DNA of 64,000 nt from Pseudomonadota bacterium (GTDB taxonomy: Bacteria; Pseudomonadota; Gammaproteobacteria; Burkholderiales; Rhodocyclaceae). The position numbers were made by a program, and so were the translations under genes. How positions within the stretch are numbered: position 1 is the stretch's first letter; each line of letters begins with the position of its first letter. The stretch lies in NCBI GenBank assembly GCA_018262095.1, contig JAGTRW010000023.1:1-64000 (forward strand), read 5' to 3'. The notes beneath the pieces were generated by a model. The model was not told the origin of the DNA and did not search any database. It saw only the letters and a program-made list of their open reading frames with translations. Shown here one piece after another: positions 1-64,000 of this stretch.

Positions 1-2
1 CC

Positions 3-1409
3 CTGCCCGCAGCCCCTGCTGCCGGGCGCTCATTCAACGAACTGCCGCTGTCGCCGCGATTGCTGGCGACGCTCGAACAGCTCGAGTATCTTGCGATGAC
101 GCCGATCCAGGCGGCCAGCCTGCCGCTGGCGCTGGCCGGTCACGACCTGATCGCACAGGCCAAGACCGGCAGCGGCAAGACCGCGGCGTTCGCCTTGTCG
201 CTGCTCACCAATCTCAACCCGCGGCGCTTTGCGGTACAGGCGATGGTGCTCTGCCCGACGCGCGAACTCGCCGATCAGGTGACGCAGGAGATCAGGCGTC
301 TGGCGCGCGGCGAGGACAACGTCAAGATCCTGACGCTGTGCGGCGGCAGCACGCTGCGCCCGCAGCGCGACAGCCTCGAGCACGGCGCACACATCGTCGT
401 CGGCACACCGGGTCGAATCATGGACCACCTCGAGCGCGGCAGCCTCAAACTCGACGCGCTCAACACGCTGGTGCTCGACGAAGCCGACCGCATGCTCGAC
501 ATGGGCTTTTACGACGACATCGCCTATGTCGCCAAGCAATGCCCGGCCGGACGACAGACGCTGCTGTTCTCGGCGACCTATCCGGAAGGGATCGCCAAGC
601 TGGCGCGCCAGTTCATGCGCTCGCCGCAGGAAATCAAACTGCTCGAGCAGCACGCCGAGAGCAAGATCCGCCAGCGCTTCTACGAGATCAAGCACGACGA
701 GCGCCTGCAGGCGGTCGCCATCCTGCTCAGACACTACCGTCCGGTCAGTACGCTGGCCTTCTGCAACACCCGCCAGCAGTGCCGCGACCTCTACGAAGTG
801 CTCAAGGGGCAAGGCTTCCATGCGCTGACGCTGCACGGCGACCTGGAGCAACGCGAGCGCGACCAAGTGCTGATCCAGTTCGCCAACCGCAGCTGCTCGG
901 TGCTGGTCGCGACCGACGTCGCGGCGCGCGGCCTCGACATCGCGCAGCTCGAAGCGGTGATCAACGTCGACGTCACCCCCGACCCGGAAATCTACATCCA
1001 CCGCATCGGCCGCACCGGCCGCGCCGACGAGGACGGCTGGGCGTTCAGCCTGTGCAGCCCGGCCGACCGGCGGCGCCTGGCGGCGATCGTGCAGCAGACC
1101 GGATCGGACGTTCCGTGGCACGGCTTGGGTTCGCTGCAGGGCAGCGACGACTCGCCGCTGGTGCCGCCGATGGTGACGTTGCAGATCCTCGGCGGGCGCC
1201 GCGAGAAAATCCGCGCCGGCGACGTGCTCGGCGCGCTGACCGGAGAGACCGGCGGCGAGCGCCAATTCACGCGCGAACAGGTCGGCAAGATCACCGTCAC
1301 CGACCAATCGACCTATGTCGCCGTCGCGCGCAACCTGGCGCGCGAAGCGGTACGCAAACTATCGGTGGGCAAGGTCAAGGGGAAAACGGTCAAGGTCCGC
1401 GCGCTGTAG
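3..1409 (+). CDS. dbpA: ATP-dependent DEAD-box RNA helicase DbpA-like, 5' end truncated by window edge
   Basis: AKTGSGKT, PTRELA, DEAD (LDEADRMLDMGF), SAT and HRIGRTGR motifs; the frame stays open to the left edge; C-terminal GDVLGALTGE...KVKGKTVKVRAL resembles the DbpA RNA-binding domain. Confidence 0.9.
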   Translation: MPAAPAAGRSFNELPLSPRLLATLEQLEYLAMTPIQAASLPLALAGHDLIAQAKTGSGKTAAFALSLLTNLNPRRFAVQAMVLCPTRELADQVTQEIRRLARGEDNVKILTLCGGSTLRPQRDSLEHGAHIVVGTPGRIMDHLERGSLKLDALNTLVLDEADRMLDMGFYDDIAYVAKQCPAGRQTLLFSATYPEGIAKLARQFMRSPQEIKLLEQHAESKIRQRFYEIKHDERLQAVAILLRHYRPVSTLAFCNTRQQCRDLYEVLKGQGFHALTLHGDLEQRERDQVLIQFANRSCSVLVATDVAARGLDIAQLEAVINVDVTPDPEIYIHRIGRTGRADEDGWAFSLCSPADRRRLAAIVQQTGSDVPWHGLGSLQGSDDSPLVPPMVTLQILGGRREKIRAGDVLGALTGETGGERQFTREQVGKITVTDQSTYVAVARNLAREAVRKLSVGKVKGKTVKVRAL

Positions 1410-1965
1410 CGCCGATCGACTCGGTGCCCAGGTCGTCGGCGGCAACCGGCGACCACAAGGGACGCCCCGCCGCGTCGAGGTAGCAAAGATAACAGCGCAG
1501 ATCGAACTCGAGCTGGTGGTAATCCGGCGCCATATGCCGACACAATTGATAGAAGGCCTTGTCGTGCGCTGCCTCCTTCAGATGCGCGAGTTCATGCACG
1601 ACGATCATCTGCAGGAATTGCTGCGGCATTTCCCGAAACACCGCGGCGACGCGGATCTCGCGCTTGGCCTTGAGCTTGGTTCCCTGCACCCGCGCGATGC
1701 GGGTGTGCGTTCCCAGCGCGTGCTGCATGACCTGCAACCGGCTGTCGAAGCACACCATCGAAAGTTGCCCGGCGTTGCGCAGATGGGCGCTCTTGATCTC
1801 CTGCGCAAAATCGTAAAGCGCCTTGTCGGTGCGCACCTCGTGCGCCAGCGGGTATTTGCGCAGCAGTGCGTCGGCCAAGCGGTTCTGTTCGATCAGCCGC
1901 CGCACCTCGTCGGCGAGTGCTGCGGGATAAGCGGCAAGGTAGTTCGGCGGAGGCTTGGGACGCAT
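1390..1965 (-). CDS. YgjP-type (DUF45) zinc metallopeptidase
   Basis: HELAHLKEAAHDKAFYQLCRHMAPDY zinc-binding motif and family length. Confidence 0.85.
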   Translation of the reverse strand: MRPKPPPNYLAAYPAALADEVRRLIEQNRLADALLRKYPLAHEVRTDKALYDFAQEIKSAHLRNAGQLSMVCFDSRLQVMQHALGTHTRIARVQGTKLKAKREIRVAAVFREMPQQFLQMIVVHELAHLKEAAHDKAFYQLCRHMAPDYHQLEFDLRCYLCYLDAAGRPLWSPVAADDLGTESIGATARGP

Positions 1966-1990
1966 CGGTCAGGCAAGTTGAACTCAGAGA

Positions 1991-2227
1991 TTAGTCAGTG
2001 ACCGAGCGCAACAGCGCTTCGATTTGTTTTCTGTGCAGCTCCAGATCCGCACGACACTCAGCCAGATCAGCCTCGAGCTGCACGCATTTCCTGGCCCAAT
2101 CATCGCACGACTGGCAGTATTCCGCACCGCCCACCAGCTCATCCTCAGACAAGGATTCGAGCGACTCAGCCAGCAGGCCAAAGGTATCGGCTATTGCTCG
2201 AAGCGGATCAGAGACTTCCTTGACCAT
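1991..2227 (-). CDS. Small coiled-coil hypothetical protein
   Basis: 78-aa ORF with heptad-like C-terminus (LEADLAECRADLELHRKQIEALL). Confidence 0.4.
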   Translation of the reverse strand: MVKEVSDPLRAIADTFGLLAESLESLSEDELVGGAEYCQSCDDWARKCVQLEADLAECRADLELHRKQIEALLRSVTD

Positions 2228-2336
2228 TTCGACACCATCTCATCAGCGACCATCCGACCGTCTTTGTACCTCTTCACAGCAGGCGCCGATATTCCCCATT
2301 ACCCGTACTAAACTGCCCACCAAGGCCATAAACGAA

Positions 2337-2373
2337 AAACCCCGCGTAGACTGGCGTCTGGCGGGGTCTTCGA
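2337..2373 (-). terminator. Rho-independent terminator downstream of the CaCA exchanger
   Basis: ACCCCGC/GCGGGGT stem extended by AGAC/GTCT; T-run in the minus-strand direction. Confidence 0.65.
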
Positions 2374-2390
2374 AACGGTGAGAGACCGTT

Positions 2391-3200
2391 TTATGCTGTT
2401 TTCCTGGCGACGACCACCTCTCGCCAGGCCACAACGATCGGGTGAATGATAGCGGCGGGCGCAACGACAAAAATGCCATGGTAGATATTGCTGCCAAAAA
2501 TTGTCCCTAGGCCAACTTCGTCGTGACCACGAATCTTCGCAATGATCGTCGTCGCGAGTTCTGGAGTCGATGTGCCAACAGCGACAATCGTTGCGCCAAT
2601 AACGAATCCGTCTATGCCCAAGGCATAAGAAACGCCTCTTGCGCCAGCAACGATCAGATATCCGGCAGCAACAAGCAAGGCCAGCCCAACAACGCACGAT
2701 ATGGCGACCGACCATCGTCGATGTTCGCCGAGCGCCTCAGTTGTATCGCTTCGTTGCTTTCGTCCCTCGATGATCGCGGTTACAAGCCAAGCTAAAAACA
2801 TGCTCAACATCAAAAAACCGTCGAATCTGGAAAGCTCGCCATCCAAAACGAGAACTCCCGTGGGTACGGGAATCAGTAACGCTACAGGGAAATCCCGCTT
2901 GACGCTGTCACGAGGACTCTGAATCCCGGAAATAACCAGGGCCAGCCCGAGGATCAGTGCAACATTCACAGCATTGCTGCCCAGTGCCTCACCGAGGGCG
3001 ATTTCGGGATTCCCCGCCAGCGCAGAACTAATCGATACTGACATTTCAGGACTAGAGGTGGCGAATGCCGCAACCGTTGCACCGACGATGCCTGGCGAGA
3101 TACGTACCCGGAGGGCGAGGCCGACCGCGCCGCGAACAAAAAGCTCACCGCCGATGCCCGCACATACGACCCCCAAAGTCAAAACGACGAAATCGTTCAT
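2391..3200 (-). CDS. Calcium/sodium antiporter (CaCA family, YrbG-like)
   Basis: Two repeats with GATVAAFATSSPEMSVS and GATIVAVGTSTPELATT alpha-repeat motifs. Confidence 0.9.
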   Translation of the reverse strand: MNDFVVLTLGVVCAGIGGELFVRGAVGLALRVRISPGIVGATVAAFATSSPEMSVSISSALAGNPEIALGEALGSNAVNVALILGLALVISGIQSPRDSVKRDFPVALLIPVPTGVLVLDGELSRFDGFLMLSMFLAWLVTAIIEGRKQRSDTTEALGEHRRWSVAISCVVGLALLVAAGYLIVAGARGVSYALGIDGFVIGATIVAVGTSTPELATTIIAKIRGHDEVGLGTIFGSNIYHGIFVVAPAAIIHPIVVAWREVVVARKTA

Positions 3201-3253
3201 CGCACTCTAGCAGGTTGAATTTGCATATGAATAATCACGGGGTCGTGATCAAT

Positions 3254-3877
3254 TTAAACGTGATTCCTGTCATGCCCCGCCAGGCTCAAGAGGACCAGAT
3301 CAGGCACTCCCTCGACGCACAGCTTGGTCATCAGGCGTGCTTTATGTACTTCCACGGTACGAGCGCTGATACCCAGTGCGTCGGCGATTTCTTTGTTGTG
3401 CCTTCCGATGACGACCAATTCCATGACTTCCCGCTCGCGCGGCGTTAGTCTGCCAAGCAGTAGTTCGGCCTCGGCATTCCTGTTTTCATTGTTCTGCGCT
3501 GCCGCTTGACGAATGAAGGCTTCTTCAATCGCACTCATTAACTTGCCGTGGTCGATCGGTTTTTCCAGAAAATCTACAGCACGGGCCCGAAAGGCGGCCC
3601 GCGCAGACTCCACATTGCCATGTCCCGTCATCACGATGACCGGCATCTTGCAGCCCGTCTCCAGCAATCGCTTCTGGAGGGTGAGGCCATCCATACCAGG
3701 CATGCGAATATCGAGAAGCAAGCAGCCACGCCACTCCGTGCGGTAGGCCTTGAGAAAGCTCTCAGCATCAGCAAAGAGGAACACCGGGTGGCCGCGCAAG
3801 CCGAGCAACAGCCCCAAGGCATCACGGACGGATTGGTCATCTTCGACGATAAAGATCGTGTTTCCCTTAGCTTGCAT
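3254..3877 (-). CDS. FixJ/NarL-type response regulator
   Basis: VEDDQSVRDALGLLL, LLDIRMPGMDGL, K in FLEKPID; LuxR-type HTH LTPREREVMELVVIGRHNKEIADALGISARTVEVHKARLM. Confidence 0.93.
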   Translation of the reverse strand: MQAKGNTIFIVEDDQSVRDALGLLLGLRGHPVFLFADAESFLKAYRTEWRGCLLLDIRMPGMDGLTLQKRLLETGCKMPVIVMTGHGNVESARAAFRARAVDFLEKPIDHGKLMSAIEEAFIRQAAAQNNENRNAEAELLLGRLTPREREVMELVVIGRHNKEIADALGISARTVEVHKARLMTKLCVEGVPDLVLLSLAGHDRNHV

Positions 3878-5498
3878 TGGCGATCGTTCCTTCTGTAGGT
3901 AATATCAGCTTGAACAAGCCGTGATTTCCCATCTCAGCCGACAGATGACCGCCATGTGCTTCGACAATGGCGCGACTGATCACCAGGCCCAGTCCAAGCC
4001 CGCTGGCCTTGGATGAGTGGAAGGCTTCGAACATCCGTGCTGCCGTGGCACCGGAGAGCCCAGGGCCACTGTCTTCAATGCTAACGCAAACCCGACCTGC
4101 GCCCTCGAGCTGGGCCGATATCCGAATGCGACGTTGCCCCGCTGCTTGTTCGGCAACGGCATCGAACGCATTGGATAGGAGGTTGCGCAGGACAACCTCA
4201 AGTTGCAGACGATCACCAAAAAGTGTACTTGGTGGTCCTGGATCAATGATCAACTCGATGCCTTTCTGTTGTGCCCTGACCGTGAAAGAGCTTCCCGCCG
4301 ACGCCAGCAAGTCGCCGAGGACGATCAGTTCGAGCTGAGTGGCGCCAGTGCGAAAGAAATCGCGAAGGCGGCGTACTACGTCGGCAGCACGAAACGATTC
4401 AGCGACCATGCGATGGATCGTTTCACGCAGTCGTTCGCCCGTATCGCCCTGATTGATAAGCTCCTCGCAGGCCATTCCGTAAGCCGACAAGGCGGTGAGC
4501 GGTTGATTGAGTTCATGGGCCAGTGCCCCCGCCATTTCGCCCGCTGCAGCGAGACGCAGCGTTTGACGAAGTTCCGCGCTGACTCGTTGCTTCTCGTCGA
4601 TGACGATCCCGATAAAGAAACCAAATAAGGCAAGCACGGCCGCCAATGCCTGGATTTCAAGTACGGTAATCGCCGAAAATCGAAGAAACTGGACTGCGGC
4701 AATAATACCCACCTGCACGATCGCAGCGCTAAGCACGGCACCGGCTAAACCCTGCCTGGCAGCGGCCCATACGACAGGCAGGAAGAGCACGTAGAAATAT
4801 TTGAAATCAGCGGCGGCGCCGATTCCGAAAGCGACCCACAGTGCCAGACCGGTCGCGATCAGATAACCCAGCGATTCCCAAGTGATGACCATCGCCCTGA
4901 GCTGACTGCGGCCCCCGTCATCGAGCAGCATCCACAGAATCGGCATCGACACCAGGACACCGACACAATCTCCGACCCAGTAGCGAACAAATGCGTCGGT
5001 CACATCGCTGAAGGGTATTAGCTTCCTGATTGATAGCGTCGCGACGTACACCACGCTGTTCAACAGGGTGCCGACGGCAACGATTCCTGCCCATTCAAGC
5101 AAACCCCTTCGATCATTGAAAATACTTCTACTCGACAGGCGGTGGCGCAAAACCTCTGCGATCGCCCAATACCCGACTGTCAGCAAAGCCGACAAACCGA
5201 TTGATACCAGCAAGGACACCGGCAAATTGCGTACCCAGGCATCTGCCATAAAGATCGCCAGCGCGAGGGGAAGTATCGCGTTTCGTCCAAAGCGCAGCAG
5301 GAAAAGCAGGCCAAGCGCCGGTGCGGGATTCCACGGCGTGATATTGAGTCCGTGGAGAGGATGGATGTAGCTCGCCCAATCGAGCGCGACATAGCCCAAG
5401 AGCAGGGTCAGAAGGTCGTGCCAACCAGGACGCAGAGTCGGCAGCATGGGTGAAATCATCCCGATCCGGTTGATCAAGGTGTCATTGTGCATTGGCAT
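3867..5498 (-). CDS. MASE1-domain membrane sensor histidine kinase
   Basis: N-terminal multi-TM MASE1-like region; AGALAHELNQPLTAL H-box; G-boxes EDSGPGLSG and GLGLGLVISRAIVEAHGG; overlaps the response regulator gene. Confidence 0.9.
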   Translation of the reverse strand: MPMHNDTLINRIGMISPMLPTLRPGWHDLLTLLLGYVALDWASYIHPLHGLNITPWNPAPALGLLFLLRFGRNAILPLALAIFMADAWVRNLPVSLLVSIGLSALLTVGYWAIAEVLRHRLSSRSIFNDRRGLLEWAGIVAVGTLLNSVVYVATLSIRKLIPFSDVTDAFVRYWVGDCVGVLVSMPILWMLLDDGGRSQLRAMVITWESLGYLIATGLALWVAFGIGAAADFKYFYVLFLPVVWAAARQGLAGAVLSAAIVQVGIIAAVQFLRFSAITVLEIQALAAVLALFGFFIGIVIDEKQRVSAELRQTLRLAAAGEMAGALAHELNQPLTALSAYGMACEELINQGDTGERLRETIHRMVAESFRAADVVRRLRDFFRTGATQLELIVLGDLLASAGSSFTVRAQQKGIELIIDPGPPSTLFGDRLQLEVVLRNLLSNAFDAVAEQAAGQRRIRISAQLEGAGRVCVSIEDSGPGLSGATAARMFEAFHSSKASGLGLGLVISRAIVEAHGGHLSAEMGNHGLFKLILPTEGTIANAS

Positions 5499-5522
5499 AT
5501 TTGATTATGTAATTCGTTAAAA

Positions 5523-5532
5523 CACGTACGTG
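5523..5532. promoter_or_regulatory. Perfect palindrome CACGTACGTG, candidate operator
   Basis: 10-bp perfect palindrome in the divergent intergenic region between the kinase gene and the Mrp cluster. Confidence 0.35.
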
Positions 5533-5664
5533 ATTCCCTTACGGCCCCGCCGAGGCGGCCTCAGCGAGAGTTTTTCGGCAGGGCTGGAGAGCTTGTGAAT
5601 AGGGGTTTCCCGTACGCGCAAGCCCCAATTTTCAAGCCAGACAAAACGATCTACATTCATCATC

Positions 5665-6141
5665 ATGGTTCGCTCACTAACTACCTTGATTGGTCTTTTT
5701 CTCTTCTGGCTACTGCTGTCGGGAATGTTCGTGCCCTTTTTGTTGGCGGCAGGCCTTGGCAGTGCGATCGCAGTTGTTATGTTTACGCGACGCCTGGACA
5801 TTATCGCCGCGGAAGCTACGCCAACCTATCTAAATTGGTTCAAATTCGTCGCCTATTGCCCTTGGTTGATTAAGGAAATCATGGTCGCCGCCTGGGATGT
5901 CACCAAGCGCATCCTGCATCCGAAAATGCCCATCTCGCCGACGATGGTTGAATTTTCGCCGTCGCAAACGACGGACACCGGGCTGGTTATTCATGCTAAT
6001 TCGATCACACTGACTCCCGGCACGATCAGCGTTGAAGTCGAGCGCGGGCGCTTTCTGGTGCACGCCTTGAGCCGCGAAGGTGGGGCGTCCTTGGCCGGCA
6101 GTGAAATGGATAGCCGCTGCACTTCTCTGGAGCGTCATTGA
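5665..6141 (+). CDS. mnhE: Mrp-type cation/proton antiporter subunit E
   Basis: MnhE-like sequence; first gene of overlapping Mrp cluster. Confidence 0.88.
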   Translation: MVRSLTTLIGLFLFWLLLSGMFVPFLLAAGLGSAIAVVMFTRRLDIIAAEATPTYLNWFKFVAYCPWLIKEIMVAAWDVTKRILHPKMPISPTMVEFSPSQTTDTGLVIHANSITLTPGTISVEVERGRFLVHALSREGGASLAGSEMDSRCTSLERH

Positions 6142-6437
6142 CTATGCTCGCCGCCGCCACGCTTGCCCTGCTGGTTACCGTCGCTCTGGCGCTGGCACGC
6201 GCTGCTCTTGGCCCGACGGTTTTCGACCGATTGCAGGCGTGCAGTACAGTCGGCACCTGCGCGATGTTGGTTTTAGCCTTGCTCGGCTTTCTCGGTGGAC
6301 GTCCGGAATTCCTCGATATTGCCCTTGTTTATGGCCTGCTCAATGTCATTGGCGTGATCGCGGTGCTGAAGTTCTTTCTTCACGGCGATACAAACAAAGC
6401 GGGTGCCAAGTCCACTTCCGAGGACACCCCGTCATGA
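6138..6437 (+). CDS. mnhF: Mrp-type antiporter subunit F
   Basis: MnhF-like GPTVFDRLQA...GRPEFLDIALVYGLLNVIG. Confidence 0.9.
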   Translation: MTMLAAATLALLVTVALALARAALGPTVFDRLQACSTVGTCAMLVLALLGFLGGRPEFLDIALVYGLLNVIGVIAVLKFFLHGDTNKAGAKSTSEDTPS

Positions 6438-6775
6438 CCATCTTCATCGACATCCTGAGCGCCTTGTTTCTCGCTGGTGGGGCGTTCTTCTGCCTGGTCG
6501 GCGGCATCGGCCTGGTGCGCATGCCTGATTTCTATACCCGGATGCATGGTGCCAGCGTCACCGAGACCCTGGGCGCCGGATTCATGCTGATCGGCCTGAT
6601 TTTGCAGGCTGGACTGACCTTGGTCGCCGTAAAGCTGGCGATGATCGGTCTGTTAATCCTCTTTGCCAGCCCGACGGCGACGCACGCGCTGGCCAAGGCA
6701 GCGCTGAGGAGCGGGCTCAAACCGCAGCTCGGAAAGCAGCCTTCTGACGACGAGGTGACGCCATCGAAACCCTGA
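6434..6775 (+). CDS. mnhG: Mrp-type antiporter subunit G
   Basis: MnhG-like GLVRMPDFYTRMHGASVTETLGAGFMLIG; ATG at 6434 overlaps upstream stop. Confidence 0.9.
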   Translation: MTIFIDILSALFLAGGAFFCLVGGIGLVRMPDFYTRMHGASVTETLGAGFMLIGLILQAGLTLVAVKLAMIGLLILFASPTATHALAKAALRSGLKPQLGKQPSDDEVTPSKP

Positions 6776-6783
6776 TCATCAAC

Positions 6784-7314
6784 GTGCTGCTGGTGCTGAT
6801 GGCGATTGCGGTATTTACGCTGATCCTGACGCGCAATTTGTTCTCGGTGATCGTCCTCTCCGGCATCTACAGCTTTCTGATGGCGACCATTCTCGTCGCA
6901 CTCGATGCCGTCGACGTCGCGATGACCGAGGCTTCGGTTGGTGCCGGGATTTCGACGGTGCTGTTGCTCGGGGCTCTGCATCTTTGCAAGAGCGAGGAAG
7001 CGAAGCACGCGCACAAGCCGTGGCTGCCTCTCGCCGTCTCGCTGTCAACTGGTGCGCTCTTGGTCTATGGCGCCTTCGGTCTGCCGACCTTCGGCGATCC
7101 GGCCGCACCCATTCACCAGAACGTCGTGCCCCGTTATATGCAAAACGAGACCGAGGTGCCGAATGTTGTCACCGCGGTTCTCGCCAGTTTCCGCGGTTAC
7201 GACACGCTGGGCGAAACGACGGTGGTATTCACCGCCGGCGCCGGCCTTATCGCTCTGTTACGGCGGCGCAAGAAGACGGAGCCGGAAGGTATGCAGCGAA
7301 AGGATGACGCATGA
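6784..7314 (+). CDS. DUF4040/MbhD-MbhE-like antiporter subunit
   Basis: TM protein with DVAMTEASVGAGISTVLLLGAL and MbhE-like RGYDTLGETTVVFTA; GTG start. Confidence 0.85.
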   Translation: MLLVLMAIAVFTLILTRNLFSVIVLSGIYSFLMATILVALDAVDVAMTEASVGAGISTVLLLGALHLCKSEEAKHAHKPWLPLAVSLSTGALLVYGAFGLPTFGDPAAPIHQNVVPRYMQNETEVPNVVTAVLASFRGYDTLGETTVVFTAGAGLIALLRRRKKTEPEGMQRKDDA

Positions 7315-7736
7315 GCAACGATCTCGTCTTGCGGGTGATAGGAAGGCTGCTGATCCCCTTCATACTGCTTTTCGCACTGTATGTGCAATTCCACGGCGAT
7401 TTCGGTCCTGGTGGTGGCTTTCAGGCCGGCGTGATCATCGCCGCCGGACTGATCTTCTTCGCGCTGACCCATGGCGTGGACACTGCGCGCAAGGTGGTTC
7501 CCGACTGGCTGGTCGAAACCATGCTCGCCAGCGGCGTGCTGATCTACGCGGGGGTGGGTCTGGCTGGACTGCTATTCGGTGGCAATTACCTCGACTATTT
7601 CGTACTCGACCACAACCCGGTCCATGGTCAGCATCGCGGCATCTTCTGGGTCGAAGTCGGCGTCGCCACCACGGTGAGCGGCGTGATGCTCAAGATCTAC
7701 TACATGTTCGCCTCGCGCAGCGGCTCGGAGGACTAA
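7311..7736 (+). CDS. mnhB: MnhB-domain antiporter subunit
   Basis: YVQFHGDFGPGGGFQAGVIIAAGLI typical of MnhB. Confidence 0.9.
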   Translation: MSNDLVLRVIGRLLIPFILLFALYVQFHGDFGPGGGFQAGVIIAAGLIFFALTHGVDTARKVVPDWLVETMLASGVLIYAGVGLAGLLFGGNYLDYFVLDHNPVHGQHRGIFWVEVGVATTVSGVMLKIYYMFASRSGSED

Positions 7737-7738
7737 CC

Positions 7739-8113
7739 GTGTTCGGGCATTTTTCCTACATCATCACCGTCTTCCTGATGGTTGCCGGCCTCTTTATCAT
7801 CATTGCGCGCGGCAACCTGATCAAGAAGCTGGTCGGCCTGTCAATCTTCCAGACGTCGGTCTATCTGCTCTACATCGTTCCGGGGAAGCTGGTCGGAGGA
7901 ACTGCTCCAATCATCTCGCCGCAATACACCGTCTATTCCAACCCGCTGCCGCACGTATTGATCCTGACTGCCATCGTCGTTGGCGTCGCCACCCTGGCAC
8001 TCGGTCTAGCGCTTGCAGTGCGCATCCGCGAAGCCTACGGCACGATTGAAGAAGACGAAATCTTGGCGCGCGATCATGTCGTGGTCGCAGCCAGTCATGA
8101 GGAGCCCGTATGA
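7739..8113 (+). CDS. mnhC: Mrp antiporter subunit C (NuoK-like)
   Basis: NLIKKLVGLSIFQTSVYLLYI and PLPHVLILTAIVVGVATLALGLAL; GTG start at 7739. Confidence 0.88.
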   Translation: MFGHFSYIITVFLMVAGLFIIIARGNLIKKLVGLSIFQTSVYLLYIVPGKLVGGTAPIISPQYTVYSNPLPHVLILTAIVVGVATLALGLALAVRIREAYGTIEEDEILARDHVVVAASHEEPV

Positions 8114-9615
8114 GCCTCGCCCAGCACCTGCCGGCGCTGCAAGTGGTGTTGCCGCTGATCTCGGCGCCGCTCGCTGTTCTGCTGCGGCGCGGCGCGGTGG
8201 CCTTTGCCATCGTCACGGCCGCAGCCTGGACCGCCTTCGCCATCGCCATCGCGCTGTGGCTTCAGGTCGCCGCCGACGGAGCGATTTCGTACCACATCGG
8301 CAACTGGCAACCGCCGTGGGGAATCGAGTACCGTATCGACCGCCTCAACAGCTTCGTGTTGGTGCTTGTTTCCGGCATTGCCGCCGTCGTCCTGCCCTAC
8401 AGTCGCGCCAGCGTCGAGCGCGAGATTCCGCGCGAATCGCACTACCTCTTCTACGCTATGCTCGGTCTGTGTTTTACCGGTCTGCTCGGCATCACCATTA
8501 CCGGCGACGCTTTCAACCTTTTTGTCTTCCTCGAAATTTCGTCGTTGTCGACCTATGTGCTGATCGCGCTGGGCCGCGACCGTCGCGCGCTCACCGCGTC
8601 CTACCAGTACCTGATCATGGGCAGTATCGGCGCGACCTTCATCGTCATCGCCATCGGCCTGCTCTATCTGATGACTGGCACGCTCAACCTAGCCGACATG
8701 GCGACCAAACTTGCGGCGATCAAGAGCACACGTCCGGTGCTCGCCGCACTGGCCTTCTTTACAGTGGGCGTTTCGCTCAAGGCCGCGATCTTCCCTCTAC
8801 ACCAATGGTTGCCCAATGCCTACACCTATGCGCCGTCGGCGGTCACGGCGCTGGTTGCAGCGACGGCAACCAAGGTGACCCTTTACGCGCTGATCCGATT
8901 CTATTTCACGATTTTTGGCGAGAGCATGGTCTTCAAGAGCCTGCCCTTGCCGGAAATCATGCTGGTGCTGTCGCTCTTCGCGATGCTGGTCGCCAATTTC
9001 GTCGCCATTTTCCAGACCAATTTGAAGCGCCTGTTCGCCTATTCGAGCGTCGGCCAGATCGGCTACATCACGCTCGGCCTGTCGTTCGATTCTGTGCACG
9101 GGCTTGCCGCGTCGATCATGCATCTCGTCAATCACGGGATCGCCAAGGGCGGAATCTTCCTGCTCATCGGCGCCATCGTGGCGACTTTGACTACCCGGCA
9201 AGGCATGCCTCCGGCGCCGACCTTTGATCGCCTGGCTGGCCTTGCGAAGCAAATGCCGTTGACCTGCTTCGGCATCGTCATCGGCGGGTTTAGCCTGATC
9301 GGCGTGCCTGGGACGGCGGGCTTCATCACCAAGTGGCACCTGATCCTGGCGGCAATCGAAAAGGACCAGTGGTGGCTCGTCGGTGCGATTCTCATCAGTT
9401 CGCTGCTGGCAGTGACCTACGTCTGGCGCTTTGTCGAAGTCGCCTATTTCCGCGCCCCGCCAGCTGGATCGGCGCCGCGTGGCGAGGCCACGTATGCCCT
9501 GCTGATCCCGGCGTACGTGCTGATCGCCGCAACCATCTGGTTTGGTATCGACACTTCTTTCACTGTCGATACGGCGCTGGATGCCGCTCAACTATTGATG
9601 CATAACAGCCGATGA
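8110..9615 (+). CDS. mnhD: MrpD/NuoL/M/N-like proton-conducting subunit (1)
   Basis: 14-TM antiporter-like fold; ALAFFTVGVSLKAAIFPLHQWLPNAY, HLVNHGIAKGGIFLL. Confidence 0.92.
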   Translation: MSLAQHLPALQVVLPLISAPLAVLLRRGAVAFAIVTAAAWTAFAIAIALWLQVAADGAISYHIGNWQPPWGIEYRIDRLNSFVLVLVSGIAAVVLPYSRASVEREIPRESHYLFYAMLGLCFTGLLGITITGDAFNLFVFLEISSLSTYVLIALGRDRRALTASYQYLIMGSIGATFIVIAIGLLYLMTGTLNLADMATKLAAIKSTRPVLAALAFFTVGVSLKAAIFPLHQWLPNAYTYAPSAVTALVAATATKVTLYALIRFYFTIFGESMVFKSLPLPEIMLVLSLFAMLVANFVAIFQTNLKRLFAYSSVGQIGYITLGLSFDSVHGLAASIMHLVNHGIAKGGIFLLIGAIVATLTTRQGMPPAPTFDRLAGLAKQMPLTCFGIVIGGFSLIGVPGTAGFITKWHLILAAIEKDQWWLVGAILISSLLAVTYVWRFVEVAYFRAPPAGSAPRGEATYALLIPAYVLIAATIWFGIDTSFTVDTALDAAQLLMHNSR

Positions 9616-11081
9616 ACAACGACAAGCTCATTCTCGCGATTCTTCTGTTGCCCGTTTTCGGCGCACTGGGCATCCTTCTGGCCAGGCGCTGGCCGAATCT
9701 GCGCGAAACCGTCACCGTGCTGACTGCGGTGTCGCTGTTCGCCGGCGTGCTCCAGTTGCTCGACCCAGTGCTCGCCGGCCTGCGCCCCGCAGTCGCCTTG
9801 CTTGAGCCGCTGCCCGGTCTGCCGATTGCCTTTCGTGTCGAGCCTTTGGGAATGATCTTTGCACTGATTGCGTCGGGATTGTGGATCGTCAATTCGATCT
9901 ATTCGATCGGCTATATGCGCAAGAACAAGGAGAACCACCAGACGCGCTTTTACGTTTGCTTTGCGTTGTCCATCGACGCAGCGCTCGGCATCGCCTTTTC
10001 CGCCAACCTGCTGACCTTGTTCCTGTTTTATGAAGTGCTGACGCTGATCACCTACCCGCTGGTCACCCATTCGGGAACCGAGCAGGCCAAGAAGGGCGGC
10101 CGCGTCTATCTGGCAATCCTGATGGGCACCTCGATGCTGTTCCTGCTGCCGGCCATCGTCTACACCTGGCACATCGCCGGCACCACCGATTTTCGCGCCG
10201 GCGGCATCCTGCCCGGCGATCTCGCACCAGCCACCGTGGTCGCGCTGCTGGCGCTTTTCATGTTCGGTATCGGCAAGGCGGCGCTGATGCCTTTCCATCG
10301 CTGGCTGCCCGCGGCAATGGTCGCGCCAACGCCGGTTTCGGCCTTGCTGCATGCGGTCGCGGTAGTCAAGGCTGGAGTTTTCAGTGTCGTCAAGGTCGTA
10401 GTCTATGTCTTCGGATTCGACATCCTTTCCGGCCATACCGATTGGCTGATCGGCATTTCGTGCTTCACCATCATCACCGCCTCGGTGGTCGCGCTCAACG
10501 CCGACAACCTCAAGCGACGGCTTGCCTACTCGACGGTCAGCCAGCTCTCGTACATTATTCTGGGGGCTGCAGTTCTTACCCCGCTGTCGCTGGTCGGCGC
10601 AGCGCTGCATATCGCCGCTCACGCTTTCGGAAAAATAACGCTGTTCTTTGCCGCGGGCTCAATTTACACGGCGGCGCACAAAACTGACGTCAGCCAACTC
10701 GACGGAATTGGCCGCGAAATGCCCTGGACGATGGGTGCGTTTGCCATCGGTGCGCTTTCACTGATCGGCATTCCCCCCTTCGTTGGCTTCCTGAGCAAGT
10801 GGTACCTCATATCGGGAGCACTCGCCGGAGAGCGCTACGTGGTAGCGGCAGTCATTCTGGTCAGTACCTTGCTGAATGCCGCTTACTTTCTCCCGATCAT
10901 TCATCGTGCATTCTTTCGCCCAGCTCACGATGACCCGCATCATCGCTCAGGGCACGGTGAGGCGCCGCTGCCGATGGTCATCGCCATCGTTCTCTCCGCC
11001 TCAGGGACATTTATCGCGTTCCTCTTTCCCGACATCTTTCTCAGGCTGGCGCGAGGCATCGCACTGGGAGGAACATCATGA
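9612..11081 (+). CDS. MrpD/NuoL/M/N-like proton-conducting subunit (2)
   Basis: MFGIGKAALMPFHRWLPAAMVAPTPVSALLHAVAVVKAGVF. Confidence 0.92.
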   Translation: MNNDKLILAILLLPVFGALGILLARRWPNLRETVTVLTAVSLFAGVLQLLDPVLAGLRPAVALLEPLPGLPIAFRVEPLGMIFALIASGLWIVNSIYSIGYMRKNKENHQTRFYVCFALSIDAALGIAFSANLLTLFLFYEVLTLITYPLVTHSGTEQAKKGGRVYLAILMGTSMLFLLPAIVYTWHIAGTTDFRAGGILPGDLAPATVVALLALFMFGIGKAALMPFHRWLPAAMVAPTPVSALLHAVAVVKAGVFSVVKVVVYVFGFDILSGHTDWLIGISCFTIITASVVALNADNLKRRLAYSTVSQLSYIILGAAVLTPLSLVGAALHIAAHAFGKITLFFAAGSIYTAAHKTDVSQLDGIGREMPWTMGAFAIGALSLIGIPPFVGFLSKWYLISGALAGERYVVAAVILVSTLLNAAYFLPIIHRAFFRPAHDDPHHRSGHGEAPLPMVIAIVLSASGTFIAFLFPDIFLRLARGIALGGTS

Positions 11082-11350
11082 ACAGGCCGCGCAATCATCG
11101 CCACGCCGAGGCCAGACGCTGGCTGGATTATCCGGAAAACGTGCGAAAAATCTATTTTTCGGTCTGGATCGGCTGTGCCATTTTGCTGCTTCTGGAGCTG
11201 ATGATCGACAAGCACGCCGAAACCACAGCCGAACACTGGTTTGGCTTCCACGGCTTCTTTGGCCTGATCGCTTGTATTGCCCTGGTGCTGGCGGCCAAAC
11301 TCCTGCGCCGCATCATCTCCCGGCCCGAAAACTACTATGACCATCACTGA
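11078..11350 (+). CDS. Small membrane protein of the antiporter cluster
   Basis: 90 aa, two predicted TM segments, overlaps both neighbours. Confidence 0.7.
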   Translation: MNRPRNHRHAEARRWLDYPENVRKIYFSVWIGCAILLLLELMIDKHAETTAEHWFGFHGFFGLIACIALVLAAKLLRRIISRPENYYDHH

Positions 11351-13037
11351 ATTGTCACCCGGCCTGACCCTGATTGTCGGCAGCCTTTTGATTCCTCTGC
11401 TGCGTGGGCGGGCTCGGTCGGTCTACCTCGTGCTGCTGCCCCTGCTTGGCTTGGTCCATCTTGCTCAGCTATCGACCGGCGAGTTTGGCGTCCTGCACTT
11501 TCTCGGACTGCAGTTGGTCACGCTGCGGGTAGACCGCTGGAGCATGCTTTTCGGCTGGATCTTCATGATCGCCGCGCTCATCTCGGCGATTTACGCGCTG
11601 CATTTACGCACCGCGTTGCAGACAACCGCAGGATTCGCGTACGCCGGCAGCGCCATTGGCGCAGTATTCGCCGGAGACCTGATGACGCTGTTCATTTTCT
11701 GGGAATTGACCGCCGTCACCTCGGTCTTGCTGGTCTGGGCTGGCGGCACCGCTTCCGCCTATCGAGCCGGGATGCGTTACCTCATCGTCCAGATTACGTC
11801 CGGTATGCTTCTTTTCTTCGGTGCAGTGATCCAGTTCAAAGCCACCGGTTCGCTCGCCTTCGATCACATCGGTCTCGATGCGCCGGGAGGATGGCTTTTC
11901 TTTATCGCCTTCGGCATCAAGTGCGCTTTTCCGCTGCTGCACACCTGGTTGCAAGACGCCTATCCCGAGGCGTCAGAGGTCGGAACGGTCTTTCTGTCGG
12001 CATTTACCACCAAGCTCGCAATTTACGCCCTGGCGCGCGGTTTTTCCGGCACCGAGTTGCTCATCCCGATCGGCGCCATCATGACTGCCTTTCCGATCTT
12101 TTTCGCAGTCATCGAAAACGATCTGCGCAAAGTGCTGGCCTATAGCCTGAACAATCAATTGGGTTTCATGGTAGTCGGCATCGGCATCGGTACCGAACTC
12201 TCGCTGAACGGGACCGCCGCCCATGCGTTCACCCACATCATCTACAAAGCGCTGCTGTTCATGTCGATGGGCGCCGTGCTGTACCGAGTCGGAACGGTCA
12301 AGGGCTCTGAACTTGGCGGACTTTACAAGTCGATGCCATTGACCACCGTGTTTTGCATCATCGGAGCCGCGTCGATATCAGGATTTCCGCTGTTCAGCGG
12401 CTTCGTCAGCAAATCGATGATCCTCTCTGCCGCCGGACAGGGCGCCTATTTGATAACTTGGGTGACGCTGCTGTTTGCCTCCGCGGGCGTGTTCCACCAT
12501 TCCGGGATCAAGATTCCCTACTTTGGCTTCTTTGGCCATGATTCTGGCAAACGCTGCAAGGAAGCGCCCGTCAACATGCTCGTCGCCATGGGTATCGCCG
12601 CGATTCTCTGCGTCGGCATTGGCGTCATGCCTGGTCCCCTCTATGCAATGCTTCCTTACCCTGTTGTCTTTGAGCCCTACACCGCGTCGCACGTGCTGGG
12701 ACAACTTCAATTGCTGATGTTCTCGGCGCTGGCCTTCTCGATTCTGATGTGGACGCGCATCTATCCGCCTGAACTGCGCGCAGTCAATCTTGACGTCGAC
12801 TGGCTCTGGCGTGTGGCTTTCCCGTCAGCTTGGCGTTACGGCGTTGGTTTGTGGGAAAGCTTGCTGGCAAGTGCTGCCAGTGTCCTGGCCGCAAAGTCTG
12901 CCAACATTTGTAGCTTGGTCGCTCGCCACCGGCAGGCGGACGGGTTGCTAATCCGCTCCTGGCCAACTCGCAGCATGGCGATGTGGGTAATGGTGATGCT
13001 GCTTGCCTATCTGCTTGTTTACTATATCGGCAAGTGA
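11337..13037 (+). CDS. MrpD/NuoL/M/N-like proton-conducting subunit (3)
   Basis: AFGIKCAFPLLHTWLQDAYPEASEVGTVFLSAFTTKLAIYAL; ATG at 11337 overlaps the upstream gene. Confidence 0.9.
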   Translation: MTITELSPGLTLIVGSLLIPLLRGRARSVYLVLLPLLGLVHLAQLSTGEFGVLHFLGLQLVTLRVDRWSMLFGWIFMIAALISAIYALHLRTALQTTAGFAYAGSAIGAVFAGDLMTLFIFWELTAVTSVLLVWAGGTASAYRAGMRYLIVQITSGMLLFFGAVIQFKATGSLAFDHIGLDAPGGWLFFIAFGIKCAFPLLHTWLQDAYPEASEVGTVFLSAFTTKLAIYALARGFSGTELLIPIGAIMTAFPIFFAVIENDLRKVLAYSLNNQLGFMVVGIGIGTELSLNGTAAHAFTHIIYKALLFMSMGAVLYRVGTVKGSELGGLYKSMPLTTVFCIIGAASISGFPLFSGFVSKSMILSAAGQGAYLITWVTLLFASAGVFHHSGIKIPYFGFFGHDSGKRCKEAPVNMLVAMGIAAILCVGIGVMPGPLYAMLPYPVVFEPYTASHVLGQLQLLMFSALAFSILMWTRIYPPELRAVNLDVDWLWRVAFPSAWRYGVGLWESLLASAASVLAAKSANICSLVARHRQADGLLIRSWPTRSMAMWVMVMLLAYLLVYYIGK

Positions 13038-13044
13038 GGCGGAC

Positions 13045-13401
13045 ATGACCAATTCGAATGCGTTCCACCTGCTCGGCAGAGCACTAAAGCGAAGCGTGCT
13101 GGCTTGGGCCTTACCTCACATTGTGCAGGTACCGCCTGCCGAATGGGATGACGCTTTGAAGCGGGCACGGGAAACAAATTTCGACACGATCGAGCGTATT
13201 GGGGTTCTGGCCGGCATCGCGTTTACGACTTACCTGCTGCGCTTTGACGCAAATGAAGCCGAGATATCTCTTCCAATTCGTTTCCTTGCTCAATTTGCGG
13301 CCGCCGTACCGCTGCTCATCCTACTTGTTGGTCCGTTCTACCTACGTTGCTTGCGCCGTGGGCTGGATCACGTCATCGAACACCGGCGCATTGCCGGTTG
13401 A
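13045..13401 (+). CDS. Hypothetical membrane protein linked to the antiporter cluster
   Basis: 7 nt downstream, co-directional, TM segments. Confidence 0.6.
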   Translation: MTNSNAFHLLGRALKRSVLAWALPHIVQVPPAEWDDALKRARETNFDTIERIGVLAGIAFTTYLLRFDANEAEISLPIRFLAQFAAAVPLLILLVGPFYLRCLRRGLDHVIEHRRIAG

Positions 13402-13509
13402 TTCCCCCCAGGAGGAGACATCATGTTACCCAGAACTGGAAACAAATTTGCTTCCGACGGAAAGGCATACGGCTTAATCCACACGCAACAATTGCTGGGA
13501 GCGGACACC

Positions 13510-14010
13510 ATGAGCACACCAGATCAAACTGAAGTAAACGCCAAACCTTTGCGCCTATTGGTACCGATAAATGCCAACCAGGATTCGCGCTGGGGCATTC
13601 AGTATGCATTGCGCCGTCACCAGAAAGGCACCTTATTGGAAGTGGTTCTACTCAATGTAGGCGAACCGATCACTCAGTGGGAGGTTCTACGTTTCCGCAC
13701 GCAGCAGGAAATTGAACAGTTTCAGTCTGAGCGGGCGCAGGCATTTATCGAAGAGGCGAGCCAGTTGTTGGAGGCGAGTAATATTCCATTTCGCGGTGTT
13801 TTCAAACAGGGAAAATTAGTGTTCTCAATTCTGGATACCGCCGAAGAGCTCGATTGCGACGAGATCGTGTTGCCAACGTCTAAAACATGGTTATCGAGCC
13901 TGTTCTCTTGCGACATCGTCAGCACGGTCGTGCGTCAGCAGCGTGGTGTACCTGTCGTACTGGTGAATGATGAGGGGAGCACGCTAGAATCGAATCGAGT
14001 TCTTCAGTGA
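13510..14010 (+). CDS. Universal stress protein (UspA family)
   Basis: LRLLVPINANQDSRWGIQYALRR ... CDEIVLPTSKTWLSSLFSCDIVSTVVRQQRGVPVVLV. Confidence 0.75.
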   Translation: MSTPDQTEVNAKPLRLLVPINANQDSRWGIQYALRRHQKGTLLEVVLLNVGEPITQWEVLRFRTQQEIEQFQSERAQAFIEEASQLLEASNIPFRGVFKQGKLVFSILDTAEELDCDEIVLPTSKTWLSSLFSCDIVSTVVRQQRGVPVVLVNDEGSTLESNRVLQ

Positions 14011-14142
14011 GACAAGGCAGTCCGTCGCACCGCGATTGGCGTCTACTTGTGGGGAATACAAACGTGCCCCACTCGTTGCATTCGATGTTCGGGAATACGG
14101 TAAGCGGGTGCAATCTTTGCCTTCAAGCCGTCATGAACTGAG

Positions 14143-14197
14143 CGCTTGGCAAATCAGAGGCATCCATGTACGTTCTACGGCCCCATTTTGCCAAGCG
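14143..14197. repeat. 11-bp perfect inverted repeat CGCTTGGCAAA/TTTGCCAAGCG
   Basis: Arms at 14143-14153 and 14187-14197. Confidence 0.5.
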
Positions 14198-14260
14198 AGT
14201 TATGCGGCGGCGCGACAGCCGGCGCGTTCTGAGCCGGTCAATAGCCAGTTGCGACGCCCC

Positions 14261-14440
14261 TAGGTGATTGGCCGGATGGCGTTCTCCGCCGGGTTGTTGT
14301 CGATTGCCAAGGCGCCGTCATCGACATAGCGCATCAACGCCGGCCAGCGTTTCAGGCTGTAGTCGATGGCACGCGCTAGACCGGTGCCGTCCGCGGTCTT
14401 TACACATTGCGCAATCAGCCAATCGCGTAACGCGGTCACC
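14261..14440 (-). pseudogene. IS66-family transposase C-terminal fragment
   Basis: LRDWLIAQCVKTADGTGLARAIDYSLKRWPALMRYVDDGALAIDNNPAENAIRPI matches the IS66 transposase C-terminal signature; no full ORF. Confidence 0.8.
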
Positions 14441-14670
14441 TGTTTTTCCTGATTGGGGTGGTCTTCTTCGCCCATCACCCGGTGGCATTCATGGGACTGC
14501 TTCTGTTTTGTATCGGGTTTACCGAGGCCTACAAACGCCATCAGGATCGTCTCTTCCTGAGGGAGGAATTAGTGGTTGCCTTCTTCCTTGCCCGCTCGGT
14601 GACGTTGGGGGGGCTTCAGGAATGGTGGTTAGCTTTTAGCCAGGATCGCGCGCCATTGCCAGGCTGTTGA
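14440..14670 (+). pseudogene. Membrane protein fragment, possible Na+/H+ antiporter remnant
   Basis: LFFLIGVVFFAHHPVAFMGLLLFCIGFTEAYKRHQDRLFLREELVVAFFLA...GGLQEWW abutting the IS66 fragment; family assignment from memory. Confidence 0.5.
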
Positions 14671-14986
14671 GCATCCCGTGAGGCCGCGCTTGGTGCGCAC
14701 TGACGGCGGCTTCAGCAGCTCAAGCGGTTGCTAGCCTTGGCCATCGAGCCCGCAGCTATCAAACGCAGCCCCTCTAACATCAGGGGTTCGTTGGTAACGT
14801 GCCACTGGCGCTAGCCTGGATCCTTCGGACGATCCGCTTCCGATCGTGGCGTCTCCCGGCAATCAACGAGGGAGCGACTTCTCAGCTTGTTTTCGCGACG
14901 TATACGGACGGCCACACCAAAATACAAGAAAATCAGGACAAGCATCAGAGCGAGGGCAATCCAGGGTTTATCGACGATGTGCTGAA

Positions 14987-16297
14987 TCATCGGCTACTCG
15001 CGGGAGGGCTGAATTTCACGGGGCGAAACCCAAGCGCCAGTTGCTGGTACAACTCGGGACTCAGGCGCGAGCTGACCGCTTTGGCTATCAAAGTCACCGC
15101 CATCAGACTGATGACCATCTCATGACCGTCGATCATTTCCATGACGATAATCGCCGAAGTGATGGGTGCCTGGGTTACGGCGGCCAGAAACCCGGCCATA
15201 CATAGGGCGATAATCGGAATCGCCTCGGCTGGTATTCCCAGCAACAGGGCAATATTGGAGCCAAGCGCTGCGCCCACGGCCAGCGATGGGGCGAAAATTC
15301 CCCCGGGTATCCCCGAGTAATAGCTGATGAGCGTGGCCAGAAATCGAGAAAGTGGCGCGTGCCAAGGAAGCACGACTTGCCCGGAGACGACCTGAGATGT
15401 GATCTGATATCCACTGCCATAGGAAAGACCGCCGCCCACCCAGCCAATGACCGCTATCAGCACACCGCAAAGGCCGGCGAAAGCCACCGGGTGCTTGGCG
15501 CGCCAACGCCAGACGACAAATTCCTTACATTGCTGTGGCCAGATCATCAGGCGGCTGAAAAGCCCGCCGAGCAGTCCGCACACAACCCCGGCAAGAATGA
15601 TCGGCAGGACGATGGAACGATTGAGGTTGTCGATCTTGAGATGGCCAAAATAGTTGTAATTTCCAAGCAAGGCGACGGCCACCAGACCCGACAGAATGAT
15701 CGTGCTGACCAATACGCCGCTAGTTCGAGTTTCCAGTCGGCGGCCCAACTCCTCAACGGCAAAGACAATACCGGCCAGCGGCGTATTGAATGCCGCGGCG
15801 ACACCGGCGGCGCCCCCGGCCAGAATCAGATCCTGCATGCGCAAGGCGCGCGAATGCGGAAGCCATTTGTGAACGGCGTGCATAATCGACGCCGCGACTT
15901 GAACGGAAGGGCCTTCGCGACCGGCCGAGAAGCCGCCGACCAGCGCCAAGGCGCCAAGGAATATCTTGCCGCAGGCGATGCGTAGTGAGAGCAGCGTATT
16001 GACGGCCTTTCCCTGGGCGGCCAGTCGGGTCGCGGCGATGACTTGCGGGATGCCGCTGCCCTGGGCGCCGGGAAAATAGCGCCGGGTTAGCCAGACAGTC
16101 AGCATGCCAATGGTCGGAGCCAACAGCAAGGGCATCCAGGCGCATCCAGAACACAGTACGACGAACAGCGCCAAGGCCCACTCCGCCAGTTTGGCGAAGG
16201 CGACCACCATCAGGCCGGCGAAGAGGGCGGCGAGCCAGAGCGTCATCCGAGTTCGCCAACGAAAACTACTCAATGGGCCACGAAGTCGAACCATCAC
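14987..16297 (-). CDS. ClC-family chloride channel/transporter
   Basis: GSGIPQV, GGFSAGREGPSVQ, GIPGGIFAPSLAVGAALG motifs. Confidence 0.93.
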   Translation of the reverse strand: MMVRLRGPLSSFRWRTRMTLWLAALFAGLMVVAFAKLAEWALALFVVLCSGCAWMPLLLAPTIGMLTVWLTRRYFPGAQGSGIPQVIAATRLAAQGKAVNTLLSLRIACGKIFLGALALVGGFSAGREGPSVQVAASIMHAVHKWLPHSRALRMQDLILAGGAAGVAAAFNTPLAGIVFAVEELGRRLETRTSGVLVSTIILSGLVAVALLGNYNYFGHLKIDNLNRSIVLPIILAGVVCGLLGGLFSRLMIWPQQCKEFVVWRWRAKHPVAFAGLCGVLIAVIGWVGGGLSYGSGYQITSQVVSGQVVLPWHAPLSRFLATLISYYSGIPGGIFAPSLAVGAALGSNIALLLGIPAEAIPIIALCMAGFLAAVTQAPITSAIIVMEMIDGHEMVISLMAVTLIAKAVSSRLSPELYQQLALGFRPVKFSPPASSR

Positions 16298-16330
16298 CTA
16301 ATCTCACCGACAATGGGGCACTCGTATTCA

Positions 16331-16407
16331 GTTCGCTCGCTGTGATATTTCAAATTGCTCAATCGTTCTTTCCTTGTTGCGTCAAAGCCAAATAGAGGCT
16401 GGCCTGT
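16331..16407 (-). pseudogene. Degenerate 3' fragment of the tandem lipoprotein family
   Basis: DNA resembles the 3' end of the 16553 gene (TTTGGCTTTGA..CAACAAGG..); translates to LFGFDATRKERLSNL versus YFGFDHNKDRALDQL. Confidence 0.6.
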
Positions 16408-16552
16408 CATCACTGTTTATGCTCCTCGGCTGACAATGTGCATCGCGCATTGAAAAAAAATCCACGTATCCGGTTTGTTTGGCAAAAACCCTCGACGGTC
16501 CGCGACATCGAGTCGGGAATTATTCTTTTGCACGTGTCCTGCCCGTCTTCGT

Positions 16553-16996
16553 TCAATTCGTTCGCTGCGCTTTTGCTAATTGATCAAGCGCCCGGTCCTT
16601 GTTGTGATCAAAGCCAAAGTAAAAATGCCGGCCTTTTTTCCCGACGGAACGACCGTGCCCCGCCGAACACGAAGTCATTGACCAGCGCAGTCTCCTGCTA
16701 CGATCGTCGTTGCACGAGATCTTCCCGTCCCCCCTGATCCCGCCGCAGTTCTCCGCGTCGGGAAGCTCCTTACCGCCAAGCTGACCAGTTAACGAGCACA
16801 CCGTGTTGCCCTGGCGCAACTCGAAATTGAATCGATAGTTGTCTTCCGCCGCAGGCAGAAAGATCTTGGTCTTGAACAATGGGCCATCATCATCGAATTT
16901 GGCCACGAGAACGCCATATTCATCGCCTCGACGACATGCCGTGGTGATTGACAAAGCCAGGCACAGCAATCCAACGGCAATGATATTCCTTCGCAT
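16553..16996 (-). CDS. Secreted protein, probable lipoprotein, tandem paralogue B
   Basis: Signal peptide with TAC lipobox-like end; shared CSLTG..C.GIRGDGKISCNDDRSR.LRW..TSC..GHGRS motifs. Confidence 0.65.
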   Translation of the reverse strand: MRRNIIAVGLLCLALSITTACRRGDEYGVLVAKFDDDGPLFKTKIFLPAAEDNYRFNFELRQGNTVCSLTGQLGGKELPDAENCGGIRGDGKISCNDDRSRRLRWSMTSCSAGHGRSVGKKGRHFYFGFDHNKDRALDQLAKAQRTN

Positions 16997-17196
16997 GGTT
17001 GTCCTTGCTTCACTGGTCTATTCGCGCCCACCGATCATGCCGGACTTGACAGTCATTCGTTCGAGGACTTGGAAGCGCTGCCGACAAATGGCTGGTGCAA
17101 ATGGTGACTCCTCGTACTTGAGGAGCACTCTTCCACCATTTTTCAGAAAGGCCGCCTGACGTTTGCTCAGCCAACAGAAGTTCTATCGGCACCGTT

Positions 17197-17640
17197 TTAG
17201 TCCTCATGCCGGGCCTTGCGCAGTTGATCGCGAGCCATTTCCTCGCTACCTCCAAAGCCAAAGAAAAAACCTGACTCAGCGCCCTCGTCGGAACGACCGT
17301 AACCGCCTTGACATGAAGTAAGTAGCCATTGCAGGTTCAGCGTGCGGCCATCGTTGCACGAGACTCTCCCTGTTCCACGCAAGCCATCGCAAGGCTCAAA
17401 AAAGGGAATCCTTGGCGTTGGAATTTCACCGGTCAACAGGCACACACTGTCTTCCTGGCGGAAACCGTAATGAAAATGGTATTCACCGTCTTGTGACGCG
17501 GGAATGGCGATTGACGTGACGGTCGGCATGGCAGCGGAAAAGCCGCCGACCAGAACACCTCGGGCATCTTCAGTAACACACCCCGTTGCAATCAGCGATG
17601 AGGAGAGGATCAAAGTGTTTGTCACGATCTTTTTCAACAT
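17197..17640 (-). CDS. Lipoprotein, tandem paralogue A
   Basis: Signal peptide ending SSLIATGC; CLLTG..CDGLRGTGRVSCNDGRTLNLQWLLTSCQGGYGRS. Confidence 0.7.
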   Translation of the reverse strand: MLKKIVTNTLILSSSLIATGCVTEDARGVLVGGFSAAMPTVTSIAIPASQDGEYHFHYGFRQEDSVCLLTGEIPTPRIPFFEPCDGLRGTGRVSCNDGRTLNLQWLLTSCQGGYGRSDEGAESGFFFGFGGSEEMARDQLRKARHED

Positions 17641-17747
17641 GGCAGTCCGGTCGCCCCGCACAGGATGTTAGACGTGCGAGCGCGGGCAAGCGCATCGCGT
17701 CAAGCACGGAATTTGTGTTGCTTCAACAAGCGGATCGCTCTTGACCA

Positions 17748-18320
17748 TCATTGCGAATAGATTAATTCGACCCTGCGCATTTGTCGCCGACACTCGTTCG
17801 TCGTACACGATGGCAAATGCTTCACGCTGCCGCTGCGATTGCGACGAATTTGCCGGAGTGGCACGCCGTAGGTTCGAAGCTGTTTCTCCACGGCCATAAG
17901 ACGCTCTTCCGTGATCGCCAGATTGTAGTTTCGGCTCCCCTGATCGTCTGCATGCCCGATCAGCAGCACGGTTTCCTTGCGGTCCAGTTTCAGACGATCG
18001 GCATGCAGGCGCAATTTTTCTTTCCCCGTATCGCTGACGATGGCCGAACGCAGCGCGAAAAATATACTGTTTTCCTCCGATACGGGGGCGGTCGGTTCCT
18101 TCTCTGGAGCAGAAGGGGGGATTTCTTCGGCAAGCGGCGCGGAAGGAACTGTGGTTACAGGCGGCGGTTGGTCTGATGGCATCAGGGTAAGCGGCGGAGG
18201 CGTGCTGCATCCGTAGAGCAAAAGAACAGAGGAAAGGCAGCAGGCGATTCGCCAAGCGACGTGACGCGCATCTCTGGAAGGCAGGTGCGAAGACCATGAA
18301 GCCAATTGCTTAGTTGTCAT
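17748..18320 (-). CDS. OmpA-C-like peptidoglycan-binding lipoprotein
   Basis: LLLYGC lipobox; VLLIGHADDQGSRNYNLAITEERLMAVEKQLRTYGV. Confidence 0.75.
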   Translation of the reverse strand: MTTKQLASWSSHLPSRDARHVAWRIACCLSSVLLLYGCSTPPPLTLMPSDQPPPVTTVPSAPLAEEIPPSAPEKEPTAPVSEENSIFFALRSAIVSDTGKEKLRLHADRLKLDRKETVLLIGHADDQGSRNYNLAITEERLMAVEKQLRTYGVPLRQIRRNRSGSVKHLPSCTTNECRRQMRRVELIYSQ

Positions 18321-18834
18321 CTTCGCTTTGCTGCTTGACCATATCGGCAAGCGGAATAGTGGCAAAGCCATTGCCGTTTCCATTTTCATTTCCAGGCAAA
18401 TGCCGAATCAACTCAGATAGATTTATATACAAAGTTTGCAGCGCGACACTGGGTATCGCCGCAAGTGCTTCCGGCAGAATGCCTTCCGCCGGTCCGGGCA
18501 ACGCCGCGATCGCCTTGAGTCCGTCCGGAGCAAGGTGCAGACCGACTCTGCGCTGGTCTTCATGCATGCGGCTCCTCGCCAGACAGTTATTGGTCACCAG
18601 CTTTTCAACAAGCAGGCTGCAGGTCGATTGATGAATGCCCATTCGGCTTGCCAGCTCAGTAACTCCAAGGCCTGGCGTGCGTTGAACCTCCTGCAGTATC
18701 CACATCTGTGACCCCGATCGACCGCAGCGATCTTCGACCTCCTTGAAGTAGTGGCGCATGCTTCCGTAGATCATCCGGAACTGCTGAAGAACGACCAAGG
18801 GAAGTTGGGGTTGAGAGGCCGTATGAGTAGTCAT
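18310..18834 (-). CDS. MarR-family transcriptional regulator
   Basis: Winged-helix ELASRMGIHQSTCSLLVEKLVTNNCLARSRMHEDQRRVGLHL. Confidence 0.85.
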   Translation of the reverse strand: MTTHTASQPQLPLVVLQQFRMIYGSMRHYFKEVEDRCGRSGSQMWILQEVQRTPGLGVTELASRMGIHQSTCSLLVEKLVTNNCLARSRMHEDQRRVGLHLAPDGLKAIAALPGPAEGILPEALAAIPSVALQTLYINLSELIRHLPGNENGNGNGFATIPLADMVKQQSEDDN

Positions 18835-19062
18835 TGATGTTGAACGGTTGCGTTGGCTGGAGATGTCAATTATATTGCACATAAATGTTGTATCGCCACA
18901 CATTTGGAAAAATCTTGAAAAAGATGGTCTGAAGCCTTGGATTTCATGCCTTGATCAATCGCCAATCCGGCCGGTCAGGACCGACGCGCATCGCCCGTCA
19001 GGCGCTTCGGCTGTTTTGAAGGCGTCGCTACTGCGGCGAATCTGAAAGGGACTCCGATCACT

Positions 19063-19845
19063 ATGAGCAAGCGTCCGCTGCGAATAGGCCTTTCCGCCCG
19101 CATCTACCACCCTGAAGTCGGGGCCACCGGATTGCGCTCAAAATCGCTGCAATATCTTGAGCAGTCCGTCGCGCACTGGGTCATGTCGCGCGAGGTGATG
19201 GTCTTCATGGTTCCGTCCGTTAGCGGTGACGGAATCGTTCATCGCAGCAGCATCCGCCTGTCGGATTATCCGCAATATCTGGACGGCCTGATCCTGCAGG
19301 GCGGTGCAGACATCAATCCGCAGAGTTATGGCGAAAAGGCTTTGCGTCCTGAATGGGCGGGAGACAAGGTGCGCGACGCCTACGAGATGGAGTTGCTGCA
19401 CGAGTTCATGGAAGCCGGCAAGCCGGTTCTCGGCATTTGCCGAGGCGCCCAGCTGATCAATGTCGCGCTGGGGGGAACCTTGTATCAGGACATCGCGAGT
19501 CAAATCGAAACAGCTGGAGCACACGTTCATCCGGATTATGACCGGCACAGCCACGAGATCGTCTGGGATAGCCGGTCGGGCTTGGCCAATTTATACCCAG
19601 GCGTTGGCGGCGGTGCCGTGGTCTCGATTCACCACCAGTCGATCAAGTCCCTTGGGCGCGGCTTGCGGGTCGAGGCACGCGGTGCGGCGGATGAAATCGT
19701 TGAGGCCATACGCCATGACGGGAAGCAGTATGTATTTGGCGTCCAGTGGCACCCTGAGTTTCATCCGCCCGGTAGCCCAAACCTGCTCGATTGCACCCCC
19801 ATTCTTGATGAATTTCTCAATGCCGCACGAGGTCGACGATGGTGA
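19063..19845 (+). CDS. Class I glutamine amidotransferase-like gamma-glutamyl hydrolase (peptidase C26)
   Basis: DGLILQGGADINPQSYGE, GKPVLGICRGAQLINVALGGTLYQD, FGVQWHPE. Confidence 0.9.
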   Translation: MSKRPLRIGLSARIYHPEVGATGLRSKSLQYLEQSVAHWVMSREVMVFMVPSVSGDGIVHRSSIRLSDYPQYLDGLILQGGADINPQSYGEKALRPEWAGDKVRDAYEMELLHEFMEAGKPVLGICRGAQLINVALGGTLYQDIASQIETAGAHVHPDYDRHSHEIVWDSRSGLANLYPGVGGGAVVSIHHQSIKSLGRGLRVEARGAADEIVEAIRHDGKQYVFGVQWHPEFHPPGSPNLLDCTPILDEFLNAARGRRW

Positions 19846-19918
19846 AATGGCGTTTTATCCCCATCGTCCCATGTCTTTCGAGGGCTTCGATAGCGGCCGC
19901 AATCAAGCCAGCAAGTGA

Positions 19919-21229
19919 TTGGCGGCGGGTGGAGATTCGCGACAAGCACGAGTCTTCGCCTTGTTGAGCGAAGGTATTTTGCTGGCCAGGTCAGGCTGGG
20001 AGGCTATTCAGGAGCGCCTGTTCTTTCTGCCGCCATTTCCCGACCAGTTGGACTCACTGGCCCTCTTTAGCCTGCTGTTGGTCATCGGACTGCTGGTCGG
20101 CGAGTGGTTGCGCGCTCACCTCGGCTGGCCCAAAGTCATCGGTTATGTGCTCGCGGGGACGCTCTTCGGACCGTCGTTTCTGGGTTGGATCAGTATCGAA
20201 GCGCTGGCCCAGATCCGCCCGGTTGCCGATGCCGCGCTCGGCTTGCTGATGCTCGAAATCGGGCGGCGTCTCAATCTGCGCTGGCTGTTTCACAACAAGG
20301 ATCTTTTGCGAGCGACGTTTGGCGACATCGCGCTCTCTTTCCTCTTCATCTTCTTTTTCGCATACCTGGTCGTCGGACTGACGCCGGCCTGGGCCGCCGC
20401 CGCGGCCGCCGTGACCATGGCCTCGGCACCGGCCGTCGTGCTGATCACGGTCGAGGAGGCCAGCGCACAAGGACAGGTCACCGAGCGGATAATCTTGCAC
20501 ACCGCGTTAGGCTCCGCGGCAGCGTTTATCGTTTTCGCCATTGTGCTGGGCGTGGTGCATGCCGAAAACAGCCATGACTGGCTCAACGCAGTCGTTCATC
20601 CGCTGTGGGTCGGCATTGGTGCCCAGGCGATCGCCTGGCTGATCGCGCGCCTCGCGCTGCTGGTGGCCAATCTCTTGCCGAAGAAATCGCTGGCCCAGGT
20701 GTTTACCCTGGTGGCGACAGCCCTGCTTGCCGTCGGCGTCGCCCGCATGTTGGCGGTTCCCGTTTTTCTCACGCTGTTCATGATGGGCGCCATGCTCGCG
20801 CTGATCGATACCAATAAATCGCTGAGCTATACGAATCTGCCCGACGGCCACTGGCTGTTGGCCATCATTCTCTTCGTCGTCGTCGGCGCGTCGCTGCCGT
20901 GGCAGGACTTCACCTGGCTGGTCGCGGCTCAGGCGCTCGGCCTGCTGGTTGTTCGCGCGCTGGCCAAAATCGCCGCCCAGGCATGGGCGGGTGGCAACCT
21001 GCCGCTGGTCAAGCGACTGCTGGTCGGTGTCGGAATTCAGCCCTTGTCGGCAACCGCCGTGTTCATGGCCTATGAACTTGCCGGGCTCTACCCGGAAATC
21101 GGTCGCTCGGCGCTGACTCTGCCGCTATTTGCTGCGGCGATCATGGATCTTGCCGGGCCGGCGCTCTGCCGTCTTGCACTGGTCAGGGCTGGCGAGACGA
21201 AAAAGGGCAGCAACGGAGGTATCGTATGA
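19919..21229 (+). CDS. CPA2-type cation:proton antiporter, membrane domain only
   Basis: Multi-TM; LGWPKVIGYVLAGTLFGPS; ends at about 436 aa without a TrkA-N/RCK domain. Confidence 0.85.
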   Translation: MAAGGDSRQARVFALLSEGILLARSGWEAIQERLFFLPPFPDQLDSLALFSLLLVIGLLVGEWLRAHLGWPKVIGYVLAGTLFGPSFLGWISIEALAQIRPVADAALGLLMLEIGRRLNLRWLFHNKDLLRATFGDIALSFLFIFFFAYLVVGLTPAWAAAAAAVTMASAPAVVLITVEEASAQGQVTERIILHTALGSAAAFIVFAIVLGVVHAENSHDWLNAVVHPLWVGIGAQAIAWLIARLALLVANLLPKKSLAQVFTLVATALLAVGVARMLAVPVFLTLFMMGAMLALIDTNKSLSYTNLPDGHWLLAIILFVVVGASLPWQDFTWLVAAQALGLLVVRALAKIAAQAWAGGNLPLVKRLLVGVGIQPLSATAVFMAYELAGLYPEIGRSALTLPLFAAAIMDLAGPALCRLALVRAGETKKGSNGGIV

Positions 21230-22380
21230 GCGAATCATTGACCGAGTTCAAGCATAGTCAGCCGCTGAGCCTGGGCGTCGAGCTTGAATTGCAACTGCTT
21301 TCGCAGCGCGATTACGATTTGACGCGCGGCGCCACAGATCTCCTTGGTAGCATGAAATACGATGGTCGATTCGGTGAAATCAAGCTCGAGATCACCGAGA
21401 GCATGATCGAGGTCAGCACGCTGGCGCGTACCACGGCTGACGGAATTGCCAGTGATCTGGAGGGCTTGCGGCAAACATTGGTCAGCCAGTGCGCACAGAA
21501 CAATATCGCAATTTGCGGGGGCGGCACCCACCCCTTTCATTCTTGGCCGGAACGTCGAATTTGTCCCAGCGAGCGCTTCGACGCGTTTTACGACCGCTAT
21601 GGCTACCTGGCCAAACAATTCACTGTTTTCGGCCAGCATATCCATGTTGGCTGCACCTCGGCCGACCAGGCGATCTGGTTGACGCAGGCGCTTGGCCCCT
21701 ATGTCCCGATTTTTATCGCCCTGTCGGCGGCGTCCCCATTCGTCGACGGGGTCGATACCTTTTTTCAATCGGCGCGGCTCAACGCTGTTTCGGCCTTCCC
21801 GCTCAGCGGTCAGTGCCCCGAACTCAACGACTGGGCGGATTTCGTCGAGCACTTTTCCTTCCTCAAATCGTGCGGCATCGTCACCAGCATCAAGGATCTC
21901 TACTGGGACATCCGTCCCAAACCCGAATTCGGCACGGTTGAAATTCGCGTCTGCGATACCCCGCTGACGGTCGGATTGGCGACGGCACTCGCCGCCCTGG
22001 CGCAATGCCTGTCGCGTTTTCTGCTGCGCACGAGACCGGAGTTCAATACCCGTCAGCAACTGTATGTCGCCCGCTACAACAAGTTCCAGGCCTGCCGCTA
22101 TGGTTTTGATGCGATGCTCTCCGACCCCGTTCGGCGTCAGCAGATTCCACTCAAGGAGGTTCTCGTCGAATTGCTTGACCTGATTTCAGAGGACGCGGAG
22201 GAACTCGGATGTACCGCATGGCTTGATCAGATCAAGGATGCCGTCGACAACAAGACGAGCGACGCTAATTGGCTCAGGGGACGCCATGCTATTCACAAGG
22301 GACTGAATGATGTCGTCCGCGAGTCGGCGCAGCGCTTTGCCAATATGTTCAACATGGCTGCGGAGGATGAAAAACGATGA
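21226..22380 (+). CDS. YbdK-like carboxylate-amine ligase (GCS2 family)
   Basis: LGVELELQLLSQRDYDL, IKLEITESMIEVST, GTHPFHSW, FGQHIHVGC. Confidence 0.9.
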   Translation: MSESLTEFKHSQPLSLGVELELQLLSQRDYDLTRGATDLLGSMKYDGRFGEIKLEITESMIEVSTLARTTADGIASDLEGLRQTLVSQCAQNNIAICGGGTHPFHSWPERRICPSERFDAFYDRYGYLAKQFTVFGQHIHVGCTSADQAIWLTQALGPYVPIFIALSAASPFVDGVDTFFQSARLNAVSAFPLSGQCPELNDWADFVEHFSFLKSCGIVTSIKDLYWDIRPKPEFGTVEIRVCDTPLTVGLATALAALAQCLSRFLLRTRPEFNTRQQLYVARYNKFQACRYGFDAMLSDPVRRQQIPLKEVLVELLDLISEDAEELGCTAWLDQIKDAVDNKTSDANWLRGRHAIHKGLNDVVRESAQRFANMFNMAAEDEKR

Positions 22381-23645
22381 AATACGCGCTGATTCCACTT
22401 CTGCTTTCGCTGATGCTGTCACCGTCTCCGCTTCGAGCGGCCGAGAATTGCACGATCGGATCGGCGAGAAAGAGCGAACAAAGTCCCGGGCCGTGGATCG
22501 ATCAGAACAACTGGCTCGATCCGGAAAACCTGCGCTTCAGCCTGTCGGCGGCCGGCCGCTTCATGCCTCTTGTCACGATAAAGAGCCGTATTGCACCGCA
22601 GAACTTCAAGTCAGCGCCAAAACAGCTCGATCTTGAGAAAATGATGGCGATCGACCCGCTTGATCGAGAGACTCGCGATGTTGGCTTTTTGCTCGATACG
22701 CGCCTCTATGCAGACGGGTTCATTGTTCTGCGCAACGGTCGGCTACTGAGCGAGCAGTACTGGCACGGAATATCACCTAAACAGCCGCGCTTGTTGCTCG
22801 GTGCGACTCGGCCTATCCTTTCCTTGCTGGGAGCCATGGCCGTGGCGCAGGGGAAGTTCGCGCCCGACAAGTCGGTCATCCGCTACATTCCTTCGCTGAC
22901 GGAGCAGACGGGGTTGCGCAAACTCTCGATCCAGCGGTTGATTGACGCGAACAGCCGATTCGAGTGGACGGCACAAGAAATCAACGAGTGGCAAATGGCC
23001 GGCGGATGGAAGCCTGGAATTGCGGTCAGCGGCATTCGAGCATGGCTCAACCATCCTGGTCGTTGGGAAAGAGGCATGACCGATGCGGCCCCTAGTTTGC
23101 TTGATACCGGTCCCGATGGTGATCTCCTCACATGGGCGCTGTCCGAAAGTTATCGTGAGCCACTGGCCCAGATATTTTGCGACAACATTCTCGCCAAGCT
23201 TCGTCCTGAAAATCCGGCATTTTGGCTGACCGATCCGCAGGGAACCGAGCTGACCGGCGGCTTGGCGCTCTCTCTGCGCGATTTCGCGCGTTTCGGGCAA
23301 ATGCTCCTTGAGGCGCGTGTTAGCGGAAATCGCAGCAGGATTCCGAGCTGGTTCATCGAGACACTGACCACCTCGAACGGACCCAGAAAAACTAATTCTC
23401 CGGAGCTGTTTGGGCTGAGCAAGGGGAGTGAGGCGCGCTATGGTTTTGTCCATCTCGGCGGAACGCCAAACCGCGTCGCCTTGCTTGGGCCCTATGGCAA
23501 CAGCCTCTATATCGATTTCGATCGCCGTCTGGTGATCGCTCTGTTTGCGGCTTATCCGAAAAGCAATAGCCCGGCCATGCTGGCAACGCTTGAACAAATA
23601 TGGGATCAGGTGGGTCCAGCAACTCAGCCAGACAACAAACGCTGA
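22377..23645 (+). CDS. Beta-lactamase/class C-fold protein, probable pseudoenzyme, secreted
   Basis: Signal peptide; GLALSLRDFARFGQMLLE typical of the fold; expected SxxK position reads GATR. Confidence 0.75.
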   Translation: MKYALIPLLLSLMLSPSPLRAAENCTIGSARKSEQSPGPWIDQNNWLDPENLRFSLSAAGRFMPLVTIKSRIAPQNFKSAPKQLDLEKMMAIDPLDRETRDVGFLLDTRLYADGFIVLRNGRLLSEQYWHGISPKQPRLLLGATRPILSLLGAMAVAQGKFAPDKSVIRYIPSLTEQTGLRKLSIQRLIDANSRFEWTAQEINEWQMAGGWKPGIAVSGIRAWLNHPGRWERGMTDAAPSLLDTGPDGDLLTWALSESYREPLAQIFCDNILAKLRPENPAFWLTDPQGTELTGGLALSLRDFARFGQMLLEARVSGNRSRIPSWFIETLTTSNGPRKTNSPELFGLSKGSEARYGFVHLGGTPNRVALLGPYGNSLYIDFDRRLVIALFAAYPKSNSPAMLATLEQIWDQVGPATQPDNKR

Positions 23646-24518
23646 GTGTTAAATCGGTGATGACCGGCCCGGCTCGGTGCGCTTGGACGGCGCCAGCTCC
23701 GTAGCGATCCTTTAATCAGCTTTCTGACTTTGCTGTGCAGGCTGCCCCCTATTAGCTGGATAATTTCCGCATTTACAGTGCTTGGTACAAAGACAAAACA
23801 AACCAAGCCGCCACCGCCGAATTCGCAGGTCAGCTTACAAAATGCTGCGAAAGAGGCTAGTTGACAGTTAGCACTTTGACCAGACTTCTATAAACGACAG
23901 CTAATCGGCACACTGCGGCCCGAGACCCAAGGTCGGCTCCAGCCGACGACCGGAGCGACTGGAGGCAGAATCGAGCGGCAGGTTTCAGGCGCTCAACGTG
24001 CGTAGTATTTCGCGGTCGTCTGGCGGAGCCTGGCCGCATTCGTCCTACCTCAACTTCTATTCAAGCAATCATCCTTGGTGCATTTTCACTGAAGGTCGCG
24101 CCCCGATCTTCCTCGCAAATGCCACCCTCAATCGCAGGAAAACCGAACCAAATACGCCATATCCTCTTGACGCCAATTTTCACGACCTGTCCAATATAGT
24201 TTCCGCAAAGGCTCCTTGCCCCGCTCCATCGCGGAGCGAAAAAGCGTTGCGATCGTTACTCACCCTTGAGTTCAGCCGATCCCGAATCGGCTTGCGTGAC
24301 CAATGGCAGTGCGTTGCTGTTCCCCCTGGTTCTTGGTGCGCCTGCGCCCTTTGTTTCGTCGTCGCACGGCTTGGCCGGCGGCGGCAATCACCTGACCGGC
24401 GCGACATTGACCGTTGCCCCGGCTCGCAACGAGATGCTTCTCCCTGGGCATCAGGCCGGGCAAGCGCGCGGGGCCTTGTCAAGCGCCGTGATGCACGAAG
24501 AGGTGGTGCGAAGTGACG

Positions 24519-24677
24519 AGCAGATCGAAGGCCTGACTTTCGAGCGATGTGGAATCAGCCCCGCCCATCGGCGGCGGCTACATTACCCCTGCAATACGCT
24601 GCGGCGGTGCCGACCGGCACCTGCATCGCAAGTTCTGACGGGTGAGCGGATCGAAGGCCAGACCTTCGATGAGTGTA
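24519..24677. repeat. Imperfect direct repeat GAGC(A/G)GATCGAAGGCC(T/A)GA(C/-)TTTCGA
   Basis: Two copies near 24519 and 24643. Confidence 0.45.
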
Positions 24678-24700
24678 GCGGGCCTTGAGCCCTTCCGAGC

Positions 24701-24975
24701 GGTGCGGTCTTGAACCGCACCAGCATTGTGCCGCCACGGCCGGACCGTGGCCCGCCGGCCGATCCCGTCATCGGATCATTCCGACGTGTGCGAGGCATCC
24801 CTCTTCGACCCTGGGGCAATGGTCCCCGCGCGTAGTGTGCCCACAGGTACGGCGCGCGGCACCAGTAGCTGGTGCAACGCGGGCGAGCAGTAAACCAATT
24901 GCACAAACGGGAGTGGTGTCCCGGTGCCTTTTACAGTCCTGCCTGGTCGAGGCCAGACAGGCGGCAAGAAACACT
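24701..24975. other. Cluster of closely spaced inverted repeats, possible structured element
   Basis: GGTGCGGT-cttga-ACCGCACC, GCCACGG-ccgga-CCGTGGC, GCACCAG-tag-CTGGTGC, CGGGA-gtggtg-TCCCG, CCTGcCTGG-tcgagg-CCAGaCAGG. Confidence 0.4.
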
Positions 24976-25058
24976 CACCGAATCATTGTCACCGCGCAGG
25001 ACCCGCAGAGCCGAAGGTACCCGACGATTGATAAACCTTGGCGGATCAAGAGAGAAGC

Positions 25059-25390
25059 TCATGTCCGGGCGAAACGAGGCGCGCCAAGCGTGATCTCGAC
25101 GATGATTTCAAGCATCTGTGCCAGCGCAATCGCGATGGCTCGTTTGCTGCGCAGCACGATCGCGAAAGCATCTTGACCTTACTGGCCAACCAGCTTGAGG
25201 AAGATGGCTTTCGCCATTTACGTGCCACTGGCGTGCGCTCAAAGCATGTCGAGCATTTGGTGGAGCGCTGGCACGCGGAAGGAATCAGCGCCGGAACGTT
25301 CAAGAACAGGATGTTGGCCTTGCGTTGGCTGGCCGAGAAGATCGACAAGCGGAACATCGTTGCTCGCGATAACGCGGCTTATGGCCTCGG
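25059..25390 (+). pseudogene. Frameshifted phage integrase fragment (N-terminal SAM-like domain)
   Basis: MSGRNEARQA then, in another frame, RDLDDDFKHLCQRNRDGSFAAQHDRESILTLLANQLEEDGFRHLRATGVRSKHVEHLVERWHAEGISAGTFKNRMLALRWLAEKIDK. Confidence 0.65.
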
Positions 25391-25494
25391 CCATCATAGA
25401 CCTTGCGATCGACCGCCAAACCGTCGCGGAGCGCCGGCTTGGCGTGGCGGATGGCAACATCGCTCAAAGCATCAACAAGCTTTTTGGGCATGGG
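25380..25494 (-). pseudogene. Possible tyrosine integrase (DUF4102-like) N-terminal remnant
   Basis: MPKKLVDALSDVAIRHAKPALRDGLAVDRKVYDGRG resembles the LTDTAIRNAKP...DGGGL start of P4-type integrases; sits just beyond the tRNA-Ser 3' end. Confidence 0.4.
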
Positions 25495-25507
25495 GATACT
25501 CCTGAAA

Positions 25508-25532
25508 CCGTACCCCCAACCGTACCCCCAAA
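25508..25532. repeat. Tandem 12-mer ACCGTACCCCCA x2
   Basis: accgtacccccaaccgtaccccca next to integrase remnants and tRNA-Ser. Confidence 0.6.
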
Positions 25533-25576
25533 AAATTGGGCTGTCAAGAAACGACACGGGACGCCCAGAAAGACAA

Positions 25577-25608
25577 AACCCGCGAGAACACTGAGGTTCT
25601 GGCGGGTT
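25577..25608 (-). terminator. Terminator downstream of tRNA-Ser
   Basis: AACCCGC/GCGGGTT plus AGAAC/GTTCT stem, T-rich tail on the minus strand. Confidence 0.65.
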
Positions 25609-25642
25609 ATGCTACTTCATGGGACGTTGCAAAACGTCATTC

Positions 25643-25736
25643 TGGCGGAGACGGAGGGATTCGAACCCTCGATTCAGGTTTATGCCCGAATGCTCCCTTA
25701 GCAGGGGAGTGCCTTCGACCTCTCGGCCACGTCTCC
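25643..25736 (-). tRNA. tRNA-Ser (anticodon GCT)
   Basis: GGAGACG/CGTCTCC acceptor, long variable arm, loop CTGCTAA, GGTTCGAATCC T-arm, encoded CCA. Confidence 0.95.
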
Positions 25737-25785
25737 GGAAGGGCGCGATAATAGCCTTTCTTACCCGCCCGGTCAAACCAAAAAA

Positions 25786-27012
25786 TCAGTCTGCCTGATC
25801 GAGTCCAAAAGCCTTGTGCAGCACGCGTACGGCGAGCTCCAGATACTTTTCCTCAAGGACGACGGAAATCTTGATTTCTGAGGTTGAAATCATCCGAATA
25901 TTGATTCCCTCGGCTGCCAGCGCGCCGAACATCTTGCTCGCCACGCCCGGGTGCGAACGCATACCGACGCCGACCGCCGACACCTTGCAGGTCTTGGCAT
26001 CGCCGGTCACGCCGCGCGCCTTCATGTCGCTGGCAACGCCCTTGAGCATTTCCAAGGTCTTGGTGTAGTCAGCGCGGTTGACCGTAAACGAGAAATCGGT
26101 GGTGCCGTCCTGGCCGACGTTCTGAATGATCATATCGACGTCGATGTTGGCGTCGGCGATCGGGCCGAGAATTTTGTAGGCGATCCCGGGGAGGTCAGGA
26201 ACGCCGAGAACGGTGAGCTTGGCCTCGTCGCGACTGAAGGCGATTCCGGAGATGATCGGTTGTTCCATTGTATTGTCTTCCTCAACAGTGATCAGTGTGC
26301 CCTCGCCTTCGTCCTGGAAGCTGGAAAGCACACGCAATTTGACTTTGTATTTGCCGGCGAACTCGACCGAGCGGATCTGCAGAACCTTCGATCCCAGACT
26401 CGCCATCTCCATCATTTCTTCGAAGGTGATGGTGTCGAGTTTGCGGGCCTCAGGGACAACGCGCGGATCCGTCGTATAGACGCCATCGACGTCCGTGTAA
26501 ATCTGGCACTCATCGGCTTGCAAGGCCGCCGCGAGCGCCACCGCCGAGGTATCCGAACCGCCGCGACCGAGGGTGGTGATGTTGCCGTCTTCGTCGGCGC
26601 CCTGAAAACCGGCGACGACCACCACATTGCCTTCGGCCAGATCCTTGCGGATTCGTTGATCGTCGATTTGCAGAATGCGCGCCTTGGTGAACGTGCTGTC
26701 GGTCAGCACCCGGACCTGCGGACCCGTATAGCTCTTGGCCTTGAGCCCCTCGGCATGCATCGCCATGGCGAGCAGCGCAATGGTCACCTGCTCGCCGGTC
26801 GAGGCGATGACGTCGAGCTCGCGCGGATCGGGGACGGAAGAAATCTCCTTGGCCAGTCCGATCAGCCGATTGGTCTCGCCGGACATCGCCGAAGGGACGA
26901 CGATGATGTCGTGCCCCTGCGCTTTCCAGCGCGCCACCCGCTTGGCGACGTTCTTGATGCGTTCCGTCGTGGCAACCGACGTGCCGCCAAATTTCTGTAC
27001 TATCAGCGCCAT
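25786..27012 (-). CDS. lysC: Aspartate kinase
   Basis: MALIVQKFGGTSVATTERIKNVA; ACT-domain sequence DVDMIIQNVGQDGTTDFSFTV. Confidence 0.97.
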   Translation of the reverse strand: MALIVQKFGGTSVATTERIKNVAKRVARWKAQGHDIIVVPSAMSGETNRLIGLAKEISSVPDPRELDVIASTGEQVTIALLAMAMHAEGLKAKSYTGPQVRVLTDSTFTKARILQIDDQRIRKDLAEGNVVVVAGFQGADEDGNITTLGRGGSDTSAVALAAALQADECQIYTDVDGVYTTDPRVVPEARKLDTITFEEMMEMASLGSKVLQIRSVEFAGKYKVKLRVLSSFQDEGEGTLITVEEDNTMEQPIISGIAFSRDEAKLTVLGVPDLPGIAYKILGPIADANIDVDMIIQNVGQDGTTDFSFTVNRADYTKTLEMLKGVASDMKARGVTGDAKTCKVSAVGVGMRSHPGVASKMFGALAAEGINIRMISTSEIKISVVLEEKYLELAVRVLHKAFGLDQAD

Positions 27013-27173
27013 TCAAAATCCCATAACTGATCACGAAAGCTCGCGATTTTACCGTAAAGGCACCTTGAAGAGAAATCGAAATTGCATTCTTTGGCCGCCC
27101 GCCCCGGTTAATCGCATGGTCTTATAAAATGCTGCTTGCAATTTTTTATGAGCCTGTTCTATACTGCAACCGC

Positions 27174-27189
27174 TATAACGAAAGTTATA
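27174..27189. promoter_or_regulatory. Inverted repeat TATAAC-GAAA-GTTATA, candidate operator
   Basis: Perfect 6-bp arms between TTGCAA/TATACT promoter-like boxes and the HTH gene. Confidence 0.4.
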
Positions 27190-27264
27190 TGCAAAAGGCC
27201 ACTGTCCGGGGTCATTAGAATCCCGACTTAACTCCAGCAAGCTAGACACACGAAAGGAAAGAAG

Positions 27265-27567
27265 ATGAGCACCACCAAAGCCATAGACAAAACCGACCCG
27301 CGCGAGATTCGGCGCAAGCTGGGTCTCAATCAGCAACAATTCTGGTCGAAGATTGGCGTCACGCAGAGCGGCGGTTCGCGCTATGAAAGCGGTCGCAACA
27401 TGCCGCGCCCGGTGCGCGAGCTATTGCGCCTGGTTCATGTCGAACAGATCGACATTCAGCGCGTCAAGCGCGAAGACATGGATGTCATCGACTATCTGAA
27501 GAGCGAAGAATCTGATTTGTTTAAAACGCTGAAAAAGTCCGCCAAGAGCAAGAAAAAAGCAGCCTGA
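27265..27567 (+). CDS. HTH (XRE-like) DNA-binding protein
   Basis: REIRRKLGLNQQQFWSKIGVTQSGGSRYESGRNMP helix-turn-helix; Lys-rich tail. Confidence 0.8.
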   Translation: MSTTKAIDKTDPREIRRKLGLNQQQFWSKIGVTQSGGSRYESGRNMPRPVRELLRLVHVEQIDIQRVKREDMDVIDYLKSEESDLFKTLKKSAKSKKKAA

Positions 27568-27580
27568 TTCAGGCAAGGCA

Positions 27581-28414
27581 TCAGGGGTTGGCGACGACCT
27601 CGATGCCGATGGAGGAGACACTCTGGGCAAAGCGTTGAAAGTTTTCCAAAGACAGGTTCGACAGCCTTGGCGCAGCGGGCTGCAACGAAGGGCGTGCTAG
27701 ACCGTAAAGGTGCACGCCCTTTATCTTTTCCCTGACCGAGTCAAGAAGTTCGAGATAAGCGGCGCGCTCCGCGTCACCGGCCTCCTCGCCGTCGAGCGCG
27801 AAGTAGCAGGTCTGCACCCAGGTCGGCGCCAATGCGGCGCACGCCAAGAGCGAGTCCCTGACTTTTTTCGGCGCCAGGCGCACGCCATTGACCACTTCGA
27901 TCCCGGCCGGCGTCGCCCGATCGATCTTGAACCAGACCTCGCCACCCAGTTCGCCGATGCGCGCGATCCCCTGCCGCACCGATCGCCGATGCAGCAGGCT
28001 GCCGTTGGTAATCAGCCGAATCTTGAGGCTCGCCAGCAGGCCGAACTCGCGCAAGACCGCGCCGACCCGCTCGACCGCTGGCGCGAACTCCGGCGCGCTG
28101 GTCGGCTCACCGTTGCCCGAGAAGGCCACGTCAACCAGACGCCGCGCGTCGGGCGGGACGTTTCTCGCCAGGAAATCGCCGACCGTCGCGTCGTGCAAGA
28201 AACGCCTCAATTCATTATCAAGCAGCTCAAGGTCGACCGCAGGCGGACCGCCGCGCGTCAGATTGGGAACCTGGCAATAGACACAGGCCCAGTTGCAGGC
28301 GTTATTGACGTTCAGATTGATGCCCACCGAAACGCCGCCGGCGCGGCGCGACACGACGGGGTAAACATAGGTCATTCCCGCGCTGTCGCGGCGATGGTCA
28401 CTGACATTCAACAT
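27581..28414 (-). CDS. Radical SAM domain protein
   Basis: NVNNACNWACVYCQVPNL (CxxxCxxC), FSGNGEPTSAPEF. Confidence 0.88.
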   Translation of the reverse strand: MLNVSDHRRDSAGMTYVYPVVSRRAGGVSVGINLNVNNACNWACVYCQVPNLTRGGPPAVDLELLDNELRRFLHDATVGDFLARNVPPDARRLVDVAFSGNGEPTSAPEFAPAVERVGAVLREFGLLASLKIRLITNGSLLHRRSVRQGIARIGELGGEVWFKIDRATPAGIEVVNGVRLAPKKVRDSLLACAALAPTWVQTCYFALDGEEAGDAERAAYLELLDSVREKIKGVHLYGLARPSLQPAAPRLSNLSLENFQRFAQSVSSIGIEVVANP

Positions 28415-28499
28415 GCTTGGCAGACTCCATGACGGGCCAAACGGACCCCCAATCGGGCAATGATATAATCGGCGCTGCCTTTTTCCCGAGTTTTTTTCA

Positions 28500-28943
28500 A
28501 TGCTCGTCACCCGCCGCCTTGAATTCGATGCCGGCCATCGCATTCCGGATCACCAAAGCCAGTGCCGCCACCTGCACGGGCATCGCTATGCGCTCGAGGT
28601 CACGCTGGAGGGAAACGTCATCGAGCAGGCCGGCGATCCGGCCAACGGCATGGTGATGGATTTTTCCGAGATCAAAGCGCTGGCCGAGCAGCACCTCATT
28701 GAACTTTGGGATCATTCCTTCCTGGTCTATGCGGGCGACACCGCCATCGTCGACTTTCTGAATACGCTTCCCGGCCACAAGACCGTCGTTCTCGACTGCA
28801 TCCCGACCGCCGAGAACCTGGCCGCCAAGGCGTTCAGCATGCTCGATGCGGTTTATCGCGACACCTACGGCAACCACCTGCGCCTGCAACGGGTACGCCT
28901 TTACGAAACGCCCAACTGCTGGGTAGACGCGCTTCGCCAATAG
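28500..28943 (+). CDS. queD: 6-carboxytetrahydropterin synthase
   Basis: LEFDAGHRIPDHQSQCRHLHGHRYALEV, MDFSEIK. Confidence 0.9.
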   Translation: MLVTRRLEFDAGHRIPDHQSQCRHLHGHRYALEVTLEGNVIEQAGDPANGMVMDFSEIKALAEQHLIELWDHSFLVYAGDTAIVDFLNTLPGHKTVVLDCIPTAENLAAKAFSMLDAVYRDTYGNHLRLQRVRLYETPNCWVDALRQ

Positions 28944-29037
28944 GCTCAAATCGGTGCGAAAGAGACGCCCGAAGCACTCAGAAAAACGCGTAGAATCGGC
29001 CGAGAAGAGAAACTCTAGGCCAACGCGCCGAGTTGCC

Positions 29038-29111
29038 TGGTGCCCCCGGTCGGAATCGAACCAACACCTGATGATTACAAATCAACTGCACGACCTTCAT
29101 GCTACGGGGGC
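29038..29111 (-). tRNA. Atypical tRNA-Thr-like gene (anticodon TGT)
   Basis: 7-bp GCCCCCG/CGGGGGC acceptor, TTTGTAA anticodon loop, GGTTCGATTCC T-arm, encoded CCA; short D-loop and one anticodon-stem mismatch. Confidence 0.65.
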
Positions 29112-29236
29112 GAGCCTGACGGCTGCGGCGCGAATTATAGCCGAAGCGGGCGACTGCCGCATCCTGACGGACGCCACAGCCGCCCCCTTATTGGAACACG
29201 CGGCTGCCTGCTGCACCACACCACTTAAAGCGCACT

Positions 29237-31021
29237 ATGGCCACACTATCGAACCCCGCTGAAATTGCGCGAGAAACACTCAAACAATTGATGACGCGGC
29301 GCATGGCGCCGTCACCGGACAACTACCAAAGCATTTACAACGAAATCGCCGGCGTCAGCGACAGCGCCGGCGAGGGCTTTGCCGAGCGCGAATTCAAGGC
29401 GCTGCTGCTGGCGCTGCCCAAGGAAACACCGGCGCAACAGCGCCTCGCACGGCAACTCGAGCAGTCGCTCAAAGAGAAAAACGGCGAGGACTACCAGAAA
29501 ACACTGGTTGAATTCATCACCGAGCACAGCAGCGAAAGCGAACTGAGCTGGAGCGAACTGCTCGCCGATTTTCTGCGCCAGTGGGAAGCCAAGCAGTCCA
29601 ACCTGACCCCGGCGCGCAAACGCGAATCGCTCGAACACGTGCTGGCCAGCGCGTCGAAGAACAGCGAGATCTTTTACACCCGACTGCAAAACCTGGTCAA
29701 ATCGTGGGCGCAGAACAGTACCGACGACACGGTTCTGTTCGACGGCGAGATCGCCCCGCTGGCGGAAACGCCGCCGGCCGAACCACCAGCCGCTGCGCCA
29801 GCGCCGGTGAGCCGCGCCAGCGAACTGCTGCCCGAGTTGCGCAGCCTGTTCGCCTATACGCTCGAGGTCGTCGTCGCCACGCAGCTTGACGACGACCCCG
29901 AACTCGCGGGTCAGGCCAAGACCCTGGCGACCGCGGTGCGTGGCGCGACGACGCTCAAGGCGATGGACAGCCTGCTCGCCGACGTCAAACGCTTCGCCTT
30001 TCGCCTCGAATTTCTGGCCGAAGACCGCGCCGAGCTACGCGCCGGCCTGCTCAAACTGCTGCAACTGATGATCGAGAACGTCAGCGAACTGGTCGCCGAC
30101 GACCACTGGCTCAACGGGCAAATCGAGATGGTGCGCGAGATTGTCGCGCGACCCTTGAACCAGCGCGCCATCAGGGACGCCGAAAGCCGGCTCAAGGAAG
30201 TCATCTTCAAGCAGAGCCAGCTCAAGCACAGCCTGACCGTCGCCCGCGAAGCGCTCAAGCAGATGCTGGCCGGATTCGTCGATCACCTCTCCGAATTTGC
30301 CGACTCGACCTCCGACTACCACGACAAGATCGAAGTCTGCGTCGAAAAAATCAGCCACGCCGAAGACATCGCCCAACTCGAAGACGTTCTCGCCGAAGTC
30401 ATCCGCGAAACCCGCGTCATACAGATCAACGCCCAGCGCTCGCGCGACGATCTGCGCGCCTCGAAACAACGCGTCGAAGACGCCGAACGGCAAATCAACG
30501 AACTACAGGGCGAACTCGACAAAGCCAGCCTGCTGGTGCGCAACGACCAGCTCACAGGAACGCTCAACCGCCGCGGCCTCGAAGAAGCCTTCGACAGCGA
30601 GGTCGGCCGCGCGCAGCGTCGCAAATCAACGCTCTGCGTCGCCATGCTCGACATCGACAACTTCAAGAAGCTCAACGACTCGCTGGGCCACGAAGCAGGC
30701 GACGGCGCGCTGATCCATCTGGTCACCGTGATTCGCGAAACGCTGCGGCCGCAGGACACGCTCGCCCGCTTTGGCGGCGAGGAATTCGTCATCCTGCTGC
30801 CCGACACGCAGGTCGAAGACGCCAAGAAAGCGATCGTCCGCCTGCAAAGGGAACTGACCAAACGCATCTTCCTGCACGACAATGAAAAGATCCTGATCAC
30901 CTTCAGCGCCGGACTCACCGACTACCGGCACGACGACACCCAGGCCAGCGTCACCAAGCGCGCCGACGAAGCGATGTACGCCGCCAAGAAAGCCGGCAAG
31001 AACCGCGTCGTTACCGGGTAG
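29237..31021 (+). CDS. Diguanylate cyclase (GGDEF domain)
   Basis: NDQLTGTLNRRGLEEAF, LDIDNFKKLNDSLGHEAGD, RFGGEEFVILLP. Confidence 0.93.
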   Translation: MATLSNPAEIARETLKQLMTRRMAPSPDNYQSIYNEIAGVSDSAGEGFAEREFKALLLALPKETPAQQRLARQLEQSLKEKNGEDYQKTLVEFITEHSSESELSWSELLADFLRQWEAKQSNLTPARKRESLEHVLASASKNSEIFYTRLQNLVKSWAQNSTDDTVLFDGEIAPLAETPPAEPPAAAPAPVSRASELLPELRSLFAYTLEVVVATQLDDDPELAGQAKTLATAVRGATTLKAMDSLLADVKRFAFRLEFLAEDRAELRAGLLKLLQLMIENVSELVADDHWLNGQIEMVREIVARPLNQRAIRDAESRLKEVIFKQSQLKHSLTVAREALKQMLAGFVDHLSEFADSTSDYHDKIEVCVEKISHAEDIAQLEDVLAEVIRETRVIQINAQRSRDDLRASKQRVEDAERQINELQGELDKASLLVRNDQLTGTLNRRGLEEAFDSEVGRAQRRKSTLCVAMLDIDNFKKLNDSLGHEAGDGALIHLVTVIRETLRPQDTLARFGGEEFVILLPDTQVEDAKKAIVRLQRELTKRIFLHDNEKILITFSAGLTDYRHDDTQASVTKRADEAMYAAKKAGKNRVVTG

Positions 31022-31065
31022 GTCAAAAAACAATTTTCGCGCGCCAAGGAGGCGCTGATTTATTC

Positions 31066-31132
31066 GTCACCCCGGCGAAAGCCGGGGTCCAGCTCGTTGT
31101 TTTCCCTGGATTCCGGCTTTCGCCGGAATGAC
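31066..31132. repeat. Interspersed palindromic repeat pair (GTCACCCCGGCGAAAGCCGGGGTCCAG ... CTGGATTCCGGCTTTCGCCGGAATGAC)
   Basis: Two inverted copies of a GTCATTCCGGCGAAAGCCGGAATCCAG-like unit. Confidence 0.8.
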
Positions 31133-31209
31133 AGCTTTGCATTTGACCAGCGTATCCCTAGCTGCGAAGGGGTTTTCATCGGGGCCAATTCATTCGCCCC
31201 GTCGGCCAG

Positions 31210-32325
31210 TTAGCGTCGCCGCTGGCGCCGGAAATTGTCCATGAAGCCTGCCAGTTCCTCGACTGCGGCGAGCGTCATGCCGTTGTAGATCGAAGCACGA
31301 ACGCCGCCGATCGCGCGGTGCCCGGCAAGTCCCGAAAAACCTGCGGCCAGCGCTGCGTCAAGGAAGAACTGGTCGCCTTCAGGCGTGCCGAGATTGAACG
31401 CCACATTCATCAGCGAGCGATCGCTGGCGCGCGCGCGGCCACGATAAAAGCCGTCGGAATCGTCGAGCAGACGGTAGAGGACGTCGGCCTTGGCACGATT
31501 GATCGCATCCATTCGCGCGAGGCCGCCGATCTCGTCACGCAGCCAGCGCGTCACCAGCAGCACCACGTAAATGGCGAAAACCGGCGGCGTGTTGTAGTTC
31601 GAATGCGCCTGCGCCTGGACGCGATAGTCGAGAAATCCGGGCAGATCGGTCGGCACGCGCTGCAGCAACTCGTCGCGCATCAGTACCACGGTGACGCCGG
31701 CCGGACCGATGTTCTTCTGCGCGTGCGCATAGATGAACGAGTAGCGCTCGGCGCAACACGGCCGCGAGAGAAAGTCGGACGACATGTCGCAGACGCGCGG
31801 AACGTCGTCGCGGCCGAGTACGCGGTGAAACTGCACGCCCTCGACCGTCTCGTTGGAGACGTAATGCAGGTAGGGCGCCTGTCCCGACAGTTCCAGCTCG
31901 TCGTCGCCGGGCAAGCGCGTAAAGCTGCCCGATTTTCCGTCAGACTCGCCGCTCCACGCGACACGCACCGGCCCTTCGCGCTGCGCCGACGGAATCGACT
32001 TGCCGCTCCAATAGCCGGTATGCAGATAGTCCGCCGGATGCTCGCTGGCGCGCAGCAGCGCCATCGGCAGCATCGAGAACTGTTGCGTCGCGCCGCCCTG
32101 CAAGAGCAGCACGTGATAGCTGTCGGGCAGGCCGAGCAGCGCACGGATATTGGCTTCCAGCTCGTTGACGACGGCCGCGAACCAGTCCGAGCGGTGGCTG
32201 ATGCCGAGCACCGAGAGGCCGGTTCCGGGAACCTCGATAATCGCCTGCTGCGCCTGCTGCAGCACGCTCTCAGGCAATACGCCGGGGCCGCCGGAAAAAT
32301 TGAGGCGGTTTTTCTGATTGATCAT
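31210..32325 (-). CDS. serC: Phosphoserine aminotransferase
   Basis: NFSGGPGVLPESVL, QGGATQQFSMLPM, AHAQKNIGPAGVTVV. Confidence 0.93.
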   Translation of the reverse strand: MINQKNRLNFSGGPGVLPESVLQQAQQAIIEVPGTGLSVLGISHRSDWFAAVVNELEANIRALLGLPDSYHVLLLQGGATQQFSMLPMALLRASEHPADYLHTGYWSGKSIPSAQREGPVRVAWSGESDGKSGSFTRLPGDDELELSGQAPYLHYVSNETVEGVQFHRVLGRDDVPRVCDMSSDFLSRPCCAERYSFIYAHAQKNIGPAGVTVVLMRDELLQRVPTDLPGFLDYRVQAQAHSNYNTPPVFAIYVVLLVTRWLRDEIGGLARMDAINRAKADVLYRLLDDSDGFYRGRARASDRSLMNVAFNLGTPEGDQFFLDAALAAGFSGLAGHRAIGGVRASIYNGMTLAAVEELAGFMDNFRRQRRR

Positions 32326-33530
32326 GTTGTCGTAGTCAGGCGGAAAAGATAGTCGCGGAAGGCGTCACGGACCTTCTGCATGTGGTGCTGCTTGTACGGG
32401 AACATCGCTTCGGTATCCATCGCATGCACCACCATCGCATGGTCGATTTCAAAAACCAGCAGTTGACCATCGGCCGTCTGCGCGCAGTCGATGCATACGT
32501 AATCGAGTCCGCTGCGCTCATAAATCGCCTGCAGCGCCTGCGCGTGGCGCTGCGCGAAGTCGTCGAAGCCGGCCATGAACGAAGCCTCGTCCTCGCGCTT
32601 CCACGATTCCTCGTACATCCCGGCGTTGAGGTAATGGATCATCCAGTGCGCTGAGACGCCCATGTGGCAGGCAAAGGGGACGCCGTCGATCAAGGCCACG
32701 CGCATCTTGCGGTAGAAGCCGTCAGCGCTGCGGTAGTCGATGAAGCGTGATAGGAAAAAATCGAGCGCATCGACGCGCGCCAGATAATCGGCGAGCGACG
32801 CGCTGTCGACGATGCGGTCCAGGCCGTGGCCGCCGTGCGAACCGACCGGGCGCAGGATCACCGGGAAATCGCAATCGGCAAAGCGTTCGGCAAGGCCCGC
32901 TTGGCCTGCCGCGACCGACAGCAGTTGCGCGCGAGAGGCGCGCAGCGTCGGCGGGATGAGCACGCCCGGCGCGTCACTGAGCAAGGCGCTGGCCGCCTCG
33001 CGCCCGACCGAAGGGATATGCTGCGGCGCGTTGATCACTGGTTTGGGCCAATCGTGCAGCAGCGATTCGAGCGCAATCAACAGCTCGCGGTTGTCGTCGG
33101 CCTCGCTGACCGCCACCAGCAGCGCGTCGTGCTTAGGGATAGGCAGCGCCAGCGGATCGCCGGGCGAAACGTAGTAGAAGATCAGATCGATGTCGCTGTC
33201 TTCGAGCAGGCAGTCGAGCGGCGTATTGGCCGACAGGTCGCCGGCGACCATCAGCATCAGCAGGCGCAAGCGCGCCGGCTGCCGCGCAGCGGGAAGGTGG
33301 TAGATGCGCTGCGCTTCGAGCGCCTGCCCCTGAACGGCCAGCCCCATCTCGCGCTGGCCAAGGCTGAGCATGGCCTGCGAGAGGTTCATCCAGAGGTTGG
33401 CATCATCCGGGCGCTGCTGCGCCAGCGCCAGCAGCTGCTGGCCGTAAGGCAAGAGATCGTCGCCGGCGATGCTCAGGCGCAGAAAAGGCGCCAGTCCGAC
33501 GAAGGGCATGTCGGCTTGAGTCGAGGTCAT
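32322..33530 (-). CDS. TPR-like plus ATP-grasp domain protein
   Basis: N-terminal DDANLWMNLSQAMLSLGQREMGLAVQGQALE (TPR-like); FPVILRPVGSHGGHGLDRI and QLLVFEIDHAMVVH (ATP-grasp-like); overlaps serC by 4 nt. Confidence 0.75.
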   Translation of the reverse strand: MTSTQADMPFVGLAPFLRLSIAGDDLLPYGQQLLALAQQRPDDANLWMNLSQAMLSLGQREMGLAVQGQALEAQRIYHLPAARQPARLRLLMLMVAGDLSANTPLDCLLEDSDIDLIFYYVSPGDPLALPIPKHDALLVAVSEADDNRELLIALESLLHDWPKPVINAPQHIPSVGREAASALLSDAPGVLIPPTLRASRAQLLSVAAGQAGLAERFADCDFPVILRPVGSHGGHGLDRIVDSASLADYLARVDALDFFLSRFIDYRSADGFYRKMRVALIDGVPFACHMGVSAHWMIHYLNAGMYEESWKREDEASFMAGFDDFAQRHAQALQAIYERSGLDYVCIDCAQTADGQLLVFEIDHAMVVHAMDTEAMFPYKQHHMQKVRDAFRDYLFRLTTTT

Positions 33531-33765
33531 CAGAGAATTCCAGTCAGGGTGAAACCTATCCGAGGCGCCAGGGCCCCAGCAAGCCCTGCATATTACGAGT
33601 TTCGCCCGGGGCCGCAAAGCACTGCCCGGGGTTCAGCAATCGCCAAGAGGAATGGATTGCCAGGACGGCGAGTCAGTTGAGATATCGTTGGCGACCTGCC
33701 GGAATTATCCAACTGAAGAACAGCTCGTGCCCCAGAATTGCGGGGCGAACCGGACTGACGCCACG

Positions 33766-36700
33766 TCAGTCACCGCCAGTCAATAGGTCATGCAACGTCA
33801 ACCGTAGCGCCGCAATGTTTGAAGACACGCGTGATTTATAGGCTACGACCGCATCGTGATCAACGTCCCAGAAGGTGTTATCGGGCAACTCCTTTCCAAA
33901 TACATCAAGCAGGAGCGAACGGAACTTTCCAGACGTTTCAGAACCGGTTTCTCTTTGTTCCGAGAAGGATACCTGTTCGGCGCTGGTCAATGCGCAGAGT
34001 AGAGGATGAAGCCGCGCCGAGTGTACCCGCCGATAGCGCTGAATGGTTTGAATGGTACGATCCATCGGACGATCGCCTAAAACCTCGTCGCCGATCGAAA
34101 GCGTTTCGTCATCCGTCCACCGCGCTAATGGAAAGGCGTCAATGAGCCAATCGCCAAGATGAGTCGTGCGCTGACTCCCTTTGCCATAGAGCAGACTGTC
34201 CTCCTCATATCGAGCGAACCAGTGATCCAGCCGACCAATCACCAGGCGGAGCCGATCTACAGGAATTTGCGAGCGATATTGCGTACCGAAAATACCAATC
34301 CGGTGCGGAATTCTGTCTATTAGTCGAATCAGTTCGTCGGTAAGCAGCGGGGCAAACAGGCTGTTGCCTATACCAAGAACCAGCAGGTCATAATCGCCAT
34401 CGGGAACATGCCACGGCGACATAAACGCATGGGTTACCTCGGCATCGGCGGGCAGCACTGAGTGAATCAGATGGTAACCAAGCCGATCTCCGAAATTGCC
34501 CACATTCGCACAGGAAAGGACAAGCACTTTCTTTGCTCGCTCGCGCGGGGGCGTACCCGGTTCGACTAGAAAAAGCGCCTGGTTCTGGTCAATTCGATCC
34601 GCGCGACGACAGAACAGGCCGGCACTCTGGAATGTGCAGTCCAGTTCGTTGAGCGAAAGATCGTTAACCCAACCCAGAGCTCGCCGGTCCAGGTGACCCG
34701 TCCAGTCGACCGGACAATAGCTCAAGATTGCCGGTTTGCCGATCTCTCGCAACTGCTGCAGAAATTTGGCAGGCTCATAGAGATACTCAAGGACACCGAG
34801 CATCGTGATGCGATCGCATTCTGCGGCAGCTGCAGGCAACGGCTCAGCATTTAAATCGCAGACAATCGTTCGGGCATCACGCGCCACGACGTCACAAGGG
34901 ACATAGCTACAGGTTTTTGGCAAAAACCCCTCAAGGGCCATGGCACCACAACCGATGTCGAACACACGCGCACCGGCCGGGATGAATTGCGAGACCAATT
35001 TGGCTCGCGCATTCCAGGCCGGCTCAAGCTGCTCTCGATCAGACCAACGAAGGACGTCCGTTCGCTGTTCGACGATAACTCGTTTGCGACGCATCGATTC
35101 ATCGAGAGGTGTTGCCGAAAGCACCTCGGGCGCATAGAGTTCGCACAGCGCGGCACCTACCGCCAAAATGGCGCCTTGCCAATCGCCCAAGGACTGCTGC
35201 CGGAAAAGTCGCATCGTTGGATACCACGGCGAATCGGTGCGACCGATCATCCAACGCCAGTCTGGCACGTATGGGATCAGTGTCCAAACGGGTCGTCCCA
35301 GTGCGCCGGCCAAATGGGCAGGCGCCGAGTCGACGGTGATCAACAAATCCAAATTTTCGATAAGGGCAGCGGCATCGGCAAAGTCATTGATCAATGGCGA
35401 CGCATCGATTAGTTCGAGGCGCGACGTTGAATTCTTGATATCGCGCGCGCGATCCCCAATCTGTAAACTCACAAATTGCGCAGGAACGTCCGCCAGAGAA
35501 TCAAACTGATCCAGGGGAATTGACCGATTCCAGTCGTTGTCATGCGTCGACCGGCCAGCCCAGACCAGTCCGATGCGAGGGAGATTGCCTTTCCCTGAAG
35601 CTTGTTCATCAAGCCATTTTCGCCATATCTCAACCTTGCCTGGATTGCTAACGACGTAAGGAACATCGGCGGGCAGCGTAGCGAGCATCGTGGCAAAGCG
35701 ATGAGGGAGGCTTAGGTAAAAGGCCCAATAGTCGAAAACTTCGTCCGGCCCAATATCTGCGGACAGAACGCGATCGACACCCTCAATGGTGGACAGCAGC
35801 GGCGCAAGCGCGGGCGTAGTGCGTAGCCAGACGGTCGCCCCCATCGACTTGAGTTGCTGCGCATAGCGAGCGAACTGGATTTGATCGCCCAAGCCCTGCT
35901 CGGGCTGCACGACGATGACCTTGCCGGGCAATGATTCGCCGGCCCACATCGGCTTGCCGTAATCCGGGATCAAGATGCGTTGATAGCTTCGTCGATCAGG
36001 AGAAAAACGCCATTCGTATTCGTGCCATCCCTCCGAAAAGCACCCTTCTCTTAGCAATGAAATACCCAGAAGATAATGAGCATCGGCGTTGCTTGGCTGT
36101 ATAACAAGAGCTTGGCGCAAACACTCGGCGGACTCCCGATAACTGCCGGCAGACATCAGAGCGCTGGCTCGAGCGACGAGAGTCGCCGATAACTCAGCCG
36201 GCGAATTTGAACTCGAAACAAAAGCAAGTTCTCGATTCGCCTCATCCAGACGGCCCTGTCGCATCAACAGCATATGCAAATTGATATGCGTCTTCGGGTC
36301 GCTTGGGCAAATATCTAGCGAACGCCGATAACACTGCTCTGCCGCATCGGTTTGCCCCAACCCCGAAAGGACATTGCCGAGGTTGCAGTAGGCCACATGA
36401 TGCTCCGGTTGCCGCGTCAGCACCTGTCGAAACGACTTCTCCGCGTCGGAAAACCGCATTTGTTCGAGCTGCGTGACGCCCAGCGTATTCAATGCGTCCA
36501 AGTAATCAGGATCGATCTGACAAGCGCTGAGCGCGGCTTCTTCCGCATCGCGCAATCGGTGTTGGGCGGTTAACACCACCGCCAGGCTATTTAAAAATGT
36601 CGGGTGCCGATTGGCGTCAATCGCTCGGCGAATCAGCCGCTCGGCTTCGGCCAGATTGCCTCTGGCATGCTGTATCGCCCCCGACAGATGCAAGGCATCG

Positions 36701-36876
36701 GCATGTTCAGGCTGTTGATCAAGCAGGGACTGATAAATCTTGTCTGCCTCGTCAAGTTGACCAGACACATGCAATTCCATTGCGCGATGAAGCGCTTCGG
36801 CGAAGGCCTGGTCGATTTCTTTGGCACGAGCGGAATTGCTTGTCACTGCGGCATGTTTTCGTTGTTTCTTGCTCAT
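33766..36876 (-). CDS. Multimodular TPR / GT9-like glycosyltransferase / methyltransferase / polysaccharide pyruvyltransferase-like protein
   Basis: Multiple TPRs; LLITVDSAPAHLAGALGRPVWTLIPYVPDWRW; ARVFDIGCGAMALEGF...MLGVLEYLYEP; VLVLSCANVGNFGDRLGYHLIHSVL. Confidence 0.85.
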   Translation of the reverse strand: MSKKQRKHAAVTSNSARAKEIDQAFAEALHRAMELHVSGQLDEADKIYQSLLDQQPEHADALHLSGAIQHARGNLAEAERLIRRAIDANRHPTFLNSLAVVLTAQHRLRDAEEAALSACQIDPDYLDALNTLGVTQLEQMRFSDAEKSFRQVLTRQPEHHVAYCNLGNVLSGLGQTDAAEQCYRRSLDICPSDPKTHINLHMLLMRQGRLDEANRELAFVSSSNSPAELSATLVARASALMSAGSYRESAECLRQALVIQPSNADAHYLLGISLLREGCFSEGWHEYEWRFSPDRRSYQRILIPDYGKPMWAGESLPGKVIVVQPEQGLGDQIQFARYAQQLKSMGATVWLRTTPALAPLLSTIEGVDRVLSADIGPDEVFDYWAFYLSLPHRFATMLATLPADVPYVVSNPGKVEIWRKWLDEQASGKGNLPRIGLVWAGRSTHDNDWNRSIPLDQFDSLADVPAQFVSLQIGDRARDIKNSTSRLELIDASPLINDFADAAALIENLDLLITVDSAPAHLAGALGRPVWTLIPYVPDWRWMIGRTDSPWYPTMRLFRQQSLGDWQGAILAVGAALCELYAPEVLSATPLDESMRRKRVIVEQRTDVLRWSDREQLEPAWNARAKLVSQFIPAGARVFDIGCGAMALEGFLPKTCSYVPCDVVARDARTIVCDLNAEPLPAAAAECDRITMLGVLEYLYEPAKFLQQLREIGKPAILSYCPVDWTGHLDRRALGWVNDLSLNELDCTFQSAGLFCRRADRIDQNQALFLVEPGTPPRERAKKVLVLSCANVGNFGDRLGYHLIHSVLPADAEVTHAFMSPWHVPDGDYDLLVLGIGNSLFAPLLTDELIRLIDRIPHRIGIFGTQYRSQIPVDRLRLVIGRLDHWFARYEEDSLLYGKGSQRTTHLGDWLIDAFPLARWTDDETLSIGDEVLGDRPMDRTIQTIQRYRRVHSARLHPLLCALTSAEQVSFSEQRETGSETSGKFRSLLLDVFGKELPDNTFWDVDHDAVVAYKSRVSSNIAALRLTLHDLLTGGD

Positions 36877-37064
36877 ACCTAGCCTTATCCTGAATTTTCA
36901 ACTAACGGCCTGTTGAATTTGAGTCCGACGAGCAGCAAACCCGCCACCGAATCGCAATTCTATACGACAGCCTGTTTACCTTGCCGCACCGTTAACGCCA
37001 GCCAACGCTAAAGTCCGCGCGCGACGCACCGTTAGAGACTCACGCGGCACGCTCAAATAAATCC

Positions 37065-37091
37065 TAAAGTTTCGGTTGAGCGGGTCGTAAA
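37065..37091 (+). promoter_or_regulatory. Sigma-28 (FliA) promoter of fliC
   Basis: TAAAGTTT-N11-GTCGTAAA, close to TAAAGTTT-N11-GCCGATAA. Confidence 0.8.
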
Positions 37092-37192
37092 GAGACTTGT
37101 AAGCGATTTGATCGCCACACAGGATGGGCCGGAAGAGCGCCGCGAGGCCAGTAAATCGGGAACCCAAAGTCAATTCATCCAAGGAGCCAAAA

Positions 37193-38608
37193 ATGACCCA
37201 AGTAATCATGACCAACGTGGCGTCGCTCAATTCGCAACGTCAACTCAACAAGTCGCAAGCTTCGCTTAACCAATCGCTCGAGCGCCTCTCTTCGGGCCTG
37301 CGCATCAACAGCGCCAAGGACGACGCCGCTGGCCTGGCGATCTCGCAACGGATGACTTCGCAGATTTCCGGCATGAACGTCGCGACGCGCAACGCCAACG
37401 ACGGCATTTCGCTGGCGCAGACGGCCGAAGGCACGCTCTCGACAATCAGCGACAACCTGCAGCGCATGCGCGAACTGTCGGTGCAATCGGCCAACGCCAG
37501 CAACAGCTCGACCGACCGCACCGCGATCCAGCAGGAAATCACGCAGCTTTCCAGCGAAATCGACCGCGTCGCGCAACAAACCGATTTCAACGGCACCAAG
37601 CTCCTGGACGGCAGCTTCAGCGCGCAAGACTTCCAGGTTGGCGCCAACGTCGGCCAGACCATTACCGTATCCAGCATCGCCAGCGCACGGACCAGCGCGC
37701 TCGGCCAATACCAGGGGTTCTCAAGCAGCACCGCACTCGCCGCGACGGCCACCGATACGGCTGCCGCAAAGACCATCTCGGTTGGCGGTAACACCTTCAG
37801 CTATAACGTTGCCACCGACGCCAAGGCGATCTCCGCCGCGATCAACTCGTCAGGCATCGCCGGCTTGACCGCTACTGCCAGCGCGACCACCGTTGCGAGC
37901 GTGGCCACCACGACGGCCACCACGACGGCTGGTACCGCCAGCTTCGTGCTCAACAACATCACCATCAATGTTAACGCGGTAGTTGGCAGCGCCTCGGCCA
38001 ACAAGGCCACTGCGCTCGCAGCAATCAACGCCCAGTCGTCAGCCACCGGCGTAGTTGCATCCGACGACGGCACCGGGCTGAAACTCACGGCAAACGACGG
38101 GCGTAACATCACGATGAGCGCCATCACGCTGGGGACTGCCGTAGCGACCACCCTCGCCGACTTTGGTCTGGCCGGTGCGGCTACGACGGGCAGCACGGTC
38201 AACATGAACTACAAGGCCCCGTCGGGAGTCACCGGCTCGATGACTTTCACCGGCGCTTTTGCTCCTGGTGCTCAGGCCATTGCCGCAACCGGCACGTCAA
38301 TCGCCGGCCTCGACGTCACCACGGTTGCCGGTGCTAACAAGGCCATCGACTCGATCGACGCCGCGCTGGCCAGCGTCAATAGCTCGAAAGCCAACCTCGG
38401 TGCGATTCAGAACCGCTTCACCTCGGTCGTCGCCAACCTGCAATCGTCGTCGGAAAATCTGTCTGCTTCGCGCAGCCGGATTCAGGATGCCGACTTTGCC
38501 GCAGAAACGGCTGCCATGTCCAAGGCCAACATTCTGCAACAAGCCGGTACGGCGATGCTGGCCCAAGCCAACTCGGCACCGCAGAACGTTCTTTCGCTGC
38601 TCAAGTAA
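37193..38608 (+). CDS. fliC: Flagellin
   Basis: Conserved N-terminus (LERLSSGLRINSAKDDAAGLAIS) and C-terminus (FAAETAAMSKANILQQAGTAMLAQANSAPQNVLSLLK). Confidence 0.96.
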   Translation: MTQVIMTNVASLNSQRQLNKSQASLNQSLERLSSGLRINSAKDDAAGLAISQRMTSQISGMNVATRNANDGISLAQTAEGTLSTISDNLQRMRELSVQSANASNSSTDRTAIQQEITQLSSEIDRVAQQTDFNGTKLLDGSFSAQDFQVGANVGQTITVSSIASARTSALGQYQGFSSSTALAATATDTAAAKTISVGGNTFSYNVATDAKAISAAINSSGIAGLTATASATTVASVATTTATTTAGTASFVLNNITINVNAVVGSASANKATALAAINAQSSATGVVASDDGTGLKLTANDGRNITMSAITLGTAVATTLADFGLAGAATTGSTVNMNYKAPSGVTGSMTFTGAFAPGAQAIAATGTSIAGLDVTTVAGANKAIDSIDAALASVNSSKANLGAIQNRFTSVVANLQSSSENLSASRSRIQDADFAAETAAMSKANILQQAGTAMLAQANSAPQNVLSLLK

Positions 38609-38735
38609 GCGCTTGACCCGCTGGCGGCGCAGAAGTCGGAACCCGGCGCCGCCAGGCGAAGTTCGCAAGGTATGATAGGAGGGCGCAACTGCGGCAACGC
38701 AGCGGCGCCCCTCGCCCATCTAGCAGGAGTTGACC

Positions 38736-39110
38736 ATGGCTATCGAATCGATCCCAAGCGCAACCGTAAACACGGCGCCCGCCGCGCCATCAGAGACGCG
38801 CTCGTTGGCCCGCAGCACGAGCGCCACAGAACTCACGGCAGCCCCGTCGGTTTCGGAAAAGACACCGGTCGCCAAGCCACCTGCCAGCGAGGCCCAGCTG
38901 CAAAGCGCGGTCAACGCCGCCAACGACTTCATCAAACCGATCACCAACGCGGTCGAGTTTTCTCTCGATGAGGAATCGGACCGAATGGTCGTCAAGGTCA
39001 TGGACAACGCGACCAAGGAAGTGATCCGCCAGATTCCTTCGGAAGAAATGCTCGCCATCGCCCAGGCGCTCGACAAGATTCAAGGGCTGCTGATCAAGCA
39101 AAAAGCGTAA
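38736..39110 (+). CDS. flaG: FlaG family protein
   Basis: VEFSLDEESDRMVVKVMDNATKEVIRQIPSEEMLAIAQAL. Confidence 0.92.
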   Translation: MAIESIPSATVNTAPAAPSETRSLARSTSATELTAAPSVSEKTPVAKPPASEAQLQSAVNAANDFIKPITNAVEFSLDEESDRMVVKVMDNATKEVIRQIPSEEMLAIAQALDKIQGLLIKQKA

Positions 39111-39150
39111 ACCCGGCGTACACTGGCGGGAAGTTTTCAAGGAGATTGCA

Positions 39151-40515
39151 ATGGCCTCTGTATCCTCTCTCGGTTCAGGTTCCGGGCTTGCCCTGGAAGA
39201 GCTGCTGACCAAGCTGATGACCGCCGAACAGGCGCCGCTCACGGCGCTGGCGACCAAGGTCACTTCGACCAACACGCGCATCTCGTCGCTCGGCACGCTC
39301 AACAGCGCGCTCGCCGCGCTGCAGACCGCGGCGCAGGCGATGAAAACGAGCATCGGCCAGACGGCTGCCAGCAAGTATTCAACCTTCAGCGCCAGTACCA
39401 GCGACGCAACGGTGGCCACCGCCAGCACGACGACCGGCGCCGCCGCCGGGACCTACAAACTCACCGACGTCGTTCTCGCCACCGCGCAGCAGATCACCAA
39501 GACGAACGTCACTGCGCCGACCGTCGCCGGCTCGCTGAGCATCCAGGTCGGCAGCGGCACAGCGGTCAACGTCACCCTGGGTGAGAACTCGACACTCTCC
39601 GACGTCGCCAGCGCGATCAACAGCTCAAGCGCCGGCGTCACCGCGTCGATCGTCACCAGTGGCAGCGACAGCTACTTGACGTTTACGGCCAACAACACCG
39701 GCGCTGCCAACACCATCACCATCACCGGCAGCGATACAACTGGTGGCGGCTCCGCGTGGCAGACCGCTTTCGGCTACTCGTCGTCGGCAACGAACAGTTG
39801 GACGCAGAAAACGGCTGCGGCCGACGCGTCGCTCAAGATCGACGACGTCGCCGTCACCAGCGCCAGCAACACGCTGACCAGCATCAGCGGTCTGTCGATC
39901 AATCTACTCAAGGCCGGTACGACGACGGTCACCGTCACCAAGGATTCGACGACCAGCCTGACCAGCGCGCTCAACACTTTCGTCACCGCTTACAACTCGG
40001 CCAACACGACCATGGGCGGGCTCGGCGCCTACAACGCGACGACCAAGAAAGCCGGCGCGCTGCAGGGCAATTCAACGCTGCGCAACGCCCAGACCCAAGT
40101 GCGCAGCCTGTTGTTCAGCAACCCGACCGGCGGATCGTCGCCCTATCAGCTGTTGTCGGACATCGGCGTTTCGGTGGCCAAGGACGGTTCGCTGTCGGTC
40201 GACAGTACCAAGCTCAACAAGGCAATTACGGCCGACTTCACCACCGTCGCCAGCATGGTCGCCAAGGTCGGCGCGGCCTACGACACGGCGCTCACGGGGA
40301 TTGTCGGCACCGACGGTTCGATCGCTGCGGCGACCAAGAGCGCCAACGCCACGATCAAGGATCTCGAAGCACGCAAGACCGCGATATCGACGCGCCTGAC
40401 CAAAATTGAAGCGATTTATCGTGCGCAATTCACCGCGTTGGATACCCTGGTGGCCAAGATGAAGACCACTCAGTCGTACCTCACTCAGCAATTCGCCACC
40501 AAAACGTCCTCTTAG
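39151..40515 (+). CDS. fliD: Flagellar filament cap protein
   Basis: SLGSGSGLALEELLTKLM...; LTKIEAIYRAQFTALDTLVAKM...LTQQF C-terminus. Confidence 0.95.
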   Translation: MASVSSLGSGSGLALEELLTKLMTAEQAPLTALATKVTSTNTRISSLGTLNSALAALQTAAQAMKTSIGQTAASKYSTFSASTSDATVATASTTTGAAAGTYKLTDVVLATAQQITKTNVTAPTVAGSLSIQVGSGTAVNVTLGENSTLSDVASAINSSSAGVTASIVTSGSDSYLTFTANNTGAANTITITGSDTTGGGSAWQTAFGYSSSATNSWTQKTAAADASLKIDDVAVTSASNTLTSISGLSINLLKAGTTTVTVTKDSTTSLTSALNTFVTAYNSANTTMGGLGAYNATTKKAGALQGNSTLRNAQTQVRSLLFSNPTGGSSPYQLLSDIGVSVAKDGSLSVDSTKLNKAITADFTTVASMVAKVGAAYDTALTGIVGTDGSIAAATKSANATIKDLEARKTAISTRLTKIEAIYRAQFTALDTLVAKMKTTQSYLTQQFATKTSS

Positions 40516-40533
40516 CGAGACCTAGACAAAACA

Positions 40534-40944
40534 ATGGGATTTGGAACAGGCTTTGGCGGCGCCTCCGCCTACGCGCAACTTGCCGTCGAGACGAACGTCG
40601 CTTCGGCCGACCCGCACACCTTGATCCTGCTGCTCTTCGAAGGCGCCGAAGCGGCGATTCGCCTGGCCAAGAACAAGCTGGCGGATAAAGATACGGCGGC
40701 CAAAGGCAAGGCGATTTCGCAGGCGATTCAGATCGTTTCGGACGGCTTGCGCGCCAGTCTCGACGTCAAGGCCGGCGGCGAGCTCGCCGAACGCCTGGCC
40801 GCGCTCTACGACTACATCGCCGCCCGCCTGCTGTGGGCCAACCTCAAGAACGACGAGGCGGCGATGGACGAGTGTCTCAAGCTGCTCGGCGAGATCCATG
40901 CGGCCTGGGCGCAGATCGCCCCCGATCAGCAGGCGGTGGCTTGA
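40534..40944 (+). CDS. fliS: Flagellar export chaperone
   Basis: AYAQLAVETNVASADPHTLILLLFEGAEAAIRLAK. Confidence 0.95.
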   Translation: MGFGTGFGGASAYAQLAVETNVASADPHTLILLLFEGAEAAIRLAKNKLADKDTAAKGKAISQAIQIVSDGLRASLDVKAGGELAERLAALYDYIAARLLWANLKNDEAAMDECLKLLGEIHAAWAQIAPDQQAVA

Positions 40945-40947
40945 ACC

Positions 40948-41229
40948 ATGGCCACCGAGGCGCATTATCAACAAGTACTGGCGCTGAGCCAGCGCATGCT
41001 GGCCGCCGGCATGGCGCAACACTGGGACGAACTGGTGGCGCTCGAAGCGCAACGGCAGACACTGCTCGACCAAGCGCCGGCCACTACGCCGAACGAGTCG
41101 CGCCCACTGAGCGAACTGATCGGCGAGATTCAGCAGTGCGACGCGCAATTGAGCGAGAAACTCGAGGCCTGGCTCTCCCACGCCCGCATTCTGCTGCGCA
41201 TGGACGCCAAATCATCGCCTAAATCCTGA
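40948..41229 (+). CDS. fliT: Flagellar chaperone FliT-like
   Basis: Position after fliS; length; helical composition. Confidence 0.75.
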   Translation: MATEAHYQQVLALSQRMLAAGMAQHWDELVALEAQRQTLLDQAPATTPNESRPLSELIGEIQQCDAQLSEKLEAWLSHARILLRMDAKSSPKS

Positions 41230-41231
41230 CC

Positions 41232-42479
41232 ATGATCCCCGCCGACGTCGCCAGCCGCCTGCAGGTTTCTGCCGACACCGCGCTGCGGCCGGTGGCGCCG
41301 GCGCAGGAAATCGCCGATCGGCTCTCGGGGCTGGTCGCCGGCCAGAAGGTGATGGCCGAAATCCAGGCGATGTTGCCCAACGGCACCTATCGCGCGATGA
41401 TCAATCAGCGCAGCATCACCCTGGCGCTCCCGTTTTCGGCCAAGAGCGGCGACTCGCTCGAACTGCAGGTGACCGAATCGGACGGCAAGCTGGCGCTCGC
41501 TGTCGTCGCCAATCCCGACGAAGGCGGCAAGCCGGCCGCCGCCACGACGTCGGCAACGCTCAGCCGCACCGGCCAGCTGATCAGCAATCTTTTTTCCGAA
41601 GCACGCGACGCCAAGGGCGGCCCGGTGACGACGATGCTCAACGCCAACCAACCGATCAGCGCGACGCCGGTCAGCGCCCAGGACTTGCTGCCGCAGCTCA
41701 AACAGGCGATCACGCAAAGCGGCATGTTCTACGAATCGCATCAGGCCGAATGGGTCGAGGGCCGTTTCACCAAAGCGGCGCTGCTGCAGGAACCGCAGGG
41801 CAAGCTGTCGTCGCCGGCCACGCTGGCCGCCGAGGCGCTCACGGCCAACATCGCGCCAGCGACGCCCGCCACGGCCAACCAGACTGCCAGCCCCCTGGCC
41901 GACCCAAAGGCCGAAAATCCGGCGGCGACGGCACCGCTCAAGGCGCGGCCCGATGCCGGCGAACCCGCCGCCACGCTGCGCCTGGCTATTGACGGCGCGC
42001 CGGCCGGCGAGACGGCCAAGGCCAGTGCCGCGCAGGGAACGACGCAAAGCGCCGTAGCGTCACCGGCCCAGGCGCATAGCCAACAACTCGTTGCGCCGCA
42101 GGCGCAAGCGCTGGTGCAACAGCAGCTCGACGCGTTGGCCACGCAGAATTTCAGTTGGCAGGGCCAGATCTGGCCAGGCCAGGAGATGCGCTGGGAAATT
42201 GACGAGGACGCTGCGCGCAGCGCCCCAGGAGAAGATGAAACCGCAGCGAAATGGGCAACGCGGCTGCACCTGACGCTGCCTAACCTGGGATCGGTCGATG
42301 CCCAGATTCGCTTGCAGGGCAACGAGATCACCCTATCAATGACCGCCGGCAGCGAAAAAACCCGCGCCCTGATGCGCGCTTCGGGCGTCGCGCTGCGTAG
42401 CCAGCTCAGTGAGGCGGGAATCTCGCTCGCCTCGATGGGCGTTGCGGCGACCGACAAGAGCGATGGCCAAGCCGGATAA
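41232..42479 (+). CDS. fliK: Flagellar hook-length control protein FliK-like
   Basis: Ala/Pro/Gln-rich centre and FliK C-like RLHLTLPNLGSVDAQIRLQGNEITLSMTAG. Confidence 0.85.
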   Translation: MIPADVASRLQVSADTALRPVAPAQEIADRLSGLVAGQKVMAEIQAMLPNGTYRAMINQRSITLALPFSAKSGDSLELQVTESDGKLALAVVANPDEGGKPAAATTSATLSRTGQLISNLFSEARDAKGGPVTTMLNANQPISATPVSAQDLLPQLKQAITQSGMFYESHQAEWVEGRFTKAALLQEPQGKLSSPATLAAEALTANIAPATPATANQTASPLADPKAENPAATAPLKARPDAGEPAATLRLAIDGAPAGETAKASAAQGTTQSAVASPAQAHSQQLVAPQAQALVQQQLDALATQNFSWQGQIWPGQEMRWEIDEDAARSAPGEDETAAKWATRLHLTLPNLGSVDAQIRLQGNEITLSMTAGSEKTRALMRASGVALRSQLSEAGISLASMGVAATDKSDGQAG

Positions 42480-42789
42480 TGATCCGCTGAAAAGCGCGGT
42501 GGCGTTGGCCTACGGCCAGACCGACGCGGCCCCGCGCGTGGTCGCCAAGGGGCGCGGCATGATCGCCGAGCAGATCATCCTGCGCGCTCGCGAACACGGC
42601 GTTTATGTGCACGAATCGCCGGAACTCGTCTCGCTGCTGATGCAAATCGACCTCGATCAGCGCATCCCGCCACAGCTCTACATCGCCGTCTCCGAACTGC
42701 TGGCCTGGATCTACCGCCTCGAAAGCGGCCAGCCGGTCGCCGCGGCGCCGATTCTTTCGGCGCTGCCCGAGACGCTTGACAAGACCTAG
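42463..42789 (+). CDS. FlhB C-terminal-domain-like protein
   Basis: AVALAYGQTDAAPRVVAKGRGMIAEQIILRAREHGVYVHESPEL. Confidence 0.88.
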   Translation: MAKPDNDPLKSAVALAYGQTDAAPRVVAKGRGMIAEQIILRAREHGVYVHESPELVSLLMQIDLDQRIPPQLYIAVSELLAWIYRLESGQPVAAAPILSALPETLDKT

Positions 42790-42902
42790 GGCCGATTGCA
42801 AGCTCTCCGAAGTCGTATCGCGATGCTGCCCGCGCAAGTCTTTCTTTTCCGCCGAGCGCAAATTGCTTTAAACTCTCCCCGCAAACGCGATCAGGATAAA
42901 CA

Positions 42903-43706
42903 ATGGCAGAAAGCGAAGCCCCGACGGGCTCAGACCCCCTCCCCCCGGTATTTGAACTCGAACAAACCGACGACTACAGCAGATTTTTGCTGCACTCGAA
43001 ATCGGAAATCCTGGCGTTGTTGCGTGCGCTGATTCAAAAAAGGTCGATGATTACGGTTCATTTCGATCATGGCCGGTCGTTCCTGCTCACCACGATCATC
43101 GCGCTGAGCGATGACAATCGCGAGTTTATCCTCGACATCGGCAGCAACGAAGACATGAACCGCAGGGCGCTGCTCGCCGACAAGCTGATTCTGACGACGA
43201 TCGCCGACAAGGTGAAGGTTCAGTTCAGCCTCAACAAGCTGTCACCGACCCAGAGCGGCGGCGGCCCCGCGTTTCTGGCCAAGATACCCGAACAACTGCT
43301 GCGTCTGCAGCGCCGCGAGTTTTTCCGGCTATCAACGCCGGTCGCCAACCCGCTCAAGCTGTGCGCCACCCTCACCGGCGCCGACGCCAGCGTGCAGCAA
43401 CTCGAGTTGCCGCTGATGGACCTCAGCGGCGGCGGCGTCGGCCTGGTCGCGCGCCCCGACCAAGCCGAGCTATTCAAACGCGGCGACACGCTGAAGGACT
43501 GCCAGATCATGCTTCCCGACGAGGGTTTGTTGGTCGCCACGATCTGCGTGCGCAACATCTTCGAGGTCACCACCCGCATCGACTCGCATTTCTTCCGCCT
43601 CGGTTGCGAGTTCATCGGCCTGTCCCCCGCGCGTTCGACGCTGGTTCAGCGTTACATCACGCGTGTCGAGCGCGAACGCAAGGCGCGACTCAACGGACTG
43701 AGCTGA
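42903..43706 (+). CDS. ycgR: Flagellar brake protein YcgR-like (PilZ domain)
   Basis: LRLQRREFFRLSTPVANPLK and LPLMDLSGGGVGLVA PilZ motifs. Confidence 0.88.
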   Translation: MAESEAPTGSDPLPPVFELEQTDDYSRFLLHSKSEILALLRALIQKRSMITVHFDHGRSFLLTTIIALSDDNREFILDIGSNEDMNRRALLADKLILTTIADKVKVQFSLNKLSPTQSGGGPAFLAKIPEQLLRLQRREFFRLSTPVANPLKLCATLTGADASVQQLELPLMDLSGGGVGLVARPDQAELFKRGDTLKDCQIMLPDEGLLVATICVRNIFEVTTRIDSHFFRLGCEFIGLSPARSTLVQRYITRVERERKARLNGLS

Positions 43707-43745
43707 AGAGGCGGCAAGGCCCGAGTCCAGGGCTGGCAGGCCCGG

Positions 43746-44816
<1,071 letters not shown>

Positions 44817-44831
44817 TCACTCTGAGTAAGC

Positions 44832-44929
44832 AGATGGCTCACGCCGTCTCCCGCTTCATCTCCCTGAGCGGGCGCCTTGCATCTAGGCAAGGCATTTTGC
44901 CCCCGGTTTGCGCCGGGGGCTTTTTATTT
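44832..44929 (+). ncRNA. Candidate sRNA with four consecutive hairpins and a Rho-independent terminator
   Basis: AGATGGC-tcac-GCCGTCT; CCCGCT-tcatctccctg-AGCGGG; GCCTTGC-atctag-GCAAGGC; GCCCCCGG-tttgcg-CCGGGGGC-TTTTTATTT. Confidence 0.5.
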
Positions 44930-45637
44930 CCCGCTCTCCTTGCCGCGCGTCGTTCTGGCGCTCCAGCCGATCGCCTTGCGGTTCTTCGGCCGCGCGACTT
45001 TCTCGGTGCGCAGGCCGACCGGTGGGGCTTTCGATTCACTGACTTCCATGCCCAACCAGCCGCCGAGCACCGCCTCGGCCTGCGCCACGCCCGTTTTCTT
45101 GAGGCTGGAAAAGAGCTGCAGCGTACAGTTGTCGCTGATTTCAGCCAGCGCCAGCTGGACCTCGCGCAAGGCCACCGCTTGCTCCTGACGCGTCAGTTTG
45201 TCGGCCTTGGAGAGCAGGATATGAATCGGCTTGCCGGTCTGCGCGAACCACGCCAGCATCTGCAAATCGAGATCGGTGAGCGGATGGCGGCTATCCATAA
45301 TCAGCACCAGACCGACCAGTGGCTCGCGATAGCGCAGATAAGGCGCGAGCAGCCCCTCCCACTGCGAGCGGATCTCCTCCGGCGCCTTGGCAAAACCGTA
45401 ACCGGGCAAATCGACGAAATATTTCCCGACATCGAGAGTGAAATAATTGAGATGTTGCGTCCGGCCCGGGGTCTTGGAAACAAAGGCCAAGCGGGTGTGA
45501 TTGGCCAACGTATTGATGGCCGACGACTTGCCGGCATTCGAACGCCCGGCGAAAGCAACCTCGCATCGGGAGTCGACTGGTAAATCGGACAATTTGGCGA
45601 CGGTCGTATGAAAGACCGCCTTCTGAAAAATGGGCAT
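44924..45637 (-). CDS. engB: Ribosome biogenesis GTP-binding protein EngB/YsxC
   Basis: [45 protein letters not shown]. Confidence 0.96.
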
Positions 45638-45743
45638 TGGCAGACCGAAAAGAGGCTAGCGTGACTGATCGCTAAAGTGCTATAGAATATCAGGTTTGGG
45701 AATTCGCATCTCTGAACTCGAACGCATTCACAGGAGTTTGTAC

Positions 45744-46379
45744 ATGATTCGCGCCACTGCACTTGCGGTTCTCATGGCCGTTGGCCTCTCCTCAACATTC
45801 GCGGCAGAAGAAGTGAAGGCCCCCGATCTGGCCAAGGCCAAGAAGATCGCCGAGACGGTATGCGTCGCCTGCCACGGTGCAGACGGCAATAGCCCGACGT
45901 CGGCCAACCCGATCCTCGCGGGCCAGGGTTCAGCGTACCTCCTCAAGCAGCTCACCGAATTCAAGGCGGCCGACGGCAAGCCGGCTGTGCGCAACAACCC
46001 GATCATGGCGGGAATGACTGCGGCACTGACGGTCGACGACATGAAGGGCTTGGCGCTTTATTTTTCGCAACAAAGGCGCAAGCCGGCGAGCGCGACGGAC
46101 GAAAAACTGGTCGCCGCCGGCAAGAACCTGTGGCGCAAAGGCGACTTCGAGAAGGGCGTTCCCGCCTGCGCCGGCTGCCACGGCCCGGCAGGAGCCGGCG
46201 TTCCCGCCCAATACCCGCGACTCGCCGGGCAATACGCTGAATACACCGACCTGCAGCTCAAGAACTTTCGCAGCGAGGAGCGCTCAAACGATCCAGAAAA
46301 GATGATGCGCGCTGTTGCCGACAAACTCTCCGACAAGCAAATCAAGGCGCTTGCCGACTACGTGGCCGGCCTGCGCTGA
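45744..46379 (+). CDS. Diheme cytochrome c (c4-like)
   Basis: Signal peptide; two CXXCH motifs (CVACHGADG, CAGCHGPAG). Confidence 0.93.
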   Translation: MIRATALAVLMAVGLSSTFAAEEVKAPDLAKAKKIAETVCVACHGADGNSPTSANPILAGQGSAYLLKQLTEFKAADGKPAVRNNPIMAGMTAALTVDDMKGLALYFSQQRRKPASATDEKLVAAGKNLWRKGDFEKGVPACAGCHGPAGAGVPAQYPRLAGQYAEYTDLQLKNFRSEERSNDPEKMMRAVADKLSDKQIKALADYVAGLR

Positions 46380-46436
46380 CCTTCCTCTCGAATCACCTGA
46401 AGACCGCTTGGCTTTTCTCACCCACTTGGATGCCTC

Positions 46437-46868
46437 ATGAAAACTCTAAAGCAGCTCATCGAGAGCAAGAACAAGAAACTGGCTGCCGTCGCCCCCGAAC
46501 AATCGGTGCTGCGTGCGCTCGAAATCATGGCCGAGAACGACGTCGGCGCATTGCTCGTGCTCGACGGCAAACGCCTGGCAGGCGTCTTCTCTGAGCGCGA
46601 CTATGCGCGCAAGGTGATCCTGCAGGGCAAGGCGTCGAAAAGCACAAAAGTCAGCGAGATCATGACCGGCAAGGTCGTTTATGTCACCTTGAATCGCACC
46701 ATCGAGGAGTGCATGGCGATCATGACCGAAAAGCACTTCCGCCACTTGCCGGTCCTCGACGACGATCACAATGTCGTCGGCATCGTCTCGATCGGCGACA
46801 TGATCAAGGAAATGATCAGCCAGCAGAAGTTCATCATCGACCAGTTGGAAAACTACATTACCCGCTGA
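46437..46868 (+). CDS. CBS-domain protein
   Basis: Tandem CBS: ALEIMAENDVGALLVLDGKRLAGVFSERDYARKV ... MTEKHFRHLPVLDDDHNVVGIVSIGDMIK. Confidence 0.93.
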   Translation: MKTLKQLIESKNKKLAAVAPEQSVLRALEIMAENDVGALLVLDGKRLAGVFSERDYARKVILQGKASKSTKVSEIMTGKVVYVTLNRTIEECMAIMTEKHFRHLPVLDDDHNVVGIVSIGDMIKEMISQQKFIIDQLENYITR

Positions 46869-46935
46869 TCGCCAAGCCAGGCCGTAGCGGCTGTTACGGC
46901 CGGCTGCGTATCCTGCAAAAAGAGGGAGGGGGCGC

Positions 46936-48264
46936 TCAGTTGTTGATGAAGCGCGACTCGAGGAAACGCGTCGCGTTGTCCAGATCGCTGTAGATCTTGC
47001 TGCCGTGAAGTGCCGAAACGAACTTCCGCCAGTTGATATCGGGCTCAGCCAGACGAAAGCCGTAGAGTCCGCGGGCCTCGCTTCTCTTTTCACGCAGGAT
47101 GAAGGCGTTGACGTGCGAAACGTCGGCGTGCCCCAACTTGATAGTCGCTTCGCACCAGGTATTGAGCGGCAAGACCCCGTGGGCAAGCGCCTGGAACCCG
47201 TCGGAAGAAACCTCGATTACCTTGATCGATATCTTGCCCTGCTTGCCGTCGACCGAGGTGTAGGTGATTCGCCCCGGGCACTTCACCGAGAAACGCTCGT
47301 GACGGCGTAACGGGCTATCTTCTGGACTGACTGACGGCGTCGGCAACACCGCACGATACTCGGGCAGATCGTAGATGGTGTGGAGCAAGGCTTTTTTTCG
47401 CTCGCTCAAATTCTCGAAGGTATGCGTCCGAACGTTGAAAAAATAGTCGATCAATGCAGGCGTCAGCACCGGGTCGTTGGTGGTGAAAAAACGCCGGCTC
47501 GGAAAATGAATATTGGGTAACTTGATCTCAGTGAAATACGCGTAGAGGTTGCGGCGCGCGGGCTTCGACGCATAATGCTCGCGCATGACATTGACCGCTT
47601 CCTTGAGGTCAAGGGTAGCACCGACGGCGGGCGCACCATTGACGAAATCGTAGTTTTCGACGACGTTCGCCGTCAGTCGCTGGAAAAACAACAGCGACTC
47701 GTACATCTCGATATGGCTCGGATTAACGGCGATGACCAGGTGCCGGGTGTCGAAAAACGTCGTGCAGTATTCATACATGAACTTCATCAGCGGAAACAGG
47801 ATGGTACCGCCCGTTTTGCGGAACTTGCGGTTGATGGCCAGCGCAGACACCTCGGCGATCAAGCCTTCCTTTTTGCGCACCGACGTCAGGTCGAAGATCT
47901 GCTGCAGCGGGAAACCCAGTGCGCTTTCGCGGATCAGCGAGATGGTCCCGACTACCTCGCCGTCGTACTTGGCACAGAGCGTCGTCGTGGTCGGCAGCGC
48001 GTGGTAGATGGTCACCCGCATCCCCGAGGGATCGGGTTTCATGAAGCCGCTATCGACGTAGGCGTCGTGCAGCACCGAGAAGCAGGCCTCAAGCTCCTCT
48101 TTTGTTTCGGCGATCTTGAGCACCAGCCGCTCGCTCGGTGCCGGGTCGCAGTTTGCAAACGAGCGAAATACCTCGAAACGCTTCTTGCGCGGCAGCCAGG
48201 AGATCAGCTTGCGGGCCGATTCACGCACCAGTTTTCGCAATCGTAAGCGAAGCCTCTTGAGCAC
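46936..48264 (-). CDS. FeeM-like N-acyltransferase (GNAT fold) fused to a PilZ domain
   Basis: AEVSALAINRKFRKTGGTILFPLMKFMYEYC (acyltransferase-like); RRHERFSVKCPGRITY...VIEVSSDGFQAL PilZ motif. Confidence 0.75.
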   Translation of the reverse strand: MLKRLRLRLRKLVRESARKLISWLPRKKRFEVFRSFANCDPAPSERLVLKIAETKEELEACFSVLHDAYVDSGFMKPDPSGMRVTIYHALPTTTTLCAKYDGEVVGTISLIRESALGFPLQQIFDLTSVRKKEGLIAEVSALAINRKFRKTGGTILFPLMKFMYEYCTTFFDTRHLVIAVNPSHIEMYESLLFFQRLTANVVENYDFVNGAPAVGATLDLKEAVNVMREHYASKPARRNLYAYFTEIKLPNIHFPSRRFFTTNDPVLTPALIDYFFNVRTHTFENLSERKKALLHTIYDLPEYRAVLPTPSVSPEDSPLRRHERFSVKCPGRITYTSVDGKQGKISIKVIEVSSDGFQALAHGVLPLNTWCEATIKLGHADVSHVNAFILREKRSEARGLYGFRLAEPDINWRKFVSALHGSKIYSDLDNATRFLESRFINN

Positions 48265-48389
48265 TGTGCCACCTCCGACGAACCTACCCGTTCATCATAC
48301 TAGGTTTATACCAAAAACAAAGGGCGTCGAGTGCCTATCCTGGGCCGCCCAGAGAATAGGGAAAATTGATGCGCCTGACGGCAATTAGA

Positions 48390-48500
48390 CTATTTTTCAG
48401 GGTCAGAAACGCTCGGACCGCCAAAATATGACGATAGAAAATACGGAACCACGACGATAACGACCGTGAAAGCAATCGTCGCATATAGAGTTGAATTCAT
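48390..48500 (-). CDS. Microprotein 1, single TM (MNSTLYATIAFTVVIVVVPYFLSSYFGGPSVSDPEK)
   Basis: 36-aa ORF read manually; strong RBS AAAGGAG; TM segment interrupted by Pro. Confidence 0.6.
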   Translation of the reverse strand: MNSTLYATIAFTVVIVVVPYFLSSYFGGPSVSDPEK

Positions 48501-49168
48501 GAATGTCTCCTTTCGTAATGCGAGTGATGTTTCAATTTCACGAAAAGAAGCTTATCGAAACACGTGCCACAACGCTGTTGCCACTGTGATTGGCTTGCGT
48601 GCCATGCTGTAACGTGGTGGAACTTTTGGCACCATATGCCAAGCGGCACAATACGCCTTCAAGAAAAGGCAATGCGGCCGCCAACTGCATTAAAAAAAGG
48701 GCTGGGGGGTGTGGGGAACACCGAGCCAGCCCGCAACCCTAGTGCAAGGAGGGCTTGCAAAAGGCCACGTCCAATCTAATTCAGCCTGCACTAAACACCA
48801 ATACCGTGTTCCATGTAGTTCCCGCCGAGCGCGAGGCTTCATGCCAAAGGATCCACCACCACCAGGCGTTCTCAGACAAAGCAGCGACGAAGGGACAAGA
48901 CACCGGCCCAACGCTTAGACAGCGCTTCCGACCTTACCCGCGACGACCTTCGAAGAAGGTCGCAAAGAACCGCTTATTGCGGCAGTGAGCAGTTGCTGTG
49001 ACAGTTTGAACACATCACAAAATCCGAAAGCAAGCTCGGCCTGACTGCCCGGACTGCTGCGGAAGGACGCGCGACACGAAAAACCTGTGCGCCTCAAACT
49101 GGCAAGAATTGAAATCGTGCCAGAAACAACAAATTTACAGTTCTACAACTGGCGAAACGAGTTGCCGC

Positions 49169-49291
49169 TTAATTCCAGTCGTATTGCTCAAGTTTCATAT
49201 CGTTTTTCTTGAGGTACACTTCCACGATTCGGGGCAGAAGGATGAGAACAAACAAGAAGGCGACGATCGCAAAGTCGTTTAATAATTTCAT
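49169..49291 (-). CDS. Microprotein 2, single TM (MKLLNDFAIVAFLFVLILLPRIVEVYLKKNDMKLEQYDWN)
   Basis: 40-aa ORF; RBS GAAAGGAAAT; same TM-Pro pattern. Confidence 0.6.
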   Translation of the reverse strand: MKLLNDFAIVAFLFVLILLPRIVEVYLKKNDMKLEQYDWN

Positions 49292-49321
49292 GGTTATTTC
49301 CTTTCGGCGTGATTTGAACTA

Positions 49322-49441
49322 TTAGGCGGATTCGAGATTGTTCTTTGAACTGGCAGACAGATCGATCAGCAGGGCAATTGCCTGGGGCAGCACGGCAACG
49401 ATGACAATCGAAACGGCAAAAATCGCTTGAGCTAAAACCAT
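49322..49441 (-). CDS. Microprotein 3, single TM (MVLAQAIFAVSIVIVAVLPQAIALLIDLSASSKNNLESA)
   Basis: 39-aa ORF; leader ATTACGGAAGG; 30 bp upstream of microprotein 2. Confidence 0.6.
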   Translation of the reverse strand: MVLAQAIFAVSIVIVAVLPQAIALLIDLSASSKNNLESA

Positions 49442-49616
49442 TGTGAATACCTTCCGTAATGTGAAACACAAATTCATCTAACGGAAATGATTCTAACGAT
49501 TGGAGCGTTTTTTCTCAGTTGCGTCATTGATTCGGTTTGGTATCAGTTTGTGACACGAGTCATCAGCCCCTGTGTCCATGCGTTAGTCAGGCATTGCTGA
49601 TCAACGAAGGAAAACC

Positions 49617-50057
49617 GTGAAAAAAGCCGTGCTGGCAATCGCTCTTGTTGCCGCCCTCAGTACTCCCGCGCTGGCCGCCGAGGTGGGCGTTTCCGTGACC
49701 ATCGGCCAACCAGGCTTCTATGGTCGGCTCGACATCGGCGGTTTTCCGCCGCCGCAACTCATCTACGACAGCCCGCGCTACATTGGGCGAGTTCCCCCTG
49801 GCCGCCCACCAGTCTATCTGCGCGTCCCGCCCGGCCATATCAAGCACTGGGACAAACACTGCCGGGAGTACAACGCCTGTGGCGAGCCTGTTTTCTTTGT
49901 CAAGGACGACTGGTACCACCGCGAATACGCCCCGCGTTATCAGGACCGTCGAGGCGATTACCGTGATAACGGCACGGGGCCGCATGACTATCGCCAAGAC
50001 GAAAGGCATGACAATCGCGAGCACGACAAAGGTCACGGACACGGCCGCGACCATTAG
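49617..50057 (+). CDS. Secreted protein with charged His/Asp/Arg-rich C-terminus
   Basis: Signal peptide MKKAVLAIALVAALSTPALAA; C-terminal YRQDERHDNREHDKGHGHGRDH. Confidence 0.8.
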   Translation: MKKAVLAIALVAALSTPALAAEVGVSVTIGQPGFYGRLDIGGFPPPQLIYDSPRYIGRVPPGRPPVYLRVPPGHIKHWDKHCREYNACGEPVFFVKDDWYHREYAPRYQDRRGDYRDNGTGPHDYRQDERHDNREHDKGHGHGRDH

Positions 50058-50142
50058 CCATGGCATGACCCGCTGACGCTGCCAGGCGAGAGACGAATCG
50101 CCCGGCGGCAATGGCCGGTCCTTGATTCGCTTTGCTTCGTAT

Positions 50143-50217
<75 letters not shown>

Positions 50218-50265
50218 TGACGAGGACGTGCTGCCTGGTGTTGCCAGCCTAGTCTGAAAAAGAAA

Positions 50266-50289
50266 AAGGCCTACATCACTGTAAGCCTT
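50266..50289 (-). terminator. Terminator downstream of tRNA-Thr(CGT)
   Basis: AAGGCtTACA-gtga-TGTAgGCCTT with T5CT5 tail on the minus strand. Confidence 0.7.
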
Positions 50290-50296
50290 GTCTTTA

Positions 50297-50372
50297 TGGT
50301 GCCGCTGGCCGGAATCGAACTGGCGACCTTCGCATTACGAATGCGCTGCTCTACCAACTGAGCTACAGCGGC
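50297..50372 (-). tRNA. tRNA-Thr (anticodon CGT)
   Basis: GCCGCTG/CAGCGGC acceptor, GCTCAGTTGGTAGAGC, ATTCGTAAT loop, CCA. Confidence 0.95.
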
Positions 50373-50481
50373 TCTGCAAGCCATCAGGTGAGTGCAGGGT
50401 CGGCATTCTAGCAGTGCCGGCCGATTTTTCAAAACCTATTTTGCGCGCCTGGATCGCCAACATTCTGCGCGCCGCCACCGT

Positions 50482-51789
50482 CTAATCGAGGCGAGCCAGC
50501 CTGGACTTGGCGAGCGGCGGATTGGCCGAGAAATATTTGCGGATCCCGGAGATGATCGCCTCGGCCATCTTGTCCTGATAGACGTCGTCGTTGAGCCGCC
50601 TTTCTTCTTCCGGATTCGAGATGAACGCCGTTTCGATCAGGATCGACGGGATGTCAGGCGCCTTGAGCACGGCGAAACCGGCCTGTTCGACGCTGGCCTT
50701 GTGCAGACGGTTGATGCCACCAAGCTCGCCGAGCACCGCTTTGCCCAATTTCAGACTGTCGCTGATCGTCGCCGTTTGCGACAGATCGAGCAACGTGCGC
50801 GCCAGCATCGGGTCCTTGACGTCGATATTGACGCCGCCGATCAGATCGGAGGCGTTTTCCTTTTGCGCGAGATAGCGCGCCGCCGAACTCGACGCGCCGC
50901 TTTCGGACAGCGCGAACACCGACGAACCGTTGGCGTCGGGACGCGTAAAAGCATCGGCATGAATCGAAACGAACAGGTCGGACTGGATACGCCGCGCCTT
51001 CTGCACGCGCATATGCAGCGGCACGAAGAAATCGGTGTCGCGAGTGAGCACCGCGCGCATATTGGGTTCGGCGTCGATCTTGGCCTTCAGGCGCCGGGCG
51101 ACGGCCAGCGTGACGTTCTTCTCGTAGCTGCCGCCACTACCGACTGCGCCGGGGTCTTCTCCGCCATGCCCGGGATCGAGCGTGATGGTGACCAGCCGAT
51201 CGACGACCGGCTTGCCCGAGCGCGGCCTTTCGGCCTTGATCGCCGAATTGGGCTGCGGCATTTTTTCGACCTGCAGCCCCATATTGCCGAGCAGCGTGTC
51301 GTTTCTTTCGAGCAGTTGCAGCAAGGCGTCAGGCGGCTCCAAAGGATAGACGTCGAGCACCAGGCGATGGCCGTACTCGCCGGCCGGTGGCAGCACGAAG
51401 ACCTGCGGCTTGACCTCGTTCTTGAGCTCCATCACCAAACGAACGACGCCGGGCTTGAAGCGGCCGGCGCGCAGCAGCTTGATGTTGGGGTCGTCCGGTG
51501 AAATTTTCCCGGCCAGCCCTTCGAGCACTCGGTTGAACTCGATTCCCTCGAGGTCGACGACCAGACGCTCGGGGTCCTTGATCATGAAGTGCGAATATTT
51601 GAGCGGTGCCGAGCATTCGATCGCCACCCGCGTGTAATCGGCGGCCGGCCAGACGCGGACGGCAAGAATCCCGGGGGAGCGGTCAACGGCGGCGCGTCCG
51701 ACCGGGCTGACCAGCAGCAGCAGCGACGCGCCGGCGAACTTGATCAGGTCCCGGCGCCCGGCCAGCGGCTGGCGAGTTCGCTCAGACAT
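50482..51789 (-). CDS. amiC: N-acetylmuramoyl-L-alanine amidase with AMIN domain
   Basis: TLDPGHGGEDPGAVG, SIHADAF, ILIETAFISNPEEE. Confidence 0.94.
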   Translation of the reverse strand: MSERTRQPLAGRRDLIKFAGASLLLLVSPVGRAAVDRSPGILAVRVWPAADYTRVAIECSAPLKYSHFMIKDPERLVVDLEGIEFNRVLEGLAGKISPDDPNIKLLRAGRFKPGVVRLVMELKNEVKPQVFVLPPAGEYGHRLVLDVYPLEPPDALLQLLERNDTLLGNMGLQVEKMPQPNSAIKAERPRSGKPVVDRLVTITLDPGHGGEDPGAVGSGGSYEKNVTLAVARRLKAKIDAEPNMRAVLTRDTDFFVPLHMRVQKARRIQSDLFVSIHADAFTRPDANGSSVFALSESGASSSAARYLAQKENASDLIGGVNIDVKDPMLARTLLDLSQTATISDSLKLGKAVLGELGGINRLHKASVEQAGFAVLKAPDIPSILIETAFISNPEEERRLNDDVYQDKMAEAIISGIRKYFSANPPLAKSRLARLD

Positions 51790-52271
51790 TGCCGCCCCGT
51801 CTCGCTATGGGCGACGAGTTCGAGCAGGCGCCCCGATTCGGGTGTCTGTCCGGCAAAGCGAAAGACGAGCGCGAGATCAGCCGGCGGCACGTAACCAGCG
51901 GCCTTTTCAGGCCACTCGACGAGGCACACGCAATCATCCCGAAAGTATTCGCCAAGGCCGGCATCTTCAAACTCTGTGGGTTCATTGAAACGATAAAAAT
52001 CAAAGTGATACCAGTATATGCTCGAAACTACGTAAACTTCAACCAGCGTATAGGTCGGGCTTTTGACCGGACCGCTGTGGCCGAGCGCACGCAGCAGCGC
52101 GCGCACCAGCGTGGTTTTGCCGGCGCCCAGCTCGCCGTCGAGCCAGACAACCATGCCGGGAGCCAGCAATGGCGCGAGTTCGCGCCCGAGCGCGATGGTC
52201 GCCGCCTCGTCCGGCAACGAGCGCGTCAGCGTTGACGCAGAACGAAGCGGGCTATGATTCGGGCTATGCAC
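51744..52271 (-). CDS. tsaE: tRNA threonylcarbamoyladenosine biosynthesis ATPase TsaE (start uncertain)
   Basis: WLDGELGAGKTTLVRALLRALGHSGPVKSPTYTLVE, HFDFYRF. Confidence 0.92.
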   Translation of the reverse strand: MHSPNHSPLRSASTLTRSLPDEAATIALGRELAPLLAPGMVVWLDGELGAGKTTLVRALLRALGHSGPVKSPTYTLVEVYVVSSIYWYHFDFYRFNEPTEFEDAGLGEYFRDDCVCLVEWPEKAAGYVPPADLALVFRFAGQTPESGRLLELVAHSETGRQCLSELASRWPGAGT

Positions 52272-53384
52272 AAGAAAAACTCCGATACGGGCGCACTCGC
52301 CGCGGTCGCCCGAGGCCCGGTCGATTGGGGCGCGCTGGTCAAAAAGATAAAAAGCTGGGGCCAGGAACTGGGCTTTGCCGAGCTGGGAATCGCCGGTGCC
52401 GACGTTTCTGCCGCCAGTCCCGGCCTGTTGCGCTGGCTGGAACTCGGCCGTCACGGCGAAATGGATTATATGGCCAAACACGCCGCGCTGCGCAGTGAGC
52501 CGCCAGCGCTGGTGCCCGCAACGCAATCGGTGATTTCGGCGCGCCTGCCCTATTGGCCGGCCGCCGCCGATGCGCAGGCCGTGTTGGCCGACGGCCAACT
52601 CGGCTACATCTCGCGCTACGCGCTCGGCCGCGACTATCACAAGACGTTTCGCCTGCGCTTGCAGAAGCTCGCCGAGCGCATCGGCCAGGCCGTCGCGACG
52701 AGCGAAGCCGATTCGTCTTACGCCTACCGCGTCTTTGCCGATTCGGCGCCGGTGATGGAAGTCGAATTCGCGCGCCAGTCGGGAATCGCCTGGCGCGGCA
52801 AGCATACCTTGTCGCTGACGCGCAGCGGCTCGTGGCACTTTCTCGGCGAAATCTACTGCACGCTGCCGCTACCGCCCGACGCGCCGATCGCTGAGCACTG
52901 CGGCAGCTGCACGCGCTGTATCGCCGCCTGCCCGACCGCCGCGATCGTCGCGCCCTACGAAGTCGACGCGCGCCGCTGCATCTCGTATCTGACCATCGAG
53001 CTGCCCGGCGCGATACCGGTCGAACTGCGAGCGCTGATCGGCAACCGCATCTACGGCTGCGACGATTGCCAGCTATGCTGCCCGTGGAATCGCCTGGCCC
53101 ACGTCGGCGATCCCGCTTTTGCCGTTCGCCACGGACTCGACGCGATGAGGCTCGCCGAGCTCTTCGCCTGGAGCGAGCGCGAGTTCGCAGAGCGGCTCGC
53201 CGGCAGCCCGATCCGCCGCATCGGACACGCGCGCTGGCTGCGCAATATCGCCGTCGCGCTGGGCAATTCGCCCGCCAACGAGGCGATGCGAGCCGCGCTC
53301 GGCGCACGTCTCGACCACCCATCGCCGCTGGTGCGCGAACACGTCGGCTGGGCGCTGGCGCAAGCGAACACCGATCGCGCTTGA
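52266..53384 (+). CDS. queG: Epoxyqueuosine reductase
   Basis: CGSCTRCIAACPTAAI and DDCQLCCPWN Fe-S motifs; YFDYLLHRK-like AYRVFADSAPVMEVEFAR region. Confidence 0.95.
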   Translation: MHKKNSDTGALAAVARGPVDWGALVKKIKSWGQELGFAELGIAGADVSAASPGLLRWLELGRHGEMDYMAKHAALRSEPPALVPATQSVISARLPYWPAAADAQAVLADGQLGYISRYALGRDYHKTFRLRLQKLAERIGQAVATSEADSSYAYRVFADSAPVMEVEFARQSGIAWRGKHTLSLTRSGSWHFLGEIYCTLPLPPDAPIAEHCGSCTRCIAACPTAAIVAPYEVDARRCISYLTIELPGAIPVELRALIGNRIYGCDDCQLCCPWNRLAHVGDPAFAVRHGLDAMRLAELFAWSEREFAERLAGSPIRRIGHARWLRNIAVALGNSPANEAMRAALGARLDHPSPLVREHVGWALAQANTDRA

Positions 53385-53588
53385 TTTCCACCGGCGTTCC
53401 GATACTATCAACGCAGGTCGTTCTAGCGCCGGTCAGTTGCCTCAACGGCAGGCGGCGGCGCAAAAGTCACTGCACCGACCGGAAAGCAGGATTGATCGTG
53501 ATTTCTTACTTCAGATACCGCCGAGCGCCGGCATCCAACCGCCCGACCTTGGCCGCCAGTTCGGCAGCGCCTCGCTGAAGACAAGCGC

Positions 53589-55787
53589 ATGAGCAAGCCC
53601 GCCGCGTACCGCCCGTCGAACAAAGTCGTCTCGCTCAATGGCCGCGGTCGCGACCGCAGCCCCGGACTGCGCATTCTTGGCGAATGCCGCGAGCAGTTGC
53701 TCGAGCATCTGAGCCGCTGGCTGCACGACGTCGCGACTGGCATTTCCGAAGAGCTCTTTGTGCTCGCCGACGCCACGCGCGATCGACAGGAACAAACGCG
53801 TTATCTCGACCTGCGCGCAGCGATCGAGAAAGACTGGGCGTCGCTGCTCGAGACCTTTCGCCACGACCTCGTCGCCGAAGCCGAGCTGTGCCAGAATCAG
53901 GCCAATCCGCCAGTCGGCGGCAGCGAGCAGCCGCTCGAACTGCCCGACTTTCACGGTCTTGAACTGGTCGACGACGAAGACCTCGCCAAGCACATCGTGA
54001 TCCGCGAATTCGCCGCTCAGCTTGGCGAGTCGTGCGACGCTGAACTCTACCCGCTCAACCGCCGCGTCGCCGTCCTGCTCGGCCAGGACGAGGCCGCCGG
54101 CAACGCCAATCCCCTGGCCCCGCCGGTCGTTTGCCGCGCACTGTCCAACGCCTGCGCGACGCTAGTCGCCGATGGCCAAACGCAACTGCTGCTGCTGCGC
54201 CGCCTCGAACGCCACCTGCACCTGGCGCTGCCGCCGATCTACCGGCAGCTCAACGCCGCGCTGATCGAACGCGGCATCCTGCCCGACTTCAAACGCAGCT
54301 ATCAGCGCAGCACGGCGCCGCCCGTTCCCGCAGCGCAGCCATCGGGCGGCGCGACGGCAAGCGCTACCGCGCTCACCGACCAAGGCATCCTGGCAACGCT
54401 GCAACGCCTGGCGCTGGCGCGCGTTGGCCACACCGCCGTGCCGGCGACGGCGACCGGCGCGACACCCGACACGGCAGGCATCGATCAGCTGCTGCTCGCC
54501 TCGCTCGACGAACTGCAGCACGCTCCGGCCGGCTCGATCATCAACCAGGTGCGCCAGGTCCGCGACTCGCCCAACGCGCAGCAGGTCGGCGGTCTCGCCG
54601 CGGTGACGATCGACATCGTGGCGATGCTGTTCGACTTCATTTTCGACGACGCGCACATTCCGGTCGCCGTCAAGGCGCTGCTCAGCCGGCTGCAAATCCC
54701 GGTACTCAAGGTGGCGATGCAGAACCCCGGCTTCTTCGCCGACCGCCAGCATCCGACGCGCCGCTTCCTCGGCAGCATCTCGGGGATCTCGATTCGCTGG
54801 GGTGGCTCGGTGGCCCAAAGCGACCCCTTCTATCGCAAGCTCGCCGAACTCGTCGAGAGGATCCAGGCCGAGTTCCAGAGCGACGTCGAGATTTTCGGCA
54901 CGGCGCTCGCCGAACTCGAGTCCTTCGTCGGCGAACGCCAGAACGAGGAAGACCGCACGGCGCTGACCGCGGCCAACGTCGTCAATCTGCGCGAACAGCA
55001 AAACGCCAGCTGGGAACGCGCGCAGCGCGCGCTCGAAACGGCCAGGAGCGCCGGCGCGCTGCCCGCGCTGATCGACGATTTTCTCGCCGAACACTGGCTC
55101 GGCGTGCTGCAGGCCGGCGCGCTCGGTGACGACGACAACGCCTGGCAGGCGGCCGTGCAGACGATGAACGACCTCGTCTGGAGCGTCGCGCCCAAGACGC
55201 GACCGGAAGATCGCCTCAAGCTGATCAGCCTGCTGCCCGGCTTGCTGGCGCGGCTCAACCAGGGCCTGGCCAGCGTCAATACCGGCGCCGAGCAGAGCAG
55301 CGCTTTCTTCGACCGCCTGCTGCCGTACCATGCGGCGGCGCTCAAGGGCGAGACCCCGGCGCCGCCGATCCCGGCCCACGACGAGGAACCGAACGTCGCC
55401 GCGCTGTTCACCCCGGCCGCCGAGGGCGATCTGGTGATGACGCGCAGCATCGATGACGGCGTCGAGGTCGAGGAGGTGATGCTGGTCGGCGCGCGCCCGA
55501 TCTGGCGCGCCGACGACCGCGAAATTCATCGTCAGGTCAGCGAGCTCAAACGCGGCGACTGGGTCGAGTTTGGTAGCGAAGACGCCGGCAAGCGCGAACG
55601 ACTCAACTGGATCAGCCCGCAGCGCGGCATCTTGCTGTTCAGCAACCATCAGTCGGCCAAGGCCATCTCGATCACGCCCGACGCGCTGGCGCGCCAGATC
55701 CGCGACGGCGCGGCGCGAATCGTTCGCCAGGAAGAGATCTTCGAACGCGCCTTGAGCGGCGCGCTCGAATCGGTCAACGCCGCCTAA
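53589..55787 (+). CDS. DUF1631 family protein
   Basis: ISEELFVLADATRDRQEQTRYLDLRAAIEKD, DAHIPVAVKALLSRLQIPVLKVAMQNPGFFADRQHPTRRFL. Confidence 0.85.
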   Translation: MSKPAAYRPSNKVVSLNGRGRDRSPGLRILGECREQLLEHLSRWLHDVATGISEELFVLADATRDRQEQTRYLDLRAAIEKDWASLLETFRHDLVAEAELCQNQANPPVGGSEQPLELPDFHGLELVDDEDLAKHIVIREFAAQLGESCDAELYPLNRRVAVLLGQDEAAGNANPLAPPVVCRALSNACATLVADGQTQLLLLRRLERHLHLALPPIYRQLNAALIERGILPDFKRSYQRSTAPPVPAAQPSGGATASATALTDQGILATLQRLALARVGHTAVPATATGATPDTAGIDQLLLASLDELQHAPAGSIINQVRQVRDSPNAQQVGGLAAVTIDIVAMLFDFIFDDAHIPVAVKALLSRLQIPVLKVAMQNPGFFADRQHPTRRFLGSISGISIRWGGSVAQSDPFYRKLAELVERIQAEFQSDVEIFGTALAELESFVGERQNEEDRTALTAANVVNLREQQNASWERAQRALETARSAGALPALIDDFLAEHWLGVLQAGALGDDDNAWQAAVQTMNDLVWSVAPKTRPEDRLKLISLLPGLLARLNQGLASVNTGAEQSSAFFDRLLPYHAAALKGETPAPPIPAHDEEPNVAALFTPAAEGDLVMTRSIDDGVEVEEVMLVGARPIWRADDREIHRQVSELKRGDWVEFGSEDAGKRERLNWISPQRGILLFSNHQSAKAISITPDALARQIRDGAARIVRQEEIFERALSGALESVNAA

Positions 55788-55926
55788 CGCCTGCGCCAGA
55801 CAGCCGCCAACAGGTCATCCTGGCACCCCACCTGCGGAAAGCCGCATGCTCATTGGCTTTCCCGGCGGGCAGCGCCAGCCTGCCCGTGCCTATTGGCGTG
55901 CAGGCCGGCGCTTCAGACGGACTTTC

Positions 55927-56772
55927 TCAACGCGCGACCGGCCGCGCCGGATCGCTGCACCATTCGCTCCACGACCCGGCGTAGAGCCGCGCACCGCGCA
56001 GCCCGGCGATTTCCATGGCCAGCAGATTGACGCACGCCGACGCGCCCGAGCCGCAATACATCACCGACTGAGCAGGCTGCGCGCCAGCGAGCAACTCGAC
56101 GAATTCGCTGCGCAGTTCAGCGGCCGGGCGAAACAGCCCATCGCCGTCGAGGTTGTCGCGGAAGAAACGGTTGCGCGCGCCCGGAATGTGGCCGCCGACC
56201 GGATCGATCGTCTCATTCTCGCCGCGGAAGCGATCGGGCGAACGCGCATCGACCAGCACCAACTCGCCCTGGTCGAGATTGGCCAGCACCGCGGCGGCAC
56301 CGAGCAGCCAGTCGCGCGGCGCGATCGTTTCGGCAAAAAGAGCGGGAGCCGAGGTCGGCAACTCGGTCGACAGCGGCCGGCCTTGCTTGACCCACTGACC
56401 GATGCCGCCGTCGAGCAGCGCGACTTTTTCGTGCCCGAGCCAGCGCAGCAAGTACCACAGCCGCGCGGCGATCATTCCGCCCGCATCGTCATAGACGACT
56501 ACCTGCGTCGCCGGCGAAACGCCTGCGGCGCCGAGCAGGTCGGCCAGGCGCTCGCCATCGGGCCACGGATGGCGGCCGTTGGTCCCGTTCATCGGCGACG
56601 ACAGGTCGCGGTCCAGATGGACGAAGAATGCGCCGGGCAGATGCCCCTCGGCGTAGGCCCGGGCGCCGTAATCGACGTCGGACAATTGATGGCGGCAATC
56701 GAAGACGCGCCAGCTCGGATCGTCAAGGTGGCTTGCCAGAACGTCGCAGGACACCAGCGTCGAGAAGCTCAT
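55927..56772 (-). CDS. sseA: Thiosulfate/3-mercaptopyruvate sulfurtransferase (tandem rhodanese)
   Basis: VFDCRHQLSDVDYGARAYAEGHLPGAFFVHLDRDLS; active-site CGSGASACVN. Confidence 0.92.
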   Translation of the reverse strand: MSFSTLVSCDVLASHLDDPSWRVFDCRHQLSDVDYGARAYAEGHLPGAFFVHLDRDLSSPMNGTNGRHPWPDGERLADLLGAAGVSPATQVVVYDDAGGMIAARLWYLLRWLGHEKVALLDGGIGQWVKQGRPLSTELPTSAPALFAETIAPRDWLLGAAAVLANLDQGELVLVDARSPDRFRGENETIDPVGGHIPGARNRFFRDNLDGDGLFRPAAELRSEFVELLAGAQPAQSVMYCGSGASACVNLLAMEIAGLRGARLYAGSWSEWCSDPARPVAR

Positions 56773-57119
56773 GCGGTTTCGTCCAGCCACGCGCGCGCCG
56801 CGCCCTCGTCGGCAAAGACCTGCATTTGCGCCTGGACGAAAATCTGCGACAACCAGGCGCTCCAGGCCACCCACTGACTGTGCGTGAGCACCGCGATGCG
56901 GCGAAAATCGTGCGCATGGGCGCGTGCGAAGACGATGTCTTCCCAGGCCACGTCGAGCGTGAAATCGGCCATCTCGCGCAAATCGAAGAGCAGATCGACC
57001 GAGCCATCGACACGGACCGTGTCTCCCACCATCGCTTCGAACTCTTTGTAATCGGCCAGCGTGAATTCGCCGTAGACGGTGACCGTGACGCGTTTGGGCT
57101 GGTGTTGGGTAACAATCAT
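56769..57119 (-). CDS. SpoIIAA/STAS-like protein
   Basis: VYGEFTLADYKEFEAMVGDTVRVDGSVDLLFDLREMADFTLDVAWEDI. Confidence 0.75.
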   Translation of the reverse strand: MIVTQHQPKRVTVTVYGEFTLADYKEFEAMVGDTVRVDGSVDLLFDLREMADFTLDVAWEDIVFARAHAHDFRRIAVLTHSQWVAWSAWLSQIFVQAQMQVFADEGAARAWLDETA

Positions 57120-57153
57120 GACATTCTCCCGGTGTGTTCGTGCGAGTGTAGCA

Positions 57154-58008
57154 TCAGTCCTGCTCGGCCGGATTGGCGCGCGAAAAGAGCGAGGCGAGGA
57201 CACCGCTGGTGACGATCAACGCGATCGCCGACCAGGCGCCGAACGACAGCGTCTCGTGCCAGAACAGCATGCCGAACAGGCTGGCGAAGATCACCGTCGA
57301 ATAGGCCAGGCAGGCGGCCATCAGCGTGCGGCCGCGGTTGTAGGCGCGCGTCATGGCCAGTTGGGCGAGCGTTCCGAAGCCGCCGACGCCAAGCAGCAGC
57401 AGTCCGCCCGGGACGTTGATGCGATGAAACTCGAAGAGCGTCATCCAGACCCCGCTGATCACCGCCGAGACCAGCGAGAAATAAAATACCGTGCGTTCCT
57501 CGACTTCGCCGCGCTCGCCCAGTTCCTTGACGTTGTAGTAGGCGAGTCCGGCGACCATGCCACTACCCAGCCCGATCAGGCCGCCGAGCAACTGCTCGGC
57601 GTGAAAGGTCGGGCGCAGCAACAGCACGACGCCGACAAAGCCCAGGCCGAGCGCGCCGAACATCGCCGGACGCAGCCTTTCGTTCCTGAACCAGCACAGA
57701 AAAAGCGTCAGAAACAGCGGCGAGGTATAGGCCAGCGTCACCGCGGTGGCCAGCGGCAGCATCGACAGCGCGTAAAAATAGAGCATCAGCGAAACGAAGC
57801 CGCTGATGCTGCGCCACAGCTGGAAGCGCCAGTGCGGCGTGGCGATCGGGATGGCACGCGCGCGCACCAGCAGCAACATGAAGACCAGCGCAATGAGGCT
57901 GCGATAGAAAACGATTTCGGCGGTCGAAAAAAACTCGGCGGCAAACTTCACGCAGACGCCCATGCAGGCGAACAGGAAGCTGGCCGCAATCATCCACAGG
58001 GATTGCAT
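57154..58008 (-). CDS. EamA/DMT superfamily transporter
   Basis: About 10 TM, duplicated EamA architecture; TAVTLAYTSPLFLTL. Confidence 0.9.
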   Translation of the reverse strand: MQSLWMIAASFLFACMGVCVKFAAEFFSTAEIVFYRSLIALVFMLLLVRARAIPIATPHWRFQLWRSISGFVSLMLYFYALSMLPLATAVTLAYTSPLFLTLFLCWFRNERLRPAMFGALGLGFVGVVLLLRPTFHAEQLLGGLIGLGSGMVAGLAYYNVKELGERGEVEERTVFYFSLVSAVISGVWMTLFEFHRINVPGGLLLLGVGGFGTLAQLAMTRAYNRGRTLMAACLAYSTVIFASLFGMLFWHETLSFGAWSAIALIVTSGVLASLFSRANPAEQD

Positions 58009-58146
58009 ATTGGCGGGAGCTATTGAGCGGACGCCAGACCTTCTGGTCAGGCGGCCAATTCATTGAAAAGGGCATTTTAATCGCATTCCAATTGACCGGA
58101 CGCCCCTATTTGGGCTATTTTACCCGGTTTGATTCGAGCTTTTCCG

Positions 58147-58422
58147 ATGCCGCGATCCCACCCTGCCCAAACTGTCGACCTGCCGGCCGGCGCTGTGGCC
58201 AAAGAAACCACGTATGAAGCGGCGCTTGCCGAGCTTGAGCAGATCGTCCAGCGCATGGAAGGCGGACAACTGCCGCTCGAAGAATCGATCGCAGCGTATC
58301 GGCGCGGCAGCGAGTTGCTCAAGCATTGCCAGCAGCAGCTCGCCGACGCCGAGCGCAAGATAGAGGTGCTTGAAGGCGGCGCGCTGCGCGATTTCGACGC
58401 GGCCAGCGGGGCCGCCCAATGA
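58147..58422 (+). CDS. xseB: Exodeoxyribonuclease VII small subunit
   Basis: TYEAALAELEQIVQRMEGGQLPLEESIAAYRRGSELLKHC. Confidence 0.95.
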   Translation: MPRSHPAQTVDLPAGAVAKETTYEAALAELEQIVQRMEGGQLPLEESIAAYRRGSELLKHCQQQLADAERKIEVLEGGALRDFDAASGAAQ

Positions 58423-59342
58423 GTGACGCCGTGAATAATTGCTCCACCGAAAACAGCGCTGACCTGCCCTTTCCCGACTGGATGCGCGCCGTGCAGGCGC
58501 GCACCGAAGCGACGCTCGCGCGCTTGCTGCCCCCCGAAGAAGCGATCCCGGCGCGCCTGCACCAGGCGATGCGCTACGCGACCCTGGGCGCCGGCAAACG
58601 CGTACGCCCGCTGCTCGCCTTCGCCGCCGGCGAACTGACCGGTGCGACGGCGCAACGCCTGGAGATCGCCGGCTGCGCGGTCGAACTGATCCACGCCTAT
58701 TCGCTGGTGCACGACGACCTGCCGTGCATGGACGACGACGTGTTGCGCCGCGGCCGGCCGACCTGTCACGTCGCCTACGACGAGCCGACCGCGCTGCTGG
58801 TCGGCGACAGCCTGCAGACGCTCGCCTTCGAGGTGCTCGCACGCGCCGACCTGGGCGCGCGCCAACTCGCAATGGTTCGCCTGCTGGCCCACGCCAGCGG
58901 CTCGTGCGGCATGGCCGGCGGCCAGGCGATCGATCTGGCGGCGGTCGGCCAAACCCTCAACCAACCCGAGCTCGAGCTGATGCACGCGCTCAAGACCGGC
59001 GCGCTGATCCGCGCCGCGGTGATGCTCGGCGCGCTGTGCGGAGACCCGCTCGAAGCCGACGCCGAGGCTGCGCTCGACCGTTTCGCCAAACGCGCCGGTT
59101 TGCTCTTTCAGGTCGTCGATGACATCCTCGACTGCACGGCGAGCACCGCGACGCTGGGCAAGACCGCCGGCAAGGACGAAGCCGCCGAAAAACCGACCTA
59201 TGTCAGCCTGCTCGGCCTCGAAGGCGCGCGCGAATTCGCCGACAGTTTGAGAACGCAAGCGCTCGATTCACTCGCCGTGTTTGGCGAACGCGCCCGGCGC
59301 TTGATCGCCCTCACTGATTTCATCACTCACCGCAAGTTTTAG
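58419..59342 (+). CDS. ispA: Farnesyl/geranyl diphosphate synthase
   Basis: GKRVRPLLAFAAGE, DDLPCMDDD, FQVVDDILD. Confidence 0.96.
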   Translation: MSDAVNNCSTENSADLPFPDWMRAVQARTEATLARLLPPEEAIPARLHQAMRYATLGAGKRVRPLLAFAAGELTGATAQRLEIAGCAVELIHAYSLVHDDLPCMDDDVLRRGRPTCHVAYDEPTALLVGDSLQTLAFEVLARADLGARQLAMVRLLAHASGSCGMAGGQAIDLAAVGQTLNQPELELMHALKTGALIRAAVMLGALCGDPLEADAEAALDRFAKRAGLLFQVVDDILDCTASTATLGKTAGKDEAAEKPTYVSLLGLEGAREFADSLRTQALDSLAVFGERARRLIALTDFITHRKF

Positions 59343-59402
59343 CCGCTCGACCGGACCCGCCTCGGCGGGCGGGACCGACGACTCACGCCAGATTGTGCAC
59401 CC

Positions 59403-61271
59403 ATGACTTCCTATCCTCTGCTCGACACCATCAGCACCCCGGCGCAGTTGCGCGAACTGGATCGGAAACAGTTGCCGCAATTGGCCGACGAGTTGCGCAG
59501 CTTCCTCGTCGAGTCCGTCTCCAAGACTGGCGGCCACCTCGCGTCCAACCTCGGCACCGTCGAACTGACCGTCGCGCTGCACTACGTCTTCGACACCCCC
59601 AATGACAAGCTGGTCTGGGACGTCGGCCACCAGACCTACGCCCACAAGGTGCTCAGCGGACGGCGCGCGGGAATGGCCGGGCTGCGCGCACACGGCGGCG
59701 TTTCCGGCTTTCCCAAGCGCGGCGAGAGCGAGTACGACACTTTCGGCGTCGGTCACTCGTCGACGTCGATCTCGGCCGCGCTCGGCATGGCGCTGGCGTT
59801 CAAGCTCAAGGGGCAGACACAGCGTACGGTGGCGATCATCGGCGACGGCGCGATGTCGGCTGGGCAGTCCTTCGAGGCGATGAACAACGCTGGCGTCGCC
59901 GACGCCGACATGCTCGTCGTGCTCAACGACAACGACATGTCGATCTCGGCGCCGGTCGGTGCGCTCAACAAGTATCTGGCGCGCCTTTTTTCCGGTACCA
60001 CCTTCAACGCCGCGCGCAAGGCCGGCGAAAAGGTGCTCGGCGTCTCGCCGTCGCTGCTCGAATTCGCCAACCGCGTCGAAGAGCACGTCAAGGGAATGCT
60101 GACGCCGGGAACGCTGTTCGAGGAGCTCGGCTTCAACTATATCGGCCCGATCGACGGCCACGACCTCGATTCGCTGGTGCCGACGCTGCAGAACCTGCAG
60201 AAGCTCAAGGGGCCGCAGTTCCTCCACGTCATCACGCGCAAGGGGCACGGCTACAAGCTCGCCGAAGCCGACCCGATCCTCTACCACGGGGTTTCCAAGT
60301 TTGCCCCCGAGGTCGGCATCGAAGGCGGCAAGACCGGCGGCAAACCGACCTATACGAAGGTTTTCGGCGACTGGTTGTGCGACATGGCCGCCGCCGACCC
60401 CCGACTGGTCGCGATCACCCCGGCGATGGGCGAAGGCTCGGGAATGGTTCGTTTCGCCGAGCTTTTCCCCGAGCGCTACTTCGACGTCGGCATCGCCGAG
60501 CAGCACGCCGTGACCTTCGCCGCCGGACTCGCCTGCGAGGGAATGCGGCCGGTGCTGGCGATCTACTCGACCTTCCTGCAGCGCGGTTACGACCAGTTGA
60601 TCCACGACGTTGCACTGCAAAAGCTGCCGGTCGTCTTCGCGCTCGATCGCGGTGGCCTGGTCGGCGCCGACGGCCCGACGCACCACGGCAGCTTCGACCT
60701 GTCGTTCCTGACCTGCATCCCGAATCTTACGGTGATGACGCCCGCCGACGAAGAGGAATGCCGCCGCATGCTGACCACCGCCTACCGTCTCGACGGTCCG
60801 AGCGCCGTGCGCTACCCACGCGGCTCAGGCCCCGGCGTCGCGACGCAGCAGGCTCTTGCCGATCTGCCGGTCGGCCGCGGTGAAATCCGCCGCCGCGGCA
60901 AGGCGATCGCACTGCTCGCTTTCGGCAGCATGGTCACGCCGGCGCTCGCAGCGGCCGAGGAACTCGACGCGACGCTCGCCAATATGCGCTTCGTCAAACC
61001 GATCGACCGCGAGCTGATTATCGAGCTGGCACGGGAACATTCGCTGCTGATCAGCGTCGAAGAGAACGCCCTGATCGGTGGCGCCGGCGCCGAAGTCGCT
61101 CGCGTCCTGGAGGAAATCAACAGCCCGACGCAATTGGTTCGCCTGGGTCTTCCCGACCGCTTCATCGATCATGGCGATCAAGCGCTGCTGCTCGCCGAAG
61201 TCGGTCTCGACAAGGCCGGCATCATCCGCACCGCACGCGCACACCAGGACCTCGCGCCGACGGTCCGCTAA
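59403..61271 (+). CDS. dxs: 1-deoxy-D-xylulose-5-phosphate synthase
   Basis: [61 protein letters not shown]. Confidence 0.98.
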
Positions 61272-61299
61272 TCGGCCACCGCGCCACTCAGGAAACGCA

Positions 61300-62121
61300 A
61301 TGAACGCACCGCAAACCCCGCCCGCCCCCGTCGCCATGGTCGACGTCCAGAATCTCGCCGACACCCGGCGGATCGCCATCAACCGCGTCGGCATCAAGTC
61401 GATCCGCCACCCGGTCAAGGTCCTCGACCGCTCGGGCGGCATCCAGCACACCATCGCCGTGTTCAACATGTACGTCGGGCTGCCGCACAATTTCAAGGGA
61501 ACGCACATGTCGCGTTTCGTCGAAATCCTCAACAGCAACGAACGCGAAATCTCGGTCGAGAACTTCCCGGCGATGTTGCGCGAGATGGTCGACAAGCTCG
61601 AGGCGCAAACCGGACACATCGAAATGAATTTCCCGTACTTCATCAACAAGGCGGCGCCGGTCTCCGGCGTGCAAAGCCTGATGGATTACGACGTCACGCT
61701 CTCCGGCGAAATCTGTCACGGCGAAATCGCCTCGACGGTCAAGGTCGTCGTTCCGGTGACCAGCCTGTGTCCCTGCTCGAAGAAAATTTCCGAACGTGGC
61801 GCGCACAACCAGCGCTCACACGTCACCGTCAGCGCCAGGATCAACGATCACCTGTGGATCGAAGAGATCGTCCAACTGGTCGAGACGCAGGCCTCCTGCG
61901 AGCTTTACGGCCTGCTCAAGCGCCCCGACGAAAAATACGTCACTGAACGCGCCTACGACAACCCGAAATTCGTCGAGGACATGGTTCGCGACGTCGCCGC
62001 GCGGCTTTCCGCCGAAACGCGAATCGACTCCTACGTCGTCGAATCCGAGAACTTCGAGTCGATTCACAACCACTCGGCGTATGCGCTGATCGAAAGCCAG
62101 AAGACCCACCGTCCGGCCTGA
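61300..62121 (+). CDS. folE2: GTP cyclohydrolase FolE2
   Basis: [48 protein letters not shown]. Confidence 0.97.
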
Positions 62122-62146
62122 GCGTTCGGCAAGCGTCAACGACAAC

Positions 62147-62180
62147 GGGGCAGCGTCTTGCGACGCTGCCCCGCTTTTTT
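62147..62180 (+). terminator. Rho-independent terminator of the xseB-ispA-dxs-folE2 run
   Basis: GGGGCAGCGTC-ttgc-GACGCTGCCCC then GCTTTTTT. Confidence 0.9.
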
Positions 62181-62195
62181 GCCTGTCGCTTATGC

Positions 62196-62576
62196 TTACT
62201 GAGCGACGGCTTCCTTGACGCGACGCGTCAGCTTTTCCTTGATGCGCGCCGACTTGCCCGAACGCTCGCGCAGGTAGTAGAGCTTGGCGCGACGCACATC
62301 GCCACGACGCTTGATTTCAATCGCGGCGACCAGCGGCGAATAGGTCTGGAAAGTACGTTCGACGCCCTCGCCGGACGAAATCTTGCGCACGATGAAGCTC
62401 GAGTTGAGTCCGCGATTGCGCTTGGCAATCACGACGCCCTCGTAAGCCTGCAAACGCTCGCGCGTACCTTCCTTGACCTTGACCTGGACGACGACCGTGT
62501 CGCCAGGCGCGAAAGCCGGAACGGTTTTGCCCAGACGGGCGATTTCTTCTTGCTCAAGTTGCTCGATCAGATTCAT
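62196..62576 (-). CDS. rplS: 50S ribosomal protein L19
   Basis: [60 protein letters not shown]. Confidence 0.99.
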
Positions 62577-62598
62577 TTTTTAACTCCATTTACAAACA

Positions 62599-63420
62599 TT
62601 ACGTTTTATTATGCTGACCGCATTGCTCCTGAAACTGCACCAGGAGTTGCGTTTCCTCTTTCGACAGCGAACGCCCCGCCAACAAATCGGGACGTCGCTG
62701 CCACGTTCGCCCCAGCGCCTGTTTGAGGCGCCAGCGACGAATCTGCTCGTGGTGACCGGACAACAGCACGTCCGGCACCCGCTGACCCTCGTAATCCTCC
62801 GGCCGCGTAAAGTGCGGGCAATCCAGCAAACCCGCGACAAACGAATCCTGTGTTGCCGACTCGGCGTCGTTGAGGACGCCCGGCAACTGCCTGACGACGG
62901 CATCAAGCAAGGCCATCGCCGGAATCTCGCCACCCGAAAGAACGAAATCCCCGATCGAAACTTCCTCATCGACGCAGCGCTCGATCAGACGCTCGTCGAT
63001 TCCTTCGTAACGCCCGCAAAGCAGGATCAACCCGGCTTCACCCTGCAGCGCGTCGTCCACCAAACCCATCACCCGCTGATGCGTGAGCTGCGCGCCTTGC
63101 GGCGACAGACAGATCACCCGGCTACGGCTCACCCCCGCCGCCGCCTGCCTGGCCTTGGCCGCCTCGATCGCCGCGACCAGCGGCGCGGCCATCATCACCA
63201 TCCCCGGACCACCGCCGTAAGGCCGATCATCGACCGTCCGGTGCGCGTCCTGCGTAAAATCGCGCGGATTCCAGAAATTCAAGCTCCAGCGCGCTTCTTC
63301 GATCGCCCGCCTGGTCACGCCTGACTGCGACAACGCGACGAACATCTCGGGAAACAGCGTCACCACGTCGGCAACGAAACATCGCTGGCGAACGGGCAAA
63401 GTCACCAGTCGGCTTCCCAA
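62599..63420 (-). CDS. trmD: tRNA (guanine-N1)-methyltransferase
   Basis: [61 protein letters not shown]. Confidence 0.98.
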
Positions 63421-63704
63421 TCAACGCGCACCGTCTTCGCCGCCAGATCGACGTCGAGCACCACCGCCGCGACAAAAGGCAGCAACTGCTCGTCTTTCTC
63501 ACCATCGCCAACCCGCAGTACCGCGTTGGCAGGCGTTTCGATCAGGCCGAGCACGCGCCCCAGAAGACTCCCGCTCGTGTTGCGCACCTCGACCGCACCA
63601 CGCAAGCCATACGGGCCTACGATCTTGCCCAGAACAACGATGTCGGCTGGCGCAACAAAACCAGCAGACTCAGGCAAGGAGTTCTCTAACAAGCGTTCCG
63701 ACAA
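63402..63704 (-). CDS. rimM: RimM-like protein with a large internal deletion (about 100 aa)
   Basis: N-terminal [18 protein letters not shown] fused directly to PRC-barrel [24 protein letters not shown]...[27 protein letters not shown]; start inferred (TTG). Confidence 0.85.
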
Positions 63705-63708
63705 ACGA

Positions 63709-63963
63709 TCAGGCTGCAACCTTGGCGCCGAGCTGCTTGACCAGACGAGCGACGGTCGGCGACAGCTGGGCACCCTGCTGCTGCCAGTAGGTCAAACGGT
63801 CGGAAGCGACGCGCAGCCCCTCTTCTTTCTCAGTAGCGATCGGATTGTAGAAGCCAATCCGTTCAATAAAGCGGCCATCACGACGAGTGCGCGAATCAGC
63901 CACCACCATATTGTAGAAGGGACGCTTCTTGGCGCCGCCACGGGCCAGACGAATAACTACCAT
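63709..63963 (-). CDS. rpsP: 30S ribosomal protein S16
   Basis: [41 protein letters not shown]. Confidence 0.99.
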
Positions 63964-64000
63964 AGGATCTATTCCGAATTCAGAAAAAGGGCGAAATTAT

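Follow-up and report, generated by a model that had tools for sequence, protein, structure and literature searches.

The window analyzed here, a 64,000-nucleotide stretch of DNA from a Rhodocyclaceae genome, raises the question of what a multi-module protein encoded next to a flagellin gene does. The protein is encoded by a single open frame at 33766..36876 on the minus strand, which starts with ATG, has no internal stops, and specifies 1036 aa, with extent and strand as claimed in the original prediction. TPR, glycosyltransferase (GT), methyltransferase-like (MT), and pyruvyltransferase-like (PvT) modules follow one another in the predicted order, and the peptides quoted for them are located at aa 516 (GT), 639 and 693 (MT), and 783-807 (PvT). 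The gene fliC lies at 37193..38608 on the plus strand and encodes the proposed acceptor (Pfam Flagellin_N, 2e-46; Flagellin_C, 1.4e-26); the identities of FliC, FliD, and FliS are all confirmed by Pfam. The annotated fliC frame begins at 37124, and the likely flagellin start, MTQVIMTN, is codon 24, at 37193. The gap between the two divergent genes is therefore 316 bp, close to the ca. 320 bp claimed. A sigma-28-type fliC promoter, TAAAGTTT-N11-GTCGTAAA, is found at 37065..37091 on the plus strand with one mismatch to TAAAGTTT-N11-GCCGWWAA. It is the sole site with fewer than three mismatches in the window, and a scan of the 316-bp gap found no sigma-28 site on the strand of the fusion gene, a point against the reading given next. 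We favor, with moderate confidence, the reading that the fusion protein is a cytoplasmic FlmG-like flagellin O-glycosyltransferase carrying fused methyl and pyruvyl tailoring modules, its activity and acceptor being deduced from the features described below.

The TPR module (aa 1-290; 36007..36876, minus strand) is the candidate flagellin-binding part. It matches Pfam TPR families with E-values down to 4e-26, in line with the N-terminal TPRs predicted, and its PDB matches are the TPR parts of OGT and SPINDLY and designed TPRs. The GT module (aa 291-590; 35107..36006, minus strand) contains EQGLGD at aa 326 and DSAPAHLAGALG at aa 516, and is conserved across a 32-sequence alignment. It scores 28.4 bits against PF01075 (Glyco_transf_9), for which the cut-off is 22. 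Its AlphaFold2 model, built on 32 relatives, has a pLDDT of 91.1, and the best PDB matches by Foldseek are the GT9 structure 3tov (E 2.6e-9) and heptosyltransferase II WaaF, 1psw (E 1.6e-8). As the PF01075 score is above the cut-off and the fold is that of GT9/WaaF, the module is of GT9 type, not GT41. It had been described as SPINDLY/GT9-like; Pfam and Foldseek uphold the GT9 part, whereas the likeness to SPINDLY is confined to the TPRs, and we rejected a SPINDLY/GT41 identity for the GT. PF13844, the GT41 catalytic domain, is absent among the Pfam families and fold matches listed for the fusion protein.

Among the closest known systems is FlmG of Caulobacter crescentus, a 596-aa protein composed of TPRs and a GT-B domain, of which the TPR part binds flagellin; FlmG is required and sufficient for flagellin modification with pseudaminic acid (PMC7591256). 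The fusion protein shares with FlmG the N-terminal TPRs followed by a GT-B domain, the cytoplasmic type, and a gene position near flagellin. It is homologous to an FlmG-like 603-aa protein encoded beside Phenylobacterium flagellins (24% identity, 585 columns, E 7e-30). In contrast, the GT is the last domain of FlmG, whose donor is pseudaminic acid, whereas the fusion protein adds two modules in a genome (97.7% complete) with no match to the NeuB family, and its GT is of the GT9/heptosyltransferase type, at 24-28% identity. TibC and other GT9 protein heptosyltransferases have a GT9-like fold, and TibC also acts on a protein acceptor, an autotransporter, but TibC is devoid of TPRs and tailoring modules and its structural similarity to the fusion GT is weak in Foldseek. 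The Ser/Thr-rich center of FliC had been offered as support for glycosylation. At 28% Ser/Thr it is ordinary for the genus, in which long flagellins have 24-30%, and we discarded this argument. The predicted link to flagellin is instead backed by position, namely by the replacement of genes in the slot beside fliC and by parallel fusions there, and flagellin is accordingly spoken of as the proposed acceptor.

The slot is bordered on the side away from fliC by a gene for an ATP-grasp-like (RimK-type) protein (32322..33617, minus strand; weak rimK_fam match), followed by a serC-type phosphoserine transaminase gene (31210..32325, minus strand; NCBIfam PRK12462, 615 bits). The former, whose product is TPR-like as well as ATP-grasp-like, overlaps serC by 4 bp; the pair occurs together in several members of the genus and borders a variable slot in two. 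One of them, G027, has the same flanks, i.e., the serC/ATP-grasp block (77% DNA identity; ATP-grasp-like protein 72% identical and in the same place) and fliC. Its slot holds pseB, pseC, pseG, and pseI (NCBIfam equivalogs above cut-off), a gene for a 656-aa TPR protein related to the TPR-GTs, and further genes. The gene set of either genome may have replaced that of the other. The slot content varies among G000, G027, G006, G001, G002, G004, G005, G014, and G018, so that the conserved fliC-side position carries variable sugar-modification genes in the manner of a glycosylation island. In other members of the genus it contains TPR-GT9, TPR-GT41, GT2, or other glycosyltransferase genes, or is empty; true TPR-GT41 genes (PF13844) are near fliC in G002 and G018. 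Aside from the slot, two further members of the genus, G016 and G024 (L034, L035), encode by sequence reading a TPR-GT9 protein that ends in an FkbM-like methyltransferase; neither gene adjoins one for flagellin.

Related fusions recur near flagellin genes. G006, of the same genus, encodes an 888-aa TPR-GT9-PS_pyruv_trans fusion (L060:2642-5308, plus strand), which is divergent from fliC and matches PF04230 above the cut-off (E 8.8e-9). A CheR-type methyltransferase gene follows 38 bp on. Both genes are missing from G001, which is otherwise collinear with G006 (249 bp vs 3.7 kb). The G006 pair thus resembles the window gene in slot, in orientation relative to fliC, and in module set; it differs in that the pyruvyltransferase belongs to another, Pfam-recognized subfamily, and the methyltransferase is of another family and on a separate gene. 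Because the two sets are made of different parts, the combination of glycosyl-, methyl-, and pyruvyltransferase functions next to fliC appears, as judged from these sequences, to have arisen on two or more occasions. In G085 and G036, members of a different family in the order, a gene for a TPR-GT9-PvT-like fusion comes after motA-motB and faces a flagellar cluster (fliK..fliS-fliD-flaG-fliC-flgL-flgK) with flagellins of ca. 700 aa; the gene names there are based on sequence reading and gene order, and on Pfam for the flagellins only.

A scan for the C-terminal half of the fusion protein in 84,980 species genomes led to six loci. This pattern scan was not exhaustive, as it recovered one of the three G793 copies, and it revealed no other genome with all four modules in one protein. 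Matches to the C-terminal half occur in five of 399 sampled genomes of the window's order and in three of 399 in a phylum sample, the window's own genome included in each. Among plasmid records, none encoding the MT-PvT part was found. In alphaproteobacterial genomes, MT-PvT is a separate protein of ca. 450 aa, with three copies in G793 and one in G794 (L016, L017, L094, L095). Pairwise identity among these proteins is 45-59%, that to the window protein is 49-52%, and they contain the same MT-PvT pair (ca. 50% identity over 440 aa). They differ from it in being encoded by a separate gene, which adjoins a TPR-GT gene in one of four cases and is not near flagellin genes. The adjoining case is on C19 of G793, where the gene downstream of MT-PvT is a codirectional TPR-GT9 gene, which amounts to a split window gene with the order swapped; two of the three MT-PvT genes of G793 are located among housekeeping genes, which counts against our favored reading. 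Phenylobacterium deserti encodes PvT alone, as do three alphaproteobacterial-type assemblies. Flagellin was not found in the latter three, so the PvT module itself is not flagellin-specific. In G605 (L051:513-1667, L052:880-2073), the gene after PvT encodes a 384-aa protein of unknown family, similar to a 397-aa protein encoded nearby.

These distributions bear on whether the target of the fusion protein is instead a lipid-linked glycan or another protein, secreted or on the cell surface, with the adjacency to fliC being incidental. MT-PvT and PvT genes in assemblies where flagellin was not found would fit such a target, and so would three more TPR-GT9 proteins encoded at other loci of the window genome, one of which (L099:4453-6958, contig C33) lies directly after the gene for a Ser-rich EF-hand protein. 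Against it, the fliC slot of the genus repeatedly holds TPR-GT and sugar-modification genes, including the G006 fusion and the G027 pseudaminic-acid island, and we consider this alternative unlikely. The Ser-rich EF-hand protein on C33 is a possible non-flagellar acceptor for the TPR-GT9 class.

The two C-terminal modules decide whether the putative flagellin O-glycosyltransferase also tailors its product. The MT module (aa 591-782; 34531..35106, minus strand) is class I SAM-dependent methyltransferase-like and has an intact SAM motif I, FDIGCGAM, at aa 639-646. Its match to Methyltransf_23 is below the cut-off of 27 both in the whole fusion protein (19.7 bits) and in the cut-out domain (23.6 bits, 4.9e-5). 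All five relatives match this family (best 2.4e-8), and a close relative is above the cut-off with 28.0. The PvT module (aa 783-1036 and stop; 33766..34530, minus strand) is assigned by fold and motifs as a GT-B-fold domain. It contains, in order, NFGD (794-797), R889, RLH (955-957), and K984, which are invariant or nearly so in nine relatives, one of them having Asp in place of the first Asn.

The AlphaFold2 model of the PvT module (254 aa), built on nine sequences, has a pLDDT of 89.7 and a pTM of 0.89. Its top PDB match by Foldseek is 6x1l (E 5e-5, TM 0.48), the fifth is yeast Pvg1p (5ax7), with GT-B epimerases in between, and four of the five best matches in a viral library are annotated as polysaccharide pyruvyl transferases. 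The structure 6x1l is that of KP1_0663, i.e., WbbZ (PMC4237132), which is a PEP-dependent pyruvyltransferase in vitro; NxGD, RxxxS/T, and His are motifs shared by pyruvyltransferases (PMC10629545). The PvT module resembles WbbZ of Klebsiella O1 in size (ca. 255-260 aa), in its GT-B-like fold, and in its NxGD, Arg, and RxH-type motifs. It differs in that WbbZ is free-standing and serves O-antigen synthesis, the identity is 17% (structural alignment, 243 columns of 254/260), and the PvT module departs from RxxxS/T by having Asp four residues after R889. For CsaB, R148, H308, and K328 are critical for PEP binding and R306 is also indicated (PMC10435577). R889, R955, H957, and K984 are plausible counterparts of CsaB R148, R306, H308, and K328, respectively, matched by their order in the sequence. 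PF04230 (PS_pyruv_trans) has no match in the fusion protein or in any of the nine relatives at E<=10, nor in a search of the whole window genome. The PvT alignment, used as a sequence profile, gave no match in the PDB, and hhalign of the PvT family against a real PF04230 protein alignment aligned just 25 columns, at the RLH motif, which is not significant. The module is therefore named pyruvyltransferase-like and not assigned to PF04230, and its predicted fold and motifs suggest this function. The pyruvyltransferase-like reading, originally made from sequence alone, survives structure prediction and motif checks; as for the domain parsing of the C-terminal half, AlphaFold fold and motifs of the PvT module came through, whereas Pfam gave no match for PvT and a match below cut-off for MT.

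Whether the two modules are active is a separate matter. In G085/G036 (L041/L042), the PvT-like domain forming the last 240 aa has lost NxGD and RxH and, judging by these motifs, may be inactive, as a pseudoenzyme, or altered in function; PvT activity hence cannot be assumed everywhere. This loss in a flagellar cluster would agree with an alternative in which TPR-GT9 glycosylates flagellin with a plain sugar only and the two C-terminal modules are non-catalytic remnants for scaffolding or acceptor recognition, and so would the degenerate MT half of the G605 relative and the below-cut-off Pfam score of the window MT. However, SAM motif I, NFGD, R889, RLH, and K984 are intact in the window protein, and the non-degenerate relatives keep them with no or almost no change; we give this alternative a low probability. 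It is quite improbable that the C-terminal module acts as a GT-B-fold glycosyltransferase making a di- or trisaccharide, and not as a pyruvyltransferase: the fold is shared, many GT-B epimerase and glycosyltransferase matches (SenB) have higher TM values (0.55-0.58), and Pfam support for a pyruvyltransferase is lacking, but WbbZ has the best E-value, Pvg1p is in the top five, viral pyruvyl transferases make up most of the best matches in that library, the pyruvyltransferase motifs are kept, and the parallel G006 protein has a Pfam-recognized PS_pyruv_trans domain.

If the fusion protein is a tailoring flagellin O-glycosyltransferase, its modules would act in the following order. The TPR module would capture flagellin before export, and the GT9 module would put a sugar on Ser/Thr. 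The donor would not be a nonulosonic acid such as pseudaminic acid, because the genome is without NeuB; a nucleotide sugar of heptose or hexose type is one candidate. The SAM-dependent module would then O-methylate the added sugar or a second site, and the C-terminal module would use PEP to attach a pyruvate ketal, so that the filament would bear a negatively charged cap. Flagellin glycans with methyl groups are known, and Geobacillus islands encode methyltransferases (PMC5109656). Pyruvylation confers negative charge and resembles sialylation (PMC4872226). The fused enzyme could thereby supply an acidic filament glycan in the absence of a nonulosonic-acid pathway, and the pyruvylated sugar could functionally replace an acidic nonulosonic acid. 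More tentatively, the gene may be a single-gene flagellin glycosylation island, in which one acquired polypeptide binds, glycosylates, methylates, and pyruvate-caps flagellin in place of a multi-gene pseudaminic-acid pathway.

Precedents exist for FlmG-type TPR-GT proteins and for methylated flagellin glycans; new here, within the open-access literature, is the fused TPR-GT9-MT-PvT architecture. A search of that literature found neither a pyruvylated flagellin nor a TPR-GT-pyruvyltransferase fusion with or without MT, and our preferred reading, if true, predicts flagellin pyruvylation, for which the same literature holds no description. It would also mean that the TPR glycosyltransferases that modify flagellin act as a modular scaffold next to fliC, with tailoring enzymes exchanged as cassettes, and that cells lacking the nonulosonic-acid pathway can give their filament an anionic glycan cheaply, from PEP.

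The composition of the fusion gene bears on its origin. Its GC3 is 0.58 as a whole and even across the modules (0.54-0.62), whereas the neighbors (29 to 63 kb) mostly have 0.75-0.86. From this anomaly the gene looks horizontally acquired, and the uniformly low GC3 favors arrival as a single unit and speaks against modules joined in the assembly. It would have entered the serC/ATP-grasp-fliC slot, which in G027 holds the pseudaminic-acid island. We did not adopt an operon with ATP-grasp and serC, as these have a GC3 of 0.80-0.81 vs 0.58 and are present without the fusion gene in other genomes. Elsewhere in the window, 2391-8113 and 13423-25505 also have lower GC3 (0.55-0.76), perhaps as a second acquired region; these stretches encode a Na/Ca exchanger, Mrp-type antiporter subunits, a CLC channel, a Na/H exchanger, and GCS2.

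Follow-up and report, generated by a model that had tools for sequence, protein, structure and literature searches.

Three short open reading frames lie on the minus strand of the window, the whole 64,000-nucleotide stretch of Rhodocyclaceae DNA that was analyzed, between a gene for an FeeM-type N-acyl amino acid synthase and a gene for a small secreted protein. The original prediction had placed ORFs of 36, 40, and 39 amino acids here, and all three are present where it put them, together with putative signals for their expression:

46936-48264, minus strand: FeeM-type N-acyl amino acid synthase gene (PF21926, E 7e-44; locus L034)
48390..48500, minus strand: ORF1, MNSTLYATIAFTVVIVVVPYFLSSYFGGPSVSDPEK, 36 amino acids, ATG start, one hydrophobic segment, Pro19
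48509..48547, minus strand: predicted 5' untranslated region (UTR) hairpin of ORF1, in which CUUUUCGU pairs with ACGAAAGG and covers part of the ribosome-binding site (MFE -9.7, z -2.8)
48549..48613, minus strand: predicted ORF1 promoter, with GTTACA (48613-48608), GGCAC (48603-48599), CAACAG (48580-48575), and the -10 element TAAGCT (48554-48549)
48692..48732, minus strand: probable intrinsic terminator, GGGCTGG...CCAGCCC-T7
49169..49291, minus strand: ORF2, MKLLNDFAIVAFLFVLILLPRIVEVYLKKNDMKLEQYDWN, 40 amino acids, ATG start, Pro20, second gene of an ORF3-ORF2 pair
49322..49441, minus strand: ORF3, MVLAQAIFAVSIVIVAVLPQAIALLIDLSASSKNNLESA, 39 amino acids, ATG start, Pro19
49451..49487, minus strand: predicted 5' UTR hairpin of ORF3, in which UUUCCGU pairs with ACGGAA(G) (MFE -9.5, z -1.8)
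49490..49554, minus strand: predicted ORF3-ORF2 promoter, with GTCACA (49554-49549), GATAC, CAACTG (49521-49516), and the -10 element TAGAAT (49495-49490)
49617-50057, plus strand: small secreted-protein gene

The proline falls at residue 19 in ORF1 and ORF3 and at residue 20 in ORF2, and the A-x-x-A-F motif said to be common to the first two copies reads ATIAF in ORF1 and AIVAF in ORF2. The leaders are related as proposed (ATTACGAAAGG for ORF1, CGAAAGGA for ORF2, and ATTACGGAAGG for ORF3), and 30 bp do separate ORF3 from ORF2. Cysteine is absent from all three products, and the tail of ORF2 contains EQYDWN. The C-terminal extension of the synthase, earlier called PilZ, had no Pfam match, and a second copy of the synthase, 71% identical, is found on another contig (G000:C49). 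Elsewhere in the window, an anti-hemB small RNA lies beside hemB (44847-44927, plus strand; RF02837, 75 bits), and no RstA-type promoter was seen upstream of it when the sequence was read.

The three ORFs are genuine genes that are absent from the gene-finder calls. Early protein profiles contained ORF1 to ORF3 themselves, and therefore a new profile was built from 26 relatives, all from other genomes, and run against the 1,560 six-frame segments of the window. The three top-ranked segments were exactly ORF1 (40.4 bits, E 1.3e-11), ORF2 (30.1 bits, E 2.2e-8), and ORF3 (14.1 bits, E 0.0023), the last being a weak family member; top scores in 20 shuffled windows reached 9.9 bits. The nearest relative of ORF1 is MESTIYATVAFTVVIVVVPQLLAAYV... 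in genome G010 (dN/dS 0.15), and ORF3 resembles MNLTQALYAVLIIAMALIPQLMTLLI (G017) and MHLSQSLLAVLFIAIAALPQALAVVI (G026). When ORF2 was used in tblastn across 60 related genomes the matches were weak, and on inspection those in G017, G023, and G006 were complete ORFs of 36 to 41 amino acids with similar leaders of the GAAAGGA type. Searches of ORF1 to ORF3 against Pfam, NCBIfam, PADLOC, and PDB gave no convincing match, and the plasmid records searched gave none. The TM_PetC, ETRAMP, and Csx18 hits among them were weak hydrophobic matches.

The claim of a small paralogous family was correct but far too modest. Iterated profiles, together with a scan through every fetched locus, have so far recovered 33 distinct members in 11 of the 29 genomes searched in the genus (the Propionivibrio-like Rhodocyclaceae of GTDB), while samples of 250 genomes of the family and 350 of the order yielded no convincing member outside it. 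Members are dispersed and often in tandem, with arrays at L059, L066, L045, and L144 and with two members approximately 670 nucleotides apart at L044; the source genome carries a fourth, MNFARLVFVIFVVGLALVPSLITSYIHRTDEVEPEFEHDYR, at C18:55559. One proline is invariant across the 33 members and anchors a core of the form hydrophobic-P-x-x-[LIV]-x-x-[YF]-[LFV]. The tails are variable; in a subset, the last residues form an acidic motif (EEEYIPDGR, EECYDGR, EHDYR, or EEEYDYR). A Shine-Dalgarno-like leader precedes nearly all members, and no constant neighbor gene was seen.

The family evolves under purifying selection. Pairwise Nei-Gojobori counts gave a pooled pS of 0.59 and a pN of 0.19, and individual pairs had dN/dS values of about 0.05 to 0.33; thus, the frames are coding. 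Conservation of the frames in relatives, as the original prediction had envisaged it, therefore holds for the family and fails by position, as the genes are missing from the orthologous FeeM/PilZ loci. A conserved orthologous locus was accordingly rejected, and the family is instead dispersed. The three genes belong to a genus-limited family of microproteins of approximately 35 amino acids, with no match in Pfam or NCBIfam.

ORF1 and ORF3 share a 65-bp compound promoter, and ORF2 comes after ORF3. Alignment of 21 upstream regions gave the consensus GTTACA-N4-GgcAC-nn-AA ... TCAA ... CAACAG-N20-TAnAnT, located about 50 nucleotides upstream of the start codon at near-constant spacing, with 17 nucleotides between CAACAG and a CGATA-like -10 region for almost every lead gene and with the ribosome site and start codon trailing at near-constant distance. 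Scored with a weight matrix from other genomes only, the ORF1 and ORF3-ORF2 promoters ranked first and second in the window at 56.9 and 55.4 bits, and the third-ranked site reached 7.0 bits. Each has one mismatch to a 21-position pattern that, with up to 3 mismatches allowed, finds 1 to 16 sites per genome in 25 of the 29 genus genomes; the reversed pattern, used as a control, matched twice in all 29. The source genome has 12 sites, which are associated with microproteins, small proteins of 68 to 79 amino acids (L139), a TPR-like protein (L137), the position behind rstB, three copies of a small RNA (L140, L141, and L143), and two loci without a clear product (L136 and L138). The architecture reads as an OmpR-family direct repeat (GTTACA-N4-GTnAC, 10-bp period) followed by a CAACAG box and a sigma70-like -10 element. 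An extracytoplasmic function (ECF) sigma factor promoter, with CAACAG as -35 and CGATA as -10, was the first candidate and was abandoned when a direct repeat was recognized farther upstream and TAnAnT emerged as the -10.

The promoter is physically linked to rstAB. Its best conserved copies are found in two places, the 3' end of a histidine kinase gene and the sequence preceding a small RNA, and the order rstA, rstB, site, 58- to 65-amino-acid protein, site, small RNA is found in most genus genomes examined; rstB followed by a site and then a small protein or small RNA recurs in other Rhodocyclaceae genera. In the source genome the small RNA is not beside the small protein, and its three copies lie elsewhere. 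The best NCBIfam model for the response regulator was RstA (295 bits; next, OmpR at 215) and that for the kinase was RstB (360 bits; next, CpxA at 169). Both scores fall below the equivalog cutoffs (330 and 478 bits, respectively), and we therefore call the proteins RstA-like and RstB-like; the RstA-like protein is encoded at L201:3234-3947. As the best conserved promoter copies follow rstB, phosphorylated RstA is the likely activator of the microprotein genes. The RstA box of E. coli, TACATNTNGTTACA, consists of tandem TACA sites and tolerates imperfect repeats (PMC4117788). The ORF1 and ORF3 sites match 7 of its 12 specified bases, and other sites of the same motif match up to 11 of 12. RstAB of E. 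coli operates in an acid setting (PMC11135836), and that precedent alone suggests acid as the signal. More broadly, an RstAB-linked promoter favors a role for the microproteins in a stress response. We found no paper naming both Propionivibrio and RstA, and RstAB has apparently not been studied in this group.

The leaders probably fold over their own ribosome sites. In general, UUUCGU would pair with ACGAAA of the ribosome site, and the pairing is kept through changes on both sides in ORF3 (UUCCGU/ACGGAA) and in the G017 member (CCCUUCGU/ACGAAGGG). Across 21 leaders of 42 nucleotides, stability was -8.2 versus -5.35 kcal/mol for dinucleotide shuffles, and 0 of 300 shuffles were as stable. In the comparison with RNA thermometers, whose leaders sequester the Shine-Dalgarno sequence, pairing was specific to its register (72.5% versus 41 to 47%, fixed alignment); covariation in that alignment did not exceed that of shuffled columns, and no structure emerged when RNAalifold was run on the plain leader alignment. 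Thus, we regard the hairpin as probable but short of proof. Downstream, the terminator at 48692..48732 was read from the sequence and the fold of the stretch; the pattern scanner, which permits loops of 3 to 8 only, does not list it. It would probably end the ORF3-ORF2 transcript ahead of the ORF1 promoter. The interval from the end of ORF2 to this strong terminator (48692-49168, minus strand) is approximately 470 nucleotides and may be a long 3' UTR or an unrecognised RNA; an Rfam search of the ORF region returned no family.

Other small products accompany the same promoter. A multicopy CU-rich small RNA (..GTTGCTTCAGCGTCCCCCGCTGGCAATGTTTGACCCTCCCTGACCCATCGCAA..), which carries a terminator of its own, immediately follows the best of the promoter copies that lie downstream of rstB (loci L105:1600, L140, L141, L143, L148-L151, and L155-L200). 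It matched no Rfam family, its match to RF02837 falling below the gathering score. There are 46 such stretches in GTDB genomes, and the organism names in a public scan for this RNA point to Propionivibrio, "Ca. Propionivibrio aalborgensis," and MAGs labeled Accumulibacter. In the interval from rstB to the small RNA, most genus genomes encode the conserved hydrophobic protein of 58 to 65 amino acids (L201:5583-5756 and orthologues; FPxAEGvgIFVGvvAWdLL...W), for which no family scored above cutoff. A second class of hydrophobic small proteins, 68 to 101 amino acids in length (L139, L146, L153, and L154), has the same promoter and a predicted leader hairpin, TTTCGTCAGGTGAAAT..ATTTCAC, with about 20 to 30 additional nucleotides before the ribosome site.

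How the microproteins might act can be framed as a model. A signal sensed by RstB would lead RstA to activate the microprotein genes, and two promoters of one regulon would transcribe ORF3 and ORF2 jointly and ORF1 by itself. The short hairpin at the mRNA start, covering the ribosome site, may limit translation or stabilize the transcript. The peptide would then insert in the membrane as a single helix, bent where the invariant proline falls, and would tune a larger protein such as a sensor kinase, pump, or enzyme by docking onto its membrane portion; different tails would set different partners. On balance, we favor the explanation that the genes encode a lineage-specific paralogous family of probable single-pass inner-membrane microproteins, controlled by RstA and acting in the manner of AcrZ or MgrB on inner-membrane partners. 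The genes, the family, the selection on it, the common promoter, and the linkage of that promoter to rstAB are shown by the analysis, and activation by RstA, the role of the hairpin, insertion in the membrane, and docking on a partner are inferences.

The main competing explanation is that these are membrane-active stress or toxin-like peptides, in the style of the type I toxins TisB and DinQ, whose translation a leader would block tightly and which would lower the membrane potential once made. Short hydrophobic products, multiple dispersed and tandem intergenic copies, and a predicted hairpin over the ribosome site would all be expected of such peptides. The conserved core Pro-x-x-L-x-x-Y and the acidic tails that recur (such as EEEYIPDGR and EHDYR), which are under purifying selection, suggest a specific partner, however, and the region matched no family in Rfam; we regard toxicity as an unlikely function, though one to be taken seriously. 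Far less probable is that the ORFs are spurious and that only a promoter and an untranslated RNA are conserved. The loci are indeed not syntenic, and the genes are smaller than the normal annotation size, but codon-level selection, the ranking by a profile built from other genomes, and the near-constant placement of ribosome site and start codon behind the promoters largely refute that idea.

The genes may instead answer to one or more other OmpR-family regulators, with the sites near rstB among their targets. Many OmpR-family regulators rely on direct repeats with a 10-bp period, and the sites in the window diverge from the E. coli RstA box. Across genera, however, the best sites remain physically linked to rstB, and we think control by a different regulator improbable.

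In Propionivibrio-like Rhodocyclaceae, the RstAB response might act largely through tiny products, namely, the multicopy CU-rich small RNA and rapidly diversifying proline-bent membrane microproteins, each directed by its tail to a different membrane partner, an idea that we offer tentatively and hold to be rather less probable than its converse. Were it true, it would amount to a regulatory layer of interchangeable microprotein adaptors. Small membrane proteins have mostly been found singly, in model enterobacteria. In the present case one promoter type accompanies an expanded family, and thus the full set can be named from the sequence, the regulator can be tested with one mutant, and partners can be sought. 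The regulon escapes gene finders, since the majority of its products either fall short of 100 amino acids or are noncoding. The group that carries it includes sludge bacteria and MAGs from termite gut.

Known systems offer partial parallels. AcrZ of E. coli, a small protein of the inner membrane, consists of one helix with a proline bend inside it and regulates a larger membrane protein, as is proposed for the microproteins; its Pro16 bend is required for AcrB binding (PMC7267776). Unlike AcrZ, the microproteins have many paralogues per genome, an RstAB-linked promoter, and other tails, and homology to it was not detectable with Pfam, NCBIfam, or PDB. MgrB of E. coli, a protein of 47 amino acids that tunes PhoQ, is a small membrane protein in a two-component regulon (PMC8404706, PMC10576120). 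It has periplasmic cysteines, whereas ORF1 to ORF3 have none and match no MgrB family, and it is a single feedback gene, whereas the microproteins are dispersed and multicopy. The small RNA resembles the double-hairpin and anti-hemB small RNAs of Burkholderia in being short and multicopy with a CU-rich stretch (PMC5688073) and in its RF02837 match; that match is subthreshold, however, and the RNA here is linked to rstAB. Finally, the enterobacterial RstA/RstB regulon, with targets such as asr and csgD, shares an RstA-like regulator, an RstB-like kinase, and a tandem direct repeat of 10-bp period (PMC4117788, PMC11135836). The regulon proposed here differs in that its sites in the window have diverged from the E. 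coli box, an extra CAACAG box is present, and the targets would be microproteins and a CU-rich small RNA.
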